From: Erythrobacter sp. YT30
Lineage (GTDB): Bacteria; Pseudomonadota; Alphaproteobacteria; Sphingomonadales; Sphingomonadaceae
Reading direction: 5' to 3'
DNA length: 64,000 bases
Assembly (NCBI RefSeq): GCF_001542875.1
Contig: NZ_LMAF01000002.1
Span: forward strand, 891,501 to 955,500
This document shows positions 1-64,000 of the stretch, piece by piece. Made by a program: the position numbers and the translations under genes. How positions within the stretch are numbered: position 1 is the stretch's first letter; every line of letters starts with the position of its first letter. Below the pieces are notes generated by a model, which worked only from the letters and a program-made list of their open reading frames with translations, was not told the origin of the DNA and ran no database searches.

Positions 1-71
1 AAAAGGTTGTTAGCGATTACCTTGAACTTTATGAATCGCCGGTCATATCACATGCACGCAAATTGCGATGA
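1..71 (+). CDS. C-terminal tail of an upstream protein, possibly a glycosyltransferase (partial)
   Basis: The frame that opens at base 3 reads 22 residues (KVVSDYLELYESPV...) and stops with TGA at 69-71. The start lies outside the window. A short amphipathic tail of this kind would fit the end of a GT-B glycosyltransferase, and the next genes are polysaccharide genes, but 22 residues cannot prove a family. The TGA overlaps an ATG at 68-70. Confidence 0.35.
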   Translation, partial: KVVSDYLELYESPVISHARKLR

Positions 72-160
72 ATGATCGCGCATTGTTTTTTGAGGGGTTA
101 GCGTACGCCAATGCAATCCCTCGCGAGCTGATCGAGCGGTGCTTTGCAAGCCTACGTTAA
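68..160 (+). CDS. possible 30-residue ORF coupled to the preceding frame
   Basis: An ATG at 68 overlaps the preceding TGA in an ATGA arrangement and opens a 30-codon frame (MNDRALFFEG... ending FASLR) that stops at 158-160, 11 bases before the methyltransferase start. I recognise no family. It could be a real small coupled peptide. It could also be the true C-terminus of the upstream protein displaced by a frameshift, because the two frames together would give a more normal tail. Existence as a gene is doubtful. Confidence 0.2.
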   Translation: MNDRALFFEGLAYANAIPRELIERCFASLR

Positions 161-171
161 ACGGAAATCCC

Positions 172-1086
172 ATGATGAAAAAACTGAGTTGCGACTGCTG
201 TCAGGCGACCATGCAGATTGTCGGGGACCATAAAGGGTTTCAACACTTTCGATGCCCCGAATGCAATTATGAGCGCTTCAAGAGTCACGAAGCAGTGCAA
301 TCGTCCGATTATGAAGAAGACATGGACTACCTTGATGACATTTCTGTCTATCCATCCGTGGATGACAGGATTTTATGGCATCATAAACACGCTCTACAAT
401 TGCTAAGGGACTGTAACGATAATGCGTTGCGCGTTTTAGACGTGGGTTGTTTCGATGGGTTTTTTGTACGCAAATTAAAAGACCATGGGATTGAAGCTTA
501 TGGGATCGATTTCAATCGCAAAGCAATTGCTGATGGTGCAGAGAGGTTTTCGCTCGAGGATCGGCTTTCCACCAAAACCACACAAGAGATCCTGGCGGAA
601 GGTGGACGATTTGATGCCGTGACAATGTTCGAAGTGATTGAGCACCTCGAAGACTTTCAACAAGTATTGAAAGACTGCAAGTCACTACTGAAGCCAGGCG
701 GCCTCTTCATTATCTCAGCACCAAATAACGATATGAGCTGGCGGCCACCGCTCGATTACCCTCCACACCACTTGTCTCGCTTTTCGCCAAAGTCGCTCGA
801 TAAATTGGTCCAAAAACATGGTTTAAGGCCTCTGGCAACGATAGAGCAGGCTAGTTTGTATGATCTAATTCGTCATTTTGTGGGGCTGAGGTTTCGCAAT
901 AATGATGCAGATAGCCTCAGGGGGGGGGAGTTTAAAAACAGGAAACTCGTAGACCCTTTGCGCAAATTTGCAACGCGTTCGAAATGGATAGCTTACCAGC
1001 TCGTAAGCCCCATCGACAAAATTCTACACCTTTTCGGTTTTAGGTATATCGGGCAAATTATGATAGCAGAAAACCCTAAGAGTTAA
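172..1086 (+). CDS. class I SAM-dependent methyltransferase with N-terminal zinc ribbon
   Basis: This is a 304-residue protein. The N-terminus carries two CxxC pairs (C7/C10 and C28/C31), a zinc-ribbon-like finger. A Rossmann methyltransferase domain follows: the glycine-rich SAM-binding motif VLDVGCFDGF at about 88-97, an acidic residue ending strand 2 (YGIDF), and a post-motif VTMFEVIEHL. This layout matches the Methyltransf_23-like enzymes that methylate sugars or sugar-linked groups in O-antigen and capsule loci; the substrate cannot be read from sequence. I chose the ATG at 172 (MMKK) because a GGAA element lies about 10 bases upstream; an upstream non-ATG start is possible. The stop is one base from the next gene's start, so the two are probably co-transcribed. 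Base composition is AT-richer than the core genes to the right, which suggests a transferred polysaccharide cassette. Confidence 0.85.
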   Translation: MMKKLSCDCCQATMQIVGDHKGFQHFRCPECNYERFKSHEAVQSSDYEEDMDYLDDISVYPSVDDRILWHHKHALQLLRDCNDNALRVLDVGCFDGFFVRKLKDHGIEAYGIDFNRKAIADGAERFSLEDRLSTKTTQEILAEGGRFDAVTMFEVIEHLEDFQQVLKDCKSLLKPGGLFIISAPNNDMSWRPPLDYPPHHLSRFSPKSLDKLVQKHGLRPLATIEQASLYDLIRHFVGLRFRNNDADSLRGGEFKNRKLVDPLRKFATRSKWIAYQLVSPIDKILHLFGFRYIGQIMIAENPKS

Positions 1087-1087
1087 T

Positions 1088-2164
1088 ATGAAAGTAGCAG
1101 TATTGGGCACAGTCGGCGTGCCAAGTGCGTATGGCGGATTCGAAACACTCGCAGAAAATTTGGTCGTATTTCATGACGAGCACGAGACTGGTTTAGAATT
1201 AACCGTATACTGCTCTGCCAATTCATTCGAAACGCGCCCTCCCTCTTATCGATCAGCCAAACTTCAATACATTCACCTTGATGCAAATGGGGTGCAGTCG
1301 ATATTTTATGATGCGGTCAGTCTTATTGACGCTGTCCTACGCGGCCACCGACGAATACTCCTTTTGGGAGTCTCAGGAGCGATCGCCCTGCCTCTTATTC
1401 GGGTCGTGCCAGGAATCAGGATCATAACGAATGTCGATGGGATAGAATGGAAAAGGGCAAAATGGAACAAACTCGCGAAACAGTATCTGCGCCTAGCGGA
1501 GAGGATAGCCGTCTGGGCCTCTCATGTTGTGATTGCAGATAACCAAGGCATCGCTTGCTATCTAGACCGAGCATATCGGTGCGAAGCGAAATTTATTCCA
1601 TATGGCGGCGATCATACGAACGCTCCGAAGTCGCCGGATACTCAGTTCGAATACCTACCCCGCGAATTCGCATTAAGCCTCTGCAGAATAGAGCCAGAAA
1701 ACAACATCAATCTCATTCTAGAAGCATTCACTACGAGCGAAATGCCGCTTGTGTTTGTAGGGAACTGGGACCGTTCAGAGTATGGTCGGGAACTCAAAAA
1801 GCGGTACTCTGAATATCCAAATATCGAGATACTTGATCCAATCTATGACCAAGATTCTTTGCATTCCCTACGAAGGCGCGCGAAAATGTATGTGCATGGC
1901 CACTCTGCGGGCGGAACTAATCCAGCCCTTGTAGAGATGATGCACTATGCAATCCCAGTCTTGGCATTTGATTGTGAATTCAATCGCTACACCACTGAAA
2001 ATAGGGCTCTTTTTTTCGAAGATGTCCATCAACTCCGAACGATTGTGGAAGGCCTGACTTCGCAAGATGCTTCACAAGTTGGGACTGATATGGTCAAGAT
2101 CGCGAAGCGCGCCTACACTTGGAAAGCAGTCGCCAGCGAGTATTTTTCGATCCTAAAGAGTTGA
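1088..2164 (+). CDS. DUF1972-type glycosyltransferase (GT-B, GT4-like)
   Basis: The 358-residue protein begins with MKVAVLGTVGVPSAYGGFETLAE, the hallmark of the DUF1972 N-terminal domain (G-x-P-x-x-Y-GGFE) found in rhamnosyl- and related transferases of polysaccharide loci. The C-terminal half has the GT4 donor-binding region, including SLCRIEPENNINLILEAF, a VFVGNW strand and a VHGHSAGGTNPALVEMMHY segment with the expected acidic residue. It probably adds a sugar to a lipid-linked exopolysaccharide or O-antigen intermediate on the cytoplasmic face; donor and acceptor are unknown. It starts one base after the methyltransferase stop, consistent with one transcript. It is followed by about 1 kb without genes. 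Codon use is AT-rich compared with the core genome on the right. Confidence 0.88.
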   Translation: MKVAVLGTVGVPSAYGGFETLAENLVVFHDEHETGLELTVYCSANSFETRPPSYRSAKLQYIHLDANGVQSIFYDAVSLIDAVLRGHRRILLLGVSGAIALPLIRVVPGIRIITNVDGIEWKRAKWNKLAKQYLRLAERIAVWASHVVIADNQGIACYLDRAYRCEAKFIPYGGDHTNAPKSPDTQFEYLPREFALSLCRIEPENNINLILEAFTTSEMPLVFVGNWDRSEYGRELKKRYSEYPNIEILDPIYDQDSLHSLRRRAKMYVHGHSAGGTNPALVEMMHYAIPVLAFDCEFNRYTTENRALFFEDVHQLRTIVEGLTSQDASQVGTDMVKIAKRAYTWKAVASEYFSILKS

Positions 2165-3172
2165 GTAAATTTCGAAAGCTTTGTATTTTTGCGTAGCTTT
2201 AGTCATTCAGTATTCAGCCTCGATGATTTTATCCACACTTCCTTTTTCAGGATCTTATCCATCGTACCTGAAAAGTGCGCAATATTGCTTAGAGCTGGCC
2301 GATATTCGATCACCGGCCATAGATCGCGAATGTTTGCCACCTGTAAAGAAGGCGCCATCAAGAAGATAGCTGTCGATAGCTAGGTTGACCGGTCAATCGA
2401 AGGAACAAAACAATTTATAGAGATCAAAACTATTGAGAGCCTCAATCTGTTCGAATCAAGTCGAAATTATATGATCGAAGTAAGGCAAACAGAACGATTT
2501 CTTCCATGATTTGACTAGGCCCTAATCATCTTCTTCGCGCGAGCAAAGAGTCATTTGATTTGGCGGTGATTATAAATAGCTGCACAGTCAATGACTGCCT
2601 AAATCTATTCTGCGAAAACATGATCCTTTAAAATCTCTAATAAAACAAACCAATTCGTCTGTTCAAACTATGTTGCTGCGCCAGTGATAAGCGAATGGTG
2701 GTAGGTTGACAAACACACCGATACTTCGCTTACCACCGCCAAGAAGGTGTCATTGAAAAGCATGCGTCATCGGTCCGGCGGTTTGCACTAGAAGGTTATT
2801 TTTCTTAATTCAGAGGCGGTAAGAGAAGAAAGATTCACGAATAAGGATCGACTCGCTTCCAATCCAATCTTTATCCGAAATGACGGGCAACGCCTCCTTT
2901 GATATCAATTGGATGAGCAGACGATAAAGACGATAAAACAGTCATGTATTTACTTGGACATAAGGACTGCCAGCGCCATTTCTAATAGAGAAAGGTGTGG
3001 GAAGATAATTTAGAACTGGACAGGATGCGATCATTCCCTTCGTGATGCTCAATTCAGCTCATCAGTGTGCCGTCTCTTGGAAAGATGGTTGCTTTCAACA
3101 TCAGGGACGGCGGCCACGTCACGACTTTTATGAAGGGTGGCTTGTTGCTCCTAAGGTGTTCAAGGCCCAAGG
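2165..3172. other. gene-free AT-rich interval of about 1 kb
   Basis: I see no convincing coding frame, RNA gene or complete mobile element here. The interval is AT-rich and stop-dense on both strands. It contains a 12-bp palindrome (TTGACCGGTCAA, 2385-2396) just after a GATAGCTGTCGATAGC direct repeat. It also has a short frame near 2917-2985 ending MYLLGHKDCQRHF, faintly reminiscent of tyrosine-recombinase C-terminal text but far too short to call. The right-hand end probably carries the promoter and leader of the sugar transferase gene. A decayed insertion or lost genes would explain the size. Confidence 0.6.
2385..2396. promoter_or_regulatory. 12-bp perfect palindrome, possible operator
   Basis: TTGACC at 2385-2390 is followed directly by its reverse complement GGTCAA. 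It lies in the gene-free interval, 780 bases before the sugar transferase gene. A dimeric regulator site is possible, but one such palindrome could be chance. Confidence 0.2.
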
Positions 3173-4525
3173 GTGATGATAATGAGAAGGCCATGTTTCA
3201 TATGGGCGCACGGGCACATCAACGTGAGAGAATTAGATACTTTCCAAAAGCCAACGCTTTGGCGAAGGGTTTTGCAGATAGGCAGTGTACAAATGGCCTT
3301 GCAATTGTTTGCAGCGCTGCTTTATCCAATTGTAGTGTGGGTTCCTATACGGGGGAATGATCCTCAAGATCCACTTTTGATAAACACCCTGTATGTATTG
3401 GCCATTGGCGCCGGAATGTCAGCATATGCACTGTCTCGGCTTAGAATCTACGCCAAGACTCGGCAGTTATCTTATTTCGTCCCAGTCAGTTTTCTGTCGT
3501 ACGCCACAGTCCTATCGGGAATTGCAGTTTTGAGAACTGAATACTCAGCTTCTCTTTTCTTGTACGGTGTCGTTTCTGCCTGTCTGGTCAGTTATCTGCT
3601 TCTCGCGATCAGCAGAGGCGCTCAGCGAGCCCAATTTGTGATACCCGGTGGAAGATCGGACGAGATCCAACTCACTCAACAGTTCATTCCTGCACCCGAT
3701 GTGCACGAGATGCAAAGCCTTGTTGAAGCCGACCGTATCGACGGCGCGATCATAGCTGACCTCCATTACGATCACCCCGATGAGTGGGAGCGGCTTTTTG
3801 CTAGAGCAGCCTTACGCGGCATTCCGGTCTATCACTATCGCCAGATCGCCGAAACGCAGAGCGGGCAGGTCAAGATCGACCATTTGAGTGAGAATGATCT
3901 TGGATCGCTGATCCCGAATGTACCCTATATGACGACCAAGCGGGCAGTCGATATCATTTCCTCATTGGTCATGATCCCGATTCTGCTCATTCCGTTTGCG
4001 ATCATCGCGCTCGCAATTAAGCTTGATTCGCCTGGCAAGGCCATTTTCATTCAGGAACGAATGGGCTTTCGCGGCGAGACTTTCCGCATGATCAAATTTC
4101 GCACCATGCGAGAACGTCGTGTTGAAGATGAAGAAACTGCTCAACGCAACGATGCGATGACGCAGGCCGATGATGCCCGGATCACACGCTTGGGACGCTT
4201 TATGCGGCACACACGGATTGATGAGCTGCCGCAGATTTTCAACGTCTTAAAAGGCGAGATGAGCTGGATTGGTCCCCGGCCAGAAGCGGAATCTTTGTCG
4301 CGCTGGTATGAGAGCGAATTGCCGTTTTATTCCTATCGCCACATAGTTCGCCCCGGCATCACCGGTTGGGCACAGGTCAATCAGGGCCATGTTGTCGATG
4401 TGGAGGATGTTAACGCGAAATTGCGATATGACTTCTATTACGTGAAGAACATCTCGATGTGGCTCGATTTTCTCATCGTGCTCAAAACTGCGCGCGTTAT
4501 CCTCACGGGATCGGGCGCCAAATAG
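3173..4525 (+). CDS. exopolysaccharide polyprenyl-phosphate sugar-1-phosphate transferase
   Basis: This enzyme starts polysaccharide synthesis by moving a sugar-1-phosphate from a UDP-sugar onto undecaprenyl phosphate at the inner membrane. The N-terminal half holds hydrophobic helices (about residues 43-58, 72-90, 104-125 and 128-148) and a soluble CoA-binding-like region. The C-terminal half, from TKRAVDIISSLVMIP at about 260, is a typical bacterial sugar transferase domain (PF02397): a membrane helix, FIQERMGFRG, FRMIKFRTM, RIDELPQIFNVLKGEMSWIGPRPE and PGITGWAQVNQG. Several starts are possible: ATGs at 3173, 3176 and 3182, with AAGGG 5-9 bases upstream of the first, or 3293. I keep 3173 because the segment before 3293 looks protein-like. 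Epimerase and dehydratase genes follow on the same strand. Confidence 0.9.
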   Translation: MMIMRRPCFIWAHGHINVRELDTFQKPTLWRRVLQIGSVQMALQLFAALLYPIVVWVPIRGNDPQDPLLINTLYVLAIGAGMSAYALSRLRIYAKTRQLSYFVPVSFLSYATVLSGIAVLRTEYSASLFLYGVVSACLVSYLLLAISRGAQRAQFVIPGGRSDEIQLTQQFIPAPDVHEMQSLVEADRIDGAIIADLHYDHPDEWERLFARAALRGIPVYHYRQIAETQSGQVKIDHLSENDLGSLIPNVPYMTTKRAVDIISSLVMIPILLIPFAIIALAIKLDSPGKAIFIQERMGFRGETFRMIKFRTMRERRVEDEETAQRNDAMTQADDARITRLGRFMRHTRIDELPQIFNVLKGEMSWIGPRPEAESLSRWYESELPFYSYRHIVRPGITGWAQVNQGHVVDVEDVNAKLRYDFYYVKNISMWLDFLIVLKTARVILTGSGAK

Positions 4526-4564
4526 ACCGCCCTTTTTTGCCCTTCAAAAAACAAGAGAATCCCA

Positions 4565-5578
4565 GTGCGTACTGTTTTGATCACCGGCGCTGCCGGTTTT
4601 ATCGGATACCACCTTGCTGACCTGCTCCTCTCGGAGGGATACCGCGTCGTCGGCTTTGACGGGATGACCGATTACTATGAAGTGGTGCTGAAAGAGCGTC
4701 GCTATCAGATGCTCAAGCAGAACCAGCACTTCACCGGGCATGTCGGTATGCTGGAGGACTTTGAAGCGCTGCATAAGCTGGCAATGGACGAAAAGCCAGA
4801 TGTGATCGTCCATCTCGCCGCGCAAGCAGGCGTTCGCTACAGCCTTGAGAACCCGCGCGCTTATCTCGATTCCAATCTGGTTGGCACGTTTAACGTGATG
4901 GAGTGTGCACGCGAACTAGGCGTGCATCATCTGCTGATGGCATCAACCAGCTCAGTTTATGGCGCGAATGAAGAAATGCCGTTTGATGAACGCGAGAAAT
5001 GCGACACGCAGCTCACATTCTATGCGGCTACCAAAAAAGCCAATGAAAGCATGGCGCATTCTTACGCGCACCTTTGGAACCTGCCGACCACCATGTTTCG
5101 CTTTTTTACGGTTTACGGGCCGTGGGGGCGTCCCGATATGGCTTTGTTCAAGTTTACCAAGGGCACGCTCGAAGGCACGCCGATCGATATCTACAACAAT
5201 GGCGATATGTACCGCGACTTCACTTATGTTACCGATCTCGTCCGCGGGCTGTGCCTCCTTATCGAGGTTCCGCCAGTGCGCCCAGAAAGCGCGGAGGATA
5301 TTCCAGAATGGGACTCGCTATCTCCTGCAGCCCCTTGGCGCGTCGTCAATATCGGCAATTCCGACAAGGTGCGGCTGATGGAATTTGTCACTGCGATTGA
5401 GCGTGAGTGCGGGCGTGAGGCAGTAAAGAACTTCATGCCGATGCAGAAAGGCGATGTGCCCGCTACATGGGCAGATGCGACACTTCTTAAAGAGCTAACC
5501 GGGTACGCACCGCAAACCGACGTCAATGAAGGCGTCAAGCAATTCGTCGCGTGGTATCGCGATTATTACGATGTGTGA
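4565..5578 (+). CDS. NAD-dependent epimerase, UDP-glucuronate 4-epimerase-like
   Basis: A 337-residue extended SDR enzyme that interconverts nucleotide sugars, most likely UDP-glucuronate and UDP-galacturonate, for the polysaccharide locus. The NAD-binding GAAGFIG lies at residues 7-13. MTDYYEVVLKERR at about 37 is typical of the UDP-GlcA epimerase branch. A TSSVYG strand, the catalytic YAATK (Tyr and Lys three residues apart) and FRFFTVYGPWGRPDMA complete the signature. The start is GTG at 4565 (AGAGAA lies just upstream), 39 bases after the sugar transferase stop. Length and motifs fit the family; the exact substrate is inferred. Confidence 0.88.
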   Translation: MRTVLITGAAGFIGYHLADLLLSEGYRVVGFDGMTDYYEVVLKERRYQMLKQNQHFTGHVGMLEDFEALHKLAMDEKPDVIVHLAAQAGVRYSLENPRAYLDSNLVGTFNVMECARELGVHHLLMASTSSVYGANEEMPFDEREKCDTQLTFYAATKKANESMAHSYAHLWNLPTTMFRFFTVYGPWGRPDMALFKFTKGTLEGTPIDIYNNGDMYRDFTYVTDLVRGLCLLIEVPPVRPESAEDIPEWDSLSPAAPWRVVNIGNSDKVRLMEFVTAIERECGREAVKNFMPMQKGDVPATWADATLLKELTGYAPQTDVNEGVKQFVAWYRDYYDV

Positions 5579-5683
5579 TAGCACGAGCTGATTGTGCAGA
5601 CACCTTTGCTTTTGCGCTCAAAACGGTAAGGCATCGACTCACGGCAGGCAACGTTCTGCATTCTGTATCAACGGGACGATTTC

Positions 5684-6739
5684 ATGAAAATTCTTGTCAC
5701 AGGTGGCGCAGGCTTTATCGGCTCAGCGGTTGTCCGGCTCGCGATCAAACGGGGACACAGCGTCGTCAATCTCGACGCGCTTACCTATGCTGCTTGCCTT
5801 GAAAACCTCGCGTCGGTTTCGGATTCCTCGTCATACTTTTTCGAGCATGCTGACATTCGCGACCGCGAGGCGCTTGATCGAATTTTCAGACAGCATCGGC
5901 CTGATTGCGTCATGCACCTTGCAGCTGAAAGCCATGTTGACAGGTCAATCGATGGGCCTGGCGACTTCATGGAAACCAACATCCTTGGCACTTTCAAAAT
6001 GCTTGAGGCGGCGCGCAAATTCTGGGTTGAGAACGACCAACCGGAAGGCTTTCGCTTTCATCATATCAGCACTGATGAAGTGTATGGATCTTTGCCCGAT
6101 GATCCCGGCATCCAGTTTACCGAGGACACACCGTATGATCCGCGCAGCCCGTATTCCGCATCAAAAGCCAGCTCGGATCATTTAGCCCGCGCCTGGGCCG
6201 AGACCTATAACCTGCCGATCCTGGTTACAAATTGCTCTAACAATTACGGACCCTATCACTTCCCGGAAAAGCTCATTCCCGTCGTGATTATCAATGCTCT
6301 CGAAGGCAAGCCATTGCCGATCTATGGCGATGGCTCAAACGTGCGCGATTGGCTCTATGTCGAAGATCACGCTGATGCGCTTTTGACTGTGATCGAAAAA
6401 GGTCAGATTGGCCGGACCTATAACATTGGCGGCGAGAATGAATGCTCCAACCTTCAGCTGGTCGAAATGATTTGTGCGATTCTCGATGAGAAGCAGCCCC
6501 GCACGGATGGAGCAACTTACGCAGATCTCATCACATTTGTCACCGATCGGCCGGGACACGATGCTCGCTATGCAATTGATCCGACGCGGATCAGAACAGA
6601 ACTAGGCTGGCGACCGTCCATGACGGTCGAGGAAGGTTTGGAAAAGACTGTTCAGTGGTATCTAGACAATGAAGATTGGTGGAGGCCACTTCTGGACCGC
6701 AAGGGTGTCGGCAAACGGTTGGGAACGGGCAAGGCTTAG
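5684..6739 (+). CDS. rfbB: dTDP-glucose 4,6-dehydratase
   Basis: This extended SDR converts dTDP-glucose to dTDP-4-keto-6-deoxyglucose, the step toward dTDP-rhamnose and other deoxysugars. Visible motifs over 351 residues are GGAGFIGS at 7-14, [34 protein letters not shown] with the catalytic Asp/Glu pair, the YSASK catalytic Tyr/Lys, and [14 protein letters not shown]. All are typical of RfbB/RmlB. The usual partners rfbA, rfbC and rfbD are not next to it in this window; the next genes are on the other strand. It is separated from the epimerase by 105 bases. The gene marks the right end of the polysaccharide locus. Confidence 0.93.
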
Positions 6740-6806
6740 GTCTAAGCGCAGTCCGATTGCCCTAACAATCGTTGATCCCTAATTTGGGCCAAGCCTTCGT
6801 GCAGCC

Positions 6807-7499
6807 TCAATAATCCTGGTCAGGCTCTTCAGCTGGAGGGCCGACAACAGGCTGCGAAGAAGGTTGCGGCTCAGCACCTGACTGGCCTGGAGGTGGCAAC
6901 GTAGCCCGGTAGACAGGGGCCTCATCACCAGCCGGTTCAGCTGCGGCATCACCGCTTGCTTCGACTTCTCCGGGAAGCGGGGCGCTGCGTTCACGCTCCA
7001 GCCGCTCAAGGTATTCACGCTCGATCTGCTCAACGCGGCTTTGTTCGGCGGCTGCATCATCATCAATGGTCGAAAGACGCGCCTGACGCTCTTGCTCAAT
7101 CAGTTGTGCAAAGCGGACGTTCTCACCCTCGGAGCGATCCTTATACGCTGCATCGATCAGTTTTTGTGTACATCCCGTGAAGCCACCAGCGCCTGTCGGG
7201 CTGCACGACATGGTGCCAAAGGCGCCGACGTAGCGGATCTTCTCAACACTGCGGACGGGTGAGATGTTTTGCGGAGAATCACTGTTCCGCAAGTTTTGCG
7301 GGATGCGATAGCGATCTGCCTCGACGAGGATTTCGCAAACGACGATCTCGCCTTCTTCGCTAGCCTCGGGGCATTCATCCTCGCTGTAGGCGATTACCAT
7401 GTTGATCCGATCGCCGCCCTTATCCTGCGCCGCAGCGGGGGAGGCAAAGGCGATTGCTGGCAGAGTGGCTAGAGCCAAAAAGCGGGCGGGGGTGAGCAT
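6807..7499 (-). CDS. secreted or periplasmic protein of unknown function, sphingomonad type
   Basis: A 230-residue protein with a clear Sec signal peptide (positive start, hydrophobic core LALATLPAIAFA, cleavage probably after the AAA at 22-24). The mature N-terminus has CPEASEEGEIVVCEI...DRYRIP, a motif I associate with many exported proteins of Sphingomonadales; their function is unknown. Two further Cys follow (MSCSPTG and FTGCTQ), so disulfides are likely and would suit a periplasmic location. The middle, about 130-170, is a charged helical segment rich in Glu/Arg. The C-terminus is Pro-rich and disordered. The gene converges on rfbB and lies downstream of coq7 on the same strand. No enzymatic motif is seen. 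Confidence 0.75.
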   Translation of the reverse strand: MLTPARFLALATLPAIAFASPAAAQDKGGDRINMVIAYSEDECPEASEEGEIVVCEILVEADRYRIPQNLRNSDSPQNISPVRSVEKIRYVGAFGTMSCSPTGAGGFTGCTQKLIDAAYKDRSEGENVRFAQLIEQERQARLSTIDDDAAAEQSRVEQIEREYLERLERERSAPLPGEVEASGDAAAEPAGDEAPVYRATLPPPGQSGAEPQPSSQPVVGPPAEEPDQDY

Positions 7500-7602
7500 T
7501 GGATCAATCCTTTAATGCGCGCGGGATCAGACCCCGGGCGATTTTCATATCATGTATCCAGCCATGCGTGAATGCCGACTGAAGAGTGGAGGCACTCCCT
7601 CC

Positions 7603-8124
7603 TCAAACCCTCTCACTAACCTTGATGGCGATCCGGCAACCCAGCTTGATCGCGCCGGAAAGCAGCGGATAAGCGGGCGCTTGTTCTGCTCCATTGGCGA
7701 GCGCTGCATCGCGGTGTTCGCGTTCATCCTCACGGAATTCCTCGATCATTTCGGCGAGTTCTGGATCCGAATTGGTCTCCATCAGACGGTCGAGCTGCTC
7801 CGAATAATGCTTGTCGATTTCTTCTTCGACGGCTGCGGTGCAAGCCATCGCCGCTTCGGGGCCGAGTAAAGCTGTGCCTGCGCCCAGGGCGTATCCAGCC
7901 GCCGACCAGAACGGCTGCAAAGCGGTTGGGCGCACGCGGCGCTCTGCCATGAACGCATCAAAGCGAGCGCGGTGTCCCTCTTCCTGTTCGGCCATGTGGC
8001 GGATTTCGGCCGAATGCGGGCCGCGATCGCCCATCACAGCCAGCTGGCCTTCGTAAATCTTGGTCGCGCCAAATTCGCCGGCCTGATCGACGCGGATCAT
8101 GCGGTGGAGTTCATCGCGGTCCAT
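7603..8124 (-). CDS. coq7: demethoxyubiquinone hydroxylase (Coq7-type di-iron enzyme)
   Basis: This ferritin-like monooxygenase hydroxylates the ring of demethoxyubiquinol in late ubiquinone synthesis, at the inner membrane. The 173-residue protein has the di-iron ligand set in order: E17 in DQAGEFGA, E48xxH51, E100, and E134xxH137. This is the Coq7 arrangement and differs from flavin-dependent UbiF. The start is the ATG at 8124, preceded by AAGGA; the open frame extends further upstream but without family similarity. It lies 22 bases after dsbB on the same strand. The C-terminal KLGCRIAIKVSERV is typical of the family. Confidence 0.93.
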   Translation of the reverse strand: MDRDELHRMIRVDQAGEFGATKIYEGQLAVMGDRGPHSAEIRHMAEQEEGHRARFDAFMAERRVRPTALQPFWSAAGYALGAGTALLGPEAAMACTAAVEEEIDKHYSEQLDRLMETNSDPELAEMIEEFREDEREHRDAALANGAEQAPAYPLLSGAIKLGCRIAIKVSERV

Positions 8125-8146
8125 ACTGTCATCCTTGTTTTTGCGT

Positions 8147-8596
8147 TTATTTCTTTGCGCTTGAGACCAAGATGGCGATCCCACCCAGACAAGAAAAGAG
8201 GAAATTGTATCCGGCGAGCGAAATTCCAAACAGGCTCCATGGCGCAACATCGCAGCGCACAAGCGGCGCAGCGCTTGGGTCCATCACATCAATGCTGCTG
8301 GGCAAGGACGCGCACCCGGTTATGCCTTCCCACCACCCATATTCAACGCCAGCGTGAAACGCGCCGATTAGACCTGACGTGATTATCGCGATTGCCGCCA
8401 GGATGGTCCAGATGCGAGGGCCGGGCGCTACAAAGGCGAGCACGCCAAACCCCAATGCGGCGAAATGCGGCCAGCGCTGCCACCAGCACATTTCGCACGG
8501 ATAAAGCCCAAAACCGTACTCGGAGATGTACGCGCCGCCCAGCAATGCAGCAGGGATCGCAAGCGCGAGCGTTCGTGCAAGAGTAAGGCCAGCCAT
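8147..8596 (-). CDS. dsbB: disulfide bond formation protein B
   Basis: DsbB reoxidises the periplasmic oxidant DsbA and passes electrons to quinone in the inner membrane. The 149-residue protein has four hydrophobic segments and both redox pairs: C34xxC37 (YPCEMC) in the first periplasmic loop, and C95 and C115 in the second. It lies between the S41 peptidase and coq7; its quinone link to coq7 is thematically suggestive but unproven. Stop-to-start distance to coq7 is 22 bases, so co-transcription is likely. Confidence 0.92.
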   Translation of the reverse strand: MAGLTLARTLALAIPAALLGGAYISEYGFGLYPCEMCWWQRWPHFAALGFGVLAFVAPGPRIWTILAAIAIITSGLIGAFHAGVEYGWWEGITGCASLPSSIDVMDPSAAPLVRCDVAPWSLFGISLAGYNFLFSCLGGIAILVSSAKK

Positions 8597-8615
8597 GTCC
8601 GCCCCGATAGCCGGG

Positions 8616-9953
8616 TTACTTGCGGATCGCTACCGAGCTTTTGGTTGTCCGGCGAAGAGTTTCCAATGCGTAATGCAGCTGAAAATCCTCGATGCCTTTT
8701 TCTTCCAATTGCTCTGCGGTTTGCTGGAAGCGCGGATCATCGATTGTATCGTCCTCCAGCTCCTCATCCTTGATGCCGAGTTCATTGATGAGGTGGCCGC
8801 GCAGATCGCTTTCACGCGTCTGATACTTCGCGCGCAATGCCATGTCAGGATCGGACAATTGCGGCACGGTGATATCAGGCTTGATCCCGCCTTCCTGAAC
8901 CGAATGGCCCGCTGGCGTAAAATAGCGTGCCGTCGTCAGCTTGAGTGCGGCATCAGACCCCAATGGCAGCAGCGACTGCACAGAGCCCTTACCAAAGCTG
9001 CGCTCCCCCATGATCAGCGCGCGGCGATGATCTTGCAGGGCGCCGGCGACAATTTCCGAAGCCGAGGCCGAACCAGCATCGATCAACACAATCACCGGAA
9101 TACCCTCGGCCATATCGCCGCGGAAAACGGTTTCTGCGTCATAGAGCAGCGTCTCACCACGAGCGCGTCCGCGCTGCGACACAATACGACCTTTATCGAG
9201 GAAGAGATCGGACAGAGCGACCGCTTCGTCCAAGCTGCCGCCCGGATTTGAGCGCAGATCGAGCACCAGACCGCTCAACCGGCCTGTCGCCTCGGTCTTG
9301 ATCGCATCATAGGCGCGATAGACATCGGCGCCCACATCAGCGGAGAATTCGTTGACGGTGATGACACCGATATTCCCGCTCGCGAGTTCGTGCGTCACCG
9401 GCTCAAGCTCGATAACGCCGCGTGTCACGTCAACTTCGAACGGTTCATCGCGGCCCGGGCGGAAGACGGTCAACTGAATGGATGTGCCGGCTTTTCCGCG
9501 CATGCGCGCAACCGCGTCATCAAGCTCCCCGCCATAGATGAGTTCGCCATCCAGATGCGTGATATAATCGCCAGCTTTCAGCCCCGCCTCATCGGCGGGC
9601 GAACCGCGAAACGGCGAAATGATCTTTACCGCGCCATCTTCCTGCACGACCGAGAGGCCGAGCCCTGAATAATTGCCGTCAATCAGAGTTTCGAGCCGCT
9701 GGAGATCGCTACCATCGAGATAGCCTGAATGCGGATCAAGCGCTGCGAGCATCCCGTCAATCGCGCCGCGCACCAACACATCATCTTCGACAGGCTCAAC
9801 ATAGTTCGCCTTGATCCGCTGATAGGTCGCGAAGAGTTTGGCGAATTCTGGACCGGCACGACCGTCGACTTGCGCCATAGTTGTGGTGGTTGCAGGGATC
9901 AGGGCAACGGCTGTCACAAGAGCAGCTGTGCGAGCGATAGCAGCAATTTTCAT
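8616..9953 (-). CDS. S41 carboxy-terminal processing protease (CtpA-like)
   Basis: A periplasmic serine protease that trims or degrades envelope proteins from their C-termini. The 445-residue protein has a signal peptide (MKIAAIARTAALVTAVALIPA, cleavage near TMAQ), an N-terminal helical region with LDPHSGYLD, a PDZ domain at about 80-160 (YSGLGLSV...PFRGSPADEAGLKAGDYI), and the S41 core. The catalytic Ser lies in GSASASEIVAGAL and the general-base Lys in SFGKGSVQS. The ATG at 9953 is preferred over an upstream TTG because it begins the signal peptide; GGAG lies 13 bases upstream. It sits between the envC-like gene and dsbB in the conserved minus-strand block. Confidence 0.92.
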   Translation of the reverse strand: MKIAAIARTAALVTAVALIPATTTTMAQVDGRAGPEFAKLFATYQRIKANYVEPVEDDVLVRGAIDGMLAALDPHSGYLDGSDLQRLETLIDGNYSGLGLSVVQEDGAVKIISPFRGSPADEAGLKAGDYITHLDGELIYGGELDDAVARMRGKAGTSIQLTVFRPGRDEPFEVDVTRGVIELEPVTHELASGNIGVITVNEFSADVGADVYRAYDAIKTEATGRLSGLVLDLRSNPGGSLDEAVALSDLFLDKGRIVSQRGRARGETLLYDAETVFRGDMAEGIPVIVLIDAGSASASEIVAGALQDHRRALIMGERSFGKGSVQSLLPLGSDAALKLTTARYFTPAGHSVQEGGIKPDITVPQLSDPDMALRAKYQTRESDLRGHLINELGIKDEELEDDTIDDPRFQQTAEQLEEKGIEDFQLHYALETLRRTTKSSVAIRK

Positions 9954-10111
9954 AAAGCGGGCGAGGCTCCTTTCAGTGCAAAATGCTATAGGCAAAGAAG
10001 CATGAACGCCAGATTATAACGCTGGGGCGTGGTTGGTGCGGTCCTAAATGGTACAGTTGGGGCGCGAAATATCTGATCTTTTTGCGATGTAACAGATGAC
10101 CTTCAGCTTGA

Positions 10112-11353
10112 TTATCGCATCAATTCCAATGGGTTGACCGTATCGCCATCCTGTCGAACCTCAACTGAAACAATCGGGTCGCTGCGCGCTGCAATTCCCA
10201 GCGGACTGCCTGCAATAACGCTGGCGCCAACGCCCACATCAATCCGGCCCATGCCGGTTACGAGGCTGGTCCACCCATTTTCATGTTCAATAATCACGAT
10301 TCGATCATAGCCGCGATAAGGCCCGGCAAAGACGATCCGGCCGCTCGCCGGCGCGACAACTTGCGCACCGGGCGAGGGAACGAGGGCGATGCCATTGCTG
10401 GGCAGGCCGCTTGTACCGCGCTCTCCAAATCCCGCCAATGTCCGCCCCTGCACGGGAAGCTGGAATGGCGATGGCGCAGCGCCGTTCTGCGGCGCTTGCG
10501 TTGGATCAGGGGCAGGATCTTCTATGGCGGTGTCCGATGGCGCAGCACTGAGATTGGCGGGGCGAATTTTGGGGCCGGGCAGGGCGGCAAGTTCGCGGCG
10601 AAGCTTGGCATTGTTGTCCAGCCGATCAATCAGACCATCGAGATCGCGCGCCTCCTCTGCGAGAGCCAAGGCGCGCTCGTTTTCGCGCACAGCATTGGAG
10701 CGCGCGTTTTGGGAGGCGAGCCTTTGCTGTTCTTCGATTGCAGCCAATTCAACGCGGCGTTGCTGTAATTCCACCTCGGCTTGGCGAACACTGCCCAAAG
10801 CATCGGCGGCGTCCTGTTCGGCGACTTTGCCACGCTCCAATTCGCTGCGCAGATCGCTCGTCCGGCTACGAATTTCAGGGACCGCGGTGGCTAGAACCGC
10901 GCGGACGTAGACGAGGTCTTTAAGGCTGCCTGGCTGAAGCGCAGAAAGCGTGACGGGCCTGCGCGATGTGGTTTGCAAGGCGCTCGTCAGCCGTACGAGG
11001 GGTTCTCTCCTTTCTGCTAGACGTGCCGAAATCGCCTGTCGCCGCGCCTGGGCGAGGGAATAGCGGGCCTGCGCCGCCGTAATGTCGGCTTCTGATTGTT
11101 GGACACGGGCGGCAAGCGCTGCAGCCTCGCGCGCCGCTTTATCGGCTGCTTCGATGGCCTCGTCTGCCTCCGCTTGCAGGCGCGCTGCACGCTCTTCTGC
11201 GCGCGCGCTTTCCTTTGTCGCGCGCTCCAGTTCGGAAGCTGCCGTTTCGGGATCGGTCAGCGTAATGGCGCTGCGCTGCGAATAAGCGCTCGGTATGGCG
11301 AGCATTAAGCCTGCTATTCCGGCGAGCAATGCTGGGACAATAAAGCGCTGCAT
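10112..11353 (-). CDS. EnvC-like murein hydrolase activator (degenerate LytM domain)
   Basis: The 413-residue exported protein has a signal peptide, a long coiled coil (about 30-230, rich in Ala, Glu and Arg with heptad-like spacing), a Pro-rich linker, and a C-terminal LytM/M23 fold from about 305. The zinc ligands are missing: where active enzymes have HxxxD the sequence reads GIALVPS, and the HLHFE position reads IVSVEVR. That is the EnvC pattern, a non-catalytic activator of amidases that split septal peptidoglycan. The ATG at 11353 is preceded by AGGA and lies 4 bases after the rlmH stop. A longer frame overlapping rlmH is open but has no good start. Confidence 0.88.
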   Translation of the reverse strand: MQRFIVPALLAGIAGLMLAIPSAYSQRSAITLTDPETAASELERATKESARAEERAARLQAEADEAIEAADKAAREAAALAARVQQSEADITAAQARYSLAQARRQAISARLAERREPLVRLTSALQTTSRRPVTLSALQPGSLKDLVYVRAVLATAVPEIRSRTSDLRSELERGKVAEQDAADALGSVRQAEVELQQRRVELAAIEEQQRLASQNARSNAVRENERALALAEEARDLDGLIDRLDNNAKLRRELAALPGPKIRPANLSAAPSDTAIEDPAPDPTQAPQNGAAPSPFQLPVQGRTLAGFGERGTSGLPSNGIALVPSPGAQVVAPASGRIVFAGPYRGYDRIVIIEHENGWTSLVTGMGRIDVGVGASVIAGSPLGIAARSDPIVSVEVRQDGDTVNPLELMR

Positions 11354-11357
11354 GGCC

Positions 11358-11780
11358 CTATCCTGCCCGATGATAGGGGTGACCAGCAAGAATGCTGGTG
11401 GCGCGGTAGAGCTGCTCCATCAACATCGCGCGAGCCATCAGATGCGGCCATGTTGCTGGGCCAAACGCATACAAGAGATCGGCTTGGGCGCGTTCTTCAT
11501 TGCTGTGCCCATCGGCGGCCCCAATCACAAAGCGCGCCTCGCGAATGCCATCATCGCGCCAGCGACCCAGGATTTGCGCAAACTCCTCAGACGGCAAAGC
11601 TTTGCCGCGCTCATCAAGCAGCACAGTGCGGTGCGGGGTCTGCGGGTCCGGTATCCGGCCACCTGTCTCAGGCAATTCAGTCAATTTGGTGGCCCAGGTG
11701 ATCCGCTTGTCATAACGCGCGACAAGCTCCGCCTCGGGTGAACGAGCAATCTTTCCGCGAGCGATGATATGGAGGAGAAT
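11358..11780 (-). CDS. rlmH: 23S rRNA pseudouridine-1915 N3-methyltransferase RlmH, apparent ATT start
   Basis: RlmH is a small SPOUT methyltransferase that modifies pseudouridine 1915 of 23S rRNA in assembled ribosomes. From 11780 the frame reads ILLHIIARGKIARSPEAEL, the classic RlmH N-terminus, and continues through TELPETGGRIP, VLLDERGK, FVIGAADGHS (SAM-binding) and the C-terminal EQLYRATSILAGHPYHRAG. Length is 140 residues, near the normal size. No ATG, GTG or TTG precedes this N-terminus in frame: an in-frame TGA lies two codons upstream of the ATT at 11780. The first TTG in frame is at 11684 and would remove 32 residues of the fold. ATT fits the family boundary exactly, with a weak GGTGAAG upstream. 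A sequencing error is the alternative. Confidence 0.85.
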   Translation of the reverse strand: MLLHIIARGKIARSPEAELVARYDKRITWATKLTELPETGGRIPDPQTPHRTVLLDERGKALPSEEFAQILGRWRDDGIREARFVIGAADGHSNEERAQADLLYAFGPATWPHLMARAMLMEQLYRATSILAGHPYHRAG

Positions 11781-11854
11781 CTTGCTTCACCATCGGCCTT
11801 GTACCAATCGGGGCGCGAAGCGGACCGCAAGGCCGACCGGCCGCCCGCAGCGAT

Positions 11855-11870
11855 GCGGCCTTCAGGCCGC
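11855..11870. other. compact GC-rich hairpin in the rsfS-rlmH gap
   Basis: GCGGCCT at 11855-11861 and AGGCCGC at 11864-11870 are perfect complements with almost no loop; the more likely form is a 6-bp stem with a TTCA tetraloop. It lies in the 129-base gap between rsfS and rlmH. There is no T-run, so it is not an intrinsic terminator. It could be a processing or attenuation element. Confidence 0.4.
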
Positions 11871-11909
11871 GTGAGCGAGGAGATCGCACCCCGGATGGGG
11901 CGCGTAAAA

Positions 11910-12329
11910 CTAAGAAACCTTCGCCTCGCCACTCTCAAACGACCACATACGTTCAAGGTTGTAGAAGCTGCGCACTTCGGGGCGGAACAGGTGTACCACC
12001 ACATCGCCTGCATCGATCAGCACCCAGTCCGCTGCTGGCAAACCTTCGACGCGTGCAGGGCCAAAGCCTGCCTGCTTCACTTTTTCGGCAAGCTTTTGCG
12101 CCATTGAGGCGACCTGACGCGTCGAGCGACCGCTCGCAATCACCATGTAATCGGCAATTGAGCTTTTGCCCTCAAGCGGGATGGAAACGACTTCTTGCGC
12201 CTGATCATCGTCCAATTGCGCAAGCACAAGATCGTGCAGACTGTTTTCACTCATATTGATTCTGCGCATAGCGGGATTTGCTCCCTGTTGCGACATTTGC
12301 GTGGGCGTTACGCCTGATAGCTGCGTCAT
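11910..12329 (-). CDS. rsfS: ribosome silencing factor RsfS
   Basis: RsfS binds ribosomal protein uL14 and blocks subunit joining when nutrients are short. The core reads LHDLVLAQLDDDQAQEVVSIPLEGKSSIADYMVIASGRSTRQV, then ADWVLIDAGDVVVHLFRPEVRSFYNLERMW, all diagnostic. Several in-frame starts exist: ATG at 12329 (139 residues, GGGAGATAA upstream), 12296, 12269 (AGGGAG upstream) and 12254 (just before the conserved domain). I keep 12329 because related proteins carry a variable N-terminal extension; 12269 is nearly as good. It follows nadD by 87 bases, and the rsfS-nadD pairing is conserved in many bacteria. Confidence 0.93.
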   Translation of the reverse strand: MTQLSGVTPTQMSQQGANPAMRRINMSENSLHDLVLAQLDDDQAQEVVSIPLEGKSSIADYMVIASGRSTRQVASMAQKLAEKVKQAGFGPARVEGLPAADWVLIDAGDVVVHLFRPEVRSFYNLERMWSFESGEAKVS

Positions 12330-12416
12330 AGCTAAGCATTTATCTCCCAATCGCAGCGAAAATGGACCGAACACTCAGGCTCCCCGAACGGACAAAAGCC
12401 TGAGAGATACCGCGCA

Positions 12417-13094
12417 TTATGCGCTCTCTCCTTCGGTCTTACCCAAGGGATCATCGCTGCCTGAAAGTTTGCGGAATGTGAGGCGATCACGTGGGGCCGC
12501 GCCCTGATATTGCAAGGCCCAGTCGCTGTTTTCACGGCGAATGGCCGTGGCCGAGCGAGCATCCGGATCGAAACGCATGAACACCAGTGCCGGCGTCTCC
12601 ATTTTGCGCTTTTTCCTAAAGCTGGCAGCAGACACCTGATAGCGCCTGAGCCAGGCCATGGCGGGGCTCGTCATGGCATCTGCATTATATCCCGGCCTTG
12701 CAATCACTGCAATCGGCACGGCTCTCGCAATGTCGCGCCAATCCTTCCATTGATGGAATTGGGCAAGGTTGTCAGAGCCCATAAGCCACACAAATTGGCG
12801 GGTTTTATAGCGATTTTTGAGCTTCTTGAGAGTTTCCACAGTGTAGCGGGTTTGAAGCTGTTTCTCGATCGCCGTCGGAACAATTGGCGCGCGCCTAGCC
12901 ATCTCTTCTGCTGACCTTAATCGAGCCGCCATCGGAGCCATTCCGGCCTTTTGCTTGAGGGGATTTCCCGGCGAAACGAGCCACCACACCTCGTCCAATC
13001 CCAGCGCTTCAATCGAGAAAAGGGTTATACGGCGATGCCCGCCATGCGCAGGATTGAAACTGCCTCCCAAAAGGCCAATTCGGCGCGAGACCAT
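12417..13094 (-). CDS. nadD: nicotinate-nucleotide adenylyltransferase
   Basis: NadD joins nicotinate mononucleotide and ATP to make deamido-NAD, the central step of NAD synthesis. The 225-residue protein opens with RRIGLLGGSFNPAHGGHRR, the nucleotidyltransferase GxFxPxHxGH motif, and contains the WLMGSDNLAQFHQW segment typical of NadD. The C-terminal ISSTxIR element is degenerate here (RSATAIRREN). The ATG at 13094 places the start 8 bases after the proA stop. An upstream ATG at 13139 would overlap proA by 37 bases and add 15 unconserved residues. No strong ribosome-binding site is visible, so translational coupling to proA is plausible. Confidence 0.92.
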   Translation of the reverse strand: MVSRRIGLLGGSFNPAHGGHRRITLFSIEALGLDEVWWLVSPGNPLKQKAGMAPMAARLRSAEEMARRAPIVPTAIEKQLQTRYTVETLKKLKNRYKTRQFVWLMGSDNLAQFHQWKDWRDIARAVPIAVIARPGYNADAMTSPAMAWLRRYQVSAASFRKKRKMETPALVFMRFDPDARSATAIRRENSDWALQYQGAAPRDRLTFRKLSGSDDPLGKTEGESA

Positions 13095-13102
13095 CGGGCC
13101 GG

Positions 13103-14389
13103 TCAGGGCCTGATCTGTCCGGAACCGCGCACGATCCATTTGTACGTCGTCAGCCCCTCCAGAGCCACGGGCCCGCGCGCATGCAAACGCCCTGTGGCAA
13201 TGCCGATTTCTGCACCGAGGCCAAATTCTCCGCCGTCAGCGAACTGGGTCGAGGCATTGTGCATCACAATCGCGCTGTCGACGTCGGCAAAGAAATGCGC
13301 CGCTGCGGCATCATCTTCGGTGATGATCGCATCTGTGTGATTGGAAGAATGCCGCTCAATATGCTGAGTTGCCGCCTCAATATCATCGACAATCGCCACC
13401 GAAACCACGGATTCGAGATATTCGGTGTCCCAATCATTCGCGCTGACTGGCGTGACGCGCGGATCAAGCGCGGCGATCCGCTCATCCCCGCGCACTTCGC
13501 ATCCTGCATCAAGCAGATCGGCGACAATGGCCTTTGGATCAGAAAAACCCGCATCCATCAGCAGTGTCTCCATCGCCCCGCAAACGCCTGTTCGGCGCAT
13601 CTTCGCGTTAAGCGCAATGGCGCGCGCCATTTCTGGATCAGCAGCGGAATGGATGTATGTGTGGCAAATGCCGTCAAGATGCGCGAGGACTGGCACGCGC
13701 GCGTCCCGTTGCACCCGCTCCACCAGCGAGCGGCCACCGCGCGGTATGATCATGTCAATGAGGCCGTGCGCTGTCAGCATGGCGCCAACGGCTGCGCGGT
13801 CCTGCGTGGGCATAAGCTGCACCGCATCGGCGGGCACACCGGCTTTGCCAAATCCTTCGAGTAAAGCTGCGTGAATGGCACGGTTGGAATTCACCGCTTC
13901 ACTTCCGCCACGCAAAAGCACAGCATTGCCGGTGCGCACACACAGCGCCGCCGTGTCGGCCGTGACGTTGGGGCGGCTTTCATAGATGATGCCGATTAAC
14001 CCGATAGGCACTCGAATGCGCGATAGCTCTAACCCATTTGGCGGTTCAGTCTTATCGATAATTTGACCGACCGGATCGGGAAGCGCGGCAATCGCATCAA
14101 GTCCACTCGCAATTCCATCAACTCGAGCAGGATCCAGCGTCAATCGATCAAGCATGGCGCCCGAAAGCCCGCTCGCTTTGCCAGCCTCTACGTCGATTGC
14201 GTTGGCAGCAAGTATTGCATCGCGATTTTCGCGAAGACTTTCTGCTGCAAAGACAAGAGCTTGTACGCGTTTCTCGCTCGAAAGAGCTGCCAATGGACGC
14301 TGGGCGGCGCGACCCTTTCGCGAAAGAGCCAAAACGAGTTCTTCGGGGTCCAAAGCGGTGTTTAGATCAGGGTGCGATTGCGTTGCCAT
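13103..14389 (-). CDS. proA: glutamate-5-semialdehyde dehydrogenase (gamma-glutamyl phosphate reductase)
   Basis: ProA reduces gamma-glutamyl phosphate to glutamate-5-semialdehyde with NADPH in proline synthesis. The 428-residue protein shows RVPIGLIGIIYESRPNVTADTAALC, RGGSEAVNSN, IPRGGRSLVERV and the catalytic cysteine in RRTGVCGAME. It ends with EGLTTYKWIVRGSGQIRP, as ProA proteins do. The ATG at 14389 has a GGAG only 2 bases before it, which is too close to be ideal; a TTG at 14410 is the alternative. proB is not in the window. It is the first gene of the minus-strand block running to 6.8 kb, so its upstream 250 bases probably hold the operon promoter. Confidence 0.94.
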   Translation of the reverse strand: MATQSHPDLNTALDPEELVLALSRKGRAAQRPLAALSSEKRVQALVFAAESLRENRDAILAANAIDVEAGKASGLSGAMLDRLTLDPARVDGIASGLDAIAALPDPVGQIIDKTEPPNGLELSRIRVPIGLIGIIYESRPNVTADTAALCVRTGNAVLLRGGSEAVNSNRAIHAALLEGFGKAGVPADAVQLMPTQDRAAVGAMLTAHGLIDMIIPRGGRSLVERVQRDARVPVLAHLDGICHTYIHSAADPEMARAIALNAKMRRTGVCGAMETLLMDAGFSDPKAIVADLLDAGCEVRGDERIAALDPRVTPVSANDWDTEYLESVVSVAIVDDIEAATQHIERHSSNHTDAIITEDDAAAAHFFADVDSAIVMHNASTQFADGGEFGLGAEIGIATGRLHARGPVALEGLTTYKWIVRGSGQIRP

Positions 14390-14662
14390 AACTCCGGTTA
14401 GCAGGATCAAACCACGATGTCAGTCAAGTCGTGCAGGCTTTGTTGCAGCTGAACATTAGTGCGGCAGCTTGTCGCGAGTTTCCGCGTAGATCCCCCGATC
14501 ATTGAGGTCGGAGTTTGTGGAAATTTCCGCTCTATTGCCGCCCGATGAACGTTTCGTCCCGATTCCTGAGCAGTTCAACTATTCCACAGCGGGAGAGATT
14601 CGATTGTTAAGAACTCCATTGTTAACGCCCGGCCAACTTATAAAAAGACCATTGGGGCGCCC

Positions 14663-15859
14663 TTGTCGCAAAGAGCTGATAGAAAGCCGCTTACCGAGCG
14701 GCTGCAAGAACGTTTTCCTGAGCGCGAGTTTTTTATGCGCTCACAAGGTAATATGCGATTCCTGACCGTAACCACCCGTTTGCAGGTGACCGCCGTAGCA
14801 ATCTCGCTCGCGGCGGCATTCGTTTGTGTGGCCGCGATGCTGGCGATGGCGTGGGGGCAGTACCGCGCTGAAAGCGATCTTGCGTCCTTCCAAAAGAAAT
14901 CGGCCCATATTGCGACGACCGAAGAGCGCATCGATGCGTACGGCAATGATCTTGAAAACGTCGTCGAAGAGCTGAAGGCAAAGCAGGACTTCCTCGATGA
15001 GACCGTCAGAATGCTGCCGGTCGATGTTACTGACCCCAATACAAACGTCACCGACTCGAGTTCCGAAACTGCTGAAACAGTCGAAAAAATTGGTGCTTTG
15101 CTTCCACAGGCGCGCGGCCTTGCTGAAATCGAGGCGCGTCAGATCGCCTTTGTCGAACGGCTCACCCGCTTTGCCGATGCGCGCGCGAGAAAGGCCGAAG
15201 AGGCGATGCGCAAGCTTAACCTTGATCCCAAGCAGTTAGCGCGCAATGCCGCAAGAACGGGCCGGGCCAGCACGGGTGGTCCGCTCGAATTGCTTGCGAC
15301 AGCCGCTGATGGATCGATCGATCCGCGGTTTGAACGCCTTGGCCTCAGCCTTGCTCGCATGAACTCGCTTGAACGCGCTCTTGAAGGCATTCCGCATGTC
15401 GTGCCTGCGGCACAGGACAAAATCACATCTGATTTCGGTTATCGCCGCGATCCCTTCAATGGCAGGGGCGCGATGCATGGCGGCATTGATTTCAAAGGCA
15501 AGATCAACTCGCCGATTTTCGCCGCAGCCACAGGTGAAGTGGTCTTCGCAGGCTGGAAAGGTGGCTATGGACGCGTTATCGATATTCGCCACGCGAACGG
15601 CATGGTCACCCGCTACGCTCACCTTTATCGGATTGGCGTGAAAGTTGGCGATGCGGTACAGGCTGGCGACACGATTGGCGGCCTTGGCAGTTCAGGGCGA
15701 TCAACCGGGCCGCACCTGCACTTTGAAGTTCGCATAAACGACAAAGCGGTCAATCCGCGCCCATTTTTGGAGAGTGCCTCCGATGTTCTCAAGGAAGTCA
15801 GAGCAACCAGTGGAGCCTCAAAGCCCCGCACCGCAACCGCAGCCAAAGCAAGCCGCTAA
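14663..15859 (+). CDS. M23 family peptidoglycan endopeptidase with membrane anchor and coiled coil
   Basis: A LytM-type zinc endopeptidase of 398 residues. It has a short cytoplasmic N-terminus, one membrane helix (about residues 43-64), a coiled-coil region (about 70-215), and the M23 domain from about 265. The zinc ligands are intact: HGGID gives HxxxD and HLHFEVR gives the HxH. The best start is TTG at 14663 (SQRADRKPL...), since conserved-looking basic text begins there; the next ATG is at 14735. The last 77 bases overlap the start of the bactofilin gene in another frame. The M23-bactofilin pairing is known in alphaproteobacteria and Epsilonproteobacteria, where bactofilin scaffolds localise the hydrolase for cell shape. 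Confidence 0.9.
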   Translation: MSQRADRKPLTERLQERFPEREFFMRSQGNMRFLTVTTRLQVTAVAISLAAAFVCVAAMLAMAWGQYRAESDLASFQKKSAHIATTEERIDAYGNDLENVVEELKAKQDFLDETVRMLPVDVTDPNTNVTDSSSETAETVEKIGALLPQARGLAEIEARQIAFVERLTRFADARARKAEEAMRKLNLDPKQLARNAARTGRASTGGPLELLATAADGSIDPRFERLGLSLARMNSLERALEGIPHVVPAAQDKITSDFGYRRDPFNGRGAMHGGIDFKGKINSPIFAAATGEVVFAGWKGGYGRVIDIRHANGMVTRYAHLYRIGVKVGDAVQAGDTIGGLGSSGRSTGPHLHFEVRINDKAVNPRPFLESASDVLKEVRATSGASKPRTATAAKASR

Positions 15860-16277
15860 ATCTCAAGGAAGACAAATGCCTTCATCCAATTCGACCTTTT
15901 CCGTCCTCGGCTCGGATGTCGTCATAAAAGGCGATATCAGCGCGTCTGCTGATCTGCACATTGACGGCACAGTGGAAGGCGATATCAAGTGCGCGTCAAT
16001 CGTGCAGGGCGAAGGCAGCAACATCAGCGGCAGCGTGATGGCAGAAACCGCTCGGCTTTCCGGCAAGGTAGCCGGATCCATCACGGCTCGCGAGCTGGTG
16101 ATCCTCAAATCCGCTTTCATCGAAGGTGATGTGCATTATGATGCGCTCACAATCGAACAGGGCGCTCAGGTCGATGGACGCTTTGCCCCCAATGCGCAGC
16201 GCCAGGCGAAAAACGAGACACCACGCCCCGTCAAAAAGCCGGACACAGGCGAAGAAAAGCTCCAGATCGCGAGCTAA
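15783..16277 (+). CDS. bactofilin family cytoskeletal protein
   Basis: Bactofilins polymerise without nucleotide into filaments that position peptidoglycan enzymes. The 164-residue protein has a Pro/Gln-rich N-terminal tail (about 1-35), then the DUF583 beta-helix core: STFSVLGSDVVIKGDISASADLHIDGTVEGDI, then repeated turns such as GSVMAETARLSGKVAGSITARELVILKS. The Pro/Lys-rich C-terminal tail is also typical. The start is the ATG at 15783, with GGAGAG 8 bases upstream inside the peptidase gene, so the two reading frames overlap by 77 bases. A later ATG at 15876 would remove the tail. Coupled expression with the M23 peptidase suggests joint action. Confidence 0.9.
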   Translation: MFSRKSEQPVEPQSPAPQPQPKQAAKSQGRQMPSSNSTFSVLGSDVVIKGDISASADLHIDGTVEGDIKCASIVQGEGSNISGSVMAETARLSGKVAGSITARELVILKSAFIEGDVHYDALTIEQGAQVDGRFAPNAQRQAKNETPRPVKKPDTGEEKLQIAS

Positions 16278-16317
16278 CCCGATTTGAGAGGCGCGCCGGG
16301 CTGCGAACCGGCTGCGC

Positions 16318-17979
16318 TTACAACACTTCGGCTCTCAAAGCCTTTCGGTCGAGCTTGCCGATAATGGTCTTGGGCAGCTCATCTCGGATCACGACTTCAT
16401 CGACTCTTTCGTGCTTGCCGATCCGCTCATTTAGCCAGTCGCGCAATTCCTCGCCGGTAGCGGTTCCGCCATCGGCAATGGTGACATATGCGCGCGGGAC
16501 TTCGCCGCGATAATCTTCGGGCACTCCGATCACGAGCGCTTCTTTGACCGCATCGTTTTGAAGGATCACGTCCTCCACGACGCTAGGGAAAACCTTGAAC
16601 CCTCCGACCGAGATCATGTCCTTGATCCGGTCGACGATCTCTAAAAAGCCATCTTCGTCCATGGTCGCCACATCGCCCGTGCGCAGATAGCGTTTTCCGT
16701 CGCGCTCAACGAAGACATCGGCTGCGGCATCGGGCCGGTTCCAATATCCGCGCATGACTTGCGGGCCGTGGATCGCCAGTTCGCCCGGTCCGCCTTCCGG
16801 GGCGAGTTTTTCCGGGTCTTCCTTGTCGAGTAGAAGGATTTCGGTCCCCGCAACCAATTGCCCGATCGTGCCTTTTTTGCGCGCTCCGTCATACGGATTG
16901 ACCGAGACGACGCCTGCGCTTTCGGTGAGGCCATAGCCTTCCACCAGGCGAACGCCTGTCTCTTCTTCGAATTTCGCGTGGATTGGCGCGGGCATTGGGG
17001 CGCCGCCTGAAATGCATACGCGCAGCGAAGACAGGTCGGTTGAGGAGAGCTTGGGATGATCGAGCAGCGCCTGAAACATTGTCGGCACGCCGGGAAAGCC
17101 TGTTGCCTTGTACTTCTCGATCGTCTCGAGAACCTGACCTGCATCAAAGCGCGGTACCATCGCAATCGAGGCTCCGCTGGCGACGGCATGGTTCAAAAGG
17201 CTGGTGTTCGCGAAAACGTGAAAAAACGGCAGCGCTCCCATGAATACTTCGGCGCGCGGATTGCCGAACGGATTGATCGCGGCAGTCTGCTGCGCATTTA
17301 CGGTGAGCTGGTCATGCCCCAGCATCGCGCCTTTGGGCCTGCCGGTTGTGCCCCCTGTGTACTGGAGCAGAGCGAGATCATCGGCGGTCACTTCGGGTAG
17401 GTTCGCGCTGGCTGCGGCGGTGCAATCCTTCCACGCCTTGATCTGCGGCCCGTAGTCGACATTTGCAAACTGGCTGCGCTTGAAGAGCTTCAGCGCTGTG
17501 CCCTTGATCCAGGGAAGCATGTCGGACAGCCGGCCAACCACCAGCGTTTCAAGCTGTGACGCGGCAAGCACCTTGGATGCGGTATCATAAAGTTCGGGCA
17601 CATCAAGCGTCACCAGAACTTTGGTACCGCTATCCTCAACCTGCCAGCTCAATTCCTCGACCGAATAGAGCGGCGAGAAATTGACCACCACCGCGCCCGC
17701 CATCATCGCGCCGTAATACCCTGCGGCATAGATCGGGACGTTGGGCAGAAACAGACCGACCCGGTCGCCCTTTTCGATGCCCATTGCAATCAGGCCTGCG
17801 GCAAAGCGGTTCGACTCGTCCCAGATCTCGCCATACGAATAGGTGCGTCCGAGAAAATGCAGAAAGGGCGCGTCGCGATCGTACTGGACTGAACGCTCCA
17901 GCAGATCGGGCAAGGTCATCGGCGCGAACGTGGTGTCCCAGGGCGTGGGGTGATTATAGGTGTGCGAACTGACATTCAT
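16318..17979 (-). CDS. long-chain fatty acid-CoA ligase (AMP-binding)
   Basis: A 553-residue adenylate-forming enzyme that activates fatty acids to acyl-CoA. Motifs in order: the P-loop-like YTGGTTGRPKGAMLGH at about 206-221, the ALPFFHVFA region, VEGYGLTESAGVVSVNP (A5), the ATP-binding YLRTGDVATMDEDGFLEIVDRIKDMI (A7/A8), and the catalytic lysine near the end in LPKTIIGKLDRKAL. It belongs to the FadD class by overall length and text, although chain-length preference cannot be read. It is transcribed toward bactofilin with 40 bases between stops. It stands alone, with no other beta-oxidation genes adjacent. Confidence 0.9.
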   Translation of the reverse strand: MNVSSHTYNHPTPWDTTFAPMTLPDLLERSVQYDRDAPFLHFLGRTYSYGEIWDESNRFAAGLIAMGIEKGDRVGLFLPNVPIYAAGYYGAMMAGAVVVNFSPLYSVEELSWQVEDSGTKVLVTLDVPELYDTASKVLAASQLETLVVGRLSDMLPWIKGTALKLFKRSQFANVDYGPQIKAWKDCTAAASANLPEVTADDLALLQYTGGTTGRPKGAMLGHDQLTVNAQQTAAINPFGNPRAEVFMGALPFFHVFANTSLLNHAVASGASIAMVPRFDAGQVLETIEKYKATGFPGVPTMFQALLDHPKLSSTDLSSLRVCISGGAPMPAPIHAKFEEETGVRLVEGYGLTESAGVVSVNPYDGARKKGTIGQLVAGTEILLLDKEDPEKLAPEGGPGELAIHGPQVMRGYWNRPDAAADVFVERDGKRYLRTGDVATMDEDGFLEIVDRIKDMISVGGFKVFPSVVEDVILQNDAVKEALVIGVPEDYRGEVPRAYVTIADGGTATGEELRDWLNERIGKHERVDEVVIRDELPKTIIGKLDRKALRAEVL

Positions 17980-18125
17980 GTCAGCGTGGTTTGGCGACTA
18001 AGCCCCGCACACTCAAGGAAAACCGCACCGCAAGACACGCCAAACGGGCAAATTTACATCCATTCCGCCGCAGAATGCCGATTGGAGATGAGATCACCTC
18101 CAAATCGGCCCGCGAGAATGCGAAA

Positions 18126-18938
18126 TTACCCGTTCTGCTGTTCTTCGGATGCTTCTTCGGTCTCTGGCGCAGCGGGTTCAGCCGGTGCAGCAAATGCAGC
18201 ATCCGGATCAGCAGCGGCGGCAGCAGCTTCTTCTTCGCCTTCCGCTTCACGGCGCGCGGCAAGCCATGCTTCAGCTTCTGCTTCTTGCGCCGCTTCGGCG
18301 GCAGCTTTGGCATTCGCTTCGCGTTCGGCGCGCAGCTCCTCGATCAGCTTGTCTTTTTCAGAGCGGTTATCGCCGCCTTCTTCGGGCGCAGCCTCCGTTT
18401 CGATGCCGGCTCGCTTCGCCGCCTTGGCGACAACCGCGTCAAGCTCGCGCTGCGAACACAGACCAAGGGTTACAGGATCCTTGGGCTGGATATTCTGGAT
18501 GTTCCAGTGTGTGCGCTCTTTAATCGCGCCGATGGTGTTGCGCGTCGTACCGATGAGCTTCGAGATTTGCGCATCGGAAACTTCGGGGTGGTTGCGCAGG
18601 ATCCAGGCGATGCCGTCAGGCTTATCCTGACGCTTTGATACCGGCGTGTAACGAGGGCCTTTTGTGCGAGTTACCTCAACAGGCGCCTTGTGCATTTTGA
18701 GCGCGTATTCCGAATCTTCTTCGCCGAGCTTGATCTCGTCGAGCGTCAACTCGCCCGCATGGACAGGATCGCGGCCCGTATATTTGCTGCCGGCAAGATC
18801 ATCGGCCATCGCCTGCACTTCGAGAATGTGGAGGCCGCAAAATTCGGCAATCTGCTCAAAAGAGAGGCCGGTGTGATCGACCAGCCATGTGGCGGTCGCA
18901 TGCGGCATGAGTGGTTTGGGCTGGTCTTTGGCAGCCAT
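18126..18938 (-). CDS. trcR: cell-cycle transcriptional regulator TrcR (DUF1013 family)
   Basis: The 270-residue protein matches DUF1013/TrcR, an alphaproteobacterial regulator linked to the CtrA cell-cycle circuit. The conserved part is residues 1-180: PLMPHATATWLVDHTGLSFEQIAEFCGLHILEVQ (helix-turn-helix-like), KGPRYTPVSKRQDKPDGIAWILRNHPE, and QISKLIGTTRNTIGAIKERTHWN (second helix-turn-helix). The C-terminal 90 residues are a low-complexity Ala/Glu-rich helix and tail. SD-like GGAGAA precedes the ATG at 18938. A terminator-like hairpin sits just upstream (18963-18985), separating it from the glycosyltransferase gene, so it probably has its own promoter in the 124-base gap. Finding it in a window with a predicted origin is of interest. 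Confidence 0.88.
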   Translation of the reverse strand: MAAKDQPKPLMPHATATWLVDHTGLSFEQIAEFCGLHILEVQAMADDLAGSKYTGRDPVHAGELTLDEIKLGEEDSEYALKMHKAPVEVTRTKGPRYTPVSKRQDKPDGIAWILRNHPEVSDAQISKLIGTTRNTIGAIKERTHWNIQNIQPKDPVTLGLCSQRELDAVVAKAAKRAGIETEAAPEEGGDNRSEKDKLIEELRAEREANAKAAAEAAQEAEAEAWLAARREAEGEEEAAAAAADPDAAFAAPAEPAAPETEEASEEQQNG

Positions 18939-18962
18939 GGAAATTCTCCGTAAAATAAGAAG

Positions 18963-18985
18963 GGCCGCCCCTTACCGGAGCGGCC
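18963..18985 (-). terminator. intrinsic terminator of the glycosyltransferase operon
   Basis: On the minus strand GGCCGC (18985-18980) pairs with GCGGCC (18968-18963). The transcript then reads CTTCTTATTTT, a U-rich tail. It ends the plcP-agt-like operon before trcR. Confidence 0.65.
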
Positions 18986-19062
18986 ATTGCACGAAGGCAA
19001 ATAGGCGAAGACGGCGCAAACGGCAAGGCAATCTGCACCGCGCTTTCAAATCAGGCTGCTAT

Positions 19063-20136
19063 TCAGGTCGCGGGGAGCGCCTGCAAGGCCACGGTTTCTT
19101 CTTCGCGCAGCGCCACCAGACCGGCGAGGAACTGGCGTGTTGCGGCCTCCCAACTGTAGCTCGCGCCATATTTGGCGCAGGCCTTTGGATTGCAATCGCG
19201 CGCAACGTGAATCGCGCGGGCCAAATCATTGTCCATCGCGCCGACTTCGGAATGAATGATATCAACGGGTCCCGGAACGGGGAAGGCGGCCACCGGCGTT
19301 CCGCAAGCCAGCGCTTCGATCATCACTAGGCCAAACGTGTCGGTCTTGCTTGGAAAGACGAATACGTCCGCGCCTGCATAGCACCCGGCAAGATCAACTC
19401 CGGTACGCTTCCCAAGGAAAAGCGCGTGCGGGAATTTTGCCTTTAGTTCTGCGAGAGCCGGACCATCGCCAACCAAAACCTTCGTTCCCGGATAATCACA
19501 GGTCAGGAAGGCTTCGATGTTCTTCTCAATTGCGATCCGCCCGACATAAAGAAGGATAGGCCCGTCAATCTGAGCGTATTCGGGTGGCGGCGGCGCGTCG
19601 GGCGAAAAGCATGCCAAATCAACACCGCGGCTCCAATGGCTCAAGTGATTGAGACCGTGCTCGCGCAATTGCTCCCTGATGGTTTCGGTCGCGACCATGA
19701 TGCGCTGAGCCGGGCGATGAAACCAGCGTATGTACGGCCAGAAAAGATCGGCAGAAAGCCGGGTGCGGCGCGCGAAGTAATCGGGAAACTGCGTGTGATA
19801 CGCTGTGGTGAAAGGCACTTTCCGCCCCAAGCAGTACCGCCTCGCAGCAAAGCCCAAGGGGCCTTCCGTGGCGATATGAACAGCGTCCGGCTTCGTCCTC
19901 GCAAGCGCGCGGCCGGTCGCTCCCGGCCATGTAAGCGCCAGCCTGATTTCAGGGTAGGTGGGCGCGGGAAACGACATGTACTGATCGGGCGAAATCACTG
20001 TGACTTCGTGCCCCCATTGACGCAGGATGTCGCATGTCGTCGACAGTGTGCGCACCACGCCGTTGACCTGCGGGTGCCATGCATCTGTTACGATCGCGAT
20101 GGAGCGAGGTGTGGGGTGTCCGGACGAGCCTCTCAT
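19063..20136 (-). CDS. GT4 glycosyltransferase, probable Agt glycolipid synthase
   Basis: A 357-residue GT-B glycosyltransferase. The N-terminal SIAIVTDAWHPQVNGVVRTLSTTCDILRQWGHEV and PTYPEIRLAL, VHIATEGPLG and TAYHTQFPDYF are characteristic of diacylglycerol-type glycosyltransferases (the MgtA/Agt branch). The donor site reads FLGKRTGVDLAGCYAGADVFVFPSKTDTFGLVMIEALACGTPVAAFPV. It overlaps the upstream metallophosphoesterase by 4 bases (ATGA). In marine and soil alphaproteobacteria the same two-gene order encodes PlcP, which strips phospholipid head groups, and Agt, which glycosylates the diacylglycerol released, under phosphate limitation. Assignment to Agt rests on this neighbour and on N-terminal motifs; the sugar donor is unknown. 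Confidence 0.82.
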   Translation of the reverse strand: MRGSSGHPTPRSIAIVTDAWHPQVNGVVRTLSTTCDILRQWGHEVTVISPDQYMSFPAPTYPEIRLALTWPGATGRALARTKPDAVHIATEGPLGFAARRYCLGRKVPFTTAYHTQFPDYFARRTRLSADLFWPYIRWFHRPAQRIMVATETIREQLREHGLNHLSHWSRGVDLACFSPDAPPPPEYAQIDGPILLYVGRIAIEKNIEAFLTCDYPGTKVLVGDGPALAELKAKFPHALFLGKRTGVDLAGCYAGADVFVFPSKTDTFGLVMIEALACGTPVAAFPVPGPVDIIHSEVGAMDNDLARAIHVARDCNPKACAKYGASYSWEAATRQFLAGLVALREEETVALQALPAT

Positions 20137-21083
20137 GCTGCCTCCTTTGCCGGATCAGGCGCTGCCTCCGGCTCAGGCGAAGACTGCTTATCCAGGGCCG
20201 CTTCGCGTTGGCTCATTTCGTCGGCCCAGTTCAGAATCTCCATTCTGCCGTCTTCATGCTCGACGAGCGCATTGCACCCTTCGACCCAATCGCCGTCGTT
20301 CCAGTATTCAACGCTTTTCCCGGCAAACTCGAACTCACGGAATTCAGCGGTGTGAATGTGTCCGCACACGACGCCATCAACGCCGCGTTCCCCAGCCGCC
20401 TTGGCGACGACCTCTTCGTATTTGCCGATGAATTCGACCGACTTTTTGACCTTGTGCTTGGCGGCCTTAGCAAGCGACCAATACGGTTTGCCCAGCGCAT
20501 TGCGCACTGCATTCACCAGCACGTTCAATTGCATTGCCGCGCGATAGGTCCAATCACCAACGAACGCGAGCCAGCGGTGGGACTGCATAACAGCGTCGAA
20601 TTCATCGCCGTGCAAAACCATCAAACGGCGGCCATCGGCGGTGTTGTGGAAAGCGGCGCGGCGGATCTCGATCCCGCCAAAATTCAACCCGGTGAACTGG
20701 CGAAACATTTCATCATGATTGCCCGGAATATAGATTATGTGTGTTCCGCGCTTGGCCCGCTTCAAGATGCGCCAAACAACATCGTTATGCGCAGGCGGCC
20801 AGTAAAACTTCTTCTTCAGACGCCAGCCATCCACAATATCGCCGACCAGATACATAATCTCTGAATCGGTTCGATCGAGGAAATCGATCAGCATATCAGC
20901 GTTGCAGCCTCTGGTGCCCAGATGGATATCGCTGATCCAGATCGTCCTGAATTTGCGACGCTCAGGCCCTCCCGCTTCGGGAGTGGCGGGTTCAGGGATC
21001 GCGGGATTGCTGCGACGAATATCGGCGATCTTGGCAAGGCCGGAGCCAAAATCAGCAGCGTCGGGGTTCGGCAGATCAATCAT
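20133..21083 (-). CDS. metallophosphoesterase, probable PlcP phospholipase C
   Basis: A 316-residue COG2908-type calcineurin-fold phosphoesterase. Metal-binding motifs appear in order: ISDIHLGTRGCNADML (DxH), YLVGDIVDGW (GDxxD), IPGNHDE (GNHD), VLHGDEFD, and GHIHTAEF (GHxH). General databases call such proteins UDP-2,3-diacylglucosamine diphosphatases (LpxH), but the text GTRGCNAD..VGDIVDGWRLKKKFYWPPAHNDVV, the 40-residue N-terminal extension and the overlapping glycosyltransferase fit PlcP, the phospholipase C of bacterial lipid remodelling. The ATG at 21083 has an AGGA upstream; the adjacent TTG is less likely. A degenerate Pho-box-like array lies 54-82 bases upstream. LpxH activity cannot be excluded. 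Confidence 0.82.
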   Translation of the reverse strand: MIDLPNPDAADFGSGLAKIADIRRSNPAIPEPATPEAGGPERRKFRTIWISDIHLGTRGCNADMLIDFLDRTDSEIMYLVGDIVDGWRLKKKFYWPPAHNDVVWRILKRAKRGTHIIYIPGNHDEMFRQFTGLNFGGIEIRRAAFHNTADGRRLMVLHGDEFDAVMQSHRWLAFVGDWTYRAAMQLNVLVNAVRNALGKPYWSLAKAAKHKVKKSVEFIGKYEEVVAKAAGERGVDGVVCGHIHTAEFREFEFAGKSVEYWNDGDWVEGCNALVEHEDGRMEILNWADEMSQREAALDKQSSPEPEAAPDPAKEAA

Positions 21084-21136
21084 CAAGAGTCCTTCGGCTT
21101 TGCGAGCTCCTGTGCAAAAGCCCTTAGCCGTGGTTT

Positions 21137-21165
21137 GTTACAGGAGATTCACACCTGCGTGACGG
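21137..21165 (-). promoter_or_regulatory. degenerate Pho-box-like half-site array
   Basis: On the minus strand CCGTCAC (21165-21159) and CTGTAAC (21143-21137) each match 6 of 7 bases of the PhoB half-site CTGTCAY. Their spacing is 22 bases, two turns of the 11-base Pho-box repeat. The middle 7-mer (GTGTGAA) matches 4 of 7. It lies upstream of the plcP-like start. Binding is inferred from pattern only. Confidence 0.35.
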
Positions 21166-21278
21166 TTTTGCGTCATTCCACAGATATGATCTCAGTTCAT
21201 CCAGCGCGTTTCGTGCGCGACCCCTGTGAACAAATGCTACACCAAAATTAAGACCAATGCGCAAGGCTGTGCAAAGGA

Positions 21279-22310
21279 TCAGTCGGACGCAACATCCAAT
21301 ATGATTTTGCCGATGTGCTGGCCTGCCTCCATGCGGGCATGGGCAGCGGCGGCCTCAGCCAATGGAAATGTCTGATCCATCACCGGGGAAAGCTCGCCAT
21401 TGGTAAAAAGCGGCCATGCGGTGTGCGCGATTTCGTGGGCAAGCGCCGCTTTGAATGCATCGGAGCGCGGGCGCAGCGTCGATCCCGTCAATGTTAATCG
21501 CCGCATCATCACCATCGGCATGAACAGTTCGGCCTTTGCTCCTCCCAGAACGGCAATCGTAACATGGCGGCCATCTTCAGCAAGGCATTTGAGATTGCGC
21601 GGGACATAATCGCCTGAAACCATGTCGAGCACGATATCAACGCCCGCGCCATCGGTGCGGGTCTGGACCGCTTCAACGAAATCGGTTTCGCGGTAATTGA
21701 TCGCCAGGTCAGCGCCAACCTTGCGCGCGGCTTCACATTTCGACTCATCCCCGCACGTCACGATGACCGAAAGCCCGAATGCTTTTGCGAGCATAATCGC
21801 CATAGTGCCGATGCCCGATGTCCCGCCATGGACCAGCAGGCTTTCACCATCACGCGCCATGCCGCGTTCAAAGACATTGTGCCACACGGTGAAAAGCGTT
21901 TCGGGGAGCGCTGCGGCCTCGGCCAGATCCATATTGTCAGGAACGGGCAAGCAATGCTGCCACGGCGCAGCACAAAATTCAGCGTAGCCGCCGCCAGGTG
22001 TAAGCGCGGCAACGCGGCGGCCGAGCATGTCATCGGGAACACTACTGCCGATTGCGACGACATGGCCGGAGACTTCTAGGCCGAGGACTGGGGAAGCACC
22101 GGGAGGGGCGGGATAATGACCTGCGCGCTGGATGCAGTCGGGCCGATTAACCCCTGCAAATGCCACTTTGATAAGGACATCGTGATCGCCGATGTCTGGG
22201 ACCGCAATCTCTTCCACAGCAAGCACGTCAGGCCCGCCCGGTGCATCGAAGCCAATTGCTCGCATTGATTGAGGCAATTTTGAAGAGTCAGTCTTGGGCG
22301 TCGCAGCCAT
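21279..22310 (-). CDS. NAD(P)H-quinone oxidoreductase, zinc-independent MDR family (PIG3-like)
   Basis: A 343-residue medium-chain reductase. It shows FDAPGGPDVLAVEEI, an N-terminal GroES-like domain with GVNRPDCIQRAGHYPAPPGASPVLGLEVSG, the cofactor-binding VHGGTSGIGTMAIMLAKAFG (about 155-175), and TLTGSTLRPR, all typical of the PIG3/TIGR02824 branch. The zinc ligands of alcohol dehydrogenases are absent. It reduces quinones or enones with NADPH; the natural substrate is unclear. GGGGGGAATTGA immediately precedes the ATG. It is divergent from the DUF1192 gene and they share a 142-base promoter region. Confidence 0.88.
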   Translation of the reverse strand: MAATPKTDSSKLPQSMRAIGFDAPGGPDVLAVEEIAVPDIGDHDVLIKVAFAGVNRPDCIQRAGHYPAPPGASPVLGLEVSGHVVAIGSSVPDDMLGRRVAALTPGGGYAEFCAAPWQHCLPVPDNMDLAEAAALPETLFTVWHNVFERGMARDGESLLVHGGTSGIGTMAIMLAKAFGLSVIVTCGDESKCEAARKVGADLAINYRETDFVEAVQTRTDGAGVDIVLDMVSGDYVPRNLKCLAEDGRHVTIAVLGGAKAELFMPMVMMRRLTLTGSTLRPRSDAFKAALAHEIAHTAWPLFTNGELSPVMDQTFPLAEAAAAHARMEAGQHIGKIILDVASD

Positions 22311-22452
22311 TCAATTCCCCCCGATTCGGCACATTGACAAAGCTGTCTGGCTTTTGCCTGTGTGGCGAGTTTGATGCGCACTCACAATCATCTGGGCGAA
22401 TACCGATCAAGCCGATTGACAGCAAGCGGCGTGTCTTGCGATGTTGCAGGTA

Positions 22453-22656
22453 ATGGATATCGATGATCTGCCACGCCCCAAGGGCGATGCGGCGAGCCGG
22501 CTTGCCGGTGAAGATCTTGGGCCATACTCACAAGACGAGCTGACCGAGCGGATCACGCTTCTCGAAGCGGAGGTCGCGCGTGTCAAAGAGCATCGCGATA
22601 AGGCGAATGCCCACCGCGCAGCGGCTGATGCCTTATTCGGCAAGAGTTCAAGTTGA
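22453..22656 (+). CDS. DUF1192 small protein
   Basis: A 67-residue acidic protein: MDIDDLPRPKGDAASRLAGEDLGPYSQDELTERI followed by LEAEVARVKEHRDKANAHRAAADALFG. Both the LPRPK...LGPYS motif and the C-terminal short coiled coil are the DUF1192 signature of alphaproteobacteria. The function is unknown. I chose the ATG at 22453 since conserved text begins there; an ATG at 22441 is in frame. It precedes clpA by 148 bases on the same strand. Confidence 0.8.
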   Translation: MDIDDLPRPKGDAASRLAGEDLGPYSQDELTERITLLEAEVARVKEHRDKANAHRAAADALFGKSSS

Positions 22657-22804
22657 GGCAAACGGGCGGCCTTTACCTGGCAAAGCCAACACAGCGCTCG
22701 CAATTGCGCACAAGTGCACCATATAGATTTCATCAGGCGTTAAGCGCCTATCTCCATGCTCCCTCTCCCGGAGCTTTTTCCGCACGCTGATAGAGACCTT
22801 TCAA

Positions 22805-25207
22805 ATGCCCAGTTTTGCCCAAAATCTTGAACGAACTCTTCACAACGCACTCGGCCATGCGTCAGAGCGGCGCCACGAATATGCGACGCTAGAGCACTTG
22901 TTGCTTGCGCTGATCGACGATGAAGATGGCGCGCAGGTTATGGCGGCATGCGGGGTCGATTTGGCTGAGCTGGGCGAAGTTGTAAAACAGTATCTCGATC
23001 AGGAATATCAGTCGCTTAAAACCGAAGAAGACGCCGATCCGCAGCCCACTGCCGGTTTCCAGCGCGTGATCCAGCGTGCGATCCTGCACGTGCAGTCTTC
23101 GGGTAAAGATACAGTGACAGGCGCAAACGTGCTGGTCGCTCTGTTTTCTGAGCGCGATTCCTACGCCGTCTATTTCCTCCAACAGCAGGATATGAGCCGA
23201 CTCGACGCGGTGAGCTACATCAGCCACGGCATCGGCAAAGGCGGTCGGCAGATAGAGAGCAAAACGCCTGCGTCGAACGAAGAGGGCGCTGCCGAAGCAG
23301 AGGCTGCCAAGGAAGGCGGCAACAAGAAAGAGACCGCTCTTGATCAGTTCACCGTTAATCTCAACGCCAAAGCTGAAGCGGGCAAAGTCGACCCGCTGAT
23401 CGGTCGCGGCCCGGAAGTTGATCGCACTGTCCAGATCCTGTGCCGCCGCAGCAAAAACAATCCGCTTTATGTCGGCGATCCCGGCGTTGGTAAAACCGCG
23501 ATTGCCGAAGGTCTCGCGCGCAAGATCATCGAAGGCGATGTGCCTGAAGTGCTTGCGCCAGCAGTGATCTATTCGCTCGACATGGGCGCATTGCTTGCAG
23601 GCACGCGGTATCGCGGCGATTTCGAAGAACGCCTGAAGCAGGTCGTAACCGAGCTCGAAGGCATGCCCGATGCCATCCTGTTCATTGACGAGATTCACAC
23701 CGTTATCGGCGCTGGTGCGACCAGTGGCGGGGCGATGGATGCGTCCAACCTTCTAAAGCCAGCGCTTTCCGGCGGGACGATCCGCTGCATCGGTTCGACC
23801 ACCTACAAGGAATTCCGCAATCACTTCGAAAAGGATCGCGCGCTGCTGCGTCGCTTCCAGAAAATCGACGTGAATGAGCCGACAATTGAGGACACCGTCA
23901 AAATCCTCAAAGGTTTGCGCAGCGCATTTGAAGAGCATCACGGCGTTAAATACACGCCTGACGCGCTGAAAACGGCGGTCGAGCTATCCTCACGCTACAT
24001 CAATGATCGCAAACTGCCCGATAAGGCGATCGATGTGATTGACGAAGTGGGCGCGATGCAGATGCTTGTGCCACCAAGCCGCCGGAAGAAGAAAATCACC
24101 GCCAAGGAAATCGAAGCTGTGATTGCAACAATGGCGCGCATCCCGCCCAAATCCGTTTCGAAAGATGACAAGAAAGCACTCGAAAATCTTGAGCGCGATC
24201 TGAAGCATGTCGTCTTCGGCCAGGATGAGGCAATCACGCGCCTGTCCACCGCAATGAAACTGTCCCGCGCTGGTCTGCGCGATCCGGACAAGCCCATTGG
24301 CTCGTTCCTGTTCTCCGGCCCCACCGGTGTCGGTAAGACCGAAGTTGCGCGTCAGCTTGCTTCGATCATGGGGATCGAATTGAAGCGCTTCGATATGTCC
24401 GAATATATGGAACGTCACAGCGTTTCGCGCCTCATCGGTGCGCCTCCGGGCTATGTCGGTTACGATCAGGGCGGCCTTTTGACCGATGCGATCGATCAAA
24501 ACCCGCATTGCGTACTGCTGCTTGATGAAATCGAGAAGGCCCACCCGGACCTGTTTAACATTCTGCTGCAGGTCATGGATAATGGCCGTTTGACTGACCA
24601 CCACGGCAAGACAGTCGATTTCCGCAATGTCGTGCTGATCATGACAACCAATGCGGGCGCATCCGACATGGCGCGCCAGGGCATCGGCTTTGGCGATGTG
24701 TCGAAGGAGGATGCGGGTTCAGAAGCGGTGAAGAAGATGTTCACGCCGGAATTCCGCAACCGTTTGGATGCGATTGTGCCGTTTGCCTATCTCGGCAAAT
24801 CAACCGTTGCGCGCGTCGTCGACAAGTTCATCCTTGAGCTTGAGCTGCAGCTCGCTGAACAGAACGTCCACATCCAGTTCGACAGCGATGCCCGCGATTG
24901 GCTCGCCGATAAGGGCTATGACAAGCTCTATGGCGCGCGTCCGATGGGCCGGCTCATTCAGGACAAGATCAAACAACCGCTCGCCGAAGAGCTGCTGTTT
25001 GGCAAGCTCGCCGATGGCGGCGAGGTGCATGTCAGCATCAAGGATGGCAAGCCAGCCTTTGAGCTATCGCCAGCACCACCAAAGGCATCGGCCAAGCGCA
25101 AGACGGCGGCCAAGAAGAAGCCCGCAGCCAAAAAGTCTGAGCCCAAAGGTGGTCCGGACAGCAAACCTGAAGCGTCAGGCAACGCAACAGGCGGAGAAGC
25201 CAGCTAA
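22805..25207 (+). CDS. clpA: ATP-dependent Clp protease ATP-binding subunit ClpA
   Basis: ClpA unfolds substrates and feeds them to ClpP. The 800-residue protein has an N-domain (1-145, FAQNLERTLHNALGHASERRHEYATLEHLLLALIDD), a first AAA+ module with GDPGVGKTAIAEG and the IDEIHT Walker B, and a second with GPTGVGKTEVARQ and LLDEIEKAHPD. The order and the absence of a ClpB-type middle domain identify ClpA. The last 45 residues are a Lys/Ala/Pro-rich low-complexity tail (ASAKRKTAAKKKPAAKKS) beyond the usual end. clpS, often the upstream partner, is not adjacent; DUF1192 is. An intrinsic terminator follows at 25251. Confidence 0.95.
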   Translation: MPSFAQNLERTLHNALGHASERRHEYATLEHLLLALIDDEDGAQVMAACGVDLAELGEVVKQYLDQEYQSLKTEEDADPQPTAGFQRVIQRAILHVQSSGKDTVTGANVLVALFSERDSYAVYFLQQQDMSRLDAVSYISHGIGKGGRQIESKTPASNEEGAAEAEAAKEGGNKKETALDQFTVNLNAKAEAGKVDPLIGRGPEVDRTVQILCRRSKNNPLYVGDPGVGKTAIAEGLARKIIEGDVPEVLAPAVIYSLDMGALLAGTRYRGDFEERLKQVVTELEGMPDAILFIDEIHTVIGAGATSGGAMDASNLLKPALSGGTIRCIGSTTYKEFRNHFEKDRALLRRFQKIDVNEPTIEDTVKILKGLRSAFEEHHGVKYTPDALKTAVELSSRYINDRKLPDKAIDVIDEVGAMQMLVPPSRRKKKITAKEIEAVIATMARIPPKSVSKDDKKALENLERDLKHVVFGQDEAITRLSTAMKLSRAGLRDPDKPIGSFLFSGPTGVGKTEVARQLASIMGIELKRFDMSEYMERHSVSRLIGAPPGYVGYDQGGLLTDAIDQNPHCVLLLDEIEKAHPDLFNILLQVMDNGRLTDHHGKTVDFRNVVLIMTTNAGASDMARQGIGFGDVSKEDAGSEAVKKMFTPEFRNRLDAIVPFAYLGKSTVARVVDKFILELELQLAEQNVHIQFDSDARDWLADKGYDKLYGARPMGRLIQDKIKQPLAEELLFGKLADGGEVHVSIKDGKPAFELSPAPPKASAKRKTAAKKKPAAKKSEPKGGPDSKPEASGNATGGEAS

Positions 25208-25250
25208 TTCGACAAGCGGCACTGGCATTCTGCCACCATATGTGATTGAT

Positions 25251-25284
25251 CGGGCCCCAGGTTATTCAACTTGGGGCCCGTTTT
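25251..25284 (+). terminator. intrinsic terminator of clpA, abutting the next start codon
   Basis: CGGGCCCCAGGTT (25251-25263) pairs with AACTTGGGGCCCG (25268-25280) with one G-U pair, a 4-base loop ATTC and a TTTT run at 25281-25284. The start codon of the S9 peptidase begins at 25286, so the stem occupies the place where its ribosome-binding site should be. Confidence 0.9.
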
Positions 25285-25285
25285 C

Positions 25286-27370
25286 ATGAAGCACACTTTT
25301 CTGGCGTCCGCCGCTGCCGCCTTCTCGCTCACCTTTGCCGCGCAGCCCGCATTGGCTGACGATCATGAGGAAAAGGATCCCGCAGCCGAAGCGCGCACTT
25401 TCAGCGGCGATGACATTTTTGATCTGACCGTCGGCACCGATCCGCAGATCAGCCCCGATGGCAGGCAAATCGCCTATGTCCGGCGCGCCAATGACATAAT
25501 GACCGATGGCGTCAAAAGCACCATCTGGCTGATTGATGTGGCAAGCGGGACGGAAACCCCTCTGGTCGCTGGCGAAGGATCGCATTCCAGCCCGCGCTGG
25601 TCGGACGATGGTTCGAAACTCGCCTACATCTCGACTGCGAGCGGTGGTGGTCCGGAACTGCATGTGCGTTGGATGCGGTCGGGTGCGAGCGCAAACATCA
25701 CAGCGCTTCCCGAAGGACCAAGCGGTGTCACTTGGTCGCCCGATGGCACACAACTCGCTTTCACAGCCCGTGTTCCGGGCAAAGGCCTTGTCCTTGGCGC
25801 AACGCCTGCAAAGCCTGAAGGCGCGGAATGGGGCAAGCCGCTTCAGGTCATCGACAAGGTCACCTACCGCCGTGACGGAGGCAGTTATGTGAAGCCGGGC
25901 ACGGTGCAGCTGTTTGTCGTGAGCGCCAAAGGCGGCGCACCGCGGCAGTTGACCTTTGGCGAATACAGCAATGGCGGCGCGGTCGAATGGTCGCCTGATG
26001 GCTCGAAACTCTATTACAGCGCCAATCGCAGCGAGGATTGGGAGCTGGAGCCGCTGCGCGCGCAGATCTATTCGCTCGATGTGGCAAGCGGCGCAATCGC
26101 CCAGATCACCGATCGGGTGGGGCCCGATTTCGGCGCGCAGGTCTCCCCTGATGGACGGCAGATCGCCTATCTTGGCTTTGACGATGTGGGCAATGCATTC
26201 GACCAAACCAATCTCTACGTTATGAACGCCGATGGCTCTGGTTCGCGCCAGCTTGCGAGCGATCTCGACCGTGGGATTGATGGGATCGAGTGGACCGATA
26301 GCGGCCTTTACGCAAGCTATGAGGATGATGGCGAACATCGCGTCGCGCGGGTTAGCCTCAATGGCAATGTCTCCCCGCTCGCGCCGCGGATTGGCAGCCC
26401 CTATTACGCGCTTCCCTATACGGGCGGGCAATGGTCCGTCAGCGATGGCGGTGCGATTGCGTTCACCACCGCCAGTTCTGTGAGACCGCCTGACATTGGC
26501 GTATCCTCGCGTGGCCGCACGCGGACGCTCACATCGCTCAACGAAGTGAGCCTTGGCGGGAAAGACCTTGGCGAAACGCGAGAGCTTTCTGTGACCGCAG
26601 CCGATGGAACGACTATCCCTGCCTGGATACAGCTTCCGCACGGATATAAAGACGGCGACACCGTTCCAATGATTCTCGAAATGCATGGCGGTCCATACGC
26701 TGCTTATGGTCCGGAATTTTCGGCCGACTACCATCTGTACAACGCCGCCGGATACGCCGTGCTGTTCACCAATCCGGGCGGTTCGACCGGGTATGGCGAA
26801 GCGTTTGCCGACCGGATCGAGGACAATTACCCGATCAGCAATCATGATGAACTGATGACGGCAGTCGATGCGGCCATCGCAGCAGGATATGCCAAAGAGG
26901 ATGACCTCTATGTCACTGGCGGCTCCGGCGGCGGTATCCTTACCGCTTGGGTTGTCGGAAAGACGACCCGGTTCAAGGCCGCAGCCGCGCATAAGCCCGT
27001 CATCAACTGGGTGAGCCAAGCGCTTATGGCGGACGGTGTTCCCTTCTTCGGGCGCTATTGGATGGGCGGTCAGCCTTGGGAACGGCCAGACCATTACTGG
27101 GAGCGCGGTCCGCTTTCGATCGTCAACAATGTGACCACGCCAACGCTGGTTCTGGTTGGCGCAGATGATTACCGCACACCGCGCAGCGAGGCGGAGCAAT
27201 TCTATGGCGCGCTGAAACTGGTGGGCGTGGATACGGCGCTCGTCGTGACGCCTGATTCCAGCCACAACAACCTTAGCCAAACGCCCAGCCAGCAAGCCGC
27301 TCGTACGGCGAGCGTGATTGCGTGGTTCGACAGGTACCGCAAAGGCGAAGAGGCAAGCGCCGAGGATTGA
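25286..27370 (+). CDS. S9 family prolyl oligopeptidase-like aminopeptidase, exported
   Basis: A 694-residue periplasmic peptidase of the acylaminoacyl/dipeptidyl peptidase group. It has a Sec signal peptide (MKHTFLASAAAAFSLTFAAQPALA), an N-terminal beta-propeller made of TolB/WD40-like repeats (ISPDGRQIAYVRR, WSPDGTQLAFTA, WSPDGSKLYYSA, VSPDGRQIAYLG), and a C-terminal alpha/beta hydrolase with the catalytic Ser in TGGSGGGILT, Asp in VGADDYRTP and His in DSSHNN. It removes N-terminal residues from short peptides. The start is the ATG at 25286, two bases after the T-run of the clpA terminator. No Shine-Dalgarno is visible outside the stem, which is odd. A TTG at 25271 inside the stem is less likely. 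Confidence 0.92.
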   Translation: MKHTFLASAAAAFSLTFAAQPALADDHEEKDPAAEARTFSGDDIFDLTVGTDPQISPDGRQIAYVRRANDIMTDGVKSTIWLIDVASGTETPLVAGEGSHSSPRWSDDGSKLAYISTASGGGPELHVRWMRSGASANITALPEGPSGVTWSPDGTQLAFTARVPGKGLVLGATPAKPEGAEWGKPLQVIDKVTYRRDGGSYVKPGTVQLFVVSAKGGAPRQLTFGEYSNGGAVEWSPDGSKLYYSANRSEDWELEPLRAQIYSLDVASGAIAQITDRVGPDFGAQVSPDGRQIAYLGFDDVGNAFDQTNLYVMNADGSGSRQLASDLDRGIDGIEWTDSGLYASYEDDGEHRVARVSLNGNVSPLAPRIGSPYYALPYTGGQWSVSDGGAIAFTTASSVRPPDIGVSSRGRTRTLTSLNEVSLGGKDLGETRELSVTAADGTTIPAWIQLPHGYKDGDTVPMILEMHGGPYAAYGPEFSADYHLYNAAGYAVLFTNPGGSTGYGEAFADRIEDNYPISNHDELMTAVDAAIAAGYAKEDDLYVTGGSGGGILTAWVVGKTTRFKAAAAHKPVINWVSQALMADGVPFFGRYWMGGQPWERPDHYWERGPLSIVNNVTTPTLVLVGADDYRTPRSEAEQFYGALKLVGVDTALVVTPDSSHNNLSQTPSQQAARTASVIAWFDRYRKGEEASAED

Positions 27371-27409
27371 TTTGGGAACGGGCGCGCGGGGCCAACGGTT
27401 GAACAACCG

Positions 27410-28441
27410 ATGAGCGCGCCCTTTTCCTGGATCCGGCCCGAACCGTGGGGCGTCCATATTGTCCCTGCCGATGTCTGGATTGATCCTGGCCGCGCGGTGG
27501 ACAAGGCATTGGTCACGCATGGCCATGCCGATCACGCGCGCGGTGGGCACGGCGAAACGGTGGCAACGCCCGAAACGCTTGCCATCATGGAGCTGAGATA
27601 CCGCACCGGCGCCGAGGATGACGCTGGCGACATTCCGCACAAGGCCATCCCGGTTGCATATGGCGAAACCATCCGGCTCGGCGGGGGCGTCGATGCGACC
27701 TACATCCCGGCAGGCCACGTTTTAGGCTCAGCGCAAATCCTTCTGGAGCATGCTGGCGAGCGGGTTGTCATCACGGGCGATTACAAACGGCGCGCCGATC
27801 CAACATGCGCTCCGTTTGAGGTAACGCCGTGCGATATCTTTATCACCGAGGCGACCTTTGGCCTCCCCGTGTTCACTCATCCTCCGATTGAGGAGGAGAT
27901 GGGAAAATTGCTCGCGGCGCTCTCAACCAACCCTGAGGCATGCGTTCTTGTGGGTGCTTATGCGCTCGGAAAAGCGCAGCGGGTGATTGCTGAATTGCGG
28001 CTCGCCGGTCATCACGATCCGATATATCTGCATGGCGCAATGGAGAAGATGTGCCGCCTCTATGAAGAGCACGGAGTTGATCTGGGCGACCTGCGTCTCG
28101 TCAGCGATCACACTAAGGACGATATGCGAGGGGCCATCATCATCGCTCCTCCATCTGCGCTGAATGATCGCTGGTCGCGGCGTCTGCCCGATCCGATCAC
28201 CGCCATGGCTTCCGGATGGATGCGTGTGCGCGGGCGCGCACGCCAGCGCGGGGTCGAATTGCCGCTGGTCATCTCGGACCATGCGGACTGGAATGAACTC
28301 ACGCAGACAATCGAAGAAGTGAATCCAGCCGAGACTTGGATCACCCATGGCCGCGAAGAGGCGCTGCTCCGGTGGTGCGAGCTTGGCCAGCGCAAGGCCC
28401 GCGCGTTGGCCTTAGTCGGACGCGAGGATGAGGATGAGTGA
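27410..28441 (+). CDS. ligase-associated DNA exonuclease (metallo-beta-lactamase fold)
   Basis: A 343-residue MBL/beta-CASP-like nuclease of the ligase-associated exonuclease family (Exo component of the Lhr-Core/MPE/Exo/LIG repair cluster). The metal motif HGHADH lies at 37-42, with YIPAGHVLGSAQI, VITGDYKRR and a late ISDHADW completing the site. These enzymes are manganese-dependent DNases described from Pseudomonas clusters; activity here is inferred. The gene is 28 bases upstream of an ATP-dependent ligase, as in the cluster. The Lhr-Core helicase and the phosphoesterase that normally complete it do not follow. Confidence 0.9.
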   Translation: MSAPFSWIRPEPWGVHIVPADVWIDPGRAVDKALVTHGHADHARGGHGETVATPETLAIMELRYRTGAEDDAGDIPHKAIPVAYGETIRLGGGVDATYIPAGHVLGSAQILLEHAGERVVITGDYKRRADPTCAPFEVTPCDIFITEATFGLPVFTHPPIEEEMGKLLAALSTNPEACVLVGAYALGKAQRVIAELRLAGHHDPIYLHGAMEKMCRLYEEHGVDLGDLRLVSDHTKDDMRGAIIIAPPSALNDRWSRRLPDPITAMASGWMRVRGRARQRGVELPLVISDHADWNELTQTIEEVNPAETWITHGREEALLRWCELGQRKARALALVGREDEDE

Positions 28442-28469
28442 CGCGTTCTCTGGCTGCAGGCACGGATAG

Positions 28470-30095
28470 ATGAAAGCCTTCGCAACCTTGCTCGATACGC
28501 TGGTCTACACCACCAGCCGTAATCGCAAGCTCGCGCTTATTGCCGAGTATCTCCGCAATGCGCCCGATCCTGATCGTGGATGGGCCTTGGGAGCGCTCAC
28601 AGGAGAGCTCGATTTCCCCGCGGTGAAGAGCTCTACCATCCGCAATTTGATGAAGGGTCGGGTGGACCCTGTCTTGTGGACATTGAGCCGGGATTTCGTT
28701 GGCGATACGGCAGAGACGGCTAGCCTGCTTTGGCCAAGTACTGATCTGGAAAATAACGATTTTCTTACACTTACGCAGACCGTGGAGACGCTATCCAGTC
28801 TCACGCGTGTGAACGCTCACAAAGAAATGCCAAAGCTGCTTGACAGGCTCGATGCCAATGGCCGATTTGCGCTTATCAAATTGGCCACGGGTGGGATGCG
28901 GATCGGTGTTTCAGCCCGACTTGCCAAGACCGCGTTTGCGAAGGCCTTTGATGTGTCGCTCGACGATGTCGAGGAGTATTGGCACGCCATTGATCCGCCC
29001 TATGCAGAGCTCTTTCAATGGGCCGCCGAAGGAGGCGACCCGCCCGATATTGAGGGGCGTCCAAGGTTCCGTCCCTTCATGCTCGCGCACCCTCTCGAAG
29101 ACACCAGGGTCGACCTTTCCGACTATGCAGCCGAATGGAAATGGGATGGCATCCGGGTGCAATTGTGCCGGGTGACGGATGCGAATGGCGAAGCGGAAAC
29201 ACGGCTCTATTCGCGATCGGGCGATGATATCTCTGCAACCTTTCCCGAGCTTCTTGATGTGCTGCCGATGGATGCAGTTCTTGATGGCGAGCTGCTTGTG
29301 CGAGGGTCTACCCAAGGCGGCGAAGCAGGGTCAGATAAACAGGGCGGGGCTGCGAGCTTCAACGCTCTTCAACAAAGGCTGGGCCGCAAGACGGTCTCCA
29401 AGAAAATGCTCGCCGAGGCGCCTGCCTTTGTCCGTCTCTACGATGCGCTCCTTATCGAAAGCGAGGACCTGCGCGAACATGGATGGGAGAAACGACGCGG
29501 GCATCTGGAAAATCTGGTAGAGCGTCTCCCCGATAGCCATTTCGATCTTTCCGCTGTGGTTGAAGCGCGCGATTTCGATCACCTTGCCGAGATCCGCGAG
29601 ACCGCCCGCGATGAAGCGATTGAGGGGCTGATGCTCAAGCGCCGCGATGCGCCTTACATAGCTGGGCGCAAGGTTGGCCTTTGGTACAAATGGAAACGCG
29701 ATCCGCTGCTGATCGATTGCGTGCTGATGTATGCGCAGCGTGGCAGCGGTAAGCGATCGAGCTTCTATTCCGACTACACCTTTGGCTGCTGGGCTGGAGA
29801 CCCGGATCAGGGCGCGGAATTGCTCCCCGTGGGAAAAGCCTATTCTGGCTTTACCGATGCCGAGCTCAAAAAGCTTGATAGGTTGGTTCGCCAGACAACG
29901 CTCAACCGCTTTGGACCCGTGCGCGAAGTGGAGAGAACTCTGGTGTTCGAAGTGGCATTCGACAGCGTCCATACTTCCAAACGTCACAAGTCAGGCCTCG
30001 CCATGCGCTTTCCGCGCATCCATCGCATTCGCTGGGACAAACCCGTGCACGAAGCGGATCGGATTGACGCATTGAAAGCGCTGGTCCCCGACTGA
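28470..30095 (+). CDS. ATP-dependent DNA ligase of the Exo/LIG repair cluster
   Basis: A 541-residue ligase. The N-terminal domain (1-200) resembles the DNA-binding domain of archaeal/eukaryal ligase I. The nucleotidyltransferase domain has the adenylated lysine K224 in WKWDGIRVQ (KxDG motif), then RLYSRSGDDIS, LDGELLV, and GLMLKRRDAPYIAGRKVGLWYKWKRDP. The OB domain ends with HKSGLAMRFPRIHRIRWDKP. This matches the bacterial cluster ligase (TIGR04120-type), not the NHEJ ligase LigD, which has extra polymerase and nuclease domains. It follows the exonuclease by 28 bases. It probably seals breaks during an accessory repair process. Confidence 0.92.
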   Translation: MKAFATLLDTLVYTTSRNRKLALIAEYLRNAPDPDRGWALGALTGELDFPAVKSSTIRNLMKGRVDPVLWTLSRDFVGDTAETASLLWPSTDLENNDFLTLTQTVETLSSLTRVNAHKEMPKLLDRLDANGRFALIKLATGGMRIGVSARLAKTAFAKAFDVSLDDVEEYWHAIDPPYAELFQWAAEGGDPPDIEGRPRFRPFMLAHPLEDTRVDLSDYAAEWKWDGIRVQLCRVTDANGEAETRLYSRSGDDISATFPELLDVLPMDAVLDGELLVRGSTQGGEAGSDKQGGAASFNALQQRLGRKTVSKKMLAEAPAFVRLYDALLIESEDLREHGWEKRRGHLENLVERLPDSHFDLSAVVEARDFDHLAEIRETARDEAIEGLMLKRRDAPYIAGRKVGLWYKWKRDPLLIDCVLMYAQRGSGKRSSFYSDYTFGCWAGDPDQGAELLPVGKAYSGFTDAELKKLDRLVRQTTLNRFGPVREVERTLVFEVAFDSVHTSKRHKSGLAMRFPRIHRIRWDKPVHEADRIDALKALVPD

Positions 30096-30160
30096 GTGTC
30101 GCATATAAGTTGCAAATCAAAACTTTCCTGTTATGTCTTGAGCGAACGGGAGAACCAATC

Positions 30161-30673
30161 ATGAATGCCAAAGACCTACTCGTCCCAACCCAGCGCCAAA
30201 TGCTCGGCACGCTGAAAGGTTTGCTCGCCAAGGCTGCGGCCGATCCGCGCGGCGATGCCCTGCTCTCAGCGCGGCTTGCCGAAGACATGCACCCGCTCAG
30301 TGTTCAAGTCCGCTTCCTCTGCAATATGGTTGGCGAAGCGATGGCGCGCATTGCGGGGATCGAATTCACTTCAAGCGAGGATGACCCCGCAACAATTGCC
30401 GCAGCGCAGGCCCGCGTGGATGAAACGCTCATGCAATTGGCGGAATGGGAAAACTTCAAATTTGTCGCCGATGATGCGGCTATTGAACTCGCAATTCCCA
30501 ACGGGATGACGTTCGATATGACGGCGGCGGAATATGTGCGCGACTGGTCTGTGCCGCAATTCTACTTTCATACGATGGCAGCCTATTCGATCCTGCGCAA
30601 AGAAGGCATCGAAGTCGGCAAAGCAGATTTCGTACCGTATATGATGCGATACATCAGGGCGCCCGCTAGCTGA
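30161..30673 (+). CDS. DUF1993 domain protein
   Basis: A 170-residue protein. Visible text such as LSARLAEDMHPLSVQVRFLCNMVGEAMARIAG and FYFHTMAAYSILRKEGIEVGKADFV is characteristic of DUF1993, a DinB-like helical-bundle family of unknown function. Some His and Asp/Glu residues could bind metal (HPLS, FHTMAAY). The ATG at 30161 is preceded by GGGAGA, 9 bases away. It lies 65 bases after the ligase stop on the same strand, but there is no evidence that it takes part in repair. Confidence 0.82.
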   Translation: MNAKDLLVPTQRQMLGTLKGLLAKAAADPRGDALLSARLAEDMHPLSVQVRFLCNMVGEAMARIAGIEFTSSEDDPATIAAAQARVDETLMQLAEWENFKFVADDAAIELAIPNGMTFDMTAAEYVRDWSVPQFYFHTMAAYSILRKEGIEVGKADFVPYMMRYIRAPAS

Positions 30674-30877
30674 AGAGGCGCTTTCCTACTTCTGTAACCG
30701 CCGCCATGCTTCGCGCGGCTCTTTCTGATCGTTAGCCCTCAAACACGTTGCAAAAAACTCAGTTCTTTTTGCAGAACGCAATCACGCGGGCTGGAAAAGG
30801 CTGCTGCCCCCCTGTCCGTCACCCAGCTCACAATGCAGCTTTATCATTGTTTTTCAAAACTTTGTGATGAGTAGCTT

Positions 30878-30906
30878 AAGGTGACAGGGTGTCACCTTTG
30901 TCACCC
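30878..30906. repeat. 9-bp inverted repeat plus a third half-site between convergent genes
   Basis: AAGGTGACA (30878-30886) and TGTCACCTT (30890-30898) are perfect complements around GGG, and TGTCACCC follows at 30899-30906. It lies in the 252-base gap between two convergent genes. There is no clear T-run; a bidirectional terminator or a protein site are both possible. Confidence 0.5.
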
Positions 30907-30925
30907 TAAAAGCGCAAGCGGCAAG

Positions 30926-31501
30926 TCAGCCCATGGCCTCGGAAACCGCCTCAGCATGGTGCTTGGCGTTCTCTGCATAATGCGCGGTACCGATTTTCAT
31001 GCCTGCAATCGCAGCATCGCTTAAGTCTTTGAGCTTTTTGGCAGGACGGCCCGCCCACAGTTCGCGCTCACCCATCACCTTGCGCTCTGTAAGCATGGCG
31101 CCGGCGGCCAGCATCGCGTCGGAACCGATCACCGACTTGTTCATCGCTATCGCACCAAGGCCGACAAAGCCTCGATCATGGATCGTGCAGCCATGAACCA
31201 TCGCCATATGTCCGATGAGCACGTCGTCCCCGATAATCAGCGGGCAACCATCAGGATCGTTGGGGCGTGGGGGATCGCAGTGAAGGACGCTGCCATCTTG
31301 CACGTTGGTCCGCTCTCCAATGCGGATTTTGAAGACATCGGCGCGCACCACGCAATTATACCAGATCGAGCTGCCAGCCCCGATCTCGACATCACCAATG
31401 ATCGAACAGCCCGGCGCGATAAAAGCGGTGTCGTCAATCTTGGGCGACTTGCCGTGGATCGGGATGATATGCACGCCGGGAAAACGTGGATCGCTGGTCA
31501 T
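30926..31501 (-). CDS. gamma-class carbonic anhydrase family protein
   Basis: A 191-residue left-handed beta-helix protein with hexapeptide repeats (IGDVEIGAGSSIWYNCVVRADVFKIRIGERTNVQDGSVLH, then IIGDDVLIGHMAMVHGC). The zinc-ligand positions of the gamma-carbonic anhydrase/YrdA family are visible as HCDPP, GHMAMVHGC. Whether it hydrates CO2 is not settled for this subfamily. Its ATG overlaps the stop of the upstream acetyltransferase by 4 bases, and it is the last gene of the hemB operon. A pair of convergent genes and an inverted repeat lie downstream. Confidence 0.88.
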   Translation of the reverse strand: MTSDPRFPGVHIIPIHGKSPKIDDTAFIAPGCSIIGDVEIGAGSSIWYNCVVRADVFKIRIGERTNVQDGSVLHCDPPRPNDPDGCPLIIGDDVLIGHMAMVHGCTIHDRGFVGLGAIAMNKSVIGSDAMLAAGAMLTERKVMGERELWAGRPAKKLKDLSDAAIAGMKIGTAHYAENAKHHAEAVSEAMG

Positions 31502-32047
31502 TTGTGTTGCTCCCACTGACTTGGGGTTAGCGAATATTGGATCGTCGGATTGTCTTCTGGATCAAAAGCAGGATCGGTAAAATCGAGATCAGGCCGCCTT
31601 TCCATGCCAAGCTTTTCCATCAGCTTCCAGCTGCCGACATTGCGCTCGCTGGTCAATGCGACAAGATACGGGGCGCCAATCTCGTCAATCGCCCAGTCAA
31701 TAACGCTGCGCATAGCCTCTTCGGCGAAGCCCTGACGCCATTTGGTCTCTCGCACCAGCCAGCCGATTTCGTGATCGCCCTGATTGCTGGCGTTGGGATT
31801 GTCGACGCGTTTCACACCGCAATTGGCGACAAGTTCGCCGGTGCTGCGCTCCCAGCCAAGCATGAACCCAAAGCCATCGGCCTCCCACGCTTGCCGCGTT
31901 TTCTCATGCTTTTCGGCCAGTTCTTCGCGGGTCTTCACCCCGCCAAGCCGCTCCATGGTGGCAGGCGTGTTGAGACCTTCGAAATGCGCATCGAGATCAC
32001 CTTCGCCGATTTTGCAAAGATCGAGCCGCCTGGTCTGGAGGATGATC

Positions 32048-32055
<8 letters not shown>
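31498..32055 (-). CDS. GNAT family acetyltransferase (first of two paralogues)
   Basis: A 185-residue acetyltransferase of the RimJ/RimL-like Acetyltransf_3 type. It opens with MREIILQTRRLDL and includes HEIGWLVRETKWRQGFAEEAMRSVIDWAIDEIGAPYLVALTSERNVGSWKLMEKLGME, with the acetyl-CoA-binding Q/R-x-x-G/A segment. The ATG at 32055 overlaps the preceding GNAT stop by 8 bases (ATGCGTGA) and its own stop overlaps the carbonic-anhydrase-like gene by 4. The substrate, perhaps a protein N-terminus or small amine, is unknown. It is clearly related to its neighbour, so local duplication is likely. Confidence 0.88.
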
Positions 32056-33629
<1,574 letters not shown>

Positions 33630-33673
33630 TTATGCGCAATCGAAGTCGGTATTTGGCAAAGTCGCCGCTCGGT

Positions 33674-35296
33674 TCAATCCACGCGCTTTGTGGAGTTGAT
33701 CTTTTCAATCTCGCGCGCTGGCTCTTCGACTTGCTCAACCTTCGGTGTGAGATCTTCCAGCGCAGCGCCGGGCTCAACCAGTTTCAGTGTGGTCAATTGT
33801 TCTTTGAACTTGAGCAATTCCACCCCTGAAAGCGCGGCGCGTGTTACATATCGAACGCTCGCCGGGTTCACAGCACGGCCATTCCGGTACATCTCAAAGT
33901 GCAAGTGGGGGCCGGTGGAAAGTCCGGTCGAACCGACATATCCGATGACTTGTCCGCGCCGAACCTGCTCCCCGCGGCGCACAGCCATCCGGCTCATATG
34001 GCACGAACGCGTCTCCAAGCCGCCTCCATGGTTCACCCGAACCGCAATACCGCAGCCACCCATCCGGCCAGCGCCAACGACACGGCCATCGCTTACAGCG
34101 ACAATAGGTGTTCCGCTGCGCGCTCGGTAATCTTGCCCGGCATGCATTCGGCGGTAACCAAGGATCGGGTGGCGGCGCATGCCGTAGCGGGATGAGATTG
34201 GCCCGTTCACTGGTTGAATCAATCCGCGGCGCTGTTCTCCCACACCAGATGCTTCAAAGAATTGCCCCTTCTCGCCCCAGCGCATCAATTGCGTGCGCGG
34301 TTTTCCATCCCTGTCGACGCCAGCATAGAGCAATTTACCCGCTTGGCGTTCGCCCGTCTCCGCGCGGCGATAAGAAAGTATAATGTCAAAGGTATCGCTT
34401 TCGCGGACCTCGCGATCAAGGTCGATTTGATTGTCGAGCGTGCGCAGATATTCCTGGACCACGCTTGCTGGCACACCGGCCGCTCGCATCGAACGGTATA
34501 GGCTAGAGCCAACTTCGCCGCGCACCCTGAGCGGAGTATCATCGACACGGATGAAATTGCGAACGAGTGAGAGACTTCCACCCTGCCCGGTCTCGGGATC
34601 GGCTCCGTTTCGAGCAACTTTAAGCTCAAGATCAAAACGAGCGCGGAATTTGAGAACATCGAGCGGCCGGGCAGCACCGGGTGCAGGACGGCGCCCAAGG
34701 ATTAAGTCCATCTGCGTGCCCGGTTCGATTTCGGAAAGGGACATCGCCCCGCCGACAAGCGCACTCACATCGCCAATGTCGGATGCTGATACACCCGCGC
34801 GGCGCAACATGCGCGAAAAGCTATCGTCTTCGGCCAAGGTCGCCATCAATTCAATCTGTGGACGTTCAGGAGCGCTTTTCAGTGGTTTCACAAAAGCAGT
34901 GGGACCCATTCGCCGGCCGCTATCTCCGCCGAGGGCAAGCGGCATGATCATCTGACTTCGCAGCTCGCCATGGACATCGGGTGTGTCGGGCATCGCTGCG
35001 CTCGCGCTCGCCGTCGACATGTCGGGCCATAGCGCAAGAGCGAGCGCCCCAAGGCCAAGCATTGTCAGCATTCCGCGGAACCAATGGAGAGAGCCGATAT
35101 TTTCAGCAAGGTCGGGCGCTAGATCAATATGTGCTAGGCGATCGCTCAAAGCGCTGCGATACCTATCAAAGCGTCCCGCAAAACCGGATCGCTTGGGCTC
35201 TCGCGTAATACGAAATACCCTATGCCCAGCACGCGAAAATGGCCCTTCGTCGGAGGGAAAATCCGAGCTTGAAGCAGTTTCTCCATATGCTGACAT
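33674..35296 (-). CDS. M23 family peptidoglycan endopeptidase, membrane-anchored
   Basis: A 540-residue inner-membrane protein: a basic cytoplasmic segment (about 1-75), one membrane helix (LTMLGLGALALALW), a periplasmic region with LysM/OapA-like content, and a C-terminal M23 domain. The zinc ligands are intact: MHAGQD (HxxxD) and HLHFEMYR (HxH). Overall layout matches MepM-type DD-endopeptidases. The ATG at 35296 is chosen; a TTG at 35326 is the alternative, and neither has a strong ribosome-binding site. It is followed at 33.6 kb by hemB on the same strand, with 71 bases between. It is divergent from the SUV3-like helicase. Confidence 0.9.
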   Translation of the reverse strand: MSAYGETASSSDFPSDEGPFSRAGHRVFRITREPKRSGFAGRFDRYRSALSDRLAHIDLAPDLAENIGSLHWFRGMLTMLGLGALALALWPDMSTASASAAMPDTPDVHGELRSQMIMPLALGGDSGRRMGPTAFVKPLKSAPERPQIELMATLAEDDSFSRMLRRAGVSASDIGDVSALVGGAMSLSEIEPGTQMDLILGRRPAPGAARPLDVLKFRARFDLELKVARNGADPETGQGGSLSLVRNFIRVDDTPLRVRGEVGSSLYRSMRAAGVPASVVQEYLRTLDNQIDLDREVRESDTFDIILSYRRAETGERQAGKLLYAGVDRDGKPRTQLMRWGEKGQFFEASGVGEQRRGLIQPVNGPISSRYGMRRHPILGYRRMHAGQDYRARSGTPIVAVSDGRVVGAGRMGGCGIAVRVNHGGGLETRSCHMSRMAVRRGEQVRRGQVIGYVGSTGLSTGPHLHFEMYRNGRAVNPASVRYVTRAALSGVELLKFKEQLTTLKLVEPGAALEDLTPKVEQVEEPAREIEKINSTKRVD

Positions 35297-35620
35297 ACAG
35301 TCATCAATGGCGCGTGCGTGATCCAATGCGAGCTTTCCCCAGCCTTCTTTTGCGCTCCTGCTTCAAGTGCCGGAGCATGGTTCAATCACTGAACGTCCCG
35401 AATTCTGTGCCTGAACTAGGTAAATGTGAACTTAACGGACAGCCTGTGCGGCAATGCGAAGCGATAAGGTGTTTCCCTTATAAGATGCAATCAAGAGAAA
35501 TTGAGATCTCACCAAGTTCCTCGGCTCGGTTTTCGTCTGGATTCGAGTGTGTTGAGGGCAAACCGCTTCGCCCGCCTTGCCCTGTCGATCCTCACCTGAC
35601 AGTAAGGTTACCGGTTTTAT
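35297..35620. promoter_or_regulatory. divergent intergenic region, M23 peptidase / SUV3-like helicase
   Basis: This 324-base gap has no coding frame I can support. It should hold promoters for both divergent genes. One inverted repeat is visible, ATAAGG (35464-35469) and CCTTAT (35476-35481) around TGTTTC. I see no clear sigma-70 boxes. Confidence 0.5.
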
Positions 35621-38308
35621 ATGATTGCAGTGCCCTCCCCCAACAACCCTTCTGCCGATCACAAAGTGCGCGCCGTTCTTGGACCAACCAATACGGGCAA
35701 GACGCATCTCGCAATTGAACGAATGTGCGCACATTCTTCGGGAATGATGGGCTTCCCGCTGCGTCTGCTCGCGCGCGAGGTTTATGATCGGGTGCGAGCG
35801 ATCAAGGGCGACAAGGCGGTTGCACTTATCACGGGCGAGCAACGCATAGAACCGCCAGATGCGCGATATTTTTGCTGCACCATGGAAGCAATGGATCGCC
35901 TGGGCGGGGGGCATGCATTCGTCGGCATCGATGAGGCGCAAATCGGAGCGGACCCGGAACGCGGTCATATCTTTACCGACAGGTTTTTGAATGCACGTGG
36001 CCGTGAAGAGACGATGATTTTGGGTTCGGCAACGCTCGAGCCGATGGTCAAGTCGCTAATCCCAGATGCGACATGCGAGGAGCGCCCGCGATTTTCCACG
36101 CTGAGCCATGTGGCACCCGCGAAACTCTCCCGCCTTGCGCCGCGCAGTGCCGTGGTCGCCTTCTCGGTCGAGCAGGTTTACGCCATGGCCGAGGCTTTGC
36201 GTCGGTTTCGCGGCGGCGCCGCAGTTGTGATGGGGGCTCTTTCACCAGAAACGCGAAACAAGCAGGTAGAATTGTTTCAAAATGGTGAAGTGGACTACAT
36301 CGTCGCAACCGATGCGATTGGCATGGGTCTTAATCTCGACCTGCATCATGTGGCCTTCGCAGCGCTCAGCAAATTCGATGGTAAGCGCAAGCGCAGGCTG
36401 ACGCCTGCTGAAATGGCCCAAATTGCCGGACGCGCCGGACGTCACCAACGCGATGGCAGCTTTGGGACACTTGCCGGAGGAGGCGATCGCTCCGGCGCAC
36501 CGCTCGAATTCACGGACGAAGAAGTCTATGCCATCGAAGAACACCAATTCCAGCCCATTACCAAACTGTTTTGGCGCGAGGCGGAGCCGCGCTTTGACAC
36601 GCTTTCCGTGCTGATCGGTGATCTGGAGCGGCGACCACAGGAACAGGCACTGCGAGCGGCCCCGGAAGCGATCGATCTCGCTGTGCTCAAAAGGCTTGCG
36701 GGCGAGCCGATTGCTCAAACTATCAAAGGCTCGGGCCTTGTGCGGCGATTTTGGGGGGCGTGCTCGCTCCCCGATTTCCGACAGCTGGGCGTGGATCCAC
36801 ACGCCCGGTTCGTTGCTCGGCTATGGCAGGATTTGGCGCAGGGCTATCTCGGGGCGGATTTCGTCGCAGCGAGAATTGCAGAGCTTGACCAGACATCGGG
36901 CGACATTGATACGCTGCAAGGCCGGATCGCAGCGATCCGATCATGGGCCTATATTTGCCAGCGACCCGATTGGGTTCTGGCTCGCGATGAAATGGCAGCC
37001 CGCGCTCGAGCCGTTGAAGCCAAATTGTCAGATGCGCTTCACGCGAGGCTGACTGAGAGATTTGTGAATCGAAGGACGACAATACTGATGAAATCCCTGG
37101 GTCAGGATGCAAGTGCATTGCCCGTCACACTTGAAGCTGATGGCCGCATGACCGTCGAAGGCGAGAGCATCGGCAAGCTTGATGGATTCCGCTTTTCTGT
37201 CGATCCTGATGCGACCCTGGCCGATCGTAAGATGCTGCTCGCCGCAGGCGAAAAAGCGCTTCCTGGCATATTGGCAAAGCGAGCAGAGTGGTTGCTCACC
37301 GATGGTCTTGCTGAGCTCACGCTCAAAAATGGCTCGATTGAATGGCAGGGCCGAACTCTGGCTGACATTGCTTTTGGCGATGACTTTGCAGCCCCTCGCA
37401 TTGCCCTGTCGCGCGAGATTGCGATGCTGCCCGATGGACCACGGACAGCGCTTGAAAATGGGTTGAGCGAATGGGTAGCGGCACAGCTCGGACCGTTGGA
37501 ACCTTTGAAAAAGCTCGCCGAGGCAGCTCGCGATCCTGACGCGGGAAGCGAAGCGCGCGCGCTCCTGATTACGCTCGTTGACGCTCGCGGAGTTGTCAGC
37601 CGGGAGAAGGCCGGTCTTCAGCATTTACCGAAGGAGACGCGACCTTTCTTGAGAAGGCTTGGCGTGACTTTCGGCGCGCTGGATATCTTTGCGCGCGACC
37701 TTCTGAAACCGGGGCCGCGCCAGTTGCTTCACAAACTCGGTCTCGACAAACGTCCCCTACAAAAATCGATGTTGCCGGTTTTGGCGGAGAGCAAAAGTTT
37801 GCCAGCAGGATATCGACCGGCCGGCGGACAAGCGATCAGAGTTGATCTGGCCGAGAAGATCCTGCGCGCGGCTTTCGAAGAGCGCGGCAAAGCAATAGAC
37901 GGTCAGCCGGATGGCAGAAAGGAGAAGTCCCCGCGCTTTCGGCTTGATCTTGCTCTGCCCGTTTCAATCGGACTGGAAGAGGAGAACGCCCGCCGATTGC
38001 TGGGAAGCGCGGGCTTCAGACTACACCGTGCAAGGACCTTGGCAGAAGGCGCGCATGGCCCCCTCGCACCCGACTTTTGGACATGGCGGCCCCGCCGTGC
38101 TGGCGATAATCGACGAAGGCAGCGAAGCGCGCAAAAAGCCAAAGGAAAAGGACGGCCAAGTCAAAAGCCAAAAACAAATGCACCAAGCAAGCCAGGCCAC
38201 AATGGTGGTCGCAAGCAGTCTCAGCGGCCAGCCACGCGCAAACCCGACACCGGTCCGGCGAGGGCAAGCGGCGCATTCGACGGATTGGCCGATCTCTTGC
38301 GCAAATGA
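35621..38308 (+). CDS. SUV3-like DExH-box RNA helicase
   Basis: An 895-residue superfamily 2 helicase close to the mitochondrial degradosome helicase SUV3. Motifs are GPTNTGKT (Walker A, 21-28), VGIDEAQ with DEAQ at 104-107 (motif II), ILGSATLEP (motif III), VVAFSVEQVYAMAEALRR, VDYIVATDAIGMGLNL and QIAGRAGRHQ (motif VI). The C-terminal half is alpha-helical, and the last 70 residues are a Lys/Arg/Gln-rich tail that could bind RNA. Alphaproteobacterial homologues are nearly universal but poorly studied; RNA unwinding is inferred. An S4-domain RNA-binding gene follows after 10 bases, then fdxA and carD. Confidence 0.9.
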   Translation: MIAVPSPNNPSADHKVRAVLGPTNTGKTHLAIERMCAHSSGMMGFPLRLLAREVYDRVRAIKGDKAVALITGEQRIEPPDARYFCCTMEAMDRLGGGHAFVGIDEAQIGADPERGHIFTDRFLNARGREETMILGSATLEPMVKSLIPDATCEERPRFSTLSHVAPAKLSRLAPRSAVVAFSVEQVYAMAEALRRFRGGAAVVMGALSPETRNKQVELFQNGEVDYIVATDAIGMGLNLDLHHVAFAALSKFDGKRKRRLTPAEMAQIAGRAGRHQRDGSFGTLAGGGDRSGAPLEFTDEEVYAIEEHQFQPITKLFWREAEPRFDTLSVLIGDLERRPQEQALRAAPEAIDLAVLKRLAGEPIAQTIKGSGLVRRFWGACSLPDFRQLGVDPHARFVARLWQDLAQGYLGADFVAARIAELDQTSGDIDTLQGRIAAIRSWAYICQRPDWVLARDEMAARARAVEAKLSDALHARLTERFVNRRTTILMKSLGQDASALPVTLEADGRMTVEGESIGKLDGFRFSVDPDATLADRKMLLAAGEKALPGILAKRAEWLLTDGLAELTLKNGSIEWQGRTLADIAFGDDFAAPRIALSREIAMLPDGPRTALENGLSEWVAAQLGPLEPLKKLAEAARDPDAGSEARALLITLVDARGVVSREKAGLQHLPKETRPFLRRLGVTFGALDIFARDLLKPGPRQLLHKLGLDKRPLQKSMLPVLAESKSLPAGYRPAGGQAIRVDLAEKILRAAFEERGKAIDGQPDGRKEKSPRFRLDLALPVSIGLEEENARRLLGSAGFRLHRARTLAEGAHGPLAPDFWTWRPRRAGDNRRRQRSAQKAKGKGRPSQKPKTNAPSKPGHNGGRKQSQRPATRKPDTGPARASGAFDGLADLLRK

Positions 38309-38318
38309 GCGAGCCTGA

Positions 38319-38645
38319 ATGAAAGAGAGGGCTCCTGATGAAGCCCCTCAATCCATGCGGATTGATCGTGCGCTCGTCTATCTTCGATTTGCCCGGACCC
38401 GATCGATCGCGCAGGCCATGATCACGCGTCGCACTTTACGCAGGAATAGAAAACATGTGCAGCGCCCAAGTGAGATGATCGCTATTGGCGATGTCCTCAC
38501 CTTGATGATCGGCGGCGAAGTTAGGATAATTGAAATCCTTGCTCTGCCACAGCGCCGCACATCAGCCACACTTGCCAAGTGTCATTATCGCGAGCTTGAC
38601 CGCGGCGAAAGTGACCGTAAAGCGCGTAGCACGCACACAGCTTAA
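38319..38645 (+). CDS. S4-domain RNA-binding protein (Hsp15-like)
   Basis: A 108-residue basic protein with an S4 fold: [62 protein letters not shown]. The family binds structured RNA; Hsp15 recognises 50S subunits carrying stalled nascent chains. The usual Gly of the S4 loop is replaced here by the basic [11 protein letters not shown]. The start is the ATG at 38319, 10 bases after the helicase stop; the ATG at 38355 begins the conserved domain. Its position directly after an RNA helicase suggests a shared RNA job. Confidence 0.85.
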
Positions 38646-38661
38646 GTATGAAAGCCAAGCA

Positions 38662-39000
38662 ATGACTTATGTCGTCACCGATGACTGTATCAAATGCAAA
38701 TACACCGATTGCGTGGAAGTCTGCCCAGTGGACTGTTTCTACGAAGGCGAGAATATGCTGGTCATCAATCCCAGCGAATGCATCGATTGCGGCGTGTGCG
38801 AACCTGAATGCCCAGCCGAAGCGATTCTGCCCGATACCGAAGACGGTCTCGAAAAGTGGCTTGAACTGAACACCAAGTTTTCGGCCGAATGGCCCAATAT
38901 TACGAGCCAGAAAGAGCCGCCAGCGGACGCCGATGATCACAAGGGTGAAAAGGGCAAATTCGAAAAGTATTTCAGCGCGGAACCTGGCGAAGGCGACTAA
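38662..39000 (+). CDS. fdxA: 7Fe ferredoxin FdxA
   Basis: A 112-residue ferredoxin with a [3Fe-4S] and a [4Fe-4S] cluster. Cysteines appear as [20 protein letters not shown] and [16 protein letters not shown], with the long C-terminal extension typical of FdxA. It carries electrons between redox enzymes; specific partners are unknown. The ATG at 38662 begins the conserved [10 protein letters not shown]. It lies 16 bases after the S4 gene. A GCGCAA/TTGCGC repeat follows the stop. Confidence 0.94.
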
Positions 39001-39279
39001 TTGCGAGGCGCAAAATTGCGCGTGCAGTCCCTGAATCACTCCCACATTAATGCTGGTTGCAACAGCGACTCGCAATTTTGTTGCGATTGTGTTATGTAAA
39101 GGTCCAACCGCTAGTTTCGGGTCTCGATAGCGGCAGGAAAACCAGAAAGGCCGGCACCCTTACGATATCTCCAAAAGACGGTTTTGAACCGGGTGGTGTT
39201 TTCTCCCATTGAAAGCAACCGCACCGGATAACCCTCTCTTTCGGCGAAATTCGGGTGAGGCTCAACGAAAGGAACACGC
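39001..39279 (+). promoter_or_regulatory. carD leader and promoter region
   Basis: No coding frame is supported in these 279 bases. GCGCAA and TTGCGC (39008-39021) form an inverted repeat right after fdxA, and CGCAA/TTGCG recurs near 39072-39086. TTGCGATTGTGTTATGTAAAGG nearby could contain promoter elements (proposed -10 TATGTAAA). A long leader of about 150 bases with a strong AAAGGA site precedes the carD ATG. Confidence 0.4.
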
Positions 39280-39813
39280 ATGGCTAGCAATGAGCCTGCT
39301 TTCACCGTTGGTGACTATGTTGTTTACCCAAAGCACGGCGTTGGCCGTGTAATCGAACTTCAGAATGAAGAAATCGCCGGCATGCAGCTTGAGCTGTATG
39401 TCTTGCGCTTTGAAAAAGAGCGCATGACGCTGCGTGTACCGATGAATAAAATTGAATCGATCGGGATGCGCAAGCTGTCTTCGGACAAGACTTTGAAAGA
39501 GGCAATGGAAACGCTCAAGGGCAAGCCCAAGGTAAAGCGCACCATGTGGTCTCGCCGTGCGCAGGAATACGAAGCGAAAATCAACTCCGGTGATCTCGTA
39601 TCGATCGCCGAGGTGACACGCGATCTTTTCCGCCCGGATGATCAGCCCGAACAAAGCTATTCGGAACGGCAAATTTTCGAGGCTGCATCAAGCCGTCTGG
39701 CACGCGAGCTTGCTGCCATGGAAGAGACTGATGAACCTGCAGCGCTTGAAAAAATCCTCGAAGTGCTGCGCGAACACGCTCCACAATACTACGAGAATAC
39801 CGAAGACAGCTGA
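39280..39813 (+). CDS. carD: CarD family RNA polymerase-binding regulator
   Basis: CarD binds the RNA polymerase beta subunit and stabilises open complexes at ribosomal RNA and other promoters. The 177-residue protein has the N-terminal Tudor-like RNAP-interaction domain (FTVGDYVVYPKHGVGRVIELQNEEIAG...LYVLRFEKERMTLRVPM) and a helical C-terminal DNA-binding domain (RRAQEYEAKINSGDLVSIAEVTRDL...SYSERQIFEAASSRLARELA). AAAGGA lies 7 bases before the ATG. An intrinsic terminator follows at 39841. Confidence 0.93.
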   Translation: MASNEPAFTVGDYVVYPKHGVGRVIELQNEEIAGMQLELYVLRFEKERMTLRVPMNKIESIGMRKLSSDKTLKEAMETLKGKPKVKRTMWSRRAQEYEAKINSGDLVSIAEVTRDLFRPDDQPEQSYSERQIFEAASSRLARELAAMEETDEPAALEKILEVLREHAPQYYENTEDS

Positions 39814-39840
39814 TCTGAAGCTACTCTTCGAAACATCAGC

Positions 39841-39871
39841 AAGGGCTGTCCCGAAATGGGCGGCCCTTTTT
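39841..39871 (+). terminator. intrinsic terminator of carD
   Basis: AAGGGCTGTCCC pairs with GGGCGGCCCTT in an 11-bp stem with two G-U pairs, loop around GAAAT, followed by a run of T from 39867. Confidence 0.92.
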
Positions 39872-39945
39872 GCGTCAATTGCTTGAACTCGCTGACGCGG
39901 TGTATTATATCACCAATACGGTTTGTGTTCAGGTGGAGGAAATTG

Positions 39946-40728
39946 ATGGTCGACCGGATTTTGAAGCGCGCTTTACCCATTGCTGCATTGGGTTTGGGGG
40001 CACTGCTGTCAGGATGCAGCGGCAATGCCAACGTTACCATTAATGGCCAGGATGGCGTGCCCCTTTCCGAACTCGATATGGGCGGTTCTGCTCCTGACGA
40101 ACTGGTTGTGTCTGGTGGAGACAAAGTGATCGTCACTGAAGGAGACGCACTCGATATCACCGTTGAAGGCGACGAAGATTCTGTGGCGGCCCTCCGGTTT
40201 GTACGCGATGGCGATATGATTGGCGTTACGCGCGAGGATGGTTGGAACTCAAAAGGTGCGGCAACTGTGCGCATCACCATGGCGACACCGCGCGAGCTGG
40301 TAATCGGCGGCAGCGGCGAGATAGAAACGCCGGCAGTGGCCAAAGATGCAGAGGCGACCATTGGCGGTTCAGGGAAAATCCAGATCGGCGAACTCGATGC
40401 TGATAGCTTGGAAGTTGCAATGGGCGGGAACGGTGAGATAACCGCTTCTGGCAAGGTCAAGAAGCTCGAAATCTCAATCGGTGGCTCAGGAACCGTGAAC
40501 TTTGATGAGGTCATGGCTGATGATGTCGAGATATCCATTGGCGGTTCGGGAGATGTAGCCCTGCAGTCGAACGGAACAGTAGAAGCCAGCATAGGTGGAT
40601 CAGGCGATATAAACGTCACTGGGAGTGCGAAATGCAGCCTCAGCAGCTTTGGTTCTGGGACGCTCAATTGCAGGCCTGCCGAAACCGCTAGCCCTGCAGA
40701 AGACACCAGCGAAGCGACCGAAGAATAG
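39946..40728 (+). CDS. DUF2807 (GIN domain) lipoprotein
   Basis: A 260-residue lipoprotein: signal peptide with lipobox LLSGC, lipidated Cys at residue 24. The mature part is a DUF2807 beta-helix. It carries six repeats of the type IGGSG or MGGNG spaced about 20 residues apart (GGSGEIE, IGGSGKIQ, MGGNGEIT, IGGSGTVN, IGGSGDVA, IGGSGDIN), each one turn of the helix. The family includes putative auto-transporter adhesin heads, but no autotransporter domain is present; function is unknown. GGAGGAAATTG precedes the ATG at 39946. The Cys near the C-terminus (AKCSL, LNCRP) are unusual. Confidence 0.86.
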   Translation: MVDRILKRALPIAALGLGALLSGCSGNANVTINGQDGVPLSELDMGGSAPDELVVSGGDKVIVTEGDALDITVEGDEDSVAALRFVRDGDMIGVTREDGWNSKGAATVRITMATPRELVIGGSGEIETPAVAKDAEATIGGSGKIQIGELDADSLEVAMGGNGEITASGKVKKLEISIGGSGTVNFDEVMADDVEISIGGSGDVALQSNGTVEASIGGSGDINVTGSAKCSLSSFGSGTLNCRPAETASPAEDTSEATEE

Positions 40729-40794
40729 GGCGGGCTGAACTGCTCGGATTAATCCCGGCTTGCATTGCGAGGCTGCGCACGCGACAAGCTGCTG

Positions 40795-41127
40795 ATGCGC
40801 GCGCTTCCCCTCGTTAGCCTTATCTGTGGCTCTCTCATCCTGTCTGGCTGTTTGGTTCGCACAGCCGCGAATGTGGCAACTGCCCCTGTACGGGTGGCCA
40901 GCAAGGCAGTCGATGTCGCCACAACCAGCCAATCAGAAGCAGACGAGAAGCGCGGGCGCGAAATCCGCAAGCGCGAGGAAAAGCTCGGCAAACTGGAGCG
41001 CGAATACCGCAAGCAGAGCGAGAAATGCGAGGACGGCGACCGCAGCGCCTGCGAAGAGGCGCGAGAGACTTACGCGGAGATCGAGGAACTGCTTCCAACG
41101 ATCCCGGCGGAACCCGAAGAAGACTAA
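40795..41127 (+). CDS. small lipoprotein with charged coiled coil
   Basis: A 110-residue lipoprotein: hydrophobic signal MRALPLVSLICGSLIL with lipobox LSGC, Cys at residue 19. A helical segment rich in Lys, Glu and Arg follows (about 50-100, EKRGREIRKREEKLGKLEREY), with a Cys pair (SEKCEDGDRSACEEA) that could form a disulfide. I recognise no family. It follows the DUF2807 lipoprotein by 66 bases on the same strand, so the two envelope proteins may be co-expressed. The stop overlaps the convergent Sua5-like gene by 4 bases. Confidence 0.75.
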   Translation: MRALPLVSLICGSLILSGCLVRTAANVATAPVRVASKAVDVATTSQSEADEKRGREIRKREEKLGKLEREYRKQSEKCEDGDRSACEEARETYAEIEELLPTIPAEPEED

Positions 41128-42095
41128 TCTAAGGGGGCTGCCGCGCGCCGCAGCCGGTCGTTGATCGCGCGGCCAATCCCCTCATTTGGAATAGGCGCGA
41201 CCGCGATGCGCGCATGATCGGAGATCGCGGCTTGATGGAGTGCGTCATAAAGGCGTGACGCCGCCTCGGCTACGTGGGCATCCGGTGACAAGTCGAAGTC
41301 TGAGCCGCCGCCGCCAAAGCCGATAAAGAATTCACCCGGAAATGCTTCGCGGGCGTTAAGCCGCAAAGGCTTGCCGGGCGAGTAGTGACTGACCAGCTGC
41401 CCTGGAGCCTCGATCACTGAACCCTCCGCTACAGTGGCTTGATCATCCAAACCGACATCGAAGTAGTGCCGATGCAATGCATCAAGATCGACAGGCCCAG
41501 CCCGCAGTTCTTCCCAGCTACCGTTCTCTCTGATTGCAAGAATGCTCGATTCCACCCCCTGATCGCTGGCGCCTCCATCAAGAACGAGATCAATCCGTCC
41601 ATCAAGCGATGCCATCACATGCTGCGCGCTCGTCGGGCTGATAAAGCCGCTGCGATTGGCGGAAGGGGCAGCGAGTGGAAACTCGATGCGATTCAGCAGT
41701 GCCCGCATCACCGGATGTGCGGGCGCACGAAGAGCAACGGTATCAAGTCCTGCTGTGACCGCGGGTGCGAGGGCCGCATCATTTCTCTTTGGCAAAACCA
41801 GCGTCAAAGGGCCTGGCCAATAATTCGTGACCGCTAAATCAGCGTGATCGCTCCACCGGGCATACCTCGCTGCCTGTTCGGTATCGCGCACGTGGACGAT
41901 CAGCGGATTGAAATCTGGTCGTCCTTTCGCAGCGAAAATCTTCGCAACCGCCTCGGGAGAATCGGCCCTTGCAGCCAGGCCATAGACTGTTTCCGTCGGA
42001 ACGGCGACTAGACCGCCAGCCTCAAGGATTCGCGTCGCTCGCGCGATCCCTTCTTCGTCTGCTAAGACCACTTCCGTAGCGTTCTTGTCGCTCAT
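41124..42095 (-). CDS. L-threonylcarbamoyladenylate synthase, Sua5 type
   Basis: This enzyme makes threonylcarbamoyl-AMP for the t6A modification of tRNA position 37. The 323-residue protein has the YrdC core (LEAGGLVAVPTETVYGLAARADSPEAVAKIFAAKGRPDFNPLIVHV, then KRP-like and FPLAAPSANRSG) and the C-terminal Sua5 extension linked by PGQLVSHYSPGKPLRL. The extension distinguishes Sua5 from short TsaC. The ATG at 42095 begins at a proper N-terminus; the frame is open further upstream without similarity. It is divergent from the acyl-CoA dehydrogenase, with 92 bases between starts. Confidence 0.92.
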   Translation of the reverse strand: MSDKNATEVVLADEEGIARATRILEAGGLVAVPTETVYGLAARADSPEAVAKIFAAKGRPDFNPLIVHVRDTEQAARYARWSDHADLAVTNYWPGPLTLVLPKRNDAALAPAVTAGLDTVALRAPAHPVMRALLNRIEFPLAAPSANRSGFISPTSAQHVMASLDGRIDLVLDGGASDQGVESSILAIRENGSWEELRAGPVDLDALHRHYFDVGLDDQATVAEGSVIEAPGQLVSHYSPGKPLRLNAREAFPGEFFIGFGGGGSDFDLSPDAHVAEAASRLYDALHQAAISDHARIAVAPIPNEGIGRAINDRLRRAAAPLD

Positions 42096-42187
42096 GCTTT
42101 GATCGCTATATTCCAAGGCAGACAATGCCAAGATGCGGCGCGAATTGCGCGACCCTTTGCCACACAATTTGAGGGATCTCTTTTACC

Positions 42188-43933
42188 GTGAACACTTATA
42201 CGCCCCCGACACAAGACCAACTCCTAGCCATTCGCGTCAATGCGGGGATCGAAGAGCTTGCTCAGTCTGAGAAGTTTGCTCACGCCGAAGCCGATCTGGT
42301 CGAAGCCATTGTTGAAGGCGTCGGTGCATTTGCAGCCGGTGAATTTGCTCCGCTAAACCGAGTGGGTGATCTTGAGGGCGCTCGCCTCGAAAACGGCGTT
42401 GTGCGGCTGCCCGATGGATTCAAAGAAGCTTACGATTCCTATGTCGAACAGGGCTGGAACGCGATCGCGTCGCCAGAGGATTTTGGCGGACAGGGGTTGC
42501 CATTTACACTTTCATGCAATGTGCTTGAGAACCTGGGCGCTGCCAACATGGCATTCAATTTGCTCCCCATGCTTTCCGTCGGAGCGATTGATGCGCTCGA
42601 AAATCACGGAAGCAAGGATCAACAGGCGAAGTACCTTCCTGAGCTGGTTAGCGGCAAATGGTCTGGCACCATGAACCTGACAGAGCCTGCCGCGGGATCA
42701 GATGTGGGCGCGTTGCGCTCCACGGCCGAACCAATTGAGACCGGCGAACATGTGGGCAAATACAGGATCACGGGTCAAAAGATCTACATCACCTGGGGTG
42801 AGCATGAGCTGGCGGACAATATCATCCACCTCGTATTGGCTCGCCTACCCGGCGCGCCCGAAGGGTCGCGCGGTATCTCGCTCTTTCTCGTGCCAAAATA
42901 CCACGTCAATGACGACGGGTCGCTCGGCAATCGCAATGATCTGCGCTGCGTGAGCCTCGAACACAAGCTCGGTATCAACGCTTCACCCACCTGCGTTATG
43001 AGCTATGGCGACAACGGTGAATGCATTGGTGAGCTAGTAGGTCATGAAAACAAAGGCCTCGCAGCTATGTTCACGATGATGAACAATGCGCGGATTAATG
43101 TCGGCAACCAGGGCAATCAGATCGCCGAACGTGCAACGCAGCAGGCAATTGCTTACGCAATGGACCGCGTGCAGTCCGCGCGTGCGGGATCGCCTGACAA
43201 TTCGCCGATTGCGATCATCGATCATCCTGATGTGCGCCGCATGATCCTGCGGATGAAAGCTCTCACCGAAGGCGTACGCGCTCTTCTTTATTATTGCGCC
43301 GGCCAAGTGGATCGTGGCACCATTGGCGATCAAGCAGCGCAGATGCGCGCGGATATTCTCGTCCCACTGGTCAAAGCGTGGGGCACCGACGCGGGCGTCG
43401 AGGTGGCTGGGATCGGAATTCAGATCCATGGCGGAATGGGCTTTGTCGAAGAAACCGGTGCTGCGCAGCACTGGCGCGATTCGCGGATTGCGCCAATTTA
43501 CGAGGGCACCAATGGTATTCAGGCTGCCGATCTTGTGACGCGCAAGCTGGGTCTCGACGGTGGTGAAGCGATGGTCTCGCTCTTTGAAGACATCGCGCGT
43601 GACGCAGGCGATGCAGAACCTGCGTTGTTCACTCTCGCGGGTGAATGCGCCGGGATCGCGCGTTGGATGCGCGATGAGGCGAGTCTTGATGATCGTCTTT
43701 CAGGCAGCGTTCCCTTCTGCACCATGGCAGCGATTGCTGTTGCGGGTTGGCAGCTGATGAAGCAGGCTGAGGCAGTAGCGAATGGCGCTGCGCCATCGCT
43801 TTCCGAAAGCAAGCCAGTCACGGTCCGCTTCTTCCTTGATCGGATTGTGCCTGAAGCGCTGGGCCTTAAGGCGGGTGCAGTCGGTGGATCTGATCTGCTG
43901 TATGCCCTCCCTGCCGAAAAGCTCGCTGGTTAG
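42188..43933 (+). CDS. acyl-CoA dehydrogenase (DmdC-like branch)
   Basis: A 581-residue FAD enzyme longer than classical acyl-CoA dehydrogenases. It has an extra N-terminal segment with VGAFAAGEFAPLNRVGDLEGARLENGVVRLPDGFKEAY, then NLTEPAAGSDVGALRSTA, KIYITWGEHEL, GINASPTCVM, GIGIQIHGGMGFVEETGAAQHWRDSRIAPIYEGTNGIQAADLV, and a C-terminal extra domain. This size and text match the branch annotated as 3-methylmercaptopropionyl-CoA dehydrogenase (DmdC), though these names are often transferred loosely. The start is GTG at 42188. Substrate assignment needs caution; fatty acyl-CoA is equally possible. Confidence 0.9.
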   Translation: MNTYTPPTQDQLLAIRVNAGIEELAQSEKFAHAEADLVEAIVEGVGAFAAGEFAPLNRVGDLEGARLENGVVRLPDGFKEAYDSYVEQGWNAIASPEDFGGQGLPFTLSCNVLENLGAANMAFNLLPMLSVGAIDALENHGSKDQQAKYLPELVSGKWSGTMNLTEPAAGSDVGALRSTAEPIETGEHVGKYRITGQKIYITWGEHELADNIIHLVLARLPGAPEGSRGISLFLVPKYHVNDDGSLGNRNDLRCVSLEHKLGINASPTCVMSYGDNGECIGELVGHENKGLAAMFTMMNNARINVGNQGNQIAERATQQAIAYAMDRVQSARAGSPDNSPIAIIDHPDVRRMILRMKALTEGVRALLYYCAGQVDRGTIGDQAAQMRADILVPLVKAWGTDAGVEVAGIGIQIHGGMGFVEETGAAQHWRDSRIAPIYEGTNGIQAADLVTRKLGLDGGEAMVSLFEDIARDAGDAEPALFTLAGECAGIARWMRDEASLDDRLSGSVPFCTMAAIAVAGWQLMKQAEAVANGAAPSLSESKPVTVRFFLDRIVPEALGLKAGAVGGSDLLYALPAEKLAG

Positions 43934-43951
43934 GTCTACACCGGCGTTCCG

Positions 43952-44788
43952 ATGAGCAATCCGGACGAACCTGTTTGGGAACGGATAGCAGGTGCGCTTT
44001 ACCAAATTGCTGGCACTGGAGATCCGGAGAACGACTGGCTGAGCGCGCCAGCGTATCTGTGGGATGGCGAAAAGGGGCGTTCAGTTCATGAATTGAATGC
44101 CCTTCCCCTCAATCGGCTGCATGGGATTGGCGCTCAAAAAGTTGCGCTGCGCGACAATTGCCTGGCGATGGCTAAGGGCGCTGCGGCGCATGACATGATG
44201 CTGTGGGGCGCGCGGGGCATGGGAAAATCAGCGCTAGTTCGCTCGGTTGTATCCGATGTCCAGTGCGAATATCCCGAAGCGATCTCGCTCATTCAGGTAA
44301 CAAATGGCGCGATTGAGGCTCTTCCAGACCTTATCCTCGATCTGGCCGATCAACCTCGGGCGTTTATCCTGTTTTGCGATGATCTGACCTTCGATGAGCG
44401 CGATACCCGGGCAAATCTTGCATTACGAAGCTTGCTGGACGGCGGTGTCATTCCCCGTCCCGCGCATATCCGCTTTGCGGTGACATCCAACCGTCGCGCA
44501 TTGATGAAGCAGTCAGAAAGTGATGAGCCAATATCTCTGCACGCACGGGACGAGCGCGACAACTTCCTCGCCCTAGTCGATCGGTTCGGCCTCAATCTTG
44601 GTTTTCATCCATGCGATCAAGAAACCTATTTGGAGATCGTCGAAAGCTACCTGAAACCTCTAAATCTGGAATACGATCGCGCGAAAGCGCTCGCCTGGGC
44701 CATTGCCCGCGGCAATCGATCCGGGCGAACCGCCTACCAATTCGCGGTTGAGATCGCGAGCCGGGCGGGAGTGGCTCTCGATCTCTGA
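43952..44788 (+). CDS. DUF815 P-loop ATPase
   Basis: A 278-residue AAA-type ATPase of the DUF815 family. It has an N-terminal helical region, LNRLHGIGAQKVALRDN, the Walker A GARGMGKSAL at about 88-97, a Walker B-like FILFCDDLTFDE, and FAVTSNRRAL (sensor-like), then a helical lid ending GNRSGRTAYQFAVEI. Family members are widespread; their function is unknown, though they resemble loader-type AAA proteins. It lies 18 bases downstream of the acyl-CoA dehydrogenase but there is no clear functional tie. The stop is 11 bases from a convergent gene. Confidence 0.85.
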   Translation: MSNPDEPVWERIAGALYQIAGTGDPENDWLSAPAYLWDGEKGRSVHELNALPLNRLHGIGAQKVALRDNCLAMAKGAAAHDMMLWGARGMGKSALVRSVVSDVQCEYPEAISLIQVTNGAIEALPDLILDLADQPRAFILFCDDLTFDERDTRANLALRSLLDGGVIPRPAHIRFAVTSNRRALMKQSESDEPISLHARDERDNFLALVDRFGLNLGFHPCDQETYLEIVESYLKPLNLEYDRAKALAWAIARGNRSGRTAYQFAVEIASRAGVALDL

Positions 44789-44799
44789 CTGTTAAAAGC

Positions 44800-46293
44800 T
44801 TAGAGTCCGGGCAAATTGCCCTGTGCCGCCTGTTCGCGCAGATAATCCTCTTCAAATGCGCGCCGCGGATCGCTCAATTCCCGCTGCGGCGGTAAACTTT
44901 CGCCTTGGTTGGGTTCGATTGCGGCGGCAGGCTGAGCCTCCGGCGCATATGTCCGCCAAATGATGCCAGCAGTATCGTCAGACACCAGCAGTGAGCCATC
45001 TCCCGCCCATTCGACCCATGTCGGACGCCCCTTGGTCGTGCCATCGTCGTTCAGAAAACCTGTGAGGACCGGGACCGGCTTTCCCTCGGGGTTCCCACGT
45101 CCATCAAAGGCGACATAAACCACATCATATCCAGAAGGAGGCTTGCGATTCCACGAACCGTGCCGCGCAATGAATGCACCGCTCGACAGATTTTCACCCA
45201 TAGTGTGACCTTCCGCCGAAAAGACCAATCCTAGGGCGGCAACATGTGGACCAAGCGCAAACTCTGGGTTGCGTGTGTACTCCATCAGGAATTGAGGCAT
45301 TGGTGCCTCAACTCGGCGATCAATGTTGTCCTTGTAATAGAGCCAAGGCCAGCCGTACTGAGCGCCGACCGGAACATTTGTAAGGTAATCGGGAACGAGA
45401 TCTGAGCCGAGCATGTCGCGCTCATTCACCGTAGTCCATAGCTCACCACTCCAAGGACTGAAATCGAGACCGTTTGGATTGCGCAGACCCGCTGCATATT
45501 GACGCGGCTCTCCCGTCTCGATGTTGTATTCCCAAATCATCGCGCGGCCGTCTTCGATCGCCATGCCGGATTCGCCGATATTGCTGACAGATCCGACCGC
45601 AATGTAGAGCCTGCCTCCGTCTGGATGGATCTCCATGTTGCGCATCCAGTGGCCGCCGCCTGGTGGCAGGTCCATGAGTTTGCGCGCCTTCGATGTCACC
45701 GCATCGGCGCCGAGCTCATAATCGAAAGCCAGCACCGCATCGTGGTTGGCGATGTAGAGGGTGTTGTCACCCCAACTAATCCCGGACGGTGAATCCAGCC
45801 CTTCAGTGAGGATAACTTGCTGAATTTCTGCGGTTCCATCCCCATCTGCATCGCGCAAGAGCACAAGTTCATTGGGGGATTCGCCTGCAGCGCCGGCTTC
45901 GGAAAAGAGGTAACTCGCGACCCATCCACGAATTGTATCCATGAACCCGCCTTCGCCATCGTCTTCGGCAGCAGGCGCCCGGGTGAGCGTCACCAGAACA
46001 TCGCCATTGGGAAGGGCGTAGAGCACGCGGGGGTGGTCCAATCCTTCTGCAAAGCGATTGACGGCAAGACCCTCTGCCGCCTTCGGCGCATCGCCAGCTT
46101 CCCAGCCAACAGGCTTTGCAATCTGCACGGTCGGGAAGGCTTCTGCATCCGGCTCTTGCAATGTCGGATCAGTGCCTGCGACTTCATCGACCGATAAATC
46201 CGCTGTGTCGCCGCGGGTTAGAAAATACAGTCCGACCCCAGCCAAAGCGACGAGGACGAGGAGAGAGATTGAAACTTTGCGAAGTGTTGTCAT
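44800..46293 (-). CDS. sorbosone dehydrogenase-like / PQQ-type sugar dehydrogenase beta-propeller
   Basis: A 497-residue exported or anchored protein. One N-terminal hydrophobic helix (SISLLVLVALAGVGLYFL) is followed by a six-bladed propeller with recurrent text: RFAEGLDHPRVLYALPNGDVLVTLTRA, GGGHWMRNMEIHPDGGRLYIAVGS, AAGLRNPNGLDFSPWSGELWTTVNERDML, GYDVVYVAFDGRGNPEGKPVPVLTGFLN and PTWVEWAGDGSLLVSDDTAGIIWR. This matches the L-sorbosone dehydrogenase/GSDH family. Substrate and PQQ use are not provable. The ATG at 46293 is chosen because it begins the signal helix. It is divergent from the fRMsr gene, 100 bases away. Confidence 0.86.
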   Translation of the reverse strand: MTTLRKVSISLLVLVALAGVGLYFLTRGDTADLSVDEVAGTDPTLQEPDAEAFPTVQIAKPVGWEAGDAPKAAEGLAVNRFAEGLDHPRVLYALPNGDVLVTLTRAPAAEDDGEGGFMDTIRGWVASYLFSEAGAAGESPNELVLLRDADGDGTAEIQQVILTEGLDSPSGISWGDNTLYIANHDAVLAFDYELGADAVTSKARKLMDLPPGGGHWMRNMEIHPDGGRLYIAVGSVSNIGESGMAIEDGRAMIWEYNIETGEPRQYAAGLRNPNGLDFSPWSGELWTTVNERDMLGSDLVPDYLTNVPVGAQYGWPWLYYKDNIDRRVEAPMPQFLMEYTRNPEFALGPHVAALGLVFSAEGHTMGENLSSGAFIARHGSWNRKPPSGYDVVYVAFDGRGNPEGKPVPVLTGFLNDDGTTKGRPTWVEWAGDGSLLVSDDTAGIIWRTYAPEAQPAAAIEPNQGESLPPQRELSDPRRAFEEDYLREQAAQGNLPGL

Positions 46294-46393
46294 GACATGA
46301 GCGATAGAGAGCGTTGCCACTTGCGGCAATATGCGAAGGACTGCATGAGCGACGAAAGACAGGCTATCCGCGTGAAAGGGCCACATTCGATCC

Positions 46394-46891
46394 ATGTATG
46401 ATTTCCAACCCGACACCGCTCTTAAGCCTGAAGAGCTGTATCGGCAGCTAGCCGAAGCAGCGGATGCGCTGACGCGTGATGAACCTGATCCCGTTGCGAA
46501 CATGGCCAATGTTGCAGCGTTAATCTGGGAATTCGTACCCGATTTGAACTGGGCGGGATTTTACCGTGTTGGAACTGCGTTGAAAGGCGGCCAAGAGCTC
46601 ATCCTTGGGCCGTTTGTCGGCCGCCCGGCATGCATTCGCATTCCTTTGGGCCAGGGCGTGTGCGGCGCTGCTGCAAAAACCGGCGAAAGCCAAAGGGTTG
46701 AAGACGTTCATACCTTTCCCGGCCATATCGCCTGCGACACGGCAAGCCAGTCCGAACTCGTCGTACCGGTATTACGCGATGGCGAAGTAATAGCGGTCAT
46801 TGATCTCGACAGCCCGAGAAAAGGCCGATTTGGCCCGCACGATGCTGAAGGTATTGAACAATTGGCTTTGGTTCTAATCAATCGGATCTAG
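46394..46891 (+). CDS. msrC: free methionine-(R)-sulfoxide reductase (GAF domain)
   Basis: A 165-residue GAF-domain protein that reduces free methionine-R-sulfoxide. All three catalytic or resolving Cys are present: C80 (RPAC), C90 (GQGVCG) and C114 (HIACD), spaced as in the E. coli enzyme (C84, C94, C118). It also shows FYRVG and FVGRPACIRIPLGQGVCGAAAK. No other repair genes are nearby, and it stands alone in a divergent position. Confidence 0.93.
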   Translation: MYDFQPDTALKPEELYRQLAEAADALTRDEPDPVANMANVAALIWEFVPDLNWAGFYRVGTALKGGQELILGPFVGRPACIRIPLGQGVCGAAAKTGESQRVEDVHTFPGHIACDTASQSELVVPVLRDGEVIAVIDLDSPRKGRFGPHDAEGIEQLALVLINRI

Positions 46892-47081
46892 TCAATCCTT
46901 AGAAACGGCGCTTCCGTTTTGTAACAATGTGTCAACGGCCCGAAAAGGTACAGAGCCCGATCAGGGATTAGGCGCCACAACTATGTGATGGTAAACATCA
47001 AGTTAACTAAACACGGCAGCGATGAGGTGCGAGTCGCATACATACACGCAGCTCCGGCCAGGATTGGAGAGGGGTATAACC

Positions 47082-47966
47082 ATGCTGAATTTGGCGTCTT
47101 TTCGGGGAATTTTGGGCGTTTCGGGCGCAGTTCTTGCGGCCAGCCTGTCATCTGGAGCGGTGGCACAGTCTCTACCGGTAAACACGCCAAGACCAGCTGC
47201 AACAACGCAGCCGCCTGCACAATTGCCAGCTGAAACGGTTGAAACGACCACCGGTCCAGATGGCGTGGAAACAATCACTCGCACTCGGCGCATCCCGGCA
47301 CGGGCCGGGACAGAGCAGACCCAAGTGTATAGGAATACGCAATATCCCGGGGCAGGCTACCAGGCGTATCCTCCACAAGGCTACGCACCCGCGCCATCAC
47401 CTGCAGCAGTCGTTGTTGGGCGCGAACAATGGATTAATGAATGTCGTCGCCGCACTGCCGGTCGATCAGATAAAGATCGCAACCAAGTTATCGGAGGCCT
47501 ACTTGGCGCTACCGTTGGCGGCCTTGCTGGCAACAGGATCGCGAATGGAGAGCGTCTTGCAGGAACGCTGATCGGTGCGGGCGCAGGAGGTGTTGCAGGC
47601 GCAGCGATTGGAAATACTATTGATGGCGATGATGAGGACCGCGCTTACGATTGCGAAGCGGCGCTGGAAAACTACCTGTCCCAATATTCAGCCCATGCCG
47701 GCCGGATTGCAGCGCGGACCATTCCTGCTAGCTCACCCTATATCAGCTATGCGCCTCAGAGCTATAACCCCTACCAAGCGCCGGTTTATCAAGGATATGG
47801 CTACCCGCAGCCCTCACAAGTTGTTTGGGTTCCAATCGAAGTGGAACAGCAACAGCGCGTCGTCGTGCGGGAAACAGTGCGCGAAGAGGGTCTTGCGGGG
47901 AGGCGCATCATTCCAGCGCCACAACGGGTGCAAGTGCCTGCGAACTCCAAACCTGTCCGAGAATGA
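47082..47966 (+). CDS. glycine-zipper 2TM domain exported protein
   Basis: A 294-residue protein. A signal peptide (SFRGILGVSGAVLAASLSSGAVAQ) is followed by a Pro/Thr-rich region, a Tyr/Pro/Gln-rich linker, a glycine zipper at about 140-185 (VIGGLLGATVGGLAGNRIANG and IGAGAGGVAGAAIGN), and a Cys-containing helical piece. The C-terminal region again is Pro/Tyr/Gln-rich. Glycine zippers of this type occur in outer-membrane SlyB-like proteins. Function is unknown. GGAGAGGGG precedes the ATG at 47082. It converges on parB with 31 bases between stops. Confidence 0.8.
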   Translation: MLNLASFRGILGVSGAVLAASLSSGAVAQSLPVNTPRPAATTQPPAQLPAETVETTTGPDGVETITRTRRIPARAGTEQTQVYRNTQYPGAGYQAYPPQGYAPAPSPAAVVVGREQWINECRRRTAGRSDKDRNQVIGGLLGATVGGLAGNRIANGERLAGTLIGAGAGGVAGAAIGNTIDGDDEDRAYDCEAALENYLSQYSAHAGRIAARTIPASSPYISYAPQSYNPYQAPVYQGYGYPQPSQVVWVPIEVEQQQRVVVRETVREEGLAGRRIIPAPQRVQVPANSKPVRE

Positions 47967-47997
47967 GAGAATTACGGCACTAAAGTGCGCCGCCTTC

Positions 47998-49002
47998 TCA
48001 GATATCGCCGCCCGTAAGTCGCTGACAAACCAGATCTAATTGATCTAGCGTGGTGTAACGGATTGTGATCGATCCGCTTCGAGGATCAGCATCAGACTTG
48101 ATCAGCACTGGCAGCCCCAGGAACTCTTCGAGATGGTTCTGGACCGCTTCAATATCGGCATTTTGCCCTGATTCAGCGGCGAACTGCTCACCACCGCCTG
48201 ACTTCGAGGTCGGTTTTGCCGGCTTGCGCACGAGCTTCTCAACCTCACGGACCGAGAGATTGTCATTCACCGCTCGCTTGGCGAGATCGGCTGCAGCATC
48301 ATGTCCAATCAAGGCTCGAGCATGGCCCATCGATAGCTGGCCTGCTTCGACAAGGTCCAAAACCGCGTCGGGTAGGTTTAGAAGGCGCTGAATATTCGCG
48401 ACGTGGCTGCGCGATTTTTCCACCATCCGAGCGATGTCGGCCTGCGTCATATCTTCATCGTCAGCAAGCTTTTGATACGCGCGCGCTTCTTCTACGGGGT
48501 TCAAGTCTTCGCGCTGCAAGTTCTCAATGAGAGCAAGCGCCATTACTTCGCGATCGTCTAGCTCGCGAACAAGCGCAGGAATTTCATGAAGACGCGCTTT
48601 TTGCGCTGCTCGCCAGCGTCTTTCACCGGCAACCAGTTGAAAAGACCCTTTTTTTGTAGGCCTGACGATGATTGGTTGAATAACTCCGCGCGTCGCAATC
48701 GAGGATGCCAACTCTTCCAAAGCGGTTTCGTCAAAATGCTTGCGAGGGTTGCCGGGCAGAGGCGTGATTGAGGCGATGCTCAACATTTTCAGCGGCGATG
48801 ATTGATCGCTCGAAGCATCAGCCGCACTCAAAGCTTCAGAAGATACTGTAGTGGTCGCCTCTACGTTTGCGCGCGCCAGTGGCTCTTCGCGCTGGGTTTC
48901 ACCCAGAAGTGCGCCCAACCCCTTGCCCAGCTTCTTCTTCCGGGCCGCAGCGCTTCGTTGCGGTACAGAGAATTCAATGTCTTGAGTGGACTTCTTGCTC
49001 AC
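47998..49002 (-). CDS. parB: chromosome partitioning protein ParB
   Basis: ParB binds parS, spreads on DNA as a CTP-loaded clamp, and partners ParA. The 334-residue protein has the N-terminal GLGALLGE ParA-contact motif, the CTP-binding PRKHFDETALEELA and GERRWRAAQKA (box II GERRxRA), a helix-turn-helix (MTQADIARMVEKSRSHVANIQRLL), and a C-terminal dimerisation domain. Its start overlaps the parA stop by 4 bases (ATGA). Candidate parS sites lie at 49871, 50248 and 52380. Confidence 0.97.
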   Translation of the reverse strand: MSKKSTQDIEFSVPQRSAAARKKKLGKGLGALLGETQREEPLARANVEATTTVSSEALSAADASSDQSSPLKMLSIASITPLPGNPRKHFDETALEELASSIATRGVIQPIIVRPTKKGSFQLVAGERRWRAAQKARLHEIPALVRELDDREVMALALIENLQREDLNPVEEARAYQKLADDEDMTQADIARMVEKSRSHVANIQRLLNLPDAVLDLVEAGQLSMGHARALIGHDAAADLAKRAVNDNLSVREVEKLVRKPAKPTSKSGGGEQFAAESGQNADIEAVQNHLEEFLGLPVLIKSDADPRSGSITIRYTTLDQLDLVCQRLTGGDI

Positions 49003-49775
49003 GCTGCCTGCCTTTCATCCGGGAAACGCCCGATTAATTCACGTGCCAATGCGATATAAGCCCTGCTGCCGACACACGAATGATCATAGACCAGAGCCGG
49101 AAGACCGTGACTTGGCGCCTCTGACAGGCGGACATTGCGCGGTATTACCGTCTCGAAAACGAGCTGCCCCAGGCAATCACGCACATCGTCAGACACTTGG
49201 TCCGTCAATCGATTGCGGCGATCATACATGGTCAATGCGACACCAATGATATCGAGCGAAGGATTGAAGAGCTGGCGCACCTTCTCAACCGTCTGAAGAA
49301 GTTGACTTAGCCCCTCCAGCGCAAAGAATTCGCATTGGAGCGGCACCAGGAGCGTGTCTGCGGCACACAGGGCATTGAGCGTCAGAAGCCCCAGGGATGG
49401 GGGACAATCGACAAAACAAATGTCATGTTCGGTGTGGTTGGCCAAAGCACTGCGCAGCCGTGCTGTGCGTTCCTCAACGGAAACCAGCTCCACTTCAGCA
49501 CCGCTCAAATCAACAGTTGCGGGGACGATATCGAGCCCAGGGATGCTTGTTCCAACAATCGCCTCTTTCAAAGGCACACTGTCAACGAGCAAATCGTAGC
49601 TCGACATATCGCGATCGGCTGCAGTTACACCCATACCGGTCGAAGCATTTCCTTGCGGATCAAGGTCAATCAGCAACGTCCGCCAGCCCGTTGCTGCCAT
49701 CGCAGTGGCGATATTTATCGCCGTGGTGGTTTTTCCAACACCACCCTTTTGGTTCGCAATCGCGATGGTTAGCAT
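48999..49775 (-). CDS. parA: chromosome partitioning ATPase ParA
   Basis: ParA is a Walker-type ATPase that forms a DNA-bound gradient moving ParB-parS complexes. The 258-residue protein opens MLTIAIANQKGGVGKTTTAINIATA (deviant Walker A KGGVGKT), continues with LIDLDPQGNASTGMG, DICFVDCPPSLGLLTLNA and LVPLQCEFFALEGLSQL. No N-terminal DNA-binding domain precedes it, as expected for chromosomal ParA. It overlaps parB by 4 bases and lies 52 bases downstream of rsmG, in the conserved gidB-parA-parB order. Confidence 0.97.
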   Translation of the reverse strand: MLTIAIANQKGGVGKTTTAINIATAMAATGWRTLLIDLDPQGNASTGMGVTAADRDMSSYDLLVDSVPLKEAIVGTSIPGLDIVPATVDLSGAEVELVSVEERTARLRSALANHTEHDICFVDCPPSLGLLTLNALCAADTLLVPLQCEFFALEGLSQLLQTVEKVRQLFNPSLDIIGVALTMYDRRNRLTDQVSDDVRDCLGQLVFETVIPRNVRLSEAPSHGLPALVYDHSCVGSRAYIALARELIGRFPDERQAA

Positions 49776-49827
49776 GAATCTCTCTTCCAATCGGAGTGGT
49801 TTGACGGGTTCTTTCGCTTTTCGCGCC

Positions 49828-50466
49828 CTACTTGCTCACAATGATTCCAGCTTCCGGATCGGTCAATGATTGTTTCACGTGAAACATGGTCCGAATCGAT
49901 CTCTTCTGCTCCTCCAATTCGTGCGCTGCGGAGCGTCCCTTCGGCAAGAGGTAGCGCGTCGCCTTTGTGGAGAAGGGTGCGGATAACCGGAGGAGCTTTT
50001 CCAGAGGAGCAAATGCACGGGCAGATATGACGCTGGCGGAAAATGGATCGATGCGCTCCAGACGCTCTCCCCTCACCCTGCAAACGGTTAACCCAAGATC
50101 TCCGATGCAATGTTCAAGAAACTCAACCCGCCTCGCACGAGATTCGACGAAAAGAAACCGCGATTCAGGTTTAAGGATCGCAATGACGAGGCCGGGGAAG
50201 CCGGCGCCCGTCCCTAAATCAAGCCACGGCTTCTCAATAGAACAGCGTGTTTCACGTGGAACATATTCGAGCAATTGCGCGCTGTCCGCAAAGTGACGCT
50301 GCCATAATTGCGACTCTGAAGGCTTGCTTATCAGATTTTGACGCCTGTTCTCGCTCAGCAGGAGCGAGGCGAAACGATCAAGCCGCTCCATACCTTTCGC
50401 ATCAGTCCATTGAGCACAGTACGCACGTGCCTCATTCTCGTTCGTGATCAATTTGTCTCTGGTCAC
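49828..50466 (-). CDS. rsmG: 16S rRNA (guanine-527-N7)-methyltransferase RsmG
   Basis: RsmG (GidB) methylates G527 in the 530 loop of 16S rRNA. The 212-residue protein has [21 protein letters not shown] (SAM-binding motif I) and [14 protein letters not shown] (motif II), with [10 protein letters not shown] typical of the family. The start is GTG at 50466, overlapping the mnmG stop by 4 bases (GTGA). Two parS-type sites lie inside the gene, one perfect (49871-49886) and one with a single mismatch (50248-50263), an arrangement that constrains the coding sequence. Confidence 0.95.
49871..49886. other. parS: parS site, perfect
   Basis: TGTTTCACGTGAAACA, the 16-base canonical parS palindrome with no mismatch. 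It lies in the 3' part of rsmG, under 1 kb from parB. Confidence 0.95.
50248..50263. other. parS: parS site, one mismatch
   Basis: TGTTTCACGTGGAACA, one base different from canonical parS, in rsmG. It may be a weaker ParB site. Confidence 0.8.
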
Positions 50467-52340
50467 GCGGCGCGCTGGCCTTTGCCCTTTGATCCAGCTT
50501 GGACCCGGCGCGCATGCACTAGCAAGGCAGAGAGCGCCGCAGGGGTTATCCCAGCTACGCGACCAGCAGCAGCCAAGTTCGCCGGAGCTGCAGCGGTAAG
50601 CCGCTCAACCATCTCATGCGACAAGCCCGGGACTTGATCATAACCAAAATTGGCCGCGAGAGGGAGCGCTTCGCTTGCTCGCAAATCGCGCAACTCCGCT
50701 TCCTGACGTGCGAGATAGGGAGCATATGCTGCATCCTCCGCCATTTCTTCGGCGAGAATTGGGTCAAGAGCGACAACATCTCCCAGCCAAGGGTCAAGAT
50801 CTGAAAGCCCAATGCCATCATGCCTCAGCCAATCGCAAAGCTCTTTGCTCCCCCCATCTCGGCGAACATTCAAACCGTGATCGGCCAGTTCGGTTGCTTG
50901 GACCTGCTTTGACAGGACTTCATTTAAATGAACCCGGTTTTCCTCACGCTTTTCGTACCAATCAGCACGTTCTCGCCCAACACAACCCGCTTCGAGCCCC
51001 ATGGGTGTGAGGCGAGTGGACGCGTTATTGGCACGCAAGCGCAGTCTGTATTCAGCGCGCGCGGTGAGCATTCTGTAGGGCTCGCTTACGCCTTGCAGTG
51101 TCAGATCGTCAATCATCACAGCGATATATGAATTTGCGCGATCGAGAGCGGGCGCGGGACGACCAGTGACTGCCGCCGCTGCCTCCAGACCAGCAATGAG
51201 ACCCTGAGCAGCTGCCTCTTCATACCCTGTTGTTCCGTTAATTTGCCCCGCACAATACAAACCCGGGATCGCGCGCAACTGTAAATCAGAAGTGAGCGCG
51301 CGCGGATCAATATGGTCGTACTCGACCGCATATCCTGGTTCGACGATCTTGACCGTCGCAAGGCCTGGCATCAGCCGCAGCATTGCGTCCTGAACATCAA
51401 CCGGAAGGCTGGTGCTGATCCCGTTAGGATAGACAATATGCGTGGTGAGACCTTCAGGCTCAAGGAAAACCTGATGGCCGTCCCGATCACCAAAACGGTG
51501 AATCTTGTCCTCAATCGACGGACAATAGCGCGGCCCAGCAGCACCAATTGCGCCCGAGAAGAGAGGTGATCGATCCAGATTGGCGCGAATGATATCATGC
51601 GCTGCCTGCGTTGTGCGGGTAATGGCGCAGAAGACTTGCGGATTTTTGCGCCCTCCAGTGAGTGGCGACATGGTCCAACACTCGTCATCTGACTGCTGCT
51701 CATCGAGCTGTGACCAATCAATCGTTCGACCATCAAGACGCGGCGGTGTTCCCGTCTTAAGGCGCGCCATTGGCAAGTCTGCACCGCGCAATTGCTCAGC
51801 GAGACGAGTTGCAGCATTCTCGCCTATGCGCCCCCCTCCGAAGCGCTCCTCTCCGCGGTAGAGCACACCTCCTAGAAAGGTGCCCGTACACAGGACTATC
51901 TTAGGTGCTGAAAGTAACGTGCCATCTGCCAGTTCAAGACCAGCGACCGAGCCACACTTAAGCGTGAGCGCAGCAGCCTCGCCCTCTATCAAAGTCAGAT
52001 TGGTCTGGGAGCGGACTGCCCGCTGCACATACGCCTTGAAACGGGTCCGATCAGCTTGAATGCGGGGGCCCCAAACAGCGCTTCCCTTCGACCTGTTGAG
52101 CATACGGTAGTGGATGGCGCCTGCATCAGCCGCGCGACCCAAGACGCCGTCAAGCGCGTCAACTTCTCGCACCAAGTGGCCCTTACCAAGGCCTCCGATG
52201 GCTGGATTACAGCTCATCGCGCCAATCGCAGTAAGGTCAAAACTCACCAATCCGGTGCGCACACCCATGCGCGCAGCAGCCATAGCTGCTTCAACTCCGG
52301 CATGACCGCCGCCAATCACCAAAACATCGAATTCGTGCAT
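50463..52340 (-). CDS. mnmG: tRNA uridine-5-carboxymethylaminomethyl modification enzyme MnmG
   Basis: MnmG (GidA) with MnmE installs the carboxymethylaminomethyl group on wobble U34 of tRNAs. The 625-residue protein has the FAD-binding [46 protein letters not shown], and [17 protein letters not shown]. The ATG at 52340 begins [12 protein letters not shown], the family N-terminus; an upstream TTG is not needed. It ends in a 4-base overlap with rsmG and lies 75 bases after mnmE, the gap that contains a perfect parS. Confidence 0.97.
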
Positions 52341-52379
52341 ATGAGGCGAAATAGGAGCTTCGCTTGAGAACGTCAAAGC

Positions 52380-52395
52380 TGTTTCACGTGAAACA
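52380..52395. other. parS: parS site, perfect
   Basis: TGTTTCACGTGAAACA in the intergenic gap between mnmE and mnmG, the only one of the three sites outside a coding region. Confidence 0.95.
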
Positions 52396-52415
52396 TCAAA
52401 GAGAGTGAGAGGAAG

Positions 52416-53702
52416 CTACTTTCCGATGCAAAAGCGTCCGAATAGCGCGTCGAGCATGTCTTCGGTTGTGGCCCGTCCGACTATTTGATCAAAACCAAGA
52501 CGAGCTCTGCGCAGCTCCTCTGCAATCAGTAGTGGGTCGTTCTGATTCTGTATGGCCCCGAGCACCTCTGCCACGCGACCTAGGATGTTATGCTGGCGCT
52601 CATTTAATGCAGCTTCTCCCGGTTTGGGGAGGATGGTTCGTGCTTGCTTGACCAAGGCTATCTTTAGCTCAGTGATACCCTCACCGGTCTTCGCTGATAG
52701 CGAGTATACAGAACCTGACTTTGGCTCATATTCTGGCGCATCAAGCCTCGGTGCAACCTCCCAAGCATATTCTGGCCCCTCACCCTCGTCGCCTAGCCAC
52801 AACACGATATCTGCTTTAATGAGTTCCGCGTTGGCACGCTCTATCCCAATCACTTCGACGGCATCTGCACTGTCCGAACGCAAGCCTGCCGTGTCGATAA
52901 ACACAAACGGGACGCCGGATATTGCTACGCCGCGTTCAATCACATCACGGGTTGTGCCCGCAATGGGAGACGTAATCGCCGCTTCGCTCTCAACAAGCGC
53001 ATTAAATAGGGTCGATTTGCCTGCATTGGGTGGACCTGCAAGAACAACACGAACCCCGGCACCAAGGCGACTTGACCGCGGGCGCGCAAGCCATCGGTCT
53101 AACTCGGCAGCCAATTCGCCGATGTTTCCCGTGAAACCATCGGGCAAAGCATCCACATCATCCTCATCCGAAAAATCCAACGCCGCTTCGATTTGGGCCG
53201 AAGCATTAAGGACCCTGTCGCGCCATTCTTCAACTTGGCGTGATAGGCTGCCGCTCGCATTGGCTATGGCAGCCGCACGCTGCAGCTCGGTTTCCGCAGC
53301 GAGTAGATCGGCAAGCCCCTCCGCTTCGGCCAAATCAATCCGACCATTGGCAAAAGCTCTTCGGGTGAACTCGCCGGGCTCTGCGGGGCGCAGTCCTTCG
53401 ATTTTCGACAAGGCAGCTTCGACGGATGCGAGCACTGCCCTACCCCCGTGGCAATGGAGCTCAACGCAATCCTCGCCGGTTGCATTGCTAGGCCCCGGCA
53501 GCCACAAAACGAGCGCCTCATCCAAGATTTGACCTCCTGCATCACGTAATTTGGCGAGTGAAGAGCGGCGTGGCTCAAACTGTTTTTTGGTCAGTTTTTG
53601 CAATGCAAGCGCCGCCGCCGGACCACTTACGCGAATAACGCCGATCGCAGCCGGGGGTGATCCGCTGGACACCGCAAATATAGTCGCATTGCCTGCGCTC
53701 AT
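52416..53702 (-). CDS. mnmE: tRNA modification GTPase MnmE
   Basis: MnmE (TrmE/ThdF) acts with MnmG on U34. The 428-residue protein has the tetrahydrofolate-binding N-terminal domain (TIFAVSSGSPPAAIGVIRVSGPAA), the helical middle, a G domain with GPPNAGKSTLFNAL, TTRD and DTAGLR, and the C-terminal FCIGK, in which the conserved Cys is the catalytic residue. The G domain has normal motifs. Its reading frame stops before the parS gap. The DUF6489 gene lies 35 bases upstream. Confidence 0.96.
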   Translation of the reverse strand: MSAGNATIFAVSSGSPPAAIGVIRVSGPAAALALQKLTKKQFEPRRSSLAKLRDAGGQILDEALVLWLPGPSNATGEDCVELHCHGGRAVLASVEAALSKIEGLRPAEPGEFTRRAFANGRIDLAEAEGLADLLAAETELQRAAAIANASGSLSRQVEEWRDRVLNASAQIEAALDFSDEDDVDALPDGFTGNIGELAAELDRWLARPRSSRLGAGVRVVLAGPPNAGKSTLFNALVESEAAITSPIAGTTRDVIERGVAISGVPFVFIDTAGLRSDSADAVEVIGIERANAELIKADIVLWLGDEGEGPEYAWEVAPRLDAPEYEPKSGSVYSLSAKTGEGITELKIALVKQARTILPKPGEAALNERQHNILGRVAEVLGAIQNQNDPLLIAEELRRARLGFDQIVGRATTEDMLDALFGRFCIGK

Positions 53703-53737
53703 ATGATCTTGGACCCAGCGAGAATGCCCGAGGTTGC

Positions 53738-54031
53738 TTATTCGTCCGGTTCGCTATCCGTCTTTGACTTTCGCGATGAACTTGATGGAGAGCCCGATCC
53801 AGATGCGGTCCGCATTCCCCCTTCGACGAAACTTTGAAACAGCTTCATTCCCATTTGGCCCATAGGTGCCAAACGCTCAGCGTATTCCTGCAATTGATCA
53901 GGGCTACTCACGCCCTTCATGGCCTTCGCAATATTATCGACGTAGACCGAATTCGCCTGGCTCACATCCGGTAGTCCCATAAAGGTGCGCGCCTCTTCCG
54001 GAGTGCATTCGATTTCTACGTTGATCTTCAT
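53738..54031 (-). CDS. DUF6489 family protein
   Basis: A 97-residue protein: MKINVEIECTPEEARTFMGLPDVSQANSVYVDNI, then a helical middle (MGQMGMKLFQSFVEGG) and a Ser/Pro-rich acidic tail. The N-terminal EIECTPEEARTFMGLPDV is the DUF6489 signature of Sphingomonadales and Rhodospirillales. Function unknown. The same region in related genomes sits beside mnmE, and it may affect that operon. Confidence 0.82.
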   Translation of the reverse strand: MKINVEIECTPEEARTFMGLPDVSQANSVYVDNIAKAMKGVSSPDQLQEYAERLAPMGQMGMKLFQSFVEGGMRTASGSGSPSSSSRKSKTDSEPDE

Positions 54032-54138
54032 GGGACTGGCCCCTCTCGTTGCATACGAGGCCTATTTGGGGCTGTGGGGCGCTTTGTGCAACAAGTCACA
54101 ATCACGCATGTGGCGAGAAAGCGAGAATCTCAGTCTGT

Positions 54139-54537
54139 TTACGATGCAGCAGGCTGACTGAGGAAGTCTCTAATAATACTGTCCAAGCCGCTAGGCACAT
54201 CGCGACCTGCCTGTTCAGCAATTTCAGCCAAGATGGCATCGTTAGAAGTCGATCGAAGTCTGCGCATTGACCATTTGGAGAAGGCCGAATGGGCGATCTG
54301 CTCATCGAGTACAACCGTGCAATCGCAGTGCCGATTGTCGCTCTGGATTACGCCATAAAGAGCCGAGATTTGGTCTGCTGGACCTTCAAGGAGCTGCAGA
54401 AAGCGGCGGTTCGAGTATAGCAGGAAGCCACTGAGACCAATGTCGCCATTCTTGCGAGCAGACTGAGAGACAATCCGAAAGAGATCGCCTTCGGCAAAAT
54501 CCGCCGTAGCAACACTGGTGTATACCAATCGTCTCAT
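54139..54537 (-). CDS. short BLUF blue-light sensor protein (first of two)
   Basis: A 132-residue protein made of a BLUF domain and short C-terminal helices. The flavin-binding residues are in place: Y6 (VYTS), N30 (ARKNGDIG) and Q48 (FLQLLEG), with W89 and M91 (KWSMRR). The distances Y-Q of 42 and Q-W of 41 match AppA (Y21, Q63, W104). The protein should bind FAD and rearrange hydrogen bonds under blue light. No effector domain is attached, so signalling must go through a partner. It is tandem with a second BLUF gene, 84 bases upstream, on the same strand. Confidence 0.9.
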   Translation of the reverse strand: MRRLVYTSVATADFAEGDLFRIVSQSARKNGDIGLSGFLLYSNRRFLQLLEGPADQISALYGVIQSDNRHCDCTVVLDEQIAHSAFSKWSMRRLRSTSNDAILAEIAEQAGRDVPSGLDSIIRDFLSQPAAS

Positions 54538-54621
54538 ACCTTACCCGCATAGAGCTATGCTTATAAAGAATGCTTAATCGACAGGTACACTAATCTCCTT
54601 TCAATCGAATGCGCCTTGCAT

Positions 54622-55014
54622 TCAATTGAGGACGGCGAAATTCATAATGATGCGCCGCGTTTCGTTATCCAGCCCTTTTGGCAGATCACGATCGAGCATT
54701 TTTTTCCGGTCCTCAATGCTTTGCGCTATCAAGACCCGTTTCATTGCCCAATTGGGGCACGCCCGATCATCTATGGTACGGCGATCTAGCACCGAAATGC
54801 CGGTATGCCTTGGATCGTGTGTAATCCGTACCATCAGCGATATGAGCTCAGCCTCTTCCCCCTCCAGCAATTGGAGAAAATTGCGCCCATTGTAGAGCAA
54901 CAGCCCGGTAATACCCTTCTCAGGATTGTTGCGCGCGCTTGTCTGGAGGATCGACTCCACCTCTTCACGCGAAAGGCTCGGCGCGGTGCTGATATATAGA
55001 TACTGACTTAGCAT
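54622..55014 (-). CDS. short BLUF blue-light sensor protein (second)
   Basis: A 130-residue BLUF protein: QYLYISTA with Y7, ARNNPEKGITGLLLYNGRNFLQLLEG with N30 and Q48, and NWAMKR with W89 and M91. All flavin-contact residues are intact, although the Y-Q interval is one residue shorter than in its neighbour. The C-terminal part (LPKGLDNETRRIIMNF) is similar in length to, but differs in sequence from, the partner (VPSGLDSIIRDFL), so the two are diverged paralogues. It lies 53 bases downstream of rho on the same strand, so read-through from rho is possible. Confidence 0.9.
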   Translation of the reverse strand: MLSQYLYISTAPSLSREEVESILQTSARNNPEKGITGLLLYNGRNFLQLLEGEEAELISLMVRITHDPRHTGISVLDRRTIDDRACPNWAMKRVLIAQSIEDRKKMLDRDLPKGLDNETRRIIMNFAVLN

Positions 55015-55067
55015 GATGTCGTCCGTCCCCCGGAAACTCTTATAGCTGAGTTTTTCGGTTCCTTACA

Positions 55068-56333
55068 TCACTGGTTCATCGTGTCGAAGAAATCTTCGTT
55101 GGTCTTGGAGTCCTTCATCTTGTCGAGGAGGAATTCCATAGCATCTACGGTTCCCATCTGCATAAGGATGCGGCGCAACACCCACATCTTAGAAAGCTTG
55201 TCCTTCTCAACCAGCAGCTCTTCTTTACGTGTGCCTGATTTCCCAACATCGAGAGCGGGGAAGATACGCTTGTCTGAGACCTTGCGATCAAGCACGATTT
55301 CTGAGTTACCGGTGCCTTTGAACTCTTCAAAGATCACTTCATCCATGCGGCTACCGGTATCAATCAGCGCGGTGGCGATGATGGACAGCGATCCACCCTC
55401 TTCGATATTACGGGCTGCACCAAAGAAGCGCTTTGGCCGCTGCAGAGCGTTTGCATCGACACCGCCGGTAAGAACCTTACCAGAGCTTGGCACGACGGTG
55501 TTGTAGGCGCGGCCAAGACGGGTGATCGAATCGAGCAGGATTACAACATCATTCTTGTGCTCGACCAGGCGCTTAGCCTTTTCAATAACCATTTCAGCCA
55601 CTTGAACGTGACGATTGGCTGGCTCGTCAAAGGTTGACGAGATCACCTCACCTTTAACGCTGCGCTGCATATCGGTCACTTCTTCCGGACGTTCGTCAAC
55701 GAGAAGAACCAACAGAAATACTTCGGGATGGTTGTCGGTGATTGCCTTGGCAATATTCTGCAGCAGCACGGTTTTACCAGTGCGCGGCGGTGCCACGATC
55801 AGTGCGCGCTGGCCTTTGCCCTGCGGTGAGACGATATCAATCACGCGCGCCGACTTGTCCTTTACGGTGGGGTCAAGCGTATCGAGATTGAGTTTCTCCT
55901 CTGGATAAAGCGGCGTAAGGTTGTCGAAATTTGTACGCATCCGAACCGCGGAAGGATCTTCAAAGTTGACGGTCGCGAGGCTCGTGAGAGCAAAGTACCG
56001 CTCGCCTTCTTTGGGTGCACGGATCTCACCTTCGACAGTGTCGCCTGTGCGCAGGCCCCACTTGCGGATCTGATTGGGGGAGACGTAAATGTCATCCGGC
56101 CCGGCCAGATAGTTCGCCTCTGGTGAGCGGAGAAAACCAAAGCCATCTTGCAGCACTTCAATCGTGCCGATGCCCATGATCTTTTCTTCGTATTCTTCAT
56201 CTTCAGCCAGCTCGCGCAGGATGCTGAACAGCAGGTCCTGCCGGCGCATTGTCGATGCGCCTTCGACGCCCAGCTCTTCGGCCATGGCAACCAGTTCGGC
56301 CGGTGCTTTAATCTTTAAGTCTTTGAGGTGCAT
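55068..56333 (-). CDS. rho: transcription termination factor Rho
   Basis: Rho is the hexameric RNA-dependent ATPase that ends transcription. The 421-residue protein has an N-terminal helical domain ([22 protein letters not shown]), an RNA-binding OB domain ([27 protein letters not shown]), and an ATPase core with [15 protein letters not shown] (Walker A), [13 protein letters not shown], and ITRLGRAYN with the GGVDANAL Q-loop/R-loop region. The ATG at 56333 begins the conserved N-terminus. Upstream lie 219 bases without a gene, then hemJ; this gap likely holds the rho promoter. Confidence 0.97.
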
Positions 56334-56552
56334 TGTATTTGTAGTCCGATAATCGAGAATTGGCCGGGCCGTCAGTGCCACCGTTGAGAATTAGTGGTGC
56401 CCTTATCTAATCAAAGAATTGGGGCTGGGCTTGGAGAAAGCAGACGAAGCCGCACGACTTGTACAGCTAATCCGGAGTGATGGTCGCTAAGTACGGTGCG
56501 CAAGGATCAAGGTCAATGCGCGCGGATGCCAGAATTTGCAAAAAACCGCAGA

Positions 56553-56999
56553 TCAGAATGGACGCACGTAAACCAGCAAGACAATCAGCACCAATAAGAG
56601 CCCAGGCACTTCGCCAATCATCCGAAGCGTCTTTTCCGACAAGGGCCTTTCACCGCGCGCCATTTTCTTGGTCTGTGCTACCAGCCAGCCGTGATAGCCG
56701 CTTAAGATAACCACCAAGGTGATCTTTGCATGAAGCCACCCTGCTCCAGTGAAAGCGTTGAGGCCAAAAGCCAATATCAGGCCCAAGACCCACACGATGA
56801 TGAGGCTTGGTGTAAGAATGATCTTGCGCAGTTTCCCCATGCGATCTGCCCATTTGGCCTCTCCCGCCGAGCCTGGCTCATGATCGAGCATGTAGATGCA
56901 CTGGCGCGGCAGCATGAACAGGCCCGCAAGCCAGAAGACCATGAAAACGACGTGGCCGACTTTCAGCCACGGATAAACGTAAGGAAAAATCGCATCCAT
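56553..56999 (-). CDS. hemJ: protoporphyrinogen oxidase HemJ (UPF0093/CopD family)
   Basis: HemJ oxidises protoporphyrinogen IX to protoporphyrin IX in the membrane, with a heme cofactor. The 148-residue protein has four hydrophobic segments, and conserved His in PWLKVGHVVFMVFWLAGLFMLPR and GWLHAKITLVVILSGYHGW, then GERPLSEKTLRMIGEVPGLLLVLIV. It sits 9 bases downstream of hemE on the same strand, so the two heme-pathway genes are co-transcribed. Generic annotations call it a CopD-like protein. Confidence 0.9.
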   Translation of the reverse strand: MDAIFPYVYPWLKVGHVVFMVFWLAGLFMLPRQCIYMLDHEPGSAGEAKWADRMGKLRKIILTPSLIIVWVLGLILAFGLNAFTGAGWLHAKITLVVILSGYHGWLVAQTKKMARGERPLSEKTLRMIGEVPGLLLVLIVLLVYVRPF

Positions 57000-57008
57000 G
57001 GTGCAGGA

Positions 57009-58025
57009 TTATCCTCTCAATGTCGCAAGCAATTGCTCGACATGGGCAATCGGCGTGAATTGGCCGATACCGTGGCCAAGATTAAAGACATGCGGACGAT
57101 CCTCAAACGCCTCGATGATGGTTTTCACGCGCTTTGGCAGCATCGGACCGCCAGCTTCAACCAACAATGGATCAAGATTGCCCTGAACCGGCATCCCAGA
57201 AGGCAGGGAAGCATGCACAGAGGCCGGATCAAGTGTTTCGTCGAGCCCAACTGCATCCACACCCGTCTCACGCGCATAGGCGGCCAATTTGGAGCCTGCG
57301 CCTTTTGGAAAACCGATTACCGGCGTATCAGGATGAGATTGCTTTAACGCTGCGGTGATTTTGGCATTCGGTGCCACTACCCAGCGTTCAAATTCATCTG
57401 GAGCAAGGCTTCCTGCCCAACTGTCAAACAACTGAACTGCTTCCGCGCCTGCATCGATTTGCCCGCGCAGATAGCCAATCGTGACATCGATAATCGCATC
57501 AAGGATTGCCTGCATACGCTCAGGATCCTTGTAGGCCAGCAAACGGGCAGGCCCCTGATCTTTTGAGCCTTCTCCAGCGATCATATAGGTCGCAACTGTC
57601 CAAGGTGATCCCGCAAAACCCAGCAGCGTCACGTCATCGCTGATAAGGCCGCGAGTAAGACGCAAAGTCTCATAAATCGGTTCGAAACGATCAGGAGCTG
57701 CGGTAAAATCTGCAAGCTCTGCTTCCATCAATGTAGGGCTTAACTTCGGTCCTTCGCCAGCCAAAAACTCAAGACCCTGACCCATCGCATGGGGCACAAT
57801 CAGAATATCGGAGAACAGGATTGCACCATCAAAGCCGAACCGGCGAATGGGCTGAACAGTAATCTCAGCCGCGGCTTCGCTATCGTAAACTAGTTCAAGA
57901 AACCCGCCTTTCTCTGCCCTAAGCTCACGATATTCAGGAAGGTACCGACCAGCCTGCCGCATAAGCCAAACTGGCGGTACGGCTTGGCGTTTTCCCTTTA
58001 AAGTGTCGAGCAATGGGCCCGGCAT
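57009..58025 (-). CDS. hemE: uroporphyrinogen decarboxylase
   Basis: HemE removes four carboxyl groups from uroporphyrinogen III. The 338-residue protein shows PPVWLMRQAGRYLPEYRELR (substrate-binding Arg), ILFSDILIVPHAMG, and DSWAGSLAPDEFERWV, HGIGQFTPI, all diagnostic. AGGAGG lies 5 bases before the ATG at 58025. hemE directly adjoins the predicted replication origin, the same placement seen in Caulobacter crescentus and Rickettsia. Confidence 0.97.
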   Translation of the reverse strand: MPGPLLDTLKGKRQAVPPVWLMRQAGRYLPEYRELRAEKGGFLELVYDSEAAAEITVQPIRRFGFDGAILFSDILIVPHAMGQGLEFLAGEGPKLSPTLMEAELADFTAAPDRFEPIYETLRLTRGLISDDVTLLGFAGSPWTVATYMIAGEGSKDQGPARLLAYKDPERMQAILDAIIDVTIGYLRGQIDAGAEAVQLFDSWAGSLAPDEFERWVVAPNAKITAALKQSHPDTPVIGFPKGAGSKLAAYARETGVDAVGLDETLDPASVHASLPSGMPVQGNLDPLLVEAGGPMLPKRVKTIIEAFEDRPHVFNLGHGIGQFTPIAHVEQLLATLRG

Positions 58026-58369
58026 AGTCCCTCCTATAAACAATAAATATTATATTAATAAGTTTGATGGTGATTGTTGGCCCTGTGGAAACCGGGAATT
58101 ACCAGCCCCCTGCCCGATTTCGGGGAAAGTGCAAAGGAAATTGACTCTTGGCGAATCCGCAACCGAACTGAGTCAAGCGAGACCTATCCCCAGTGTTCCC
58201 AGCCTGTCGAAAAAGCTCCCGTCATGTCGACAATCGCCAATAGAGAAGCCCTGACAATGGGTATGAAATCCCCTCCCCTGCTTGTCGACGGTTTCCTCCC
58301 GTGGTTTATGCCTAGGGGTTTCCACAGCCCCTCGCCTTCGTCTTCTCTTCATATGCCAGATCGCCTCTC
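58026..58369. other. predicted chromosomal replication origin (oriC)
   Basis: The 344-base gap between hemE and the PPSR gene has no coding frame. It begins with an AT-rich tract (58034-58065, next to hemE) suited to unwinding. DnaA-box-like sites occur as TGTGGAAAC (58084-58092) and its exact inverse GTTTCCACA (58318-58326), each two bases from TTATCCACA, plus CTATCCCCA near 58184. Three GANTC sites (58143, 58153, 58170) cluster, the target of the cell-cycle methylase CcrM, and TTGACTC/GAGTCAA form an inverted repeat. In Caulobacter and Rickettsia the origin lies between hemE and this same kinase-family gene. All listed features are pattern-based; replication activity is inferred. Confidence 0.8.
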
Positions 58370-59215
58370 ATGAACCGTATCAACCTTCATCTCGTCTCGG
58401 ATTCAACCGGCGAAACGCTGGAAATGATCGCGAAGGCGGCATTGGCGCAATTCGATGATCCTGATGTCAGCCGCCATTTCTGGCCAATGGTGCGTTCAAA
58501 ACAGCATCTGGATCGGATCGTGCCCGACTTGGCCGATAATCCGGGGCTCGTGCTTTACACGCTGGTCAATCCCGAAAGCCGCAAACGGTTGGAAGAGCAT
58601 TGCCGCCACTTGGGTCTGCCAGCTGTTCCCGTTCTCGATCAAGTAACCGCTGTTCTGGAATCGCAATTGGGCCAAGAGGCGCATGGGCGCCCAGGTCGCC
58701 AACACTCAATGGATGATGCATATTTCAAGCGGGTGGATGCTATCCAATATACGATCGCGCACGATGACGGCGTAGGGCATGATGATTGGGAAGAGGCTGA
58801 TATCGTGCTCGCGGGCGTTTCGAGAAGCTCCAAAACGCCAACGTCGATCTATCTCGCCAATCGCGGGTACAAGACGGCGAATATCCCGCTTGTCGTGGAA
58901 AGCCCTCCGCCCAAAGCACTGTTCGGATTGCGCAATCCGCTTGTCGTGGGGCTCACAACAGCGCCAGAGCGGTTGGTACAGATCCGCCGCAATCGTCTTT
59001 TGTCACTCAATGAGGGCACCGAAACCGCCTATGTCGATAATGAGCGGGTGAAGAGCGAGCTGCAATTTGCTCGGCGCATGTTTGCCGACAATGGCTGGCC
59101 GGTGATCGACGTCACGCGCCGATCGATTGAGGAGAGCGCCGCGGCCATCATTCGCTTGGTGCAAGAGCGCAAACGCCGCGACAAGCCAGTCGACGGGGTG
59201 GCAAAACCGATATGA
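58370..59215 (+). CDS. pyruvate, water dikinase regulatory protein (PPSR, DUF299)
   Basis: A 281-residue bifunctional kinase/pyrophosphorylase of the DUF299 family, which phosphorylates or reactivates PEP synthase or PPDK. Motifs are LVSDSTGETLE at about 8-18 and the P-loop GVSRSSKTPTS at 149-159, then NIPLVVESPPPKALF and FARRMFADNGWPVIDVTRRSIEE. Length matches the family. It is the first gene right of the predicted origin. Its last 4 bases overlap maf (ATGA), starting a four-gene overlap chain to coaE. Confidence 0.93.
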   Translation: MNRINLHLVSDSTGETLEMIAKAALAQFDDPDVSRHFWPMVRSKQHLDRIVPDLADNPGLVLYTLVNPESRKRLEEHCRHLGLPAVPVLDQVTAVLESQLGQEAHGRPGRQHSMDDAYFKRVDAIQYTIAHDDGVGHDDWEEADIVLAGVSRSSKTPTSIYLANRGYKTANIPLVVESPPPKALFGLRNPLVVGLTTAPERLVQIRRNRLLSLNEGTETAYVDNERVKSELQFARRMFADNGWPVIDVTRRSIEESAAAIIRLVQERKRRDKPVDGVAKPI

Positions 59216-59808
59216 GCGCGCCCCATCTCATCCTCGCCTCAAAATCCGCATCACGCCGAGCGATGTTGGATGCAGCAGGCGTCACATACGAAGCAATCCC
59301 AGCCGATATTGATGAAAGAGCGGTGGAAGCCGGCCTTGAAGGAGCATCGCCGCCTGACGTCGCCGAGGCTTTGAGCGTTGCCAAGGCTGCAGCTCGCGCG
59401 CCCGATCATCCAGAGGCGCTGGTTTTGGGCAGCGACAGTCTGGTCGTTGTTGATGGAAAGAGGTTCGACAAGCCCAACTCACGCGAAAATGCTGCGGAGC
59501 ATTTGCGCTTCTTTTCGGGCAAGCCGATTGAGCTTCACAGCGCTGCCGCGCTTGTGCGCGGCAATACGTGCGAGTGGAGCCACGCATCGCGCGCTTTGCT
59601 GCATGTTCGCGAGTTATCTGACGACTTTATTGAAGACTATCTTGAGAAGGAATGGCCCGAAGTTGGCCACACCGTCGGGGTATTTCGGATCGAAGCGAGA
59701 GGCGTCCAGCTGTTCGAGACAATCGAAGGCGACCAGTTCACCGTGCTTGGAATGCCTCTTTTGCCATTGCTCGAGGCGTTGCGCGAACATGGCGTGTTGC
59801 TGCGATGA
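59212..59808 (+). CDS. maf: Maf family nucleotide pyrophosphatase
   Basis: A 198-residue Maf/YhdE/YceF-like nucleoside triphosphate pyrophosphatase that removes modified nucleotides such as dTTP/UTP analogues. It starts LILASKSASRRAMLDAAGV (the S-x-S-x-R-R motif), with LVLGSDSLVVVDGKRFDKP and FRIEARGVQLFETIEGDQFTVLGMP. The usual Glu/Asp/Lys positions are recognisable. It overlaps the PPSR gene by 4 bases and aroE by 4. Confidence 0.92.
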   Translation: MSAPHLILASKSASRRAMLDAAGVTYEAIPADIDERAVEAGLEGASPPDVAEALSVAKAAARAPDHPEALVLGSDSLVVVDGKRFDKPNSRENAAEHLRFFSGKPIELHSAAALVRGNTCEWSHASRALLHVRELSDDFIEDYLEKEWPEVGHTVGVFRIEARGVQLFETIEGDQFTVLGMPLLPLLEALREHGVLLR

Positions 59809-60674
59809 GCGACGTCGATGAAGTGCCTTATGCAGAGGTGATTGGTGATCCGATCAGCCAGTCGAAATCGCCGGTCATTCATGGCTTCTGGATCGAACGC
59901 CTTGGATTGAAAGCCAGTTATGGGGCACGCCGGGTAACAAACGAGACCCTTCCGGAATACATCGCGACTTCGCGGGGAAACGCCAATTGGCAGGGCTGCA
60001 ATATCACCATGCCATTGAAAGAAGCCGTCATCCCTCTGCTTGACGATTTGGATCCCGTGGCGAAGGCTATTGGCGCGGTGAACACTGTGTATCGAGAAGC
60101 TGACGGCAAACTTGTCGGGACCAACACCGATGCCGGTGGATTTCTTGAACCACTTCTGGGCATTCTCGATAAGCAACACCTTTTTCGGATGGCCCGCATT
60201 ATCGGCAATGGCGGTGCAGCGCGCGCAATTGTGGCAGCTCTCGTAGAAAACGGCTTCACGTTGGTCCTTGCTGCACGCAATGTCGGGAAAGCCCGCAATC
60301 TGCTTGCAGAGCTGGCGCCTGATGGTGAACACTACACAGCACCGCTCGCTCATTTTGCCGAGGCAACCGACTTCCCCTTTGATGATCGAAAGGGATGTCT
60401 CGATCTCATCGTCAACGCATCGCCGCTGGGGATGAAGGGCAATCCGCCCCTGCTTTTTGATTGGAGCCACGCACCACCCGGCAGCATAGTCTACGATATT
60501 GTAACAAGCCCTGCCGAGACGCAGTTCTTGGAAGCTGCCAGCAAAGCAGGCTGCCAAACAATATCAGGTCTTGCCATGCTGGTTGGGCAGGCAGCTATTG
60601 CGTTTGAAAAGTTCTTCGGTGTTCAGCCGCCGCGGGACTGTGATGAGCAATTACTGGATTTGCTGCGAACATGA
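59805..60674 (+). CDS. aroE: shikimate dehydrogenase
   Basis: AroE reduces 3-dehydroshikimate to shikimate with NADPH. The 289-residue protein has VIGDPISQSKSPVIHGFW (substrate-binding S-x-S), NITMPLKEAVIPLLDDLD (catalytic Lys), GAVNTVYR, GTNTDAGGF, and the Rossmann segment IIGNGGAARAIVAAL. It overlaps maf and coaE by 4 bases each. The ATG at 59805 is fixed by the overlap and the family start. Confidence 0.95.
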   Translation: MSDVDEVPYAEVIGDPISQSKSPVIHGFWIERLGLKASYGARRVTNETLPEYIATSRGNANWQGCNITMPLKEAVIPLLDDLDPVAKAIGAVNTVYREADGKLVGTNTDAGGFLEPLLGILDKQHLFRMARIIGNGGAARAIVAALVENGFTLVLAARNVGKARNLLAELAPDGEHYTAPLAHFAEATDFPFDDRKGCLDLIVNASPLGMKGNPPLLFDWSHAPPGSIVYDIVTSPAETQFLEAASKAGCQTISGLAMLVGQAAIAFEKFFGVQPPRDCDEQLLDLLRT

Positions 60675-61291
60675 GCTCTGACCACAAATCACATAAGCCA
60701 CTGATGCTGGGCCTCACCGGGTCGATCGGCATGGGTAAATCAACCGTCGCTGCCATGTTTGAAAAAGCTGGCGTGCCCGTGTTTGACGCTGATGCAGAAG
60801 TTCGCGCGATGCAGGGGCCTGATGGAGAACTGATCCCTGCAATCGAAGCTGCTTTCCCCGGATCAACAGACAGTATGGGCGTCGATCGAGAAAAGCTGGG
60901 CGCTCTGGTTTTTGGTGACAAGGAAAAGCTCGCCGCGCTTGAAGCGATCGTTCATCCGGCCGTTGCGGCTAAACGTCTCAAATTTTTGAATAGCAATGCT
61001 GATGCCGCAATGCTTCTCTTTGATATCCCGCTTCTCTTTGAACGGGGCGGAGAAGAAGGCTTCGATGCAGTGATTGTCGTTTCAGCCCCTCCTGAAACTC
61101 AACGTGAGCGGGTTTTGGCCCGACCAGGTATGACGCCAGAGAAATTCGAGCACATTCTCTCGCTTCAAGTGCCCGATTCAGAAAAACGGGAGCGAGGCGA
61201 TCACATCATCGATACCTCAACCACCTTGGCCGAAACAAAGGCTCAAGTTGGGGCTTTGGTCGAACAACTGCTCGCAAAGGATCGGATATGA
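60671..61291 (+). CDS. coaE: dephospho-CoA kinase
   Basis: CoaE phosphorylates dephospho-CoA at the 3' position to finish coenzyme A. The 206-residue protein shows LGLTGSIGMGKSTVAAMF (Walker A), VFDADAEVRAM, and FDIPLLFERGGEEGFDAVIVV, then RERVLARPGMTPEKFEHILSLQ. It overlaps aroE by 4 bases. The maf-aroE-coaE-dnaQ order is standard near alphaproteobacterial origins. Confidence 0.95.
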   Translation: MSSDHKSHKPLMLGLTGSIGMGKSTVAAMFEKAGVPVFDADAEVRAMQGPDGELIPAIEAAFPGSTDSMGVDREKLGALVFGDKEKLAALEAIVHPAVAAKRLKFLNSNADAAMLLFDIPLLFERGGEEGFDAVIVVSAPPETQRERVLARPGMTPEKFEHILSLQVPDSEKRERGDHIIDTSTTLAETKAQVGALVEQLLAKDRI

Positions 61292-61362
61292 TGCGTTTTT
61301 TAGCGAGCGTATCGGTGATGGCCCCCTTGCGCTGCGCATCGCTTGGGTGAATAACACTGCTA

Positions 61363-62067
61363 ATGCGTGAAGTGGTATTTGACACTGAGACAACCGGCCT
61401 TGATCCTAAAACGGGTGATCGGATGGTTGAAATTGGCTGTGTCGAGATGATCGGCAGAGTGGAAACCGGAAAAACGTTCCACGCTTATTACAATCCCGAA
61501 CGCGATATGCCTTCCGCTGCTGAAGCGGTGCATGGTTTGTCGTCAAATTTTCTGTCGGCAAAGCCCCTTTTCTCAGAGGGCGCTGATGATTTGCTTGAAT
61601 TTCTGGGCGATGCGCCGCTGGTTGCGCACAATGCCGGCTTTGATTTTGGCTTTTTGAACGCTGAGCTGGAACGAATTGGCCGCGAACCGATTTCGCTGGA
61701 TCGGATGGTCGATACGGTCGCGATCGCGCGCAAGAAACACCCGGGAGCAAAGGCATCCCTTGATGCGCTGTGCACCCGTTACGGGATCGATCGCAGTCAC
61801 CGGGTGAAGCACGGCGCACTGTTGGATGCTGAACTTCTTGCGCAGGTTTATGTTGAGCTCACCGGCGGGCGTCAGATCGGCCTCGAATTGGCTGGCGAAA
61901 TGGATTCCGCAGACAATGCATCCGCAGGGCATTCTGATGCGACCGGATTGCCCAAATCAGACCCGGCAACAAGGCGCGAACCGCGCCCACACGCCGCTTC
62001 GGCCGAAGAGCTTTCCCGGCATGCAGCCTTTGTCGAGACAATGAAGGATGCGATCTGGGTGCGTTAA
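61363..62067 (+). CDS. dnaQ: DNA polymerase III epsilon subunit (3'-5' exonuclease)
   Basis: DnaQ is the proofreading exonuclease of DNA polymerase III. The 234-residue protein has the DEDDh residues: VVFDTETTG (D7, E9), VAHNAGFDFGFL, and HRVKHGALLDAELLAQVYVEL with the His and final Asp. The C-terminal part after about 180 is Ala/Ser-rich and ends EELSRHAAFVETMKDAIWVR, likely the alpha-subunit-binding tail. It lies 71 bases downstream of coaE. Other polymerase III genes are not in the window. Confidence 0.95.
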   Translation: MREVVFDTETTGLDPKTGDRMVEIGCVEMIGRVETGKTFHAYYNPERDMPSAAEAVHGLSSNFLSAKPLFSEGADDLLEFLGDAPLVAHNAGFDFGFLNAELERIGREPISLDRMVDTVAIARKKHPGAKASLDALCTRYGIDRSHRVKHGALLDAELLAQVYVELTGGRQIGLELAGEMDSADNASAGHSDATGLPKSDPATRREPRPHAASAEELSRHAAFVETMKDAIWVR

Positions 62068-62124
62068 TTATCGGATTTTGATCGAAGGCCACAGGCACGG
62101 CCGTTTTTTGGAGGACCGGTAGAG

Positions 62125-62688
62125 ATGGATATCAGAGTTTCAGGACATCAAGTCGAAACCGGAACGGCATTGCAGGAACACGCTTCTGAAAGGCTAGGCG
62201 GGATTGTCGAGAAGCACTTTGACCGTGCAATTTCATCGCATGTCACGTTCGGAAAAGGGCCAGCAGGCGGTTTTTCCTGCGATATCGTGACCCATGTGAA
62301 CCAGGGTATGATCCTGAAAGCACAAGGACATGCGCATGACGCGCATCAGGCACTCGATCAAACGGCTGCTAAAATCGAAAAACAATTGCGGCGCTACAAA
62401 CGGCGCTTAACGGACCGACACGAACGCGCCGCTTTTGCCCGTGCCGAAGAAGAAGCTGCTTATACAATTCTGGCAGCTGATGAGCCCGAAGAGGAAGTTG
62501 TGAGCGATGCACCACCTGTCATCGCTGAAACCAGCGTCGATGTTCCCACAGCAACTGTCGCCGATGCCGTAATGATGCTCGATTTGCGCGATACTCCCGC
62601 CTTGTTTTTCAAAAACGCTGGCACTGAAAGGCATAATATGGTTTATCGCCGCGCAGACGGTTCGATCGGTTGGGTTGAGCCACGTTAG
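62125..62688 (+). CDS. hpf: ribosome hibernation-promoting factor, long form
   Basis: The 187-residue protein has an N-terminal HPF/YfiA domain (MDIRVSGHQVETGTALQEHASERLGGIVEKHFDRAI, then KIEKQLRRYKRRLTDRH) and a C-terminal HPF extension (PALFFKNAGTERHNMVYRRADGSIGWVEPR) connected by a flexible acidic linker. Long forms dimerise ribosomes into 100S particles in stationary phase. GGAGG lies about 11 bases before the ATG. It is followed by ptsN, the common alphaproteobacterial order. Confidence 0.93.
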   Translation: MDIRVSGHQVETGTALQEHASERLGGIVEKHFDRAISSHVTFGKGPAGGFSCDIVTHVNQGMILKAQGHAHDAHQALDQTAAKIEKQLRRYKRRLTDRHERAAFARAEEEAAYTILAADEPEEEVVSDAPPVIAETSVDVPTATVADAVMMLDLRDTPALFFKNAGTERHNMVYRRADGSIGWVEPR

Positions 62689-62851
62689 GATCTTGGGAAC
62701 GTCATTGCGGTAGGTCCGCATAGCGCCAAAAAAGATCCAGCTCACACAGATAAGCTTCAGGCAGAGCGCATCCGCACTCTGACGAAATTGGCCGTTGTGT
62801 GAGTTAAAGGCTCCTGCCAAGGGGCTGATTTTGAACGAATTTGGGATAGAA

Positions 62852-63313
62852 ATGGACGTCAATATCACATTGGTTGCGGAAGCCGTTTCGAGCGCTCGCC
62901 TCGCCAATAAGCATCAAGTGATCGACAAGCTCGCTGAATTGCTGGCCGAGGTTTATGACCTCAAGGCTGAGGAAATCAGCGAAGGGCTTGAGCAGCGCGA
63001 GGCCCTGGGAAGCACTGGTTTTGGCAAAGGGATTGCGATTCCTCATTGCCGCAGTGCCGATGTCCGGCGCCCGACGCTCGCTGTGCTCAAGCTCGAGGAG
63101 CCGATCGATTTCGGCGCTGCTGATGCCATGCCTGTCTCGCTGTTCTTTGCGCTGGTTTCGCCAGAGAATGCCGGGGCGACCCATTTGCACGCGCTTGCCG
63201 CCATATCGCGGATCACCAGGGACGATTCGCGGCTGCAAAAAATGCATGACGCACCCGATGGCGACGCACTTTTTGCGATTTTGACCAACCAGTTCCTGCG
63301 TGATGCCGCCTGA
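62852..63313 (+). CDS. ptsN: PTS IIA-like nitrogen regulatory protein PtsN
   Basis: An EIIA-Ntr protein of 153 residues, phosphorylated on His in the PTS-Ntr cascade that senses nitrogen and potassium state. The phospho-site His lies in GIAIPHCRSADV; other family text is REALGSTGFGKG and LVSPENAGATHLHALAAISRI. The ATG at 62852 is preceded by GGGATAGA; a TTG at 62831 would add seven residues. It overlaps the thioesterase start. rpoN, npr and ptsP are not in the window. Confidence 0.92.
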   Translation: MDVNITLVAEAVSSARLANKHQVIDKLAELLAEVYDLKAEEISEGLEQREALGSTGFGKGIAIPHCRSADVRRPTLAVLKLEEPIDFGAADAMPVSLFFALVSPENAGATHLHALAAISRITRDDSRLQKMHDAPDGDALFAILTNQFLRDAA

Positions 63314-63800
63314 TTTGCCGGATAACGGTGCTGTGACAAAAGGCGCTGAAACACACTATAGAGCGCTCGAGCGTCTGTATGCCTCTGCGCCGGTGAATGA
63401 GAAGTTTGCCTCGAAACTGGAAATCACCGGCGAAGGATTGTCGCGTCTTGTTTTCGAGATAACAGAGGACGTTTATCACGCGGCGGGCGCTGCGCACGGG
63501 ACGATCTATTTCAAAATGCTCGATGACGCGGCTTTTTATGCAGCGAACACCCTTGCGACAGATCGGTTTTTGCTCACAACCAGCTTCAACCTTCATTTTA
63601 CCAAGCCGGTGAAGGCCGGAAAAGTGGTGGCAGAAGGGCGCTGGGTAAGCGGGAAACGCCGAGTTTTTGTCGCCGAATCGCGCCTTATCGATGAAGAGGG
63701 CGATGAAATTGGCCGCGGGACGGGCACATTCATGCGTTCCCGCATACCCCTATCAAGCCTCGACGGGTACGCTGCTGCGCCGACGGAACAGAAGCGGTGA
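63303..63800 (+). CDS. PaaI family hotdog thioesterase
   Basis: A 165-residue hotdog-fold protein, probably an acyl-CoA thioesterase. It shows ITEDVYHAAGAAHGTIYFKMLDDAAFYAANTLA (the helix and active-site region), TTSFNLHFTKPVKAGKVVAEGRWVSGKRRVFVAESRLIDEEGDEIGRGTGTFM. The ATG at 63303 overlaps the ptsN stop by 11 bases; a GTG at 63300 is adjacent. The substrate is unknown. The gene is downstream of ptsN and upstream of DUF1491. Confidence 0.88.
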   Translation: MPPDLPDNGAVTKGAETHYRALERLYASAPVNEKFASKLEITGEGLSRLVFEITEDVYHAAGAAHGTIYFKMLDDAAFYAANTLATDRFLLTTSFNLHFTKPVKAGKVVAEGRWVSGKRRVFVAESRLIDEEGDEIGRGTGTFMRSRIPLSSLDGYAAAPTEQKR

Positions 63801-63819
63801 AAGGCGCCATTCATACCCC

Positions 63820-64000
63820 ATGACGGGCGACACAAGACTGCCGGCGCACCTTGAGATTGGTGCGATGATCAAGCTCGCAGAAGCCCAAGGGGGAATCGCT
63901 ACAGTGCTTTCAAAGGGAGAGCGCGATGCTGGAACCATCCTTCTTGTAACAATAAGTCGCGGCAGTGGTGGCCAGCTATTCGAAAGAATGCCGCAGCTCG
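63820..64000 (+). CDS. DUF1491 family protein (partial, runs off window)
   Basis: The frame opens with ATG at 63820: MTGDTRLPAHLEIGAMIKLAEAQ, then GIATVLSKGERDAGTILLVTISRG and FERMPQL, where the window ends. LPAHLEI..., GxATVLxKGERDAGTI and the ERMPQ close are the DUF1491 signature; the function is unknown. It is 19 bases from the thioesterase stop. Only about 60 residues are visible. Confidence 0.85.
   Translation, partial: MTGDTRLPAHLEIGAMIKLAEAQGGIATVLSKGERDAGTILLVTISRGSGGQLFERMPQL

Follow-up and report, generated by a model that had tools for sequence, protein, structure and literature searches.

The chromosomal origin of Caulobacter crescentus (Cori) is repressed by CtrA. This experimentally identified origin and the predicted origin of Rickettsia are both flanked by hemE and a COG1806 gene (PMC1914354), and the Caulobacter W-boxes (consensus TCCCCA; PMC4285127) are weak sites which need cooperation with G-boxes (PMC4468827). 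In Alphaproteobacteria other than Caulobacter, and possibly Rickettsia, CtrA sites have not been seen in origins (PMC4468827), and in Sphingomonas melonis CtrA can be lost without harm to growth (PMC8116508). Origins next to hemE have already been predicted for most Sphingomonadaceae (PMC4741004), and the one predicted for Novosphingobium has both hemE and a DnaA gene close by (PMC4059872). Reportedly, proximity of dnaA to the origin is not conserved in this order, so that dnaA gives no guide to the position of the origin. Among the literature matches listed, no paper is devoted to an Erythrobacter origin. The location of the origin discussed here is itself expected, origins of the hemE-adjacent kind being already known; the value of the present analysis is a precise map of a predicted origin without perfect CtrA sites.

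The window, that is, the whole stretch of 64,000 bp that was analysed, corresponds to positions 891501-955500 of contig C2 in a 3.20-Mb genome of four contigs, and among the matches found the nearest named relatives belong to Erythrobacter (91% identity of the PPSR protein). A sequence-only reading had predicted an oriC in the gap between hemE and the gene for PPSR (a DUF299 kinase), in the same place as the Caulobacter and Rickettsia origins. The gap was located exactly, from the hemE ATG at 58025 (minus strand) to the PPSR ATG at 58370; Pfam assigns the two divergent genes to URO-D and Kinase-PPPase (Table 1), and the flanks agree with those described in PMC1914354. Such a gap between divergent hemE and COG1806 (PF03618) genes is the arrangement of the hemE-COG1806-type alphaproteobacterial oriC. 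The prediction is further supported by a skew minimum, by the top DnaA-box cluster, by the neighbouring parS sites and parAB genes, and by conservation, and we conclude that the gap is very probably the chromosomal oriC, of the hemE-COG1806 kind, of this Erythrobacter-group bacterium.

Table 1. Coordinates of the features of the predicted origin and its surroundings (positions within the window)
Feature	Position	Strand	Evidence or remark
parB and parA	47998..49790	-	ParB 47998-49002, ParA 48999-49790
Stretch with four parS-like sites	49871..53138	.	sites at 49871, 50248, 52380, 53123
hemE, uroporphyrinogen decarboxylase	57009..58025	-	URO-D PF01208, E 6.4e-108
Predicted chromosomal origin, non-coding gap between hemE and PPSR	58026..58369	.	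344 bp; skew, DnaA-box score, conservation
AT-rich tract, probable DNA unwinding element	58034..58061	.	26/28 bases A/T
TGTTGGCCCTGTGGAAAC: putative DnaA box 1 (reversed, GTTTCCACA) with conserved flank, adjoining the AT-rich tract	58075..58092	-	GTTGGNCCTGTGGA in 107/110 gaps, CCTGTGGA in 110/110
CGAATC: conserved GANTC (CcrM methylation) site	58152..58157	.	107/110 gaps
Conserved GTCAA block	58172..58176	+	aligned gaps
CTATCCCCA: weak DnaA site that includes the Caulobacter W-box TCCCCA	58184..58192	+	TCCCCA in 87/110 gaps
TGTCGAAAA: degenerate DnaA-like site inside a conserved block	58205..58213	-	box scan, alignment
TGTCGACAA: degenerate DnaA-like site	58225..58233	-	box scan, alignment
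CTTGTCGAC: first half of the rigid conserved module	58281..58289	+	CTTGT 21 bp before TGGTTTAT
TCCCGTGGTTTATGCC: strongly conserved element	58297..58312	+	TGGTTTAT in 107/110 gaps
GTTTCCACA: putative terminal DnaA box, in inverted orientation to box 1	58318..58326	+	T[C/G][C/A]ACA core conserved downstream of TGGTTTAT
PPSR, Kinase-PPPase (COG1806/DUF299)	58370..59215	+	PF03618, E 5.6e-95

On the hemE side, the neighbours are rho, mnmE, mnmG, rsmG, parA and parB, and on the PPSR side maf, aroE, coaE and a dnaQ-like exonuclease gene. The Caulobacter origin has this gene order around it, and likewise has parAB nearby. ParB and ParA had been correctly announced 6-10 kb away, together with three parS-like sites; Pfam and the coordinates bear out the two genes, and the sites number four, of which those at 49871 and 52380 are exact, that at 50248 has 1 mismatch and that at 53123 has 2. 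Shuffled sequences are expected to hold 0.18 such sites (up to 3 mismatches), and none of 100 shuffles gave four. The exact parS sites and parAB are within about 5-10 kb of the gap. An Rfam scan of 56900-59300 gave no match at E values up to 1, and the search of a plasmid collection gave a single match, of 99 bp, inside a hemE gene. Two further observations concern the surroundings. Two short, adjacent genes for BLUF blue-light sensors (54139-54537 and 54622-55014; both PF04940, E 2.7e-26 and 2.1e-27) are located between mnmE and rho, and positions 1-6000 of the window have a GC content of 0.465-0.495, against 0.53-0.60 in the rest of the window, and are possibly recently acquired DNA.

The gene pair is widely retained. 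PPSR is present in 61 of 61 genus genomes and in 141 of 149 family genomes, and a divergent hemE is directly upstream of it in 56 of the 57 best-scoring genus and family loci, the one miss (L025) being a contig end. These 57 loci and 80 named loci make 137, four of which are short or partial and without hemE (L025, L135, L163, L182); the 133 remaining gaps comprise 110 distinct ones, which over-represent close relatives because the searches returned the best matches first. Among 49 further family and order loci, several of whose genomes repeat earlier ones, 48 have the hemE/PPSR pair, and the exception (L272) is again a contig end. At the class level, the kinase family was found in 90 of 142 genomes, with a divergent hemE in 29 of the 30 best loci, own genome included; the other locus (L212) is without hemE in the fetched flank. 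Not only the genes but also non-coding blocks of the gap are conserved across the genus, the family and the order.

The AT-rich tract beside hemE, the inverted pair of DnaA-box-like sites and CTATCCCCA had all been read from the sequence, and each was found where it had been placed: the tract at 58034-58061, and TGTGGAAAC (box 1, 58084-58092) and GTTTCCACA separated by 225 bases. The A/T count of the tract is reached by 5 of 63,973 such segments of the window, some of which overlap the tract itself; in aligned relatives an AT-rich tract is at the same place with drifting sequence, as judged by eye. The gap as a whole is 49.4% AT and the tract 93%, against about 42-49% in the sampled genome stretches; the four Rickettsia origins, in contrast, are 81.5-82.8% AT (PMC1914354), compared with 49% here. 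Five nine-mers in the gap differ from TTATCCACA by no more than 2 mismatches, whereas the 344-bp windows of the 784 kb sampled contain 0.60 on average; 0.04% of these windows match the number in the gap and none exceeds it, which places the gap at the top in the search for clustered boxes that the sequence-only reading had proposed. All five carry 2 mismatches to TTATCCACA and none in the gap is nearer, while the excess of such sites over the whole window is mild (134 vs 107 in shuffles); the clustering and the conservation are therefore what count. With a weight matrix built from relatives, own species' gap left out, the gap again has the top DnaA-box score in the 784 kb, a rank it shares with overlapping windows starting from 57983; this test is partly circular since these two boxes, as they occur in relatives, served to train the matrix, whereas the 2-mismatch count is untrained and also at its sampled maximum in the gap.

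Cumulative GC skew, another check that had been proposed, has its minimum near the gap: over 104 contiguous kb it is at 58408, which is past the gap edge and 39 bp inside PPSR. The wider sampling covered 784 kb, or 24.5% of the 3.2-Mb genome. On contig C2, the skew is negative in 9 of 11 samples to the left of the site and positive in 9 of 11 to its right, two per side breaking the rule; the mean skew passes from -0.0084 to +0.0159 (Mann-Whitney p 0.0004). The best single change point on C2 is the site itself, a test that is partly circular since the window had been split at 58200 beforehand. The skew is weak overall. All 4 samples from contig C3 are positive, and along C1 the sign changes from mixed to negative, which a terminus in C1 would lead one to expect; with the contigs unordered, this is a consistency check only. 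A dif-like pattern had no match in the genome at up to 3 mismatches, so that the terminus is not placed. In the closed genome of one relative (G020), 13 of 13 samples left of hemE-PPSR are negative and 8 of 13 right of it positive, with an interpolated minimum 52 kb away; in another (G025), the figures are 11 of 14 and 6 of 14, and the minimum is blurred, 200 kb away. The skew shift is thus found in the genome under study, at 24.5% sampling, and is blurred in G025.

These observations bear on two other explanations. The true origin could be beside dnaA, at about 1.410 Mb of C2, the hemE gap being a regulated divergent promoter region only. The second-best box-sum locus of the 784 kb is indeed just 3' of dnaA, with motifs conserved in the genus, and the Novosphingobium prediction cited above (PMC4059872), near both hemE and a DnaA gene, points the same way. 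However, dnaA is 460 kb from the hemE-PPSR site, among stretches of mostly positive skew, and there is no skew switch at it (positive samples at 1.31, 1.41 and 1.61 Mb, a value near zero at 1.51 Mb); parAB is close to hemE, and so are the four parS-like sites, in a parS search that covered the surroundings of hemE. We consider an origin beside dnaA very improbable. Alternatively, the conserved blocks could serve hemE and PPSR chiefly as promoters and operators, with no replication origin in the gap, given that two divergent genes must start from the gap and that TTGTCG-N17-TTTATG has a promoter-like spacing. Yet a scan with the sigma-70 consensus found no promoter, and this explanation accounts neither for the skew minimum and the inverted DnaA boxes nor for the proximity of parS and the class-wide retention of the gap; it appears extremely improbable to us.

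Taking the gap as the origin, its likeness to Cori extends to the flanking genes, the AT-rich tract and the weak DnaA sites including a TCCCCA W-box (PMC1914354, PMC4285127, PMC4468827), and the Rickettsia prediction shares the hemE and COG1806 flanks (PMC1914354). The Sphingomonadaceae predictions (Sphingopyxis TFA, Novosphingobium PP1Y and DoriC entries) are likewise beside hemE with DnaA boxes (PMC4741004, PMC4059872), and that for Sphingopyxis includes a putative unwinding element. In contrast to Cori, the gap has no perfect CtrA site and no TGATCCACA G-box, and it has an extra, lineage-specific module at 58281-58312. The perfect CtrA site TTAA-N7-TTAA is absent from all 110 gaps and a looser form occurs in one; the single 1-mismatch match in the present gap is inside the AT-rich tract. 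The lack of perfect sites fits the statements on CtrA in PMC8116508 and PMC4468827. The E. coli IHF consensus WATCAANNNNTTR has no match in the gap within 1 mismatch, and the Caulobacter site misfits it too (PMC4285127).

The DnaA-trio, a trinucleotide repeat of the basal unwinding system between the AT-rich tract and a DnaA box, is at background in the 97 module-bearing gaps (strict form 11% vs 9% in shuffles, relaxed form 5% vs 4%). Among the other order and family gaps, 26 of 33 of which could be scored, it reaches 23% vs 9.5% (strict) and 46% vs 4% (relaxed). Order-level gaps such as L256 and L263 have TTGTAGTAG- or GATGATG-like repeats beside the AT-rich tract and exact TTATCCACA boxes, unlike the gap described here.

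By analogy with Caulobacter, from which we borrow the loading of DnaA, the filling of weak sites and the melting, initiation may proceed as follows. DnaA would load on the two inverted end boxes (58084 and 58318) and cooperatively occupy the weak W-box-like and TGTCGA sites in between, and the AT-rich tract next to box 1 would melt. Methylation of the central GANTC by CcrM probably marks the freshly copied origin. At this site, [C/G]GA[A/C]TC precedes GTC[A/G]A in all distinct gaps except L036, L147 and L148, with C as first base in 104 and with A (69) or C (38), never G or T, as the middle base. GANTC occurs on average 3.5 times per gap, against 1.2 in shuffles, and three times in the present gap (at 58143, 58153 and 58170); in the genome samples the mean is 0.38 per 344 bp, with three or more in 1.3% of windows. 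A CcrM-like methylase is encoded on C3 (L297:1294-2502); it was found via PF01555 and a PDB search (6pbd, E 1e-153, residues 52-393 of 402) and has a RAMA domain. PF18284, tried as a CcrM marker, gave no match, and its control matched in E. coli only; it is the wrong domain. The GAKTCG core of the GcrA motif YGAKTCG (PMC7987155) fits the reverse strand of CGA[A/C]TC, and the full motif is present in 28 of the 107 central sites and absent from that of the present gap.

The conserved module is the only part of the origin that might be new. Of the 107 gaps with TGGTTTAT, 102 have a CTTGT whose start is exactly 21 bp upstream of it, and T[C/G][C/A]ACA starts 11 bp after TGGTTTAT in 94 gaps and 10 bp after it in 9; the whole array, CTTGT-N16-TGGTTTAT followed 10-11 bp on by the last DnaA-box core, is found in 101 of the 110 gaps. 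In this species, five bases separate the end of the module from the terminal DnaA box. The gap holds the single exact copy of the 15-mer CCCGTGGTTTATGCC in the genome; at up to 2 mismatches there are 8 matches, against 7 for a backward control. A copy with 1 mismatch (C1:870768), at the start of an rpsC-like open reading frame in what is presumably a ribosomal-protein gene cluster, as we name these genes from their sequences, was taken as chance. The available texts of PMC4741004 and PMC4059872 make no mention of the TGGTTTAT module or of the GANTC conservation; the supplementary alignment for Sphingopyxis may show the same blocks.

Comparison of sequences suggests that this strongly conserved module is, so far as seen, particular to the bacterium's own family. 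Of 20 family loci that are more distant, 8 have GGTTTAT beside PPSR; none of 20 loci belonging to the other families of the order has it there, and in one of these it occurs at a far-off position. The exact 12-mer CCCGTGGTTTAT is present in 36 of 118 order genomes, 12 of 35 in the family and 24 of 83 outside it, the latter being the chance level (27 of 83 for the backward control). At the class level, the 15-mer was not found within 2 mismatches in any of 29 gaps, while the 11-mer core TGGTTTATGCC occurs within 2 mismatches in 8 of the 29, against 8% in shuffles. These last matches occur on either strand and at varying distances from PPSR, and may be weakly related to the module. A promoter dyad test on 13 family loci that lack the module gave 3 TTG-N20-T[A/T] pairs with the module spacing, against 0.9 in shuffles, a difference that settles nothing either way.

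As judged from its sequence, the module could be either a promoter for PPSR covered by the terminal DnaA box or a site for another protein. A PPSR promoter inside the origin, its start site covered or closely followed by the terminal DnaA box, would couple DnaA occupancy and transcription. The fixed 17-bp spacing from TTGTCG to TTTATG and the 10-11 bp from TGGTTTAT to the DnaA-box core argue for it, whereas the hexamers fit the sigma-70 consensus poorly and the spacer TCCCGTGG is about as conserved as they are, which promoters do not require; we regard this as a serious candidate, somewhat short of an even chance. More speculative, and in our estimation rather unlikely, is that the Erythrobacter group has rebuilt its origin, with CTTGT-N16-TGGTTTATGCC binding a lineage-specific regulator that replaces CtrA, and with a central CcrM site that GcrA or another reader could sense. 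Whatever its function, the module offers a bait for an origin-binding protein, and lets one ask how Alphaproteobacteria have rewired the control of their origins.

The second cluster of DnaA-box-like sites is directly 3' of dnaA (C2:1410136-1410290; L073:136-290) and is perhaps a DnaA titration or reactivation site. Of the 24 genus dnaA loci, 22 were examined (L273-L294); all 22 contain TG[CT][ACG]AACA, and 13 a fuller composite with TGTCGACAG, which this species does not have. The gene downstream of dnaA differs among them, being moeB-like in 9 and coding for a CPRCG-motif protein in 12.
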